Part shown: piece by piece, positions 1 through 31,922 of the stretch
Position numbering within the stretch: the first letter of the stretch is position 1
Layout of the letters: each line of letters opens with the position of its first letter
DNA from: a virus
Length of the DNA stretch: 31,922 nt
Reading direction: 5' to 3' (one strand)
Virus record (IMG/VR): IMGVR_UViG_3300020175_000022
Coordinates: 1 to 31,922 of that record
Notes under the pieces: generated by a model
What the model saw: the letters and a program-made list of their open reading frames with translations, nothing else
What the model was told of the DNA's origin: nothing
The model's database searches: none
Position numbers and translations under genes: made by a program

Positions 1-264
1 GTTACATCTATGCAGTACATCAACGGAACAAAAGCAGTTGTTAATATCGGTAAAGTGGTAAAAACACCTGGTACTTATGATCCAGATGGAAAAGAAATAA
101 CTCCACCTGTATATTACCCAGGATGGGCTTATGATATAATGAGTACAGACGACTTAGACTTTGGCTCAAATGAGGTTTACCCAGGTGATGCTTCAGCGCA
201 TCAATTTTATGGATTTCCAAGAAACGCAGAAGTTCTACAAACAGCAAATGAAAACATAGAATAA
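1..264 (+). CDS. Unknown phage protein, 5' end probably outside the window
   Basis: The reading frame is open from the first base to a stop at 262-264. The first in-frame ATG is at 10, but codons upstream of it (V-T-S) are also open, so the true start may lie to the left. From the ATG it would be 84 residues. The sequence is soluble-looking, rich in Gly, Pro, Tyr and Asp, with a YDPDGKEITPPVYYPGW stretch and an acidic middle. I see no TM segment, signal peptide or catalytic motif and do not recognise a family with confidence. It is followed after 2 bases by the next gene, so it belongs to the same rightward transcript. Function unknown; its place among small accessory genes gives no specific role. 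Confidence 0.6.
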   Translation, partial: VTSMQYINGTKAVVNIGKVVKTPGTYDPDGKEITPPVYYPGWAYDIMSTDDLDFGSNEVYPGDASAHQFYGFPRNAEVLQTANENIE

Positions 265-266
265 AA

Positions 267-554
267 ATGGCTACAAAAAAAGCACCATCTAAAAAGAAAT
301 CCAAAGGCTATTACACTAAAGTAAAAAAAGGTAGCGGTAAGGGATCAAAAGCAGGAGGAGGTATGTCTAAAAAAGGCGTAGCTAAATACAGAAAAGATAA
401 TCCTGGTAGTAAGTTAAAAACAGCAGTAACAACACCTCCATCAAAATTAAAAAGAGGAAGCAAGGCTTGGAAGCGTAGAAAATCTTTTTGTGCTAGATCA
501 AAAAGCTGGAAATCTGAAAGAGGTAAGGCTGCTAGAAGAAAATGGAATTGCTAA
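267..554 (+). CDS. Small, highly basic Cys-containing phage protein
   Basis: A 95-residue protein dominated by Lys, Arg, Ser and Gly, with a lysine-rich N-terminus, a GGGMSKKGVAKYRKDNPGSK block, then TTPPSKLKRGSKAWKRRKS and two cysteines near the end (FCARSK and the terminal RKWNC). The block GMSKKGVAKYR...NPGSKLKTAVTTPPSK is one I recall as conserved in many marine phage genomes under a domain-of-unknown-function label (possibly DUF6321; not verified). The composition suggests nucleic-acid binding, which is inference only. The gene starts 2 bases after its left neighbour and its stop abuts the ATG of the next gene, so translation is probably coupled. Two other short basic Cys proteins lie at 29944-30081 and 30083-30364. 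Confidence 0.8.
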   Translation: MATKKAPSKKKSKGYYTKVKKGSGKGSKAGGGMSKKGVAKYRKDNPGSKLKTAVTTPPSKLKRGSKAWKRRKSFCARSKSWKSERGKAARRKWNC

Positions 555-1001
555 ATGAAAAACAAGAAAAAGTTTAAAGATACTAAAGTTGGTCAGTTTT
601 TATTAAAAAAGCTGCCTGGCTTCGTATCAGGAAGTTTACCAGACAAAGGCATATTAGGTGTTGTTAAAAACTTAATAGACTCTGATCCTGAAATACCTAG
701 TCAAGATAAAGGATTAATGCATCAAGAACTTGTGGAATTATACAATCTTGAAGTAGCAGATAGAGATAGTGCTCGTAAAAGAGAAGTTGAAAAAGCTAAG
801 ACAGGACAGATTGATTTTATGTTCAATTTAACTGGCATAGTAGGTCTTGGTGCTTTTGCTTTTATGATATATGCTATAGTATATTTACAGATTCCTGAAT
901 CTAATAAAGAAGTGTGGATACACCTAATAGGTATATGCGAAGGTATAGTTTTATCTATATTCGGTTATTTTTTCGGTGCTGCTGTTAGAAAAAACAAATA
1001 A
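555..1001 (+). CDS. Holin-like protein with two transmembrane segments
   Basis: A 148-residue protein: basic N-terminus, a Gly-rich hydrophobic stretch (about 20-40), a charged helical middle (ELYNLEVADRDSARKREVEK, 61-80) and two hydrophobic segments at about 90-112 and 120-143, ending in a short basic tail. The helix with DRDSARKREV followed by paired membrane segments resembles the 3TM/GTA-type holin group found in many phages, and that is my best guess. Against it, this gene is at the far left while the M15 lytic peptidase is about 30 kb away at 30998-31453. It could instead be another inner-membrane phage protein. ATG chosen because it directly follows the previous stop codon. Confidence 0.6.
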   Translation: MKNKKKFKDTKVGQFLLKKLPGFVSGSLPDKGILGVVKNLIDSDPEIPSQDKGLMHQELVELYNLEVADRDSARKREVEKAKTGQIDFMFNLTGIVGLGAFAFMIYAIVYLQIPESNKEVWIHLIGICEGIVLSIFGYFFGAAVRKNK

Positions 1002-1069
1002 CACCTAGAAAGTAATCAACACTTTGCGTAATATATATATAAGTAATTAATAATTAAATCAAATTTAAA
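1002..1069 (+). promoter_or_regulatory. AT-rich gap; candidate promoter region, no firm motif
   Basis: This 68-base gap is one of the larger ones in the window. It has a weak short inverted repeat (AAAGT near 1010, ACTTT near 1021) and then an almost pure A+T run to the ATG at 1070. I could not find a convincing Bacteroidota -7 motif (TAnnTTTG), so a promoter here is only suspected from spacing and composition. Confidence 0.2.
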
Positions 1070-1321
1070 ATGAGTAAAAAAATCGAACAAGCAGAATTGG
1101 CGGAATTAACAAAGCAGCAGAACCTTAAAAATAGAATGCTTACCGACATGGGAACATTAGAAGTGCAGAAAGCGCAAATCGTAGGTTCATTTGCGCAGTT
1201 ATTAGCTGACGCTGAAAAAACCAGTGCTGCGCTAGAAGAAAAGTATGGCAAAATTACTGTTAATTTAGAAGACGGTAGTTACGAAGAAATGCAAGAACAG
1301 TCTGATGAGCAAGCTGATTAG
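1070..1321 (+). CDS. Short coiled-coil protein of unknown function
   Basis: An 83-residue, mostly helical protein. Residues 1-62 have continuous heptad-compatible spacing of Leu/Ile/Ala with charged residues (IEQAELAELTKQQNLKNRML onwards), followed by KYGKITVNLEDGSYEE and an acidic tail. The layout, a coiled coil followed by a short beta segment with NLEDGSY, is one I recall from small proteins of marine myoviruses and podoviruses, where the function is not known. There is no TM segment or catalytic motif. Its last 17 bases overlap the start of the next gene (1305) in another frame, which points to translational coupling. Confidence 0.75.
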   Translation: MSKKIEQAELAELTKQQNLKNRMLTDMGTLEVQKAQIVGSFAQLLADAEKTSAALEEKYGKITVNLEDGSYEEMQEQSDEQAD

Positions 1322-1532
1322 AAAAATAAGCATAGGCACTGACTATAAAAATGAAGCAATGCACTACTCTGTAGGTCAGCAGGTTTATGGAGGGCATTGT
1401 ATTTCGGATATATTGCACAATCAAAAAGACGGTTCTTATAATATTTACATAACAAAAAATAACGAAGTTATACCGTGGAAGAAATTTAACTCTAACATGG
1501 CTATATCAATTGAATATAATTTAGAATACTAA
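1305..1532 (+). CDS. Small conserved phage protein, unknown
   Basis: A 75-residue protein starting MSKLIRKISIGTDYKNEAMH and containing VGQQVYGGHCISDI and a C-terminal ISIEYNLEY. It looks like a compact alpha/beta or all-beta domain. The start overlaps the previous gene by 17 bases, and its stop codon shares one base with the next ATG (TAATG at 1530-1534), so it is tightly coupled on both sides. I recall similar short proteins, with the conserved IGTDYKNEAMHY opening, next to packaging genes of marine phages, but no function is known to me. Nothing here marks it as an enzyme. Confidence 0.75.
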   Translation: MSKLIRKISIGTDYKNEAMHYSVGQQVYGGHCISDILHNQKDGSYNIYITKNNEVIPWKKFNSNMAISIEYNLEY

Positions 1533-2158
1533 TGCAAAGCTTATACAGCTTCATTATAGAGCCTAAAGAAAGTAGGTATACTAATGAAGTAGATATTGGT
1601 GGTAAGAAATTAATAATTAATACTACCATGGACGATCATAAGTTTGTCAATAGAGTAGGTATTGTTAAATCGATACCTTTAATCGGTGAAACTGATATAC
1701 AAGTCAATGACGAAGTTATAGTGCATCACAATATCTTTAGAAGATTTTACGATGTGCGCGGGATAGAAAAGAACAGTAGTGCTTACTTTAAAGAAGATAA
1801 GTACTTTTGTTATTACGATCAAATATTCTTATACAACAGAGGCGATAAATGGAGAGCTCCTAGGGATTTTTGCTTTATCAAGCCTATAGTAGAGAATAGT
1901 AAAAACTCAATTATAAGCACTCAAAAAGAACAAAAGCATATTGGTATACTAAAATATGGTAATAGTTCTTTAAAAGCGCTTGAAATAAACGAGGGAGACC
2001 TCTTAGGTTTCAGTCCTAGTAGTGAGTATGAGTTTTTAATAGATGATGATAGATTGTACCGAATGCGTACTAATGATATTACAATTAAATATGAATACAA
2101 AGGAGACGAAGTTGAATATAATCCAAGCTGGGCAAAAGGCTGTGGAAGAACTTATTAA
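1532..2158 (+). CDS. Tandem GroES-like (co-chaperonin-type) protein
   Basis: A 208-residue protein that appears to hold two beta-barrels of GroES type. The first spans about 5-101: FIIEP opening strand, then RVGIVKSIPLIGETDIQVND and EVIVHHNIFRRFYD, ending in a YYDQIFLY strand. The second spans about 112-188: CFIKPI opening strand, HIGILKYG, LEINEGDLLGFSP, EFLIDDDRLYRMRTNDITIKY. The order in each half (strand, glycine-led strand, v.vGD.V.f, then a D.l strand) matches GroES logic. Phage co-chaperonins such as T4 gp31 replace host GroES during capsid protein folding, so placement just before the terminase, portal and capsid genes fits. The assignment rests on pattern alone; no classic GroES signature is intact. 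Tail residues 189-208 are unique. Confidence 0.5.
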   Translation: MQSLYSFIIEPKESRYTNEVDIGGKKLIINTTMDDHKFVNRVGIVKSIPLIGETDIQVNDEVIVHHNIFRRFYDVRGIEKNSSAYFKEDKYFCYYDQIFLYNRGDKWRAPRDFCFIKPIVENSKNSIISTQKEQKHIGILKYGNSSLKALEINEGDLLGFSPSSEYEFLIDDDRLYRMRTNDITIKYEYKGDEVEYNPSWAKGCGRTY

Positions 2159-2366
2159 AGTAGCTAAAGAAGCAATTGTAGATTCTGAAGATGATTTATC
2201 TGCGGATAGATTGAAAAATGCTGCGGCTACTAAAAAATTAGCAATATTCGATGCGTTTGAAATACTAAACAGAATTGAAGCTGAAGAAAATATATTAAAC
2301 GAGAATCCTAAAGAAGAAACTAAAGAAAAGTCTTTTAAAGGTTTCGCAGAAGGCAGGTCTAAATGA
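2091..2366 (+). CDS. Small helical protein, candidate small terminase subunit
   Basis: A 91-residue protein if started at the ATG at 2091; in-frame ATGs at 2043 and 2073 would lengthen it but overlap the previous gene more. Even from 2091 it overlaps that gene by 68 bases. It is predicted to be mostly helical, with QAGQKAVEELIKVAKEAI, then DLSADRLKNAAATKKLAIFD and AFEILNRIEAEEN, followed by a charged tail. Its stop overlaps the start of the large terminase by 4 bases (ATGA at 2363-2366). Size, helical content and the position directly before TerL fit a small terminase subunit, which would recognise phage DNA for packaging. No helix-turn-helix is obvious, so this is a position-based guess. Confidence 0.45.
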   Translation: MNTKETKLNIIQAGQKAVEELIKVAKEAIVDSEDDLSADRLKNAAATKKLAIFDAFEILNRIEAEENILNENPKEETKEKSFKGFAEGRSK

Positions 2367-4585
2367 TTTACGAACAAGCATTAGTAAAAATACTAAAAGA
2401 CTACATAAAGCCTCATACATTAAAAAAAGAAAACAGATACAAGAAGTGGGAGTATGGATATAATAAAGATCATGATATAGTTATTATATCTAAGACAGGT
2501 AAGATTGGTGAAGTATATGAAATACAAGGTTTAAAAATAGCACTACCATTAGCTGAAAATAGCTATAAAAGATCTAATGATAAGTTAGAACAAAAATGGG
2601 AACATTTAGAGCAGCCTAAAGAATTAAGTAAAATAAAATCAGTATTTGACTGGGAAGAAAGACCTAGTGAATTTAAAAACAAATGGTATGACTATATTGA
2701 CGAAGAGTTTAAAAGAAGGGAAGAAGGTTTTTGGTTCAATAATAAAGGTAAGCCTACTTATATTACTGGTACTCACTACATGTACTTGCAGTGGTCCAAA
2801 ATTGATGTTGGGCAGCCAGACTTTAGGGAATCAAACAGATTATTCTATATCTTCTGGGAAGCTTGTAAAGCGGATGTACGGTGTTACGGAATGTGTTATC
2901 TTAAGAACAGACGGTCAGGTTTCTCTTTCATGGCATCAGGCGAGACGGTTAATCAGGCAACAATATCCACAGATTCAAGATTTGGCATTTTATCAAAGTC
3001 AGGGCCAGACGCCAAAAAGATGTTTACTGATAAGGTCGTCCCCATTTCGGTTAATTACCCCTTCTTCTTCAAACCAATCCAGGACGGTATGGACAGGCCG
3101 AAGACAGAACTCGCGTACAGGGTACCCGCGTCAAAGTTTACCCGTAAGAAACTCGACACCAACGAACAACTTAAGGAGATCACCGGTCTCGATACAACGA
3201 TCGACTGGAAGAACACCGGGGACAACTCGTACGATGGTGAGAAACTAAAACTACTAGTACACGATGAAAGTGGAAAGTGGGAAAAACCAACAAACATATT
3301 AAACAACTGGAGGGTAACTAAAACTTGTTTAAGATTAGGTTCTAAAGTAATAGGTAAGTGCATGATGGGTAGTACATCAAATGCTTTAGATAAAGGTGGT
3401 GATAATTTTAAAAAATTATATTATGATTCAGATGCCACAAAAAGAAACGCCAATGGACAAACTCGCTCAGGATTATATTCTTTGTTCATACCTATGGAAT
3501 GGAACTACGAAGGATACATTGATTCTTATGGACTTCCTGTCTTCGAAACGCCTAACAAACCGACTAAAGGGCCTCAAGGTGAATTAATCGATACAGGTGT
3601 AATAGAATATTGGGAAAACGAAGTTGAAGGATTAAAGAGTGATCAAGACGGTTTAAATGAATATTATCGTCAGTTTCCAAGAACAGAGAATCATGCGTTT
3701 AGAGACGAAACAAAACAATCTTTATTTAATTTAACAAAGCTATACGAGCAAATAGATTACAATGAAGATGCACAAAGAAATGGCTTAGTAACTGTTGGCA
3801 GCTTTCAATGGAAAGACGGTGTTAAAGATAGCACTGTAGAATTTATGCCTAACAAAAGCGGTAGGTTTAAAATCAGTTGGGTTCCTAAGTTAGAAATGCA
3901 AAATAGAGTTAGATTAAAAAATGGTATAAAATATCCAGCAAATGATCACGTTGGTGCATTTGGATGTGATAGCTATGATATATCAGGAACTGTTGATGGC
4001 ATAGGATCTAATGGGGCATTACATGGATTAACTAAATATTCAATGGAGGAAGCTCCTGCTAATAGTTTTTTCTTAGAATATGTTGCAAGACCTCAAACAG
4101 CTGAAATATTTTTTGAAGATGTACTAATGGCTTGCGTGTTTTACGGAATGCCTATATTAGTTGAGAACAATAAACCTCGACTTTTATATCATTTCAAAAG
4201 AAGAGGGTATCGAGGCTATTCAATGAATAGACCAGATAAAACTTATAATAAGCTTTCAATAACAGAAAAAGAAATTGGTGGAATACCAAACTCTTCAAAC
4301 GACATAAAACAATCTCACGCTGCGGCTATAGAATCATACATAGAAAAATACGTGGGTAGAATAAATGACGGCTACGGAGATATGTATTTTAGCAGAACCC
4401 TAGAAGATTGGGTTAAGTTTGATATAAATAACAGAACAAAGTTTGATGCGTCGATTAGTTCAGGTTTAGCTATTATGGCTTGCAACAAAAACCTTTATGC
4501 TCCAACGCAAGAAAGAAAAGTTAAAAGTATAAATCTTGGGATAAAAAGGTATGATAATAAAGGGCACAGATCTCAAATAATATAA
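2363..4585 (+). CDS. terL: Large terminase subunit (packaging ATPase and nuclease)
   Basis: A 740-residue DNA packaging motor subunit. It would cut concatemeric phage DNA and pump it through the portal using ATP. The ATPase half shows a degenerate Walker A-type segment around KNRRSGFSFM (181-190) and a Walker B LLVHDE with D301 and E302. The nuclease half shows the first acidic strand GAFGCDSYD (D536, D539) and a later acidic site SNDIKQSHAAA (D647). Segments such as SKSGPDAKKMFTDKVV and FFFKPIQDGMD recall crAss-like and related marine Bacteroidota phage terminases. It overlaps the candidate small subunit by 4 bases and is followed by the portal gene after 4 bases. The DNA from about 2870 to 3240 is clearly richer in G+C than the rest of the gene (see findings). 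Confidence 0.92.
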   Translation: MIYEQALVKILKDYIKPHTLKKENRYKKWEYGYNKDHDIVIISKTGKIGEVYEIQGLKIALPLAENSYKRSNDKLEQKWEHLEQPKELSKIKSVFDWEERPSEFKNKWYDYIDEEFKRREEGFWFNNKGKPTYITGTHYMYLQWSKIDVGQPDFRESNRLFYIFWEACKADVRCYGMCYLKNRRSGFSFMASGETVNQATISTDSRFGILSKSGPDAKKMFTDKVVPISVNYPFFFKPIQDGMDRPKTELAYRVPASKFTRKKLDTNEQLKEITGLDTTIDWKNTGDNSYDGEKLKLLVHDESGKWEKPTNILNNWRVTKTCLRLGSKVIGKCMMGSTSNALDKGGDNFKKLYYDSDATKRNANGQTRSGLYSLFIPMEWNYEGYIDSYGLPVFETPNKPTKGPQGELIDTGVIEYWENEVEGLKSDQDGLNEYYRQFPRTENHAFRDETKQSLFNLTKLYEQIDYNEDAQRNGLVTVGSFQWKDGVKDSTVEFMPNKSGRFKISWVPKLEMQNRVRLKNGIKYPANDHVGAFGCDSYDISGTVDGIGSNGALHGLTKYSMEEAPANSFFLEYVARPQTAEIFFEDVLMACVFYGMPILVENNKPRLLYHFKRRGYRGYSMNRPDKTYNKLSITEKEIGGIPNSSNDIKQSHAAAIESYIEKYVGRINDGYGDMYFSRTLEDWVKFDINNRTKFDASISSGLAIMACNKNLYAPTQERKVKSINLGIKRYDNKGHRSQII

Positions 4586-4589
4586 ATAA

Positions 4590-7010
4590 ATGATTAATAA
4601 AGCTATAAAAAGTTCTTTTCCAAGCCAAGCGGTTAGCGATATAGAGAAAATGAGTGCTGAATACGGAGCACAAGTTGGTAGAGCTATAGAGCACGAGTGG
4701 TTTAATTCTAAAGACGGATACAACGGTAGGAGTGGGTCAGGTAGATATTCTACGTCTAGACAGTCTTTTCACTCTTTAAGATTATACGCTAGAGGAGAAC
4801 AGTCTGTTAGAAAATATAAAGATGAATTATCTATCAATGGAGATTTATCTTACATGAACCTAGATTGGAAACCTGTGCCAATTATACCAAAGTTTGTTGA
4901 TATTGTTGTTAACGGTATGGCAGATAGGTCATACGAAATAAAAGCTTATTCACAAGACCCTGCTTCAATACAAGAAAGAACAGATTATGTAACTAAGATA
5001 GCTGAGGATATGGCAGCTAAACCGTTTAACGACGCAGTTGCCGGACAATTAGGTATTGATATATACCAAACAGATCAAACCAAGTTACCCGAAACATCGG
5101 AAGAACTTGAAATACACATGCAGCTTGAATACAAGCAAGCAATTGAAGTTGCTGAAGAAGAAGCAATAAACAGTGTGTTTGATAAAAACAAATACGAATT
5201 AGTATCTAGACGTGTAAAAAGAGATTTAACCGTTATAGGTATTGGTGCTGCTAAAAGTTCATTTAACAAAGCAGAAGGTATTAAAGTAGAGTATGTGGAT
5301 CCAGTTGATCTTGTATACTCAAATACAGACTCGCCTTACTTTGATGATATATATTATGTAGGTGAAGTAAAAGAAATATACACCAATGAGCTTAAGAAAG
5401 AATTTCCTGAGTTAACAGATGAGCAGTTGGAATCTTACCAAGGATACAATACATCTTATACAAACAGCGGGTATAACTCTAAATCAAATGAAAGCAATAG
5501 CATATCTGTTCTATATTTTGAATATAAGACCTATGCTACTCAAGTACATAAAATAAAGAAAACGTCTACCGGAGGTAGTAAAGCTATTGAAAAAAATGAC
5601 ACCTTTAATCCACCGGCTAATGATGACTTTGAAAAAGTTGATAGAGCTATAGAAGTAATATATGAAGGCGTTAAAGTTATAGGTAGTAGTGACATACTTA
5701 AGTGGGAACTTAAGAAAAATATGATAAGACCTAAAGCAGATACTACAAAAGCTCAAATGAGTTATGCTATCTGTGCACCTAGAATGTATGAAGGCAGAAT
5801 AGAATCTTTAGTTAGTCGTATGACTAATTTTGCGGATATGATTCAACTGACACACTTAAAGTTACAACAAGTATTATCTAGAGTGGTACCTGACGGTGTT
5901 TATTTAGACGCTGATGCTTTAGCTGAAATAGATTTAGGTAACGGAACAAATTATAATCCTCAGGAAGCATTAAACATGTATTTCCAAACTGGTAGTGTTA
6001 TTGGTAGATCAATGACGCAAGACGGTGATATGAACAGAGGAAGACTACCTATTACTGAATTAAATTCAAACGGTGGTAACAATAAAATAAACGCACTTAT
6101 AAGTACATACAATTATTACTTACAAATGATGCGTGATGTAACTGGTTTAAACGAAGCTAGAGATGGCGGAATACCAGATAAGAATGCTTTAGTAGGTCTA
6201 CAAAAAATGGCCGCAGCAAATTCTAACACAGCAACAAGGCACTTATTGCAATCAAGCTTGTATATAACCCTAACAATGGCAGAGTGTATTGCAATGCGTG
6301 TTTCTGATGTTATAGAATATTCACCGACTAAAGAGTCTTTTATAAAAACATTAGGTAAGTTTAATGTATCTACGTTAGAAGAAATGGCTAATCTGCATTT
6401 ACATGATTTTGGTATATTCTTGGAATTAACACCAGATGAAGAAGAAAAAGCAAAGCTTGAAAACAATATACAAGTAGCCTTACAATCTGGTCAGATATAT
6501 TTAGAGGACGCTATAGAAGTTAGAGAAGTGCGTAATATAAAATTAGCTAATCAGCTTCTTAAAATACGTAGAAAAAAGAAACAGCAATTAGATCAAGAGC
6601 AACAACAAAGAAACATTCAAGCTCAAACGCAATCTAATACACAATCAGCTCAAGCAGCAGCTCAGGCTGATATGCAAAAGCAACAAGCGCTAACAGAATC
6701 TAAAGCCCAGTTAGAGCAAATAAAAAATCAATTAGAAATAGCTAAGATGGAAAGAGAAGCAGCTATAAAGAAAGAATTGATGGAACACGAGTTTAATTTA
6801 AACATGCAACTACAAGAAATGCAGTTAAAGCAGGTAAATGACAAGGACAAGTTTAAAGAAGACCGTAAAGACGAAAGAACTAAAATACAAGCCTCACAGC
6901 AAAGTGAGCTCATAGATCAAAGAAAAAATAATGCGCCGCCCAAAAGTTTTGAATCCGCAGGAATGGATAACTTAGGTGGATTTGGTCTTGAGCAATTTGA
7001 ACCAAGGTGA
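4590..7010 (+). CDS. Portal protein
   Basis: An 806-residue protein directly after terL, the usual place for the portal, the dodecameric ring through which DNA enters and leaves the head. Conserved-looking segments include SLRLYARGEQSVRKYKDEL and LDWKPVPIIPKFVDIVVNG near residues 55-105, which I recall from crAss-like and related marine phage portals, and a long helical region with REVRNIKLANQLLKIRRKKK. From about 655 to 770 it is a Gln/Lys/Glu-rich coiled coil (QQQRNIQAQTQSNTQSAQAA and following), longer than in compact portals and possibly the barrel that projects into the capsid. The C-terminus is Gly-rich. No nuclease or protease motif is seen. The call rests on size, position and remembered family segments. 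Confidence 0.85.
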   Translation: MINKAIKSSFPSQAVSDIEKMSAEYGAQVGRAIEHEWFNSKDGYNGRSGSGRYSTSRQSFHSLRLYARGEQSVRKYKDELSINGDLSYMNLDWKPVPIIPKFVDIVVNGMADRSYEIKAYSQDPASIQERTDYVTKIAEDMAAKPFNDAVAGQLGIDIYQTDQTKLPETSEELEIHMQLEYKQAIEVAEEEAINSVFDKNKYELVSRRVKRDLTVIGIGAAKSSFNKAEGIKVEYVDPVDLVYSNTDSPYFDDIYYVGEVKEIYTNELKKEFPELTDEQLESYQGYNTSYTNSGYNSKSNESNSISVLYFEYKTYATQVHKIKKTSTGGSKAIEKNDTFNPPANDDFEKVDRAIEVIYEGVKVIGSSDILKWELKKNMIRPKADTTKAQMSYAICAPRMYEGRIESLVSRMTNFADMIQLTHLKLQQVLSRVVPDGVYLDADALAEIDLGNGTNYNPQEALNMYFQTGSVIGRSMTQDGDMNRGRLPITELNSNGGNNKINALISTYNYYLQMMRDVTGLNEARDGGIPDKNALVGLQKMAAANSNTATRHLLQSSLYITLTMAECIAMRVSDVIEYSPTKESFIKTLGKFNVSTLEEMANLHLHDFGIFLELTPDEEEKAKLENNIQVALQSGQIYLEDAIEVREVRNIKLANQLLKIRRKKKQQLDQEQQQRNIQAQTQSNTQSAQAAAQADMQKQQALTESKAQLEQIKNQLEIAKMEREAAIKKELMEHEFNLNMQLQEMQLKQVNDKDKFKEDRKDERTKIQASQQSELIDQRKNNAPPKSFESAGMDNLGGFGLEQFEPR

Positions 7011-7020
7011 TAAATTTTTA

Positions 7021-7044
7021 ACTATTTAATTATATTATATTATG
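7021..7044 (+). repeat. Repeated AT-only leader, copy 1 (before scaffold gene)
   Basis: The 24 bases from 7021 through the ATG of the scaffold gene match 10175-10198, before the 276-residue gene, at all but one position (T versus A at the seventh base). Both copies end TTATATTATATTATG exactly at a start codon. No other start in the window carries it. It may be a translation initiation element. Confidence 0.7.
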
Positions 7045-8238
7045 TCAGAACAAAACCAACCAATCGAAGAGGTTGTTGAAGACAACGTTGCTGAAACTAA
7101 TGAAGCAGCGCAAACTGAAACACCTAAAGATGAAATCTCTTATAGAGAGATAAAAGAAGACGGGACTATTAAACTAGACCTAGGAAAATTAAAAGAATTT
7201 CAAACTAAAAACACAAATCAAGATGTACGGGAAAATGAAATCGTCAGCGAGAGCAACAACAAAGAAGAAAGTAGTAGCAAAAAAGAAAAAGAAGAAAGCA
7301 GCAGCGAAGAAGAAAGCATACTAGAAGAAGTATCTGATATTGAAGATACTCCAGTTGCAGTTCAAACTAATGAACCTGTTATTGAAGAAAAAGTAGAAGC
7401 TACACCTCAAAGAGCTTTACCAGAAAATATTGAAAACCTGGTTAAGTTTATGGAGGACACTGGCGGAAGCATAGAAGAATACGTTAGATTAAACGCTGAC
7501 TATTCAAGCGTAGATGATACTGCGTTATTAAAAGAATATTACAAGTCAACAAAAAGTCATTTAGATAATGACGAAATAAGTTTCTTAATTGAAGATAACT
7601 TCTCATACGACGAGGATATTGACGATGAAAGAGATATTAGAAAAAAGAAGTTGACACTAAAAGAAGAAGTTGCAAAAGCTAAGAAATTTCTTAATGGTAT
7701 GAAAGATGAGTATTACAAGGAAGTCAAGTTGGGTTCTAAGTTATCATCCGAACAGCAAGAAGCTATTAACTTTTACAATAAGTACAACCAAGAACAAGCT
7801 ACCACTAGTGAGGTTCAAAAAAAACAGTACAAGCAATTTGAGCAAAGTACCAATAATGTTTTTAACGAAAATTTCAAAGGTTTTGATTTTAAAGTAGGAG
7901 ACAAAAAATATAGGTATAATGTAAAAAATGCAGGTGATGTTAAGAATTACCAAAGCGACATATCTAATTTTGTGAGGGAGTTCCTCGACGAAAATGATAT
8001 GATGAAAGACGCTAAAGGTTATCACAAAGCTTTATATGCAGGTAAAAATATTGATAAAATTGTATCACATTTTTATGAGCAAGGTAAAGCTGACGCTATA
8101 AAACAAACCGCTATTAATTCTAAAAATATTGATATGGGTGCTAGAACTAATAAACCAGTTGTAGAAGCCGGCGGAATGAAATTTAAAGTGTTAGGTGGAG
8201 AGAATAGTTCAAAGTTGAAATTTAAAATAAAAAAATAA
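7042..8238 (+). CDS. Probable capsid scaffolding protein
   Basis: A 398-residue, strongly acidic, low-complexity protein between the portal and the major capsid gene, the standard place for a scaffold that shapes the procapsid and then leaves. Residues about 60-110 are a run of Glu, Ser and Lys (for example SSSKKEKEESSSEEES). The middle is helical and charged (LTLKEEVAKAKKFLNGMKDE), and the last 25 residues become basic and hydrophobic (MKFKVLGGENSSKLKFKIKK). A basic C-terminal tail that binds the capsid protein is typical of scaffolds such as that of P22. No serine protease triad was recognised, so a fused maturation protease is unlikely. Its start carries the repeated AT-only leader. Confidence 0.75.
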   Translation: MSEQNQPIEEVVEDNVAETNEAAQTETPKDEISYREIKEDGTIKLDLGKLKEFQTKNTNQDVRENEIVSESNNKEESSSKKEKEESSSEEESILEEVSDIEDTPVAVQTNEPVIEEKVEATPQRALPENIENLVKFMEDTGGSIEEYVRLNADYSSVDDTALLKEYYKSTKSHLDNDEISFLIEDNFSYDEDIDDERDIRKKKLTLKEEVAKAKKFLNGMKDEYYKEVKLGSKLSSEQQEAINFYNKYNQEQATTSEVQKKQYKQFEQSTNNVFNENFKGFDFKVGDKKYRYNVKNAGDVKNYQSDISNFVREFLDENDMMKDAKGYHKALYAGKNIDKIVSHFYEQGKADAIKQTAINSKNIDMGARTNKPVVEAGGMKFKVLGGENSSKLKFKIKK

Positions 8239-8259
8239 ACAACTTAAAAAAACAAACAA

Positions 8260-9714
8260 ATGGGATTTAACACATCTACAGGATTAGGTGGATCATTTTC
8301 ACTAACTCCTATGCCAAGTCCAACAGTAAGTGATAACAACTACTTAGACTTAGCAAACACTGCCAACCAAGGGTGGGCGCAACAATATTTACCTGAATTA
8401 TACGCTGAAGAAGTTGAAAGATACGGAAACCGTACAATTGGTGGATTTTTACAAATGGTAGGCGCTGAAATGCCTATGGAATCTGATCAAGTAGTTTGGT
8501 CTGAACAAAATAGATTACATATTGCATATAAAAGTTCTGGAGCTGCTGGATCTGCTACTAGTATTGAAGTAGAAGCAAAAGCTAACAGTACTATATCTTT
8601 AGGGTCTTCTAATACTAACTCTTTAAGAGTAGGTAACACTGTTTTAGTAACAGACGCTGCTACAGGTCTTAAAACTGTTCAGTGTTATGTTTCAACTTCT
8701 ACTGGAGTTGCTAGTGACGCTGGTACTGTTGATGCTACTTTATTACCTTATAAATTTGCTAGTTTATCTACTGCAGGTTTTGTTGATAATGAGCAATTAA
8801 ACATATTTGTATATGGTTCTGAATTTGCTAAAGGTTCTGCTTCTATGGCAGGAGAGCTTAAGCCACAATTCCAAAAGTATGACAACAGACCAATTATCAT
8901 TAAAGATCACTTTAAGATTTCTGGATCTGATACTGCTCAAATTGGATGGGTTGAAACAACTGATGAATCTGGACAAACTGGATATTCTTGGTATTTAAAA
9001 GCTGCTGGAGAAACTAGATTACGTTTTGAGGACTACTTAGAAACTTCTATGGTAGAATCCGTAAAAGGTATTCCTGGAACTTCTGTTGCTGATACTGCTA
9101 TTGCAGACTCAGGAGATAGTTTTGGTACTGAAGGTTTATTTGCTGCTATTGAAACAAGAGGTAATGTATTTGAAGACTTAGCTTCTTTAGGAGACTTTGA
9201 TCTTTTACTTAAAAATCTTGATAAGCAAGGTGCTATTGAAGAGAACATGTTATATACTAACCGTTCTTTAGCTCTTACTTTAGATGATATGGTTGCTGGA
9301 TTAAACTCTAACTATCAAGGTGGTGCTTCTTTTGGTGTATTCCAAAACGATGCTGACATGGCATTAAACTTAGGTTTCTCTGCTTTCCGTAGAGGATCTT
9401 ACGATTTCTACAAGTCAGACTGGAAATACTTAAACGATGCTGCTGCAAGAGGTGGTTTTGGAGGGGGATGTTTAATTCCTGCTGGAACTTCTACCGTATA
9501 TGACCAATCATTAGGTAAAAACATGAATCGTCCTTTCTTACACGTAAGATATAGAGCTTCACAAACTGATGACAGAAGATTAAAGTCTTGGGTTACTGGT
9601 TCTGTTGGATCTGCTTCTTACACTGGAGATGACGTAATGGAAGTACATTATTTATCTGAAAGATGTTTAGTAGTTCAAGGAGCTAATAACTTTGTGATGC
9701 TAAAAGAATCATAA
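8260..9714 (+). CDS. Major capsid protein
   Basis: A 484-residue protein after the scaffold gene and the best candidate for the main shell subunit. The N-terminus is Gly/Ser/Pro-rich and flexible (MGFNTSTGLGGSFSLTPMPS), followed by WAQQYLPELYAEEVERYGNR and long mixed alpha/beta sequence of neutral composition, as expected for an HK97-fold shell protein. Near the end are RPFLHVRYRASQTDDRRLKS and LSERCLVVQGANNFVMLK. Codon use is rich in GCT, TCT, GGA and TTA and looks smoother than in neighbours, consistent with a highly expressed gene (seen by eye, not computed). The leader is A-rich (AAAAAAACAAACAAATG). No maturation cleavage site is obvious. Confidence 0.85.
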   Translation: MGFNTSTGLGGSFSLTPMPSPTVSDNNYLDLANTANQGWAQQYLPELYAEEVERYGNRTIGGFLQMVGAEMPMESDQVVWSEQNRLHIAYKSSGAAGSATSIEVEAKANSTISLGSSNTNSLRVGNTVLVTDAATGLKTVQCYVSTSTGVASDAGTVDATLLPYKFASLSTAGFVDNEQLNIFVYGSEFAKGSASMAGELKPQFQKYDNRPIIIKDHFKISGSDTAQIGWVETTDESGQTGYSWYLKAAGETRLRFEDYLETSMVESVKGIPGTSVADTAIADSGDSFGTEGLFAAIETRGNVFEDLASLGDFDLLLKNLDKQGAIEENMLYTNRSLALTLDDMVAGLNSNYQGGASFGVFQNDADMALNLGFSAFRRGSYDFYKSDWKYLNDAAARGGFGGGCLIPAGTSTVYDQSLGKNMNRPFLHVRYRASQTDDRRLKSWVTGSVGSASYTGDDVMEVHYLSERCLVVQGANNFVMLKES

Positions 9715-9740
9715 TATTAACCTTTAAAAACTAAATAAAA

Positions 9741-10067
9741 ATGGAAAAATTTTTAATATTTATTGATGCAGCTGATGATGCTGCAATGTACCCGGTATCA
9801 AGAATTCAGTCTGTGACTGTTGCTGCTGATGCTACTATATTAATCAAATTTGCACCAGGTAGCCTCGGAGAAGGGCAAGCTGCTAGTGTTGACGTTGTTA
9901 CTTTAACTTGTACAGCCAACAAAGAACTTAAAGTTTTCAAATCTATTGCTGATGCAATTGGGGGTAAAAGCTTTAAATCTAGTGGGTTTATAGTTGTAGC
10001 TGATGATGTAAACAGTTCATATGTTGATTCTGATATTACTGCTTGTGCTATAGCACTTGATGCATAA
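9741..10067 (+). CDS. Small protein after the capsid gene, possible head decoration
   Basis: A 108-residue, Ala/Val/Asp-rich, predicted all-beta protein (MEKFLIFIDAADDAAMYPVSR, then VTVAADATILIKFAPGS and CTANKELKVFKSI). It starts 26 bases after the major capsid gene behind an A-rich leader and precedes the hairpin-bearing gap at 10068-10195. Small beta proteins in this position are often capsid decoration or stabilising proteins, but decoration domains have no universal signature and I see no direct proof. The length and single-domain look are compatible with that role. An alternative is a small head-tail joining protein. Confidence 0.55.
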   Translation: MEKFLIFIDAADDAAMYPVSRIQSVTVAADATILIKFAPGSLGEGQAASVDVVTLTCTANKELKVFKSIADAIGGKSFKSSGFIVVADDVNSSYVDSDITACAIALDA

Positions 10068-10075
10068 TAACTAAT

Positions 10076-10115
10076 GTAATATTACCCTCGTTATAATTAC
10101 GGGGGTAATTATTAC
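10076..10115 (+). terminator. Strong hairpin after the capsid/decoration genes, possible terminator
   Basis: Stem arms 10076-10091 and 10099-10115 pair as GTAAT plus ATTACCCTCGT with ACGGGGGTAAT plus ATTAC: 16 base pairs including one U-G pair, a single bulged T at 10110 and a 7-base loop TATAATT. The following sequence is only moderately T-rich (TCTTATAC), so it could attenuate transcription after the highly expressed capsid genes or protect the mRNA 3' end rather than stop transcription fully. Confidence 0.6.
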
Positions 10116-10123
10116 TCTTATAC

Positions 10124-10163
10124 GACAATAGCCTGTTATTATATATATAAACTAGCTATCGTC
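10124..10163 (+). other. Second inverted repeat in the 10068-10195 gap
   Basis: GACAATAGC at 10124-10132 can pair with GCTATCGTC at 10155-10163, with one A-C mismatch and a 22-base loop made largely of alternating T and A. It lies 8 bases after the stronger hairpin and before the repeated leader. It could be RNA structure or an inverted protein-binding site around an AT-rich promoter core; the sequence does not decide between these. Confidence 0.4.
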
Positions 10164-10174
10164 ACATTTTACAA

Positions 10175-10198
10175 ACTATTAAATTATATTATATTATG
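10175..10198 (+). repeat. Repeated AT-only leader, copy 2
   Basis: Matches 7021-7044 at 23 of 24 positions and ends, like that copy, on the start codon of a gene (10196). See copy 1. The two genes served, the scaffold and the 276-residue protein, are otherwise unlike in sequence. Confidence 0.7.
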
Positions 10199-11026
10199 GC
10201 AGCAAAAAAAGCGCCAGCAAAGAAAGTTGAGGTTGCTCCTCAGCAAAATGTAGTGGCTAAAGCCGCTCCAATAGTACAACAACCAGTTAAACCAAGCTGG
10301 GAAATAAAAGATAGGCAGTATTATCTAACTGCAATGAGCCCTTTAAGTTATGTATTAACTTCAAAATCTACACCTAGAAAACCATTATTATGGTTTGATG
10401 AAAGCGCAGGCTATAATAGGGAAATAAGATATGCTAGCAACCAAAGGTCTTGTTTTATAGATGAACAAGATGGTAATGTGATACTTGATCATATTATTTT
10501 TGAAGAAGGAGTACTTAATGTACCTAAAACAAATCAACCTTTGCAAAAACTTTTAAGTTTATATCATCCTAAAAAAGATTATATTTACACAGAAAGAGAT
10601 GAAGTTGCTGAAGCAAAAGAAGATTTAGTGGATATTGAAACTGAAATGAAAGCTTTAAATACCGCAATGTCAATTGAAATAGATCAAGCTGAAGCTATAC
10701 TTAGAGTAGAACTTGGCTCATCTGTTGATACAATGAGTTCTGCAGAGCTTAAAAGAGATTTATATATGTTTGCTAGATACAATCCAGTTTTGTTCTTAGA
10801 ATTAGTAAATGACGATAATGTAATGCTTAGAAACCTAGCAATAAAAGCTAGCGAAATGGGTATTATAGCTTTATCTCAGGACCAAAGAACTTTTACCTGG
10901 GGTACAAACAATAAAAAATTGATGACAGTACCCTTCGATGAAAACCCGTATTCTGCATTTGCAGCTTACTTGAAAACAGACGAAGGAGTAGAAATCTTCA
11001 AATCAATAGAAAAAAAGTTAAAATAG
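10196..11026 (+). CDS. Conserved-looking phage protein between capsid and connector genes, unknown
   Basis: A 276-residue protein. The N-terminus is Ala/Lys/Pro-rich and disordered (MAAKKAPAKKVEVAPQQN). Residues about 35-125 form a mixed domain with SPLSYVLTSKSTPRKPLLWF, REIRYASNQRSCFIDEQDGN and LQKLLSLYHPKKDY. The rest is mostly helical, with MSIEIDQAEAILRVELGSS and LMTVPFDENPYSAFAAYLKT. I recall very similar blocks (SPLSYVL, LLSLYHP, VPFDENPYSA) in marine phages, always as hypothetical proteins. A strong hairpin lies on each side and the gene has the repeated leader, so its expression may be tuned separately from its neighbours. It could be a head completion or assembly factor; no motif decides this. 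Confidence 0.75.
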   Translation: MAAKKAPAKKVEVAPQQNVVAKAAPIVQQPVKPSWEIKDRQYYLTAMSPLSYVLTSKSTPRKPLLWFDESAGYNREIRYASNQRSCFIDEQDGNVILDHIIFEEGVLNVPKTNQPLQKLLSLYHPKKDYIYTERDEVAEAKEDLVDIETEMKALNTAMSIEIDQAEAILRVELGSSVDTMSSAELKRDLYMFARYNPVLFLELVNDDNVMLRNLAIKASEMGIIALSQDQRTFTWGTNNKKLMTVPFDENPYSAFAAYLKTDEGVEIFKSIEKKLK

Positions 11027-11031
11027 TGTGA

Positions 11032-11080
11032 TTATTATAAGTAGTGCATCTGCTTAATAGTGGCTGCACTACTATAATAA
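11032..11080 (+). other. Long mRNA hairpin just before a start codon
   Basis: GTAGTGCA (11041-11048) pairs perfectly with TGCACTAC (11065-11072), and the stem continues as TTATTATA (11032-11039) with TATAATAA (11073-11080), leaving one bulged A at 11040: 16 pairs around a 16-base loop. It starts 6 bases after one stop codon and ends 10 bases before the ATG at 11091. What follows is A-rich rather than T-rich, so it does not look like a rightward terminator; RNA processing, stability or initiation control fits better. Confidence 0.65.
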
Positions 11081-11090
11081 AAATAAAAAT

Positions 11091-11825
11091 ATGGCGATTG
11101 ACGTAAACAAAGTATATACTACAGTTTTATCTATAATAAATAAAAAGGGTAGTGGTTATTTAACACCAGATAATTTTAATAAAATAGCTAAGGTAGTACA
11201 ATTAGAATTACTAGACAGAGCCTTCTATGAATATAATAGAGCTGTAACAAGCCAATCGAGAGGAAGAGGGGTTGAAGGTTACGGTGATATTCCTAGAAAA
11301 ATACAAGACAAGATAGATCCATTTTGCGCAACAGATACTATAAGTTTATCTTCAGGTGTTGGGTCTTTACCAACAGCGTCTTCTGGCACATATAATGTAA
11401 CAGGAGTATATAATATTATAAATGTTTCATCTACAGATAATTTAACTCAAATAGAAAGAATAGATAAATCTAAACTAAGCTTTTTATTAGCCTCACCATT
11501 AACAGCGCCATCTACTACATTTCCTATGTATTATGTTAGCTCTGATTCTATATACGTATACCCAACTACTTTAACATCGGTTTCAATGTACTACATTGGT
11601 ACACCAGCTGATCCTAAATGGAATTCAACGGTTGATACCGCTAGTTTTGGTACACCTATATACACTTATACAACTTCGGGTTCTACAAATTTCACACTAC
11701 ACCCTTCGGATGAAGTAGATTTAATATTAGGTATTCTACAATACTTTGGTATAACAATTAAAGATCCTTTAGTTATACAGTCTGCAATGCAAGAACAACA
11801 ATCAATAACACAACAAGAGCAATAA
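11091..11825 (+). CDS. Probable head-tail ring/connector protein
   Basis: A 244-residue protein. The helical N-terminus (VYTTVLSIINKKGSGYLTPD, then FNKIAKVVQLELLDRAFYEY) leads into a Ser/Thr-rich beta middle (YYVSSDSIYVYPTTLTSVSM) and a C-terminal helix with HPSDEVDLILGILQYFG and a Gln-rich end. I recall related proteins of marine phages at the same place, before the adaptor and nozzle genes. In crAss-like virions, several ring proteins sit under the portal, and this is a reasonable candidate for one. The start is set by the ATG 10 bases after the hairpin. It is followed after one base by the adaptor-type gene. The role is inferred from gene order. Confidence 0.6.
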   Translation: MAIDVNKVYTTVLSIINKKGSGYLTPDNFNKIAKVVQLELLDRAFYEYNRAVTSQSRGRGVEGYGDIPRKIQDKIDPFCATDTISLSSGVGSLPTASSGTYNVTGVYNIINVSSTDNLTQIERIDKSKLSFLLASPLTAPSTTFPMYYVSSDSIYVYPTTLTSVSMYYIGTPADPKWNSTVDTASFGTPIYTYTTSGSTNFTLHPSDEVDLILGILQYFGITIKDPLVIQSAMQEQQSITQQEQ

Positions 11826-11826
11826 T

Positions 11827-12726
11827 ATGGGATTATTAGACGGACAAACAAGTCAAGATTACTACGAAGCTTCGGTATTCGGAGGTTATCAATATACATC
11901 TATAAAGGAAATTGTAGATAATTTTATGATTGCTTATGTAGGTGACGGTAAACTTATTGATAGAGTTGCAAAATCCGATGTAATATTTCATGCAAAAAGA
12001 GGATTGCAAGAGTTCAGCTACGATGTTTTAAAAACAGTTAAACTTCAAGAGGTAGAATTAGGAGCGTCACTTTCTATACCTATGCCGCAAGACTATGTTA
12101 ACTATGTTAAAATATGTTATATAGACAACTCTGGTATTCGTAGGATCATTTACCCTACTAGACTAACTGCAAACCCGACAGAAGCGCCTATACAAGATAA
12201 TAACTATGATTATGTATACGATTCTAATGGTGACATTGTAGAGGGTAGTTCAATTACAGAGGAAAAGTGGAAAAACTTTGATACTAAAAATGTAACAGGG
12301 GATTTATCTTCAGAAGACAGTGTGTATTTAACAACTAATGATTACTTAAGAAGCGATTACGGTAGAAGATACGGATCAACACCGGAAACTACTCAGGTAA
12401 ACGGATTTTTTACAATTAATGAAAGAACAGGTAGCTTTGCTTTTAGTAGTGATTTAGCAGGCAAAATAATAGTTGTAGAATATATATCTGACGGACTAGG
12501 CACTGATGCTGAAATGAAAATTAATAAACTTGCAGAAGAAGCATTGTACAAACACATAGCTTATAACGTTTTAGCTGCAAAAAGAAATATATCAGAATAT
12601 ATAGTACAAAGATATAAGAAAGAAAAAAGAGCATCACTTAGAAACGCTAAATTAAGATTATCAAATATGAAGCTATCTGAGATGACTCAGGTAATGAGAA
12701 ATAAATCAAAACAAATAAAACACTAG
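11827..12726 (+). CDS. Adaptor / tail tubular A-type protein (T7 gp11, P22 gp4 class)
   Basis: A 299-residue protein between a ring-type protein and the nozzle gene. Helical N-terminal part: IKEIVDNFMIAYVGDGKLID and VIFHAKRGLQEFSYDVL. Then a beta insertion with SLSIPMPQDYVNYVKICYID and GRIIVVEY-like strands, and a C-terminal helical bundle (EALYKHIAYNVLAAKRNISE, then QRYKKEKRASLRNAKLRLSN). Helices at both ends with a beta region containing the 'lP.dy....kv' pattern is the layout of tail tubular A and gp4-like adaptors, which bind under the portal and seal the filled head. The gene starts 1 base after its left neighbour and is followed by the nozzle gene after 3 bases. Confidence comes from architecture and gene order. 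Confidence 0.65.
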   Translation: MGLLDGQTSQDYYEASVFGGYQYTSIKEIVDNFMIAYVGDGKLIDRVAKSDVIFHAKRGLQEFSYDVLKTVKLQEVELGASLSIPMPQDYVNYVKICYIDNSGIRRIIYPTRLTANPTEAPIQDNNYDYVYDSNGDIVEGSSITEEKWKNFDTKNVTGDLSSEDSVYLTTNDYLRSDYGRRYGSTPETTQVNGFFTINERTGSFAFSSDLAGKIIVVEYISDGLGTDAEMKINKLAEEALYKHIAYNVLAAKRNISEYIVQRYKKEKRASLRNAKLRLSNMKLSEMTQVMRNKSKQIKH

Positions 12727-12729
12727 CAC

Positions 12730-15700
12730 ATGGCTGAAGATAAAAAAGCATTTCTTCAGGGTAAAATGAATAAAGACATTGACGCTAGGCTCTTACCTAA
12801 CGGGGAATACCGTACGGCTCAAAATATTCAAATTTCTACTTCTGAAGCTCAAGACGTTGGTACAATTCAAAACATAAAAGGTAATTCATTAGTGCCTTTA
12901 AGACTGCTAGATGGTTTCAATAATTTAGAAACTATAGGTAGCTATTTTGATGAACCCAATGATAGAACATTTTATTTCATAACTAACTACACTTGTCCTA
13001 ACTCTACAGAAGGAGGATTAATAGGAGCATCTGACGGACCAAAAACAGCTAAGCAACAAGAAACAGAAGGTACTACTGAATTAAACCCTGAACAATTGTT
13101 TTGTGCAATACTAATGTATAAGCAAGATGGCAGTATTTCAGTTTTATCTCAAGGTTTATTTTTAAACTTTTCCAAAACTCACGAAATAACTGGTGTTAAT
13201 ATTTTAAATAACTTGTTATTTTTTACAGACAACTTCAACCAACCTAGAAGAATAAATATATCAACAGCCTTAAATAATTCTAGCTTCTATGATTCTGAAA
13301 GAAAGATTAGTGTTGCTAAGTTTGCTCCGTTCTATCCTTTAAGACTACTAGATAGCTCTAATGACTCTTCAGCTACTACGGACGCAGATATAGAATCAGA
13401 CTTTTTAGAAAATCAATTTGTTAGGTTTAGCTATAGGTTTAGATATGAAGATGGTGAATATTCCACAATAGCTCCGTTTACTCAAGCGGTTTTTTTACCT
13501 GAAATATACAAAGATGGTACAGGATTATCTTTAGATCAAATAAAAAAGATGGCTCAGAATAATGAGCTAGACAGTATGATTAATTGTATAAATAAAATTA
13601 TTTTTCAATTAAAAATGCCTGAAAACTCTTCAAATGTATTTAATACATATCAAATAAAAGAAGTCCAAATACTATGTGCTATTGACGGTGACCTACCTAT
13701 TAGAGTCGTAGATGTATTACCAAATTCAACTACCGTGTCTAACACTGGGATTATAGATTATACCTATGAATCTTCAGAGCCTTTTAAGACACTACCTAGA
13801 AGCCAAGGAACAAGAGTATTTGATAATGTTCCTTTAAAGGCGCAATCGCAAGAAATTATAGGTAACAGGGTAGTGTACGGAAACTATATTGAGAAGAGAA
13901 GTTTAAATAAAACAAAATTAAATTTTGAAGTTAATACTTCTTTAAAAAACGCACAAGATTCCAGCAATAGCGATTACCTTTATAAAGAATACAAATATCA
14001 TTCTATAAAACAAAGAAGAGAATATCAAGTAGGAGTTATCCTATCTGATATATTTGGCAGACAATCACCGGTTGTATTACCTATAGAGCTTAACGGAAAA
14101 ACATCGTTAAAAAGATCTTCAGCATATGTTCCTGCTAAGTCAAAAGATTTGTTTGATTCTAGTGTTTGGAATGATTACTCTGTAGATTCAAATAATATAG
14201 AAAACTGGGGGGATGTTTTAAGAATTAGGTTTGAAGATATAATAGGTGACGCATATGATCCTAGTACTAATCCTTATGGGTGGTATTCGTATAGAATAGT
14301 TGTAAAACAACAACAACAAGAGTATTACAATATATACGGAGATGGTATAGCTAGAAATACTAATAGCCCAACGGCTTTAATAAACTTAGCTGGTGATAAT
14401 GTAAATAAAGTACCCAGAGATGTTACGGATACTGATAGAGAAACAGGTTTAGCCGGTAGTAAAATTAGACTATATCCTAAGGTTGTTAATTACAACGTTA
14501 GGTCTATTGTTAGCGGAACCGGAAGTGGAACAACTACAGACACTGATCATGCTTTATATGAGGCTCCTTATGTGCCAAACGTAGGGGGGTTGTTGTCTTC
14601 AGATGGTTTACTAAATGTTATTGAAATAGGTACGCTCAAAGAGCATGGGATGGATCCAGAAATAAACTTTGGCGAAGCGTATTTTGATAGTACTTTATTA
14701 CGGATAAGTGGTGTTAGAAAGGGTCGGTTATTAGCTAAAATAGCATTACCGGATAGTACAACAAATTTACCAACAGAGGCAAACCAAGGTGCTATTTCTG
14801 TTTTTGAAACCGAACCTTTTAATTCTAAAATAGATATATTTTACGAAACTTCTTCAGCTGGATTAGTATCTGATATTAACACTGCTGTATTATCTTCATT
14901 TACAGGTTTAAATAAAATTAATATACAGAAATTTAGCGGAGGTATACAAGAAAGTGATCCGATAGGAAGTAAAGTAGGTATAGTTACCGCTTCTAACGAT
15001 CAAGGACAACAAGATGCTACTATAACTCTTTTAAGCGTTGAACAAGTAAGTAACGAACCAGGAAGCTCTTCTACTGTTTTACGAGATTTTTTTGAAATTG
15101 TAGAAGATCTAGCAGAAAATAAATACTATATTAAAACAAAAAAAGAATTTTTTTATGGGAAGTATGGTTATTCTTACACGTTTAATATCCAAGCAGTCTT
15201 TGGAGGGGAAACAATTACAAGAGCTATAGAAAATTATACTATATCTTCAGGAGGGCAATTTGAAGAGCGTATTAAATTAGAAAATGCTTTACCTGTTTTA
15301 ACATTAACTAACGATAATGAAGGTTTTGCTTATAGCACAGGAAGCGAAATAATACCTGTAAGTGAAGACGATTCAAGCGCAAACGAACCTGTGCTAATAG
15401 GTAGAATGGGGGCTGTAAATGGTTCTGCAGTTGTAGCGGACCAAAGCTTTGGCCTTATATTTAAAGATGTAAATAATCCAGTAACCGATCCTACAGACGC
15501 GTTCCCTTTTATTGTAAATGAGGCGAGTGGTGAAATATTTATAAGACAAGGAGCAAGTTTAACACCTGGAAATGTTTCAATGACTATAACGGTTTTTGAA
15601 GATGAAATAGAAAATATAGTAGATGCGGATGGCAACAAACCATTTACAAACAAAGAAATTAAAATAATAGTAAGCATAGGTCAGACATCAGGGTTTAAAA

Positions 15701-15993
15701 CAATTTATCTCACACCAGATGCCGACCCTAGTCCTTGGACAGGATTTCCGGAATTTCAAAGCGCTTCAGATGCAGAAAGACGGACTTCTGTAGCTGTCTC
15801 ACATAACGGGGAACAAGATCTTCCAGAAGTAGGTGATGAGGTTAGGATTGGAGACAGGGATGCTCCAGGAGGCTCCAGGCCTTTTACGGGTAGAAGTTTA
15901 TGGTGGGGAGCGCACGTTGGAACTGGAGAAATTTCTGTAGAAGCAATTCAAGTGGATTCACAAGGTATTGTTATAGAAGCACAAGGCCTATAA
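12730..15993 (+). CDS. Nozzle / tail tubular B-type protein, N-terminal portion
   Basis: A 1087-residue virion protein starting MAEDKKAFLQGKMNKDIDAR, with LLPNGEYRTAQNIQIST close behind. This opening is one I recall from nozzle-type (T7 gp12-like, crAss muzzle/stabilisation) proteins of marine phages. It continues with beta-propeller-like repeats (FTDNFNQPRRIN) and SYRFRYEDGEYSTIAPFTQA. Residues about 857-985 look like a cadherin-like beta domain (FPFIVNEASGEIFIRQG, then MTITVFEDE), and 986-1087 form a further beta module rich in Gly, Pro and Trp. The matching C-terminal part of a nozzle appears in the next gene in a different frame, so the ancestral protein seems to have been split. The added domains may act in receptor contact; that is inference. 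Confidence 0.75.
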   Translation: MAEDKKAFLQGKMNKDIDARLLPNGEYRTAQNIQISTSEAQDVGTIQNIKGNSLVPLRLLDGFNNLETIGSYFDEPNDRTFYFITNYTCPNSTEGGLIGASDGPKTAKQQETEGTTELNPEQLFCAILMYKQDGSISVLSQGLFLNFSKTHEITGVNILNNLLFFTDNFNQPRRINISTALNNSSFYDSERKISVAKFAPFYPLRLLDSSNDSSATTDADIESDFLENQFVRFSYRFRYEDGEYSTIAPFTQAVFLPEIYKDGTGLSLDQIKKMAQNNELDSMINCINKIIFQLKMPENSSNVFNTYQIKEVQILCAIDGDLPIRVVDVLPNSTTVSNTGIIDYTYESSEPFKTLPRSQGTRVFDNVPLKAQSQEIIGNRVVYGNYIEKRSLNKTKLNFEVNTSLKNAQDSSNSDYLYKEYKYHSIKQRREYQVGVILSDIFGRQSPVVLPIELNGKTSLKRSSAYVPAKSKDLFDSSVWNDYSVDSNNIENWGDVLRIRFEDIIGDAYDPSTNPYGWYSYRIVVKQQQQEYYNIYGDGIARNTNSPTALINLAGDNVNKVPRDVTDTDRETGLAGSKIRLYPKVVNYNVRSIVSGTGSGTTTDTDHALYEAPYVPNVGGLLSSDGLLNVIEIGTLKEHGMDPEINFGEAYFDSTLLRISGVRKGRLLAKIALPDSTTNLPTEANQGAISVFETEPFNSKIDIFYETSSAGLVSDINTAVLSSFTGLNKINIQKFSGGIQESDPIGSKVGIVTASNDQGQQDATITLLSVEQVSNEPGSSSTVLRDFFEIVEDLAENKYYIKTKKEFFYGKYGYSYTFNIQAVFGGETITRAIENYTISSGGQFEERIKLENALPVLTLTNDNEGFAYSTGSEIIPVSEDDSSANEPVLIGRMGAVNGSAVVADQSFGLIFKDVNNPVTDPTDAFPFIVNEASGEIFIRQGASLTPGNVSMTITVFEDEIENIVDADGNKPFTNKEIKIIVSIGQTSGFKTIYLTPDADPSPWTGFPEFQSASDAERRTSVAVSHNGEQDLPEVGDEVRIGDRDAPGGSRPFTGRSLWWGAHVGTGEISVEAIQVDSQGIVIEAQGL

Positions 15994-16033
15994 TTATTAA
16001 TAAATAAATAAATAAACACGTAATATTATTATT

Positions 16034-17446
16034 ATGGCGTATACATTAGAAATATCATATTTCAATTCTGTAGTAATAAAACCAAAAACAGAATTAGTTA
16101 CACGAGTATTTAGCGGAGGAGGTCCTCCTGGTATAGACTTAAATGATTTTGACGCAACAGGAGAAGCTTCAAATTGGCACGTAGAAGAATCTAGAATTAA
16201 GGGTGGGTTTAATGAAGATTCTATGGGTTATGGTGTTAAAGCGTACGCTACCGATGAAAGCTATGATTTTAACCATAGATTTAACGCAATGATATATTCT
16301 GGAATATTTAATTCTAGAACAGATATAAATCAAACAAACGAGTTTAACTCTTCTGAACCTATAACCAGAGCTGTAGACGCTTCTGACGGTAGTATCCAAA
16401 AGTTGTATGCTGAAGATACTAACTTAATTATATTTCAAGAAAATAAAGTCAGCTCAGCGCTGATAGATAAAGATGCGGTTTTTACAGCAGAAGGATTAGG
16501 ATTGACGACTTCGGGGGTTAAAGTTATTGGTCAAATTGTTCCTTATTTAGGAGAATACGGTATAAGTAAAAATCCAGAAAGCTTTGCTGTTTACGGTTTT
16601 AGAAAATACTTTACTGATAAAAATAAGGGTGTTGTGCTTAGATTATCTAGAGACGGAATAACTGAAATTTCATCTTATGGTATGCGAAGCTTTTTTAGAG
16701 ATGAATTAAAAAATGCAGACAAAGCGTATGGTATGTTTGACGTGCATTCAAAAAACTATGTACTAAGCTTACAGGGGCCAACTGATTCAGATTACAATAA
16801 GCAAACATATTCAAGAAATACTTTTAACACAAGTATAACTCCACTTAAAACAAATTATAAAACATTGTCTTTTGACGACAGGGTTAACGGCTGGACGTCG
16901 TTTCACACTTATAAACCTAGGTTCGGGGGTAGTTTAGCTAATAAGTTTTATACTTGGAATGCTGGTGATCTTTATGAGCACTATTCAAACAATAACAAGA
17001 ACACATTCTACGGCGAATTTAATCCTAGCACTATAACTATAGTAAGTAATCAAAATCCTTCTTTAGTTAAGTATTATAAATCAGTTAATTACGAAGGAAC
17101 TAAAAACTGGAAAGTTATAGAATTATTCTCTCCAGCAGACGATGATAACGACTACAATGCGTATCCTATACCAGGTAACATAACAGGTAGATATTTGTCT
17201 CCGTACGACGGGAACTTAAAGTATGTAGGTTTCACACCTTTAGAGAAAAAATATTACGGGCAAATAAAGATCAATGATACATCGACAATATCAGGGGTTA
17301 GTGCGTTGAATACAACAGGTATTAAAGGATTTTTTGCGGAAGTAACACTTGAGCATGAGCCTGTAAACAACGATAAAACATTAAACATAACAAACCATGC
17401 TGAATTATTTTCAGTAGGTTTTAATTACGAACAATCTTTATATTAA
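16034..17446 (+). CDS. Nozzle-type protein, C-terminal portion as a separate gene
   Basis: A 470-residue protein carrying what I recognise as the second half of marine phage nozzle/stabilisation proteins. It includes SRIKGGFNEDSMGYGVKAYA, IYSGIFNSRTDINQTNEFNS, SIQKLYAEDTNLIIFQENKV, PYLGEYGISKNPESFAVYGF, YFTDKNKGVVLRLSRDGITE and ISSYGMRSFF. The residues before SRIKGGFN (MAYTLEISYFNSVVIKPKTE) look like the join seen inside the single-chain versions. It begins 40 bases after the previous stop in a different frame, with its own AT-rich leader (TAATATTATTATTATG). The two products may assemble together to rebuild the propeller. No premature stop or obvious frameshift lies within this gene, so it is probably functional rather than a broken remnant. 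Confidence 0.7.
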   Translation: MAYTLEISYFNSVVIKPKTELVTRVFSGGGPPGIDLNDFDATGEASNWHVEESRIKGGFNEDSMGYGVKAYATDESYDFNHRFNAMIYSGIFNSRTDINQTNEFNSSEPITRAVDASDGSIQKLYAEDTNLIIFQENKVSSALIDKDAVFTAEGLGLTTSGVKVIGQIVPYLGEYGISKNPESFAVYGFRKYFTDKNKGVVLRLSRDGITEISSYGMRSFFRDELKNADKAYGMFDVHSKNYVLSLQGPTDSDYNKQTYSRNTFNTSITPLKTNYKTLSFDDRVNGWTSFHTYKPRFGGSLANKFYTWNAGDLYEHYSNNNKNTFYGEFNPSTITIVSNQNPSLVKYYKSVNYEGTKNWKVIELFSPADDDNDYNAYPIPGNITGRYLSPYDGNLKYVGFTPLEKKYYGQIKINDTSTISGVSALNTTGIKGFFAEVTLEHEPVNNDKTLNITNHAELFSVGFNYEQSLY

Positions 17447-17452
17447 TAAATT

Positions 17453-18457
17453 ATGAGTATAGGTATGATAGGCGTGCAAGTTTTAGGTGGCCTTGGGCAA
17501 GCTATATTAAGCGGTGCAGCTAGAAGAAAAGCAGCTAGAAGAGAAAAAGCTTTACAAAAACAACTTTATAGGTTAGAACAAAACAGGCAGGCTATTGTCA
17601 ACCCTTTTGCAGATGTAACAGATTTATCAAGTCAATTGTCAAATCCGTTTGCAAATCTACAAGTTGCAACAGAGGCAGCAGAAATGCAAGCTCAGCAAAC
17701 AGATATATCGCTCGCTAGCAGTTTAGATACATTAAGAGCCACAGGAGCTGGAGCCGGTGGAGCCACTGCGCTTGCACAGGCAGCTTTAAGTTCTAAACAA
17801 GGTGTTTCAGCCAGCATAGCGCAACAAGAGGCTAAAAACGCACAATTAAGAGCTCAAGGGCAGCAGCAATTAGAAATGAATAGAATGAAAGAGCAGCAGC
17901 GAATTCAAATGGCTATGGCTCAAGGTAAGCAATTTGTGTTTGGAGCTCAAGAATCTAGGGAAATGCAAAAATTAAATAGAGTATCTGCTCAATTAAGTAA
18001 CGCCTCTCAACAATCAGCAGCTTATGGTTCTCAAATGATGGGTGGTATTGGTCAAGCACTAGGCGGTATTGGTAGTTTTGCTGCAACAGGAGGTTTTGGT
18101 CAACTATTTGGAGGCAATAACTCAACCGGTTTTGCAGACGCTGTGAGTAATAACAACATGTTTAATGTAAATAGCTCAAATACAAATTTAATCCCTCCTA
18201 CAAGCAATGATTTAGGTGCTTATGCCTCAGGGATCTCAGACCGTAGATTAAAAAAGAATATAAATAAAATAGGTAGATCACAAAGTGGTTTAAATATATA
18301 TAGTTTTGAATATATTGATAAGTCTTTTGGTAGAGGTACATGGCAAGGTGTTATGTCTGATGAAGCTCCAAAAAATGCTGTTATTAAAAACTTTTCAAGT
18401 ATATATGACGGGGTAGACTATTCTAAGATTGACGTTGAATTTAAACTAATTAAATAA
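17453..18457 (+). CDS. Ejection-type virion protein with C-terminal S74-like chaperone domain
   Basis: A 334-residue protein with two unlike parts. Residues 1-260 are Ala/Gly/Gln-rich: a hydrophobic opening (MSIGMIGVQVLGGLGQAILS), a basic helix (AARRKAARREKALQKQLYRL), a Gln-rich coiled coil, and glycine-rich stretches (GGIGQALGGIGSFAATGGFG). This resembles small internal virion or ejection proteins (T7 gp14, P22 gp7 class). Residues 262-334 begin SDRRLKKNINKIG and continue NIYSFEYIDKS and GVMSDEAP, the hallmark of the S74 intramolecular chaperone, in which the Ser of the SD..LK motif (here S262) is the self-cleavage nucleophile. Such domains usually cap trimeric fibres. The gene is 6 bases after the nozzle C-terminal gene. 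Confidence 0.75.
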   Translation: MSIGMIGVQVLGGLGQAILSGAARRKAARREKALQKQLYRLEQNRQAIVNPFADVTDLSSQLSNPFANLQVATEAAEMQAQQTDISLASSLDTLRATGAGAGGATALAQAALSSKQGVSASIAQQEAKNAQLRAQGQQQLEMNRMKEQQRIQMAMAQGKQFVFGAQESREMQKLNRVSAQLSNASQQSAAYGSQMMGGIGQALGGIGSFAATGGFGQLFGGNNSTGFADAVSNNNMFNVNSSNTNLIPPTSNDLGAYASGISDRRLKKNINKIGRSQSGLNIYSFEYIDKSFGRGTWQGVMSDEAPKNAVIKNFSSIYDGVDYSKIDVEFKLIK

Positions 18458-18459
18458 AA

Positions 18460-20181
18460 ATGGCAAGACGACAACAAACAAGAACATCTGGTGGAGCGTA
18501 TCAAAATCCAACAGAAGGTATAGTAGACTACGGCGCTTTTAGTCAGGGTTTTGAAAAAGGTTTAAAACCAGGGCTTGACTTTCTAAAAGAGCAGGAAAAA
18601 GAAAAAAAAGCTTTAGACGAAGAAGCAGAAAAAATACAGCTTGACACAAATGTTGAGGTTTTTGGAGGAATAAACAAAAACGCAATGACAGGAGGTGATG
18701 ATTTAAAAACCAATGATTTATTTACAGACAACGCTGGAATTGCAATGAGTTCTTTTAGACCGCAATATATTGATGCATTTAAAAAGAAAGATCAAGGAAA
18801 AATGAATGCAATACTTAGACAAATTGGCGACGTTAAAAATAGCTATTCTAATTTATCTGGGTATATTAAAAGAATTGGAGACAATGCAGTAAATGATGGT
18901 GTTGTTTCTAATACTAGATTTATAAATGAAAATAAAGAACAAATTGAATTTAACGGAGCTGATTTCACTAATTTAAACAATAATAGTCCAAACGCTATAA
19001 GGCAAGGTTCTAAAACAAATAAATACGGTAAAATTAAACAAGGATTTTACGTAATGTCAGGGGGTAAAGAAATGTTTTTGAATACACAAGACATGGATGA
19101 AGCTTATCTTAATAGAAATTTTAAATTAAAAGATAACTTACAGGCTAGCATAAATGAAAGCGTGGGAACTAAAGGTATTACTAGCGCTTTTAATAGAACT
19201 CCTGACTACAATACTGCAAATAACAAAACAATTACAATAAAAGATAGCAACAACAAAACAATCACTACAACTGTTCAAGATTCTACTAAATATATAACTG
19301 ACGGATTCTATTCAAGAGCAGAAACAGCTGCAAATACTTTTGCTTTAAATAAATATTCTACTGATGATGAAGCTTTTTTCGAATCAGGATGGAGCCAATT
19401 TACTAAAGATACAGGGTTTACCCTACCTGAAGATTTACAAAAAGAGTTAGGAGATAAAAATTACAGAGACCCTAAAACGGCTGCCGATCTTGATGATAAT
19501 TTAAAAATTAGAATTATGCAAGACTATGCGGCTGAAAAATGGAAAATATCGGTTGCTAATAAAGGTTATACAACAGGAGAAGACGGTAGAGCTTTAAAAC
19601 TTAATCAAGTTACATTTAATCAAGGGAGAACCTCTACTAGAAAACCAAACGAGCCTAGCAACAATGAAAAAAATATAGCACTAAATATAAAAAATGCATT
19701 AACTGGAAGTTTAACAGATGTAAAAAATAATTTATTTTCAGAAAAAGTAAATGTTACTCTTTCACCCACAACTACAGTGCCTGTTAATTTTAAAAATACT
19801 GATGGAAAAAAATTTAATCCTGCTTTAAGCGAAAACTTTACAGGGGGTAAAACATTAACAGGTATTCAGTTTACGGTTGGAGGCCTTGTAGACAGTGAAG
19901 GTAATAAAATGGCTGATACGGAAATTAATTACGATTTTAGTTTGTTGGAAAAAAGCGACGTTAGCGGATCTAATAGGTTAAGTCTTGAACATTATTTAAT
20001 AGATAAATACGGACCGGGCAATGAATCTATTATTCGAGAGCAAATAAAAGCTGAAAAAGATAGAAGAAAAAATTATTGGATAACAAATGTATATAGAAGT
20101 AATCCAGATAATAAAGATAAAACAGAAGACCAAGCGTTTCGAGCGTATCTAACAGAATTAAAACAACTTAGACCAAATTAA
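18460..20181 (+). CDS. Unknown virion-type protein, candidate ejection/cargo protein
   Basis: A 573-residue hydrophilic protein lying between the S74-tailed protein (2-base gap) and the giant gene (5-base gap). The basic N-terminus (MARRQQTRTSGGAYQNPTEG) is followed by GAFSQGFEKGLKPGLDFLKE and a charged coiled-coil piece (EKEKKALDEEAEKIQL). The rest is Asn/Lys/Thr-rich without TM segments or recognisable catalytic residues, and beta-rich stretches with Thr repeats occur around 250-270. In podoviruses three consecutive large genes after the tail tube usually encode proteins ejected with the DNA; this is the middle of such a trio here. That is the basis for the guess. I do not recognise a family. 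Confidence 0.65.
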   Translation: MARRQQTRTSGGAYQNPTEGIVDYGAFSQGFEKGLKPGLDFLKEQEKEKKALDEEAEKIQLDTNVEVFGGINKNAMTGGDDLKTNDLFTDNAGIAMSSFRPQYIDAFKKKDQGKMNAILRQIGDVKNSYSNLSGYIKRIGDNAVNDGVVSNTRFINENKEQIEFNGADFTNLNNNSPNAIRQGSKTNKYGKIKQGFYVMSGGKEMFLNTQDMDEAYLNRNFKLKDNLQASINESVGTKGITSAFNRTPDYNTANNKTITIKDSNNKTITTTVQDSTKYITDGFYSRAETAANTFALNKYSTDDEAFFESGWSQFTKDTGFTLPEDLQKELGDKNYRDPKTAADLDDNLKIRIMQDYAAEKWKISVANKGYTTGEDGRALKLNQVTFNQGRTSTRKPNEPSNNEKNIALNIKNALTGSLTDVKNNLFSEKVNVTLSPTTTVPVNFKNTDGKKFNPALSENFTGGKTLTGIQFTVGGLVDSEGNKMADTEINYDFSLLEKSDVSGSNRLSLEHYLIDKYGPGNESIIREQIKAEKDRRKNYWITNVYRSNPDNKDKTEDQAFRAYLTELKQLRPN

Positions 20182-20186
20182 ATTTT

Positions 20187-23100
20187 ATGACATTAGAAGA
20201 ATACATTAATAGCTTAATAGACCAAGGTTTTTCAGAAGAAGAAATTGATGAAAAAGTTAGACAATACAGAGAAAACGGCAATGTAGTACCTGAAGCCGAA
20301 GAAAATATAGAGTCTGAAGAAACAAATTTTACAGACAGCAGTGCAGCGGGTGCGGGTGTTCTGCGTGTAAACGAACCAGCGCCATTCACGGAGGCTCAAC
20401 AAGCTTTAATGAGCGAGGAGTTAACTTTTCCGGAGGAAACAATAGAGATAGATACGGAATTGCCTTTGGTAAATATTTCTTCGGATTCACAAGATCCTGA
20501 TCCCAAAGAAGAATATAAGACTCCTGAAATTTTAGCTTTAGAAAAACAACTAGATAAAGCTAAGGAAGATTACAGAAGCGGAATTAGTGGCAGTAATTTA
20601 TCTGACTATACAGGTAAAATAAAAGACATTGAAGACAAGATAGCTATAGAGACTAAGCGTGCTTTTAGCGGAGGTGTGGACTTAAGTAATCCGTATGCAC
20701 TTGCAAATATTGATGAACAAAAGTTTATAGAAATAGTTAATAAAGAATTTAAAGGAGCTGTTGATATTCAAGAAACTCCTGATGGACTTAATTTTGCTAA
20801 AGACGAAATAACATACACAAACCCTTTTACAAAAGAAAAAATTATAATAAATTTTGAAAATGATTCAAAGGAGGGTAGAATTAAAACTGCTAATCAAATA
20901 AAACAATTAAAAAAGACTTTTGACTACGATTTTTCAAAAAACGAAGTTACGTCAGTAGATCTTGATAAAAAAGACGTGTTACTAAAAGAGTCTATTTTTT
21001 CTAGAAATTACGACAACAGCCCTAAGCAAAATGTAGAATCGTTAAATTTTAGATTAAAAGGTACAGGGTATACTATTGAAGGCGAGTTTCGAGGAGGAGA
21101 AAGACAAGGCAGCAATGAATTAGGTGTAAATGACTATAGAATATATAAAAACGGCGAGTTAATTTCTACTGAAAGATCTTTTGACGATGCTAGGAATTGG
21201 TTTAAATCAAACATATCTGATGAAGACTTTAAAGCAACTCAGGATAATATATACGCTGCCTATAGTGATCTAAAAGAAACGCTTAATGAAACTAATCCTA
21301 GTGAGTTAAAAAAAGTTGAAGAAAGCAATGATACTAAAAAATCTTATTTATCTTCTGGTACTTTTATTGATAATCTTTCTAGTGAGTTAACAAAAGAGGG
21401 ATACGGTCTTAGCGAAGACGAGGTTGAAGAAATAAAAACTGTTTTAAACGATAATATTGCTAAAGGATTTTTTTCTAAGCAGTCAGGCGCTCCTTTAGGT
21501 ATGCCCGCACCCTCTAAAGCCGTCTCTCCCAAAGAGATGTACGCAAGATATACTAATTTAGCAGGGCTTTCTGACGATTTAAAAAACAAAATTAATCCAG
21601 AAGTTTTAGAAGAAATATACAAAGAAGGCTATAAAAAATACGCAAAAGGAGTTTCAGATTCAAACATTCAAACTATATGGGAAGGTATTGTTGATGCTTC
21701 TGGTCAAAAAAATCTTATAGCTGCAGGTACTATTCTTGAATCAATGGAAGAAGCGGATGTTGAAAATAGTTTCAAAGACAGAGCTGATATTATTTCTAAA
21801 ACTCAAAATACCCAATCCAACGTTTTAGGCTCAATGCTTGAAAACTTAGCAGCCGAAGCAAAAGGAATTAATGTAGGTTACTCGATGGAAGCCTCTAAAG
21901 ATACAGGTATAAAATTTACATGGGACGACTCTAAGACAACCGATAAAGAAGCTGCTAAAAAACTTTTTTCAAAGTGGCAAAAAATACAAAAAACATACTC
22001 TCAATTTTCAGATGAACAAGAGCTAGCGATTGCTTCATTAAATTCTGACTATTTAAAACACATAGACAAAACCAGTAATCCGGGTATAACCCCAAAACAA
22101 ATACTAAATTTAACGTCAAAGACTTATAATCCTGGCAATATCCTTGCGAATGATATTTCCACGGCTCTTTACGGAACTTACTTAGCTTTACCTACAGCTT
22201 TTGGAGGTAAAGTTTCTAAAGAAAAAGCTATAGAAGAGCAAAAAATGCTTGACAATAGACAAAGTGCTTATGAAACCCAGTTAACTTATGAGCAAGCTTT
22301 AGATCAGGGTAGATTTGGCTTTTTTGCAACAAGAACAGGGGCTCAGCAAAGTGTTAATGTTGCTATGGCAATGGGTACTAGCTATCTAGGAGCTGGACTA
22401 AAAGTAGCTCCTTGGTTGTCGCGTTTAACAGTTAGTGCTGAGTTTGGTATTTCTTCAGGTGCTCAAAAAAGTAGAAACTTAAATATTTTAGTTGACAATA
22501 AAGAAGAGGCTGAGGAAAGTTTAAAAACTTTAAAAAATCTTTATGATAATAAGTTAATTTCAAATTTAGAATATCAAAACAGGCAAGCTGGGCTTCATGA
22601 AGTTATTGCTATGGGTGACATGACGGATAACCAAATACTGTTATCTTCTTGGGGAACAGGTCTTATTGAAGCTGGTGTTTCCTATGTTGCTGGTACAAAT
22701 GTCAACGCTCAAAAAGTTATTAAAGATTTAGCTATAAAACAAGGTTCTAAAAACGTTGCTTTAGGCGGTTCAAGTGTTAATGTGTTAAGTTTTTTTGAAA
22801 GAAACGGTCTAGAAAAGTTTGGTATTGCAAGCAAAGAATGGGGTAAAAGAGCATTAGGCGAGCTAGCGGAAGAAGGTACAATACTTATTGGGGATGTTGC
22901 TTTAGATAGTGCTATTTTAGGTAGAGATTTTGACTTAAGCGAGCTAGACGATACATTAGTTACAGCCTTAATCACTACAGGAGGGATGAACACGCCTTCT
23001 ATAATGTACAACTCTTTGATGACTAATGCGTTAACAAAAAAACATGAAGAAACATTAAGGCTACCGATTAACCGAATAAGCGATATAACCAACAGCCTAA

Positions 23101-26100
23101 AAGATCCCGACTTGAGTTCTATTGTTAAAGAAAACTTGAGAGCTCAATTAGTACAGGAGACTAAAGATCTTGGATTTGTTGTAGCAGGTATTGAAATAGA
23201 TGCTTTAGCTTTAAATGGAGAAAATCACAGAAGGTTAATTGGTTTAGAGTTTTTTAAGCAGCAAAGGTTAGCCGAAGCAGGAGTTAAAGCCGGAGATACA
23301 AAAGAAGTTGTAGATCAAAAAATAGAGAATTATACTGCTTCATTGAAAAGAACAGGCAAAAATAACCAAGCTGATGGTTTTTCGCAAGATTTAAAACAAA
23401 TACAAGATTCACAAGAATCAATAAAACAAAACATTGATTATTCTATTGTTGAAGAAAACTTAGGAGAAGAAGGGGAAAAAATAAAAAATAGATGGTCACA
23501 AAAATCAAACAAAAGCAAAATAAGTAAAAAATACAAAGCAGCAGATCAAAGGGGCAAGCTAGCACTTATTCTTGAAGAAATAAGAAGAACTACTGTAAAC
23601 GGTTATGTAAATGAAGCTAAAAATGATGACAATACTCGTGATAGAGTAGAGTCAATGACTTACACAGACGGAATCAGTAAAGGTAAGCCTTTAACAAAAA
23701 AAGATAAAGAAAAAGAATATTTTAAGACAGGAGCTAACAAGCTTTTTATGGTGTCAACAGCTGCTACAACAAAAACTATAAGTAGAAAAAGAGCAGATGA
23801 GTTTGCAAAACGAACAAATATTGAGCTAGTAAAAATAGACCCTACGAAAAAAGACGATAAAGGTAATATTTTAGGATTAAATCAATATAACTTAAATCTA
23901 GATCAACAAAGAAAAATAGAAGAAACCGTAGGTGATTCAGATTTTAACGGTGTAATGATTGAAACTCAAGATGGCCCTAAGTTTTTAGTAACTAACGAAA
24001 GCGAAGTAACTCAAAAAAGATTAGAAAGCGGAGATATTTTTGTAGGATCAGTAGAGATCCACGAGATGACTCATGCTTCTGACGATGCTTTATTTTCTTC
24101 TGCCCAAGCAAAAGAGTATAGGAATAACTTATATACAGAAGCGAGCACCAATAAAAATCTAGAAACAGCTCATTCTATAACTATGCAAACCTTGTTTGGT
24201 AGAACTGGAAAAAACGCAGACGGCACTGACGTAGACTCTGATTTAAGCGGTGATGCTAAATATTTTGACGAAAACGGGAGGTTAACTAACTGGGAGGCTA
24301 CTTCAGATACCTTTAAGGATGAATATACTAATCACCTACAAGAAGTTGCTTTTAATTTTGAAAATACTTTTGGCTTAGAATCTTCTAGAAAAAAAGAAAG
24401 TTATTTTACAAGGAAGTTTAAAAAGAGCGCAGACGTATCTACTCCTAAAAAAGCACTAGACTATTTATTAAATCGTAATGCTGATCTTAGATCTGGTAAT
24501 TTTAGTAGTCAAGTTTTAAACGCTATTAATAAATCAAAAAAAGAAGGTGATAGCAAGTCTGTTACTCTGTTTACTCAAGAGTTAGCTACTATAAAAGAAA
24601 ATGAATTTGACTACGAGCCTGGAGAGTTTGATGCTCTTGTACGTAATTTAGAGTTTAAAATTAAGAACGCTAAGAAAAAAGAAGCAGCAGCTCCTAAAAC
24701 AAAAGACAAAACTAAAGCTAAAACTGATTCTAAAAAAAATAAAAAACCCTTAGGCGATCAATTTGATGAAATGGTACCTAAAGGCACTACTAAAAAAGTA
24801 TATGCAGAAACTATAGCAGGAAAGGTTGTGGAAGAAATTAACAAGGGCATATTAAATCCTTTGATAGTAAAGATTGCAGCAGGTTACGGTATTGTTAATT
24901 TAGACAATATTTACGGTAAAAATCTAGATGATTTTATTAAAGATGTTATTAGCGAGCAGTTCATAAGAAACATAATGAATTATGATCCTTTAGCGGCAAA
25001 CAAAAGTCTTGGGGGTTACATTATAGCTGGTCCATACGGTATAAGAAATAGAGTTAAAGAAGCTTTAATTAAAGGAAAGAAAGAAGCAGCAGCTGGATCC
25101 GGTGTGGGGCTAGATAAAGCAAAGAATGTTACATCTAGAGAAGATTCAGCTTCTCAAGAAGCCGAAAAAAGAAAATACACACCGTTTACTAGAAGTAACA
25201 TTGTACCTAACTTTACAATAACCGCTATAACAGGAAAGTTAACACAAGTTTTAGCTAGCCTAAAAAGTAAGATTACAGATAAAAGAGGTGACAACTCTGC
25301 TACAACACCTTTAGTTGCGGAAATAAAAAAGAAAATAGGTAAAGTTGTAGGAGACCCTGAAGCAGCTCCTAAACTTGTTATTCAAAGATTAGGTAAGCTA
25401 AAGGATGGTACTTATGAGAAAAATCTTATAAAAAATAAGAAAGCTATCATAGAAAACATGACCACTACTTTTTTAATGGGTAAAGATACCAAAAAAGAAG
25501 TTATAGGTGGTATCCCTATGGCTATTGAAAAATCCGTAGGAGGATCTTTTAGGGTAGACGAAAACGGAAACAGAGTGAAGGTAACTGTTAATATAGGTGG
25601 TAAAAACGTTGTTCAAGATGTGTTTGATCCAAAATTTATACCATACCCAGACTGGGTTGGCCAGGAAATTGATCGTGAAAAAACATTAGTTAGGGGTGCT
25701 ACTGCTGGAAATCAAATAGTTAGAAGAGTTTCTGCTGATGAAGTTTCCGATGCTGACTTTGTGGGTTTATTTATTGACGAAAAAGGTAAACTTATTAGAG
25801 GAAAAAGAGAAGCTTTAGGTAAAGCGATAGCTGAAGAAATAGCTTTTGAAATTTTTAGCAAAGAAATTCAAAATGAAAATTCAGATATAAGCAAGGCTTT
25901 TGAAGCAAACCAAGAAGTTTTAAAAGCAGCTTTAGCTGACAATTTTGTTAATGTACTGCTAAAAGACATAGAAAGAGGTACAGTTAAGTTTAGCAAAACT
26001 TATATAACAGGTTTTAATGTTTTTGATAACAAAGTTCGTAATGTTATAAAATATATTTCTATTAATAATATAAATCCTTTAAGTATCACTGCTCAGGAAG

Positions 26101-29100
26101 ACGAAGTCTTTAAAGATATGATGGACGATCTTAAAGAATCGTACTTAGAATTTAAACAAAAAACTAACAATGATGAGCTTTTTGAAGGTAAAAATTTAAC
26201 TACCGCTCAAAAAGAACAACTTAAAAAATGGAACAAAAGTAGTGGCGTTAGTTTTTCTAACTATATAAACAATGTAGTAGATTATAATTTTAGCTATGTT
26301 GAAGGTATATTAGGAGTGCCTCATGGAGCCTCTAATTTGAAGGCTGACGGGGCAAAGCTAGCTGGCGAAAAAACTATATCAAATTATTATAATCATTTAG
26401 TAGACATCGGCACATCTAACCCTCAGGAAGTGTTTTTAAGAACACTAAGAGGCTGGTCTGTTAGCGGATTAGGAAGAAGTATATTTGGTAATAATAAAGG
26501 TCTGCAAGAGTTTATAACAAAAAATGAAGTTTTAAAAAATGCATTTGCAGGGTATACTTTAGAAAAAACTAAAACAGGTACTGGATTGACTATAAAAGCG
26601 GCTTCGGGTAAAAAAGCTGTTAACCCTGTGCTTATTCAAGAGGTTAAAGACGATTTAAGTAAAACTGTAGATTCTGGCACCAATGAAGTAAATCTTGATG
26701 GTAGAAAAAAATTATCGGATCAATCCGCTGAAGACTTAAAAAGATTTAGTGAGTTTTTAAAAAACGGTAATGCTGGTAGTAATTTAGGAAAAGCTGTAAT
26801 TTTAAATACTATAAATTCTAACATGCGTAGTATTTTGAAAACAGTTTCCGAGGTAAAAGGAATTATGGCTGTTGATGGTTTACCTGCTTTTAACGAAGAA
26901 GGGAAGTCTAACTACACTCTAGAACATGGAACTCCTGTTAAGCAATTACGAAACTCAATTGCTAATTTTATTAGCGACAAGGACCTTTCTTATGAAAATT
27001 CTGTAGGCAAAATAGTAGAGACTAGTTACACTTATGTGGTTCCTACGGAGGTTTCAAAAGCTATAGACGCTAACTATAGGGACGTTTTTCCCGGGCAAGA
27101 TTGGGTTGACATGAAAGAACCTTTCAAAGCTAGGTTTAACTCTAAAGCGACTCAGGATCTATTAAAAGAAAAAGGGTATAATCAAACGTTCGATGACATA
27201 ACTCAATTAAACAGCAAAACAGTTAATGTTCCCAAGCAGACTAAATTTTCTTCAGGATTTAAAAAATCTGTAACAACACAATCTGCAATTGATATTGCTA
27301 CTAGTTTAGATTATAATAAAAATCCTAAAGGAATTAGTGTTTGGGATTTTGATGATACCTTAGCTACAACTAAAAGCAACGTATTATACACTATGCCTGA
27401 TGGCACTAAAGGAAAAATTAACGCTACTGAATTTGCTTTAAGAAGCGAAGAACTATCAAAAGAGGGCGCTGAATTTGATTTTAGTGAATTTAGTAAAGTG
27501 ATGAAAGGTGCTGAGGGCCCTATGTTTAATAAAGCAATGGCTAGAAATGAGAAGTTTGGTAATAGAAATGTATTTATATTAACAGCTAGGCCAGCCGATT
27601 CAAAATATGCTATACATGAGTTTTTGAAAGGTATTGGCCTTGATATTAAACTTGAAAACATTGTAGGACTCGGAGATGGCACTGCTAAAGCAAAAGCTGA
27701 TTGGATGATCGGTAAAGTAACCGAAGGGTATAATGACTTTTATTTCGCGGATGATGCTATTAAAAATGTCGATGCAGTTAAAGATGTCTTTGATAATTTT
27801 GATGTAAAAGGAAAAGTTCAACAAGCTAAGGTTAAATTCAGTACAACATTGAGTACTAAGTTTAACCAAATGATAGAAAGAAAAACTGGACTTCCTGCTT
27901 CTGATAAAATTGAAAAAATGGCAGGCAGACAAATGGGTAAAGGTAAAGGAAGGTTTAAAGTATTTATAAGTCCTTCAGCTGAAGATTTCAGAGGTTTAAC
28001 CCAGTATGTTTTTGCAGGCAAAGGTGAACAAGGAGAAGCTGATCAAAAGTTTTTTGAAGAGGCTTTAATGGATCCCTATTTTAAAGGGGTTTCTGCTATA
28101 GAGGCTGCCAATGTTGAAATGAAAACAGAGTTAAAAGCTTTATATAAAAAGTTTAAAGGTATAAAAAAGAAATTAAAAAAGAATACAGAAAACAAAAACT
28201 TTACTAACGATCAAGCTGTTAGGGTTTACCTTTGGACTAAAGCTGGTTACAAAATACCCGGCATTTCTAAGCAGGAACAAAAAACATTAAACGAGACGGT
28301 AAAGGCCGATGAAGAGCTTCTAAGGTTTGCTGAATCATTATTAATATCTACTAAAAAAGAAAAGTGGGGAAAACCTAATCAGTATTGGGATACTCAAACT
28401 TTATTAAACGATATACAAACTTTAACGGAAAAAATTAACAGAAAAGAGTACATAAAAGAATTTATACAAAACGCAGAGTTAATATTTAGCGAACAAAACC
28501 TAAACAAAATAGAAGCAAGCTTTGGAGCATCTACAAGAAATGCTATAGAAGATTCTTTATACGCTATGAGAACAGGTAGTAATAGAACTGTTGGTCAAAA
28601 CCAAATAGATAATAAGTGGATGAATTGGCTTAACAACTCTATAGGTTCTATAATGTTTTTTAACAGAAAATCAGCATTACTGCAGACGCTTTCTACCATG
28701 AATTTTATTAATTGGCATGACAATAATCCAGCTAAAGCAGCACTAGCGTTTGCCAATCAACCTCAGTTTTGGAAAGACTTTGTGTTTTTATTTAATTCTC
28801 CTAAATTAAAAGAAAGAAGAGGTGGTTTAAAATCTGACATACAAGAAGCTGAAATTGCAAACGCAGCTAGAGGTTCTAAAAATAAGGCTTCTGCAACATT
28901 AGCTTATTTATTAAAAATTGGTTTTACGCCAACGCAGATAGCTGATAGTTTTGCAATTGCCGCTGGAGGTGCAACGTTTTATAGGAATAGAATAAATACT
29001 TATTTAAAAGAAGTAAATGCTGATGGTGAAAAAATTTACACTAAAAAGCAAGCAGAAGAAAAAGCATTTTTAGATTTTTCAAAAACGTCAGATATTTCTC

Positions 29101-29942
29101 AGCAATCAGGTGATCCAGCATTAGTCTCCCAACAGCAAAGAAGCATTGCGGGGCGTCTTATATTAGCTTTTCAAAATTACCCCATGCAGTCAGCTAGAAT
29201 TCAAAAAAAATCTGCTCAAGATCTTTTGAATAGAAGAGGTGATCCTAAAGAGCATTTAAGCAAAATACTATACTATGGAGCTATACAGTCATTATTGTTT
29301 AATACTCTTAGTAATGGTTTATTTACTCTATTCCCTGGTTTTGACAACGAAGACGACGAAGAAAAAATAAAAAAGGACAGCGAAAAAAGAATAAATAAAG
29401 CGATGAAAGGTATGTTAGACTCTGCAATACGAGGTACTGGTATATACGGAGCTGTTGGAACTAATATTAAAAACACATACAAAATGTATGTAAAGCAAGA
29501 AGAAAGAGGGTCTTTTAAAGCTGATCATGCTTACACTTTATTAGAGGCTTTAAATTTATCTCCGCAGATAGGGTCTAAGGCTGCTGATTTTTACTCAGCA
29601 ATACAAACAAGAAGATTTAATAAAAAAGTTATAGAAAAACACCCGTGGAGTATAACTATAGATGGCAAATTTAATCCATCACCTAATTACGACATAGCAG
29701 GTAGTTTAGCTTCTTCGTTTTTTAACTTACCTTTAGATAGGATGTTGGTTGAAGCTAAAGGGGTTGCCGAAATGTTAGACAAAAGAAACACTCAAATGCA
29801 AAGATTGTTTTTAGCTTTAGGTTTTAGAGCATGGGATGTCAACGCTCCTAACGAAGAGTTTAAATTAATTAAAGAAAAACGTAAATCAGGAGGCCTAAAG
29901 ATTAAAAAAATAAAAGTTAAACAAACAATAAAAGTTAAATAA
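20187..29942 (+). CDS. Giant polyvalent internal virion protein with zincin motif and HAD phosphatase module
   Basis: A 3251-residue protein, about 30% of the window, uninterrupted. The acidic N-terminus is followed by a hydrophobic region near 717-745. A zinc-metalloprotease motif HEMTH occurs at 1292-1296. A Lys/Ala linker near 1495-1521 follows. A complete HAD module has WDFDDT (D2387, D2389), LTARPAD (T2466) and FADDAIKNVD (D2522, D2523). A domain with FISPSAEDFRGL comes next. The C-terminal third holds IGFTPTQIADSFAIAAGG, FQNYPMQSARIQ and a hydrophobic stretch near 3027-3053 before an acidic/basic end. KFS tripeptides at 1934, 2353 and 2550 flank the HAD module. Position after the tail genes, size and mixed enzymes fit an ejected core protein (T7 gp16 role). 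Similar modules occur in marine phages as I recall; no substrate can be named. Confidence 0.8.
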   Translation: MTLEEYINSLIDQGFSEEEIDEKVRQYRENGNVVPEAEENIESEETNFTDSSAAGAGVLRVNEPAPFTEAQQALMSEELTFPEETIEIDTELPLVNISSDSQDPDPKEEYKTPEILALEKQLDKAKEDYRSGISGSNLSDYTGKIKDIEDKIAIETKRAFSGGVDLSNPYALANIDEQKFIEIVNKEFKGAVDIQETPDGLNFAKDEITYTNPFTKEKIIINFENDSKEGRIKTANQIKQLKKTFDYDFSKNEVTSVDLDKKDVLLKESIFSRNYDNSPKQNVESLNFRLKGTGYTIEGEFRGGERQGSNELGVNDYRIYKNGELISTERSFDDARNWFKSNISDEDFKATQDNIYAAYSDLKETLNETNPSELKKVEESNDTKKSYLSSGTFIDNLSSELTKEGYGLSEDEVEEIKTVLNDNIAKGFFSKQSGAPLGMPAPSKAVSPKEMYARYTNLAGLSDDLKNKINPEVLEEIYKEGYKKYAKGVSDSNIQTIWEGIVDASGQKNLIAAGTILESMEEADVENSFKDRADIISKTQNTQSNVLGSMLENLAAEAKGINVGYSMEASKDTGIKFTWDDSKTTDKEAAKKLFSKWQKIQKTYSQFSDEQELAIASLNSDYLKHIDKTSNPGITPKQILNLTSKTYNPGNILANDISTALYGTYLALPTAFGGKVSKEKAIEEQKMLDNRQSAYETQLTYEQALDQGRFGFFATRTGAQQSVNVAMAMGTSYLGAGLKVAPWLSRLTVSAEFGISSGAQKSRNLNILVDNKEEAEESLKTLKNLYDNKLISNLEYQNRQAGLHEVIAMGDMTDNQILLSSWGTGLIEAGVSYVAGTNVNAQKVIKDLAIKQGSKNVALGGSSVNVLSFFERNGLEKFGIASKEWGKRALGELAEEGTILIGDVALDSAILGRDFDLSELDDTLVTALITTGGMNTPSIMYNSLMTNALTKKHEETLRLPINRISDITNSLKDPDLSSIVKENLRAQLVQETKDLGFVVAGIEIDALALNGENHRRLIGLEFFKQQRLAEAGVKAGDTKEVVDQKIENYTASLKRTGKNNQADGFSQDLKQIQDSQESIKQNIDYSIVEENLGEEGEKIKNRWSQKSNKSKISKKYKAADQRGKLALILEEIRRTTVNGYVNEAKNDDNTRDRVESMTYTDGISKGKPLTKKDKEKEYFKTGANKLFMVSTAATTKTISRKRADEFAKRTNIELVKIDPTKKDDKGNILGLNQYNLNLDQQRKIEETVGDSDFNGVMIETQDGPKFLVTNESEVTQKRLESGDIFVGSVEIHEMTHASDDALFSSAQAKEYRNNLYTEASTNKNLETAHSITMQTLFGRTGKNADGTDVDSDLSGDAKYFDENGRLTNWEATSDTFKDEYTNHLQEVAFNFENTFGLESSRKKESYFTRKFKKSADVSTPKKALDYLLNRNADLRSGNFSSQVLNAINKSKKEGDSKSVTLFTQELATIKENEFDYEPGEFDALVRNLEFKIKNAKKKEAAAPKTKDKTKAKTDSKKNKKPLGDQFDEMVPKGTTKKVYAETIAGKVVEEINKGILNPLIVKIAAGYGIVNLDNIYGKNLDDFIKDVISEQFIRNIMNYDPLAANKSLGGYIIAGPYGIRNRVKEALIKGKKEAAAGSGVGLDKAKNVTSREDSASQEAEKRKYTPFTRSNIVPNFTITAITGKLTQVLASLKSKITDKRGDNSATTPLVAEIKKKIGKVVGDPEAAPKLVIQRLGKLKDGTYEKNLIKNKKAIIENMTTTFLMGKDTKKEVIGGIPMAIEKSVGGSFRVDENGNRVKVTVNIGGKNVVQDVFDPKFIPYPDWVGQEIDREKTLVRGATAGNQIVRRVSADEVSDADFVGLFIDEKGKLIRGKREALGKAIAEEIAFEIFSKEIQNENSDISKAFEANQEVLKAALADNFVNVLLKDIERGTVKFSKTYITGFNVFDNKVRNVIKYISINNINPLSITAQEDEVFKDMMDDLKESYLEFKQKTNNDELFEGKNLTTAQKEQLKKWNKSSGVSFSNYINNVVDYNFSYVEGILGVPHGASNLKADGAKLAGEKTISNYYNHLVDIGTSNPQEVFLRTLRGWSVSGLGRSIFGNNKGLQEFITKNEVLKNAFAGYTLEKTKTGTGLTIKAASGKKAVNPVLIQEVKDDLSKTVDSGTNEVNLDGRKKLSDQSAEDLKRFSEFLKNGNAGSNLGKAVILNTINSNMRSILKTVSEVKGIMAVDGLPAFNEEGKSNYTLEHGTPVKQLRNSIANFISDKDLSYENSVGKIVETSYTYVVPTEVSKAIDANYRDVFPGQDWVDMKEPFKARFNSKATQDLLKEKGYNQTFDDITQLNSKTVNVPKQTKFSSGFKKSVTTQSAIDIATSLDYNKNPKGISVWDFDDTLATTKSNVLYTMPDGTKGKINATEFALRSEELSKEGAEFDFSEFSKVMKGAEGPMFNKAMARNEKFGNRNVFILTARPADSKYAIHEFLKGIGLDIKLENIVGLGDGTAKAKADWMIGKVTEGYNDFYFADDAIKNVDAVKDVFDNFDVKGKVQQAKVKFSTTLSTKFNQMIERKTGLPASDKIEKMAGRQMGKGKGRFKVFISPSAEDFRGLTQYVFAGKGEQGEADQKFFEEALMDPYFKGVSAIEAANVEMKTELKALYKKFKGIKKKLKKNTENKNFTNDQAVRVYLWTKAGYKIPGISKQEQKTLNETVKADEELLRFAESLLISTKKEKWGKPNQYWDTQTLLNDIQTLTEKINRKEYIKEFIQNAELIFSEQNLNKIEASFGASTRNAIEDSLYAMRTGSNRTVGQNQIDNKWMNWLNNSIGSIMFFNRKSALLQTLSTMNFINWHDNNPAKAALAFANQPQFWKDFVFLFNSPKLKERRGGLKSDIQEAEIANAARGSKNKASATLAYLLKIGFTPTQIADSFAIAAGGATFYRNRINTYLKEVNADGEKIYTKKQAEEKAFLDFSKTSDISQQSGDPALVSQQQRSIAGRLILAFQNYPMQSARIQKKSAQDLLNRRGDPKEHLSKILYYGAIQSLLFNTLSNGLFTLFPGFDNEDDEEKIKKDSEKRINKAMKGMLDSAIRGTGIYGAVGTNIKNTYKMYVKQEERGSFKADHAYTLLEALNLSPQIGSKAADFYSAIQTRRFNKKVIEKHPWSITIDGKFNPSPNYDIAGSLASSFFNLPLDRMLVEAKGVAEMLDKRNTQMQRLFLALGFRAWDVNAPNEEFKLIKEKRKSGGLKIKKIKVKQTIKVK

Positions 29943-29943
29943 T

Positions 29944-30081
29944 ATGGCAAAAGACGCATGTTACCATAAAGTAAAAAAAAGATATAAAGTATTTCCTTCT
30001 GCTTACGCAAGCGGAGCCTTAGCCAAATGTCGCAAGGTTGGTTCAAAGAATTGGGGAAACAAAAGTAAAAAGAAAAAATAA
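29944..30081 (+). CDS. 45-residue basic protein with two cysteines
   Basis: Starts at the ATG at 29944, one base after the giant gene's stop, and ends with TAA at 30079-30081. The product opens MAKDACYHKVKKRYKVFPSA, continues YASGALAKCRKVGSKNWGNK and ends in a lysine-rich tail. The pattern CYHKVK..YKV.PSAYASG.L.KCRK is one I recall from very short proteins in many marine phages, including cyanophages, so the gene looks real despite its size. Two cysteines 23 residues apart with many basic residues might form a disulfide or metal-bound mini-domain that binds nucleic acid; that is inference. It sits directly before another small basic gene. Confidence 0.8.
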   Translation: MAKDACYHKVKKRYKVFPSAYASGALAKCRKVGSKNWGNKSKKKK

Positions 30082-30082
30082 T

Positions 30083-30364
30083 ATGGCAGTTCGTAAAACT
30101 AAAAAAGGCTTAGCGCTTAAACGTTGGTTTAAAGAGCAGTGGATAGATGTACGTACTGGCAAACCCTGTGGTAGAAGAGCAGGCGAAAAAAGAGGTACGC
30201 CGTATTGTAGACCTAGTAAAAGAGTATCCAGCAAGACACCTAAGACATCAGGTGAAATGTCTGCTTCTGAAAAGGCTAAAAAAATAAGAGAGAAAAAAAG
30301 ACTAGGGCAACCCGCGGGAAAACCTAAACGCGTAAAGTCTTTAAAAAGAAAGAAAAGTAAGTGA
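30083..30364 (+). CDS. Small basic phage protein (DUF5872-like)
   Basis: Starts at the ATG at 30083, one base after the previous stop; an in-frame ATG at 30038 would overlap that gene by 44 bases and is unlikely. The 93-residue product MAVRKTKKGLALKRWFKEQW continues IDVRTGKPCGRRAGEKRGTP and YCRPSKR, then a Lys/Arg/Ser tail. The W(F)K..W.D......PCGR......YP.C.P arrangement matches what I recall of DUF5872, a short basic family seen in phages, giant viruses and some bacteria, of unknown role. C-terminal composition (SLKRKKSK) suggests nucleic-acid contact. The pair of cysteines may bind metal. Confidence in the family label is moderate. Confidence 0.75.
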   Translation: MAVRKTKKGLALKRWFKEQWIDVRTGKPCGRRAGEKRGTPYCRPSKRVSSKTPKTSGEMSASEKAKKIREKKRLGQPAGKPKRVKSLKRKKSK

Positions 30365-30393
30365 TTACATATAGTATATAAAAACAAAAATAA

Positions 30394-30675
30394 ATGGCTA
30401 ACAAAATATCAGAAAATACTGAAGTTCAACTAGATTTAAAAACAATAGCAACAATTGTAGTTGGAGCGGTTTCGCTAGCTTCAGTGTACTTTGCGTTACA
30501 ATCAGATATAGAACTTGCAAAAAAATTACCAGAACCTGAAATTAAAAAATCAGAGTATGAATTAAAGGATGAATTAATTCGTAATACAGTAATTAATATA
30601 AATGAAAAAGTTAACAATAATAGTAAAAAGCTAGATAAAATAGACGAAAAACTATTTGAGATCATAAATAAATAA
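30394..30675 (+). CDS. Single-TM protein, possible holin or lysis-accessory protein
   Basis: A 93-residue protein: short polar N-terminus (MANKISENTEVQLDLK), one hydrophobic segment at about 17-35 (TIATIVVGAVSLASVYFAL), then a charged helical C-terminal part with coiled-coil spacing (ELKDELIRNTVININEKVNN, then NSKKLDKIDEKLFEIINK). It is 2 bases from the secreted thioredoxin-fold gene, which overlaps the M15 peptidase gene, so it belongs to a lysis-like group. I recall near-identical openings (SENT.VQLDLKTI) in uncultured marine phages, annotated as hypothetical. A holin with one TM is possible, but so is a membrane anchor or inhibitor. Leader is A-rich (AAACAAAAATAAATG). Confidence 0.65.
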   Translation: MANKISENTEVQLDLKTIATIVVGAVSLASVYFALQSDIELAKKLPEPEIKKSEYELKDELIRNTVININEKVNNNSKKLDKIDEKLFEIINK

Positions 30676-30677
30676 TC

Positions 30678-31001
30678 ATGAAAAACATTTTAATTTTAAT
30701 CACATTCTTATTTTCTATAAATTCATTTTCCCAGGAAGTAACGCTACTTTATGTAAACTCAACTTGGAATAAAAGTAACAGGTATAAGCATTTAAAGTCA
30801 TTAAATAACGTAAAAATTTTAGAGGCTAACTATGATGATCAACCTGTTAAGTTTAAAAATCAAATAAAATCTGTACCCGCTATAATATTGTTTGATAAAA
30901 ATAAAAAACCAAAACGTGTTTGGCAAGGAGGTTTATCAATGCAACTGCTCGTGGACCCAAAAGAAATACAGCAAGCGATCAACAATATATATAATAAATG
31001 A
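30678..31001 (+). CDS. Secreted thioredoxin-fold protein without the active-site cysteines
   Basis: A 107-residue protein with a clear signal peptide: basic start MKN, hydrophobic core ILILITFLFSINSF, and likely cleavage before or after Q19 (SFSQ). The mature part reads as a thioredoxin fold: first strand VTLLYVNSTWN, second strand NVKILEANYD, the cis-proline strand SVPAIILFDKNKKPKRVWQG, then a C-terminal helix EIQQAINNIYNK. At the usual CxxC site it has STWNKSN, so it cannot act as a dithiol oxidoreductase. It may have a binding role in the periplasm, where phage lysis proteins act. The gene overlaps the M15 peptidase by 4 bases (ATGA), suggesting a linked job. Confidence 0.7.
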   Translation: MKNILILITFLFSINSFSQEVTLLYVNSTWNKSNRYKHLKSLNNVKILEANYDDQPVKFKNQIKSVPAIILFDKNKKPKRVWQGGLSMQLLVDPKEIQQAINNIYNK

Positions 31002-31453
31002 TAAGCAAACATATTTCAGAAAAAGAAGGTGTATACAGCGCGACAGCTCTGAGACTGGGCTTAAATAACAACCCTGGAGACTACGAATATTCAAATATGG
31101 TTCTTACTGCTAATGAAATATTTGAACCTCTTAGAAAGCACGTAAACAAACCCATAAAAATAAATTCATTTTTTAGAAGCGTTGAATTAAACAAGGCTAT
31201 AGGTGGAAGTTCTAGATCGCAGCATTGTGAAGGAAGAGCAATTGATATTGATGATACTTTTGGGCACACTACTAACGCTGAAATGTATAATTGGATTAAA
31301 GAAAATTTAAACTTTGATCAAATGATATGGGAGTTTGGTAACGATGAAAACCCTGCTTGGGTGCATGTTAGTTATGTTTCTGAAGATCAAAACCGTAATA
31401 GATGCTTAAAAGCTTACAAAGAAAATGGTAAAACAAAATATAAAGTAATATGA
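30998..31453 (+). CDS. M15-family peptidoglycan peptidase, probable endolysin
   Basis: A 151-residue single-domain enzyme predicted to cut peptide cross-links or D-Ala-containing stems of peptidoglycan at lysis. The zinc-site pattern SRSQHCEGRAIDID gives H76 and D83 as two ligands (the S.H..G.A.D signature of M15_3-type peptidases), and AWVHVSYVS gives the third ligand H123, preceded by MIWEFG. KINSFFRSVELNKAIGG just before the site also fits this family. There is no signal peptide or wall-binding domain, so export would need a holin; TM and secreted proteins lie immediately upstream. ATG overlaps the previous stop by 4 bases. Size is normal for a small phage endolysin. Confidence 0.85.
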   Translation: MISKHISEKEGVYSATALRLGLNNNPGDYEYSNMVLTANEIFEPLRKHVNKPIKINSFFRSVELNKAIGGSSRSQHCEGRAIDIDDTFGHTTNAEMYNWIKENLNFDQMIWEFGNDENPAWVHVSYVSEDQNRNRCLKAYKENGKTKYKVI

Positions 31454-31527
31454 AAAAAATTATAGATAAACTACAATCAGCCTGGAATAAGTTATTATAT
31501 AAACTTATGTTTAAGAGGTATAAATAA
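31450..31527 (+). CDS. 25-residue basic amphipathic peptide gene
   Basis: Starts at ATG 31450, overlapping the endolysin stop by 4 bases (ATGA), and ends TAA at 31525-31527 just before the terminator hairpin. Product: MKKIIDKLQSAWNKLLYKLM then FKRYK. Hydrophobic residues (I, L, W, L, L, L, F) alternate with lysines as in a membrane-surface helix. ATGA coupling and the position at the end of the lysis-like group support a real gene, but at this length chance is possible. It may help membrane disruption at lysis; inference only. Confidence 0.5.
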   Translation: MKKIIDKLQSAWNKLLYKLMFKRYK

Positions 31528-31530
31528 AAA

Positions 31531-31550
31531 GGAGCTACGAAAGTAGCCCC
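31531..31550. terminator. Bidirectional hairpin terminator between convergent genes
   Basis: GGAGCTAC (31531-31538) pairs with GTAGCCCC (31543-31550) with one A-C mismatch, closed by a GAAA tetraloop on the + strand. Rightward the stem is followed by TTTAATTATTTTT. Leftward it is followed by CTTTTTATTTA-type sequence after the reductase stop at 31562. It thus can end both the late rightward transcript and the leftward nrdA transcript. Confidence 0.85.
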
Positions 31551-31561
31551 TTTAATTATTT

Positions 31562-31922
31562 TTAACCATCACAAGCTAAACAATCTTCACTCATTGCCTG
31601 CTGAGCTATATCGCCGCGCAAAACAGATTCCGTACGTGTATAGTATAAAGTTTTAACACCTTTTTTCCAGGCATCGAAATGAACTTTATTTAACCATCTA
31701 GGGGTTGCTTCAGAAGGGAATGCTAAATTCAAACTAACTGATTGATCCACGTAATCCTGTCTAAGACCTGCTTGATTAACTAACTCCAATTGATTGATCT
31801 CCTTAAAGGTTTTAAAAACTTCCTTAGCGGGTATGTCATGACCCAGGGTAATACCATCAAGCTCACTAATGTTTTGAACACTACCCCCATCAGCCAGTAT
31901 TTTATCCCATGTTTCATTGTTG
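31562..31922 (-). CDS. nrdA: Class I ribonucleoside-diphosphate reductase large subunit, C-terminal end (partial)
   Basis: The minus-strand frame is open from the window edge to a stop at 31562, giving the last 119 residues of a longer protein. It reads NETWDKILADGGSVQN, then GLRQDYVDQSVSLNLAFPSE, then GVKTLYYTRTESVLRGD and the end AMSEDCLACDG. QDY.DQS.S.NL with K..YY.R and the terminal C-x-x-C tail is characteristic of class I alpha subunits, which make deoxynucleotides; the tail cysteines pass electrons from thioredoxin or glutaredoxin to the active site. Any start inside the window (for example a TTG at 31789) is not the real one. It faces the late genes across a shared terminator and probably opens the nucleotide-metabolism module. 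Confidence 0.9.
   Translation of the reverse strand, partial: NNETWDKILADGGSVQNISELDGITLGHDIPAKEVFKTFKEINQLELVNQAGLRQDYVDQSVSLNLAFPSEATPRWLNKVHFDAWKKGVKTLYYTRTESVLRGDIAQQAMSEDCLACDG

Follow-up and report, generated by a model that had tools for sequence, protein, structure and literature searches.

The window analyzed here is a 31,922-base IMG/VR virus record, probably a fragment, that encodes a giant protein (P0001). The first-pass annotation had described one unbroken reading frame holding HEMTH and the motifs of a haloacid dehalogenase-type (HAD) phosphatase, and this description was confirmed: the frame starts with ATG and has no internal stop codon. The giant is the last gene of the structural module, a position shared with its counterparts in Cellulophaga and Elemovirus phages. 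A GroES-like gene, the terminase, the portal and structural genes of the Cellulophaga-phage type lie on its 5' side and an endolysin gene on its 3' side, and such company of late virion and packaging genes is that of a polyvalent protein. The features discussed below are listed in Table 1. The GroES-like co-chaperonin gene (1532-2158) adjoins the terminase, as it does in Cellulophaga phages. PHROG_14478, a long structural protein of Cellulophaga phages, is split across two reading frames of 1087 and 470 aa (12730-17446), which match its start and a later part, respectively.

Table 1. Coordinates of the giant protein, its predicted modules and selected neighboring genes in the window
Feature	Coordinates	Strand	Basis or remark
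Terminase large subunit	2363..4585	+	PHROG_6681, E 1e-168
Portal protein	4590..7010	+	PHROG_6547, E 4e-142
Virion structural protein family, 334 aa, neighbor of the giant	17453..18457	+	PHROG_6121, E 7e-7; cysteine-free
Candidate ejection partner, 573 aa	18460..20181	+	position equivalent to phi40:1 gp100 (MS/MS protein); cysteine-free
Giant protein P0001	20187..29942	+	3251 aa; cysteine-free, polyvalent, probably ejected virion protein
N-terminal virion/ejection module (putative), aa ~430-1182	21474..23732	+	132.9 bits against family HMM made without the window
Zincin-like metallopeptidase domain, aa ~1185-1430	23739..24476	+	invariant residues and AF2 model
HEMTH, predicted zinc-binding/catalytic motif, aa 1292-1296	24060..24074	+	sole HExxH
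E1379, predicted third zinc ligand	24321..24323	+	invariant in 71/71; helix 233-250 of model
Sigma-70 region-2-like domain, aa 1535-1710	24789..25316	+	32.1 bits, HMM made without it
Conserved block, aa ~1700-1940	25284..26006	+	conservation; mostly high AF2 pLDDT
HAD phosphatase domain (predicted), aa ~2376-2545	27312..27821	+	D2387, D2389, T2466, K2503, D2522, D2523
Conserved C-terminal helical module, aa ~2590-3220	27954..29846	+	identity and BFVD fold matches

The terminase of the window was 65.6% identical to that of an uncultured Manatee Spring podovirus and 46% identical to those of Flavobacterium elemo phages, with lower values for Cellulophaga phages. The giant is encoded by a marine phage, and an uncultivated podovirus of the flavobacterial-phage type is the best explanation of its source. 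A genome-contig search for the host returned metagenome-assembled contigs from mixed bins, many of them Bacteroidota, which is too weak for a host claim.

Whole-protein searches against Pfam, PHROG and PDB sequences gave almost no matches, and family profiles were needed; the sub-threshold Pfam matches RPM2, DUF5386 and cwf21 were discarded as chance. About 160 uncultivated relatives were compared. Scanning IMG/VR with a C-terminal alignment yielded at least 504 confirmed stretches, with 80 loci read, and a second scan with the HAD domain left out of the query yielded 584 stretches and 80 loci, showing a large lineage of more than 500 IMG/VR loci. No isolate carrying the giant's C-terminus was found. 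Tblastn of the GenBank phage records with this C-terminal part gave a single weak match, a stand-alone HAD protein, and the lineage therefore has no isolate in that collection.

The N-terminal module was compared with proteins of cultured phages by using a family HMM, which scored the elemoA giant at 146 bits, phi38:1 gp101 at 116, phi46:3 at 111 and phi13:2 gp127 at 108, whereas the best of 500 shuffled decoys reached 20.5 bits. Both phi40:1 gp101, which is 99.9% identical to phi38:1 gp101, and phi18:3 gp123 are annotated with 'experimental MS/MS proteomics analysis'. By these profile scores, the family shares homology over its N-terminal third with MS/MS-proven virion proteins of Cellulophaga phages. 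An HMM made from three of the phages placed 15 members clearly above decoys, the window protein not being among them, and the window's own N-terminal link to isolates is thus a transitive one through its family.

The giant contains no cysteine, a property it shares with 73 of 78 family giants and with the elemoA, phi38:1 and phi13:2 homologues. The three genes directly 5' of it also lack cysteine, whereas the terminase has eight. N4-like virion RNA polymerases are likewise devoid of cysteine, which has been linked to their passage through the tail and an oxidizing periplasm (PMC3715699, PMC2784036), and the missing cysteine therefore provides independent support for ejection. Together with the virion homologues, it suggests that the giant is probably carried inside the virion and ejected into the bacterium. 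P0001 would then be the phage's largest ejection protein, packaged in the capsid and passing through tail and envelope as infection begins, with its N-terminal ~1,100 residues forming the virion or ejectosome part. The three upstream genes (470, 334 and 573 aa; 16034-20181) differ in their lack of cysteine from most window genes of similar size, and a 398-aa gene at 7042-8238 is likewise without cysteine.

The zincin domain was recognized from its catalytic residues and predicted fold. HEMTH is the sole HExxH in the giant, with about 0.006 expected from composition, and HExxH was aligned in all 71 non-redundant relatives that reach the zincin region. In alignment A6 (64 sequences, aa 1142-1960, 819 residues), whose members are 12-33% identical to the window protein, the only invariant residues were H1292, E1293, H1296 and E1379. 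The AF2 model built on A6 placed HEMTH within a helix that spans model residues 148-161 at a pLDDT of about 90 and is preceded by beta strands, and E1379 in a second helix, whereas a loop position of HEMTH was what the first-pass annotation had named as speaking against a zincin. This HExxH helix followed by a conserved Glu in a later helix defines zincins, and polyvalent zincins have been described with the same arrangement of strands and helices (PMC5512222). Fold neighbors of the model were weak, the best multi-element ones being lethal-factor-like (Z about 6 over ~180 residues, rmsd 5 Å); such scores are too low to carry an assignment by themselves but agree with the tie of polyvalent zincins to this same fold through HHpred (Iyer et al., PMC5512222). 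No Pfam zincin family reached its cut-off in the window protein, and Foldseek searches of the PDB with both large models, whose results were swamped by helical proteins, gave no match below E 0.001. The model and the residue conservation support a real zincin domain, which is near-universal in the family: HExxH was present in 70 of 71 full-length loci of the set found without a HAD query.

Between the zincin and HAD domains, many members carry the pattern DEIETG..GI..LI..Y.PE.G.PLAAYI....R. A profile of this region made without selection (A5, aa 1500-1960) matched sigma factors in five of its seven PDB-sequence matches (best E 0.003), and they were four of the top nine for the larger profile A6 (best E 0.019). 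Profile A10, made from 27 members picked by motif, gave mostly sigma factors among the 20 matches listed (best E 5.9e-6), and the PDB match runs beyond the picking motif. Profiles from other regions gave no sigma matches in the PDB. The HMM by which the window's domain was scored (Table 1) had been made without both the window and a second relative (L126); its top decoy among 500 reached 7.1 bits, and 98 of 151 giants exceeded that value. Pfam Sigma70_r2 remained below its cut-off in one relative (L148; 19.3 versus 24 bits) and had no match in the window, where the AF2 model of the stretch has low pLDDT (about 57-70). These profile matches indicate that a sigma-70 region-2-like domain likely lies between the zincin and HAD domains, and it may dock on host RNA polymerase. 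The whole-length Pfam scan of the window gave no match to sigma-70 region 4, which recognizes the -35 element. The adjoining block at aa 1700-1940 is an alpha+beta structure with a confident model, kept in close relatives and without a family match.

The HAD domain was recognized from a complete set of motifs (DxDxT, T/S, K and DD) on a predicted Rossmann fold. The first-pass annotation had listed D2387, D2389, T2466, D2522 and D2523, all of which were found in place, and K2503 supplies the motif III lysine that completes the set. The catalytic residues were invariant in 69 sequences (alignment A4). The model containing the domain had a mean pLDDT of 78.5, and nearly all of the 50 matches listed for it by VIA-align were HAD proteins (Z 7.5-10.3). 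The best was the phosphatase of T4 polynucleotide kinase/phosphatase (PNKP; 2ia5_D) with Z 10.3 and an rmsd of 3.0 Å over 121 residues, at only 11% identity and with other HAD phosphatases within about 1 Z unit. PHROG_415 (polynucleotide kinase; E 1.9e-5) matched 28 of 33 members. No Pfam HAD family reached its cut-off in the window protein, and an NCBIfam scan of the window gave no match. These models support a real HAD fold, and a PNKP-like role is favored by the T4 PNKP fold match together with PHROG_415. A stand-alone 187-aa relative of the domain occurs in a 462-kb uncultured phage (L118, 2962-3522; LR756500.1).

Next, we focused on the slot preceding the C-terminal module in 71 full-length loci, which were gathered without the HAD domain in the query and include some near-duplicates. 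The slot held a HAD domain in 48 loci, a HAD domain with a nested kinase in one, a P-loop kinase alone in six, a HAD-like domain with altered motif I in three, and other or no recognized content in 13. The kinase scored above the cut-offs of AAA_33 and Zeta_toxin, and in L075, L079, L083 and L150 a kinase of this type lies inside the HAD domain, at the cap position after motif I. The HAD domain is thus interchangeable, whereas the zincin is fixed. Members with different slot contents have C-termini up to 82% identical, showing that payload exchange is recent. In a further relative (L029, ~aa 2240-2400), the HAD cap carries an inserted domain with YYHGTS...GLGKHYT, which looked ADP-ribosyltransferase-like by eye and had no Pfam match.

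Across the whole C-terminus, relatives are 43-64% identical to the window protein, and the last ~650 residues fall within the most conserved part of the giant. The first-pass annotation had assigned hydrophobic segments to this end, which the analysis did not bear out: the best 19-residue Kyte-Doolittle mean past residue 2560 was 1.02, well under that of a transmembrane helix, and the region was modeled as a helix bundle. A transmembrane C-terminus was therefore rejected. Foldseek searches of BFVD matched the C-terminal model to uncharacterized relatives and then to pieces of phage proteins at 10-16% identity (E to 7e-13), including ones annotated as ART-PolyVal, a large polyvalent protein associated domain (LPD), a nuclease and the Gundel_1 structural protein. 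By fold, the giant thus appears to group with polyvalent proteins containing ART-PolyVal or LPD domains. The Pfam LPD and PolyVal families gave no match in the window protein at cut-off, and the C-terminal profile showed no sequence link to Pelagibacter phage HTVC027P gp85 or phi13:2 gp127. In N4, the zincin-containing region is required for encapsidation (PMC5512222). The helical C2 part had no known homologue (PMC12633501). The ~650-residue helical module of the giant most likely serves packaging or threading.

The giant resembles polyvalent proteins (Iyer et al., 2017; PMC5512222) in joining unrelated catalytic domains in one chain (a predicted zincin and HAD, plus a kinase in relatives), in carrying a zincin, a common domain of the class, and in being encoded among late virion genes. 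The zeta-toxin-like kinase is also a known polyvalent domain (PMC5512222). In contrast, the main text of that study mentions 'phosphatase', 'haloacid' and 'sigma factor' zero times, and the HAD and sigma-like domains appear to be two domain types not found for the class in the literature searched. A payload kinase nested in a HAD cap also sets the family apart from known polyvalent proteins, as it does from T4 PNKP, where the kinase is N-terminal and sequential; in the giant's family, it is absent, alternative or nested. The closest virion proteins, phi38:1/phi40:1 gp101, phi18:3 gp123 and the 3,694-aa structural protein of Elemovirus, have a homologous N-terminal module and the same last-of-module position, and contain no cysteine where counted. 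However, the Cellulophaga homologues are 1,691-1,990 aa long and have neither HExxH nor HAD, and the elemoA giant contains HEIFH and lacks motif I of a HAD.

T7 gp16 is likewise the largest ejected protein, an analogy of position and size. The first-pass annotation had proposed that the zincin and HAD domains replace the T7 transglycosylase; neither Pfam nor PHROG matched that lytic transglycosylase in the giant, no gp16 sequence similarity was found, and the Cellulophaga homologues carry neither domain, so the proposal found no support. Its view of a polyvalent virion protein with real zincin and HAD folds, probably ejected, otherwise held up, except for the C-terminal segments; the annotation had overlooked a sigma-like domain, the missing cysteine and the exchange of the phosphatase among relatives.

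Based on these data, we consider the giant to be, with reasonable confidence, an ejected polyvalent protein with a self-cutting zincin, a sigma-like part, an exchangeable PNKP-like HAD and a helical C-terminus. It would be packaged with its partners and ejected, after which the zincin would cut the chain and the sigma-like and HAD parts would reach the cytoplasm. Ejection is the firmest element of this sequence, cutting is held with moderate confidence, and the phosphatase substrate is the most tentative. The gluzincin-type metallopeptidase (HExxH...E) most likely cuts its own polypeptide, in the capsid or after entry, which would free the downstream parts. In the polyvalent class, the zincin is a hub with predicted self-processing (PMC5512222), and self-processing is at least as likely here as the attack on the host envelope proposed originally. 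Targeting of host envelope or cytoplasmic defense proteins appears rather unlikely. Zincins do act as effectors in other conflict systems (Iyer et al., PMC5512222), and sequences flanking the catalytic residues have diverged strongly (14-25% identity), as if chasing varied targets; yet a zincin in 70 of 71 loci beside a variable payload points to a processing step common to the family more than to a single host target, as Iyer et al. argue for polyvalent proteins (PMC5512222). The HAD domain, in its exchangeable slot, most likely dephosphorylates nucleotides or the ends of nucleic acids, thereby countering a nuclease-based or nucleotide-signal defense. An action on nucleotides or other small phosphomonoesters, for signal removal or on cell-wall precursors, instead of on nucleic-acid ends, is a real possibility that we place somewhat below even: sequence does not reveal the substrate of a HAD, the model reaches Z 8 against class C acid phosphatases, and the alternative occupant matches Zeta_toxin, whose members, where known, phosphorylate sugar precursors of the cell wall. 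On the other side, both the closest fold and the matched PHROG point to polynucleotide kinase/phosphatase, and the kinases nested in HAD are reminiscent of a kinase plus 3'-phosphatase, while TIGR01664 (DNA 3'-phosphatase) appeared in one relative only (L071), weakly (E 0.004) and far under its cut-off. Action on envelope proteins or DNA ends, the original proposal, is one option, beside zincin self-processing and HAD action on RNA ends or nucleotides.

That the domains are structural remnants with no enzymatic role, in a protein serving as internal scaffold or pilot, seems improbable. The Cellulophaga homologues are virion proteins without zincin or HAD, and some HAD copies have an altered motif I (L175, L187) or are partial (L125); however, the zincin catalytic residues alone are invariant in a fast-diverging stretch, and the HAD residues are unchanged in all 69 sequences. 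Resemblance to N4 gp50 (Schitoviridae; ~3,500 aa, ejected), which is also giant and cysteine-free, has an HExxH domain and ends in a large helical region of unknown fold (PMC12633501, PMC3715699), might suggest a virion RNA polymerase diverged past recognition, which we regard as very improbable. A polymerase was sought among PDB sequences with the protein and family profiles (aa 1142-1960 and 2345-3251), and neither N4 vRNAP nor any other polymerase was matched. The domain order also differs, as only the region with homology to virion proteins of Cellulophaga phages precedes the HExxH, not a ~1,100-aa polymerase. Unlike gp50, in place of a detectable T7-like polymerase domain, the giant has HAD and sigma-like domains, and its phage is related to Cellulophaga and Flavobacterium podoviruses, not to N4. 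A more speculative extension of the ejected, self-cutting reading, which we consider unlikely as it stands, is that the sigma-70-like domain, freed by the zincin, takes over host RNA polymerase for transcription from the earliest phage promoters, with the exchangeable phosphatase or kinase payload disarming host defenses, a 'bring your own sigma' counterpart of N4's 'bring your own polymerase'.

The giant represents a real, well-conserved enzyme combination within a known protein class. Ejection combined with zinc-protease, sigma-like and phosphatase domains suggests that it may help the phage to take over the cell almost as soon as infection begins. Detailed knowledge of ejected giant proteins comes mainly from N4 and T7, and the present family adds an abundant uncultivated lineage with a fixed protease beside an exchanged or nested enzyme and a seemingly sigma-like domain. 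If the sigma-like domain acts as suggested, it would explain, in a way open to testing, how phages of this kind begin transcription when they bring no virion polymerase. The processing of polyvalent proteins by zincins, long a matter of conjecture, would likewise become directly testable; homologous virion proteins exist in cultured Cellulophaga and Flavobacterium phages.

Two further observations concern the gene itself. In three relatives (L034, L062 and L084), the gene appears split between the zincin and HAD domains; this fission was dropped as a hint of a cleavage site, as the second reading frame has no clear ribosome-binding site and frame errors are likelier. The Manatee Spring phage MW202828, closest by terminase, was expected to encode a homologue, but its 3,859-aa giant (MW202828.1, 741-12320) failed the N-terminal HMM. 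This unrelated-looking protein carries two HExxH motifs (HEFGH twice), and its presence in the phage with the closest terminase suggests that whole giants are swapped among related phages.
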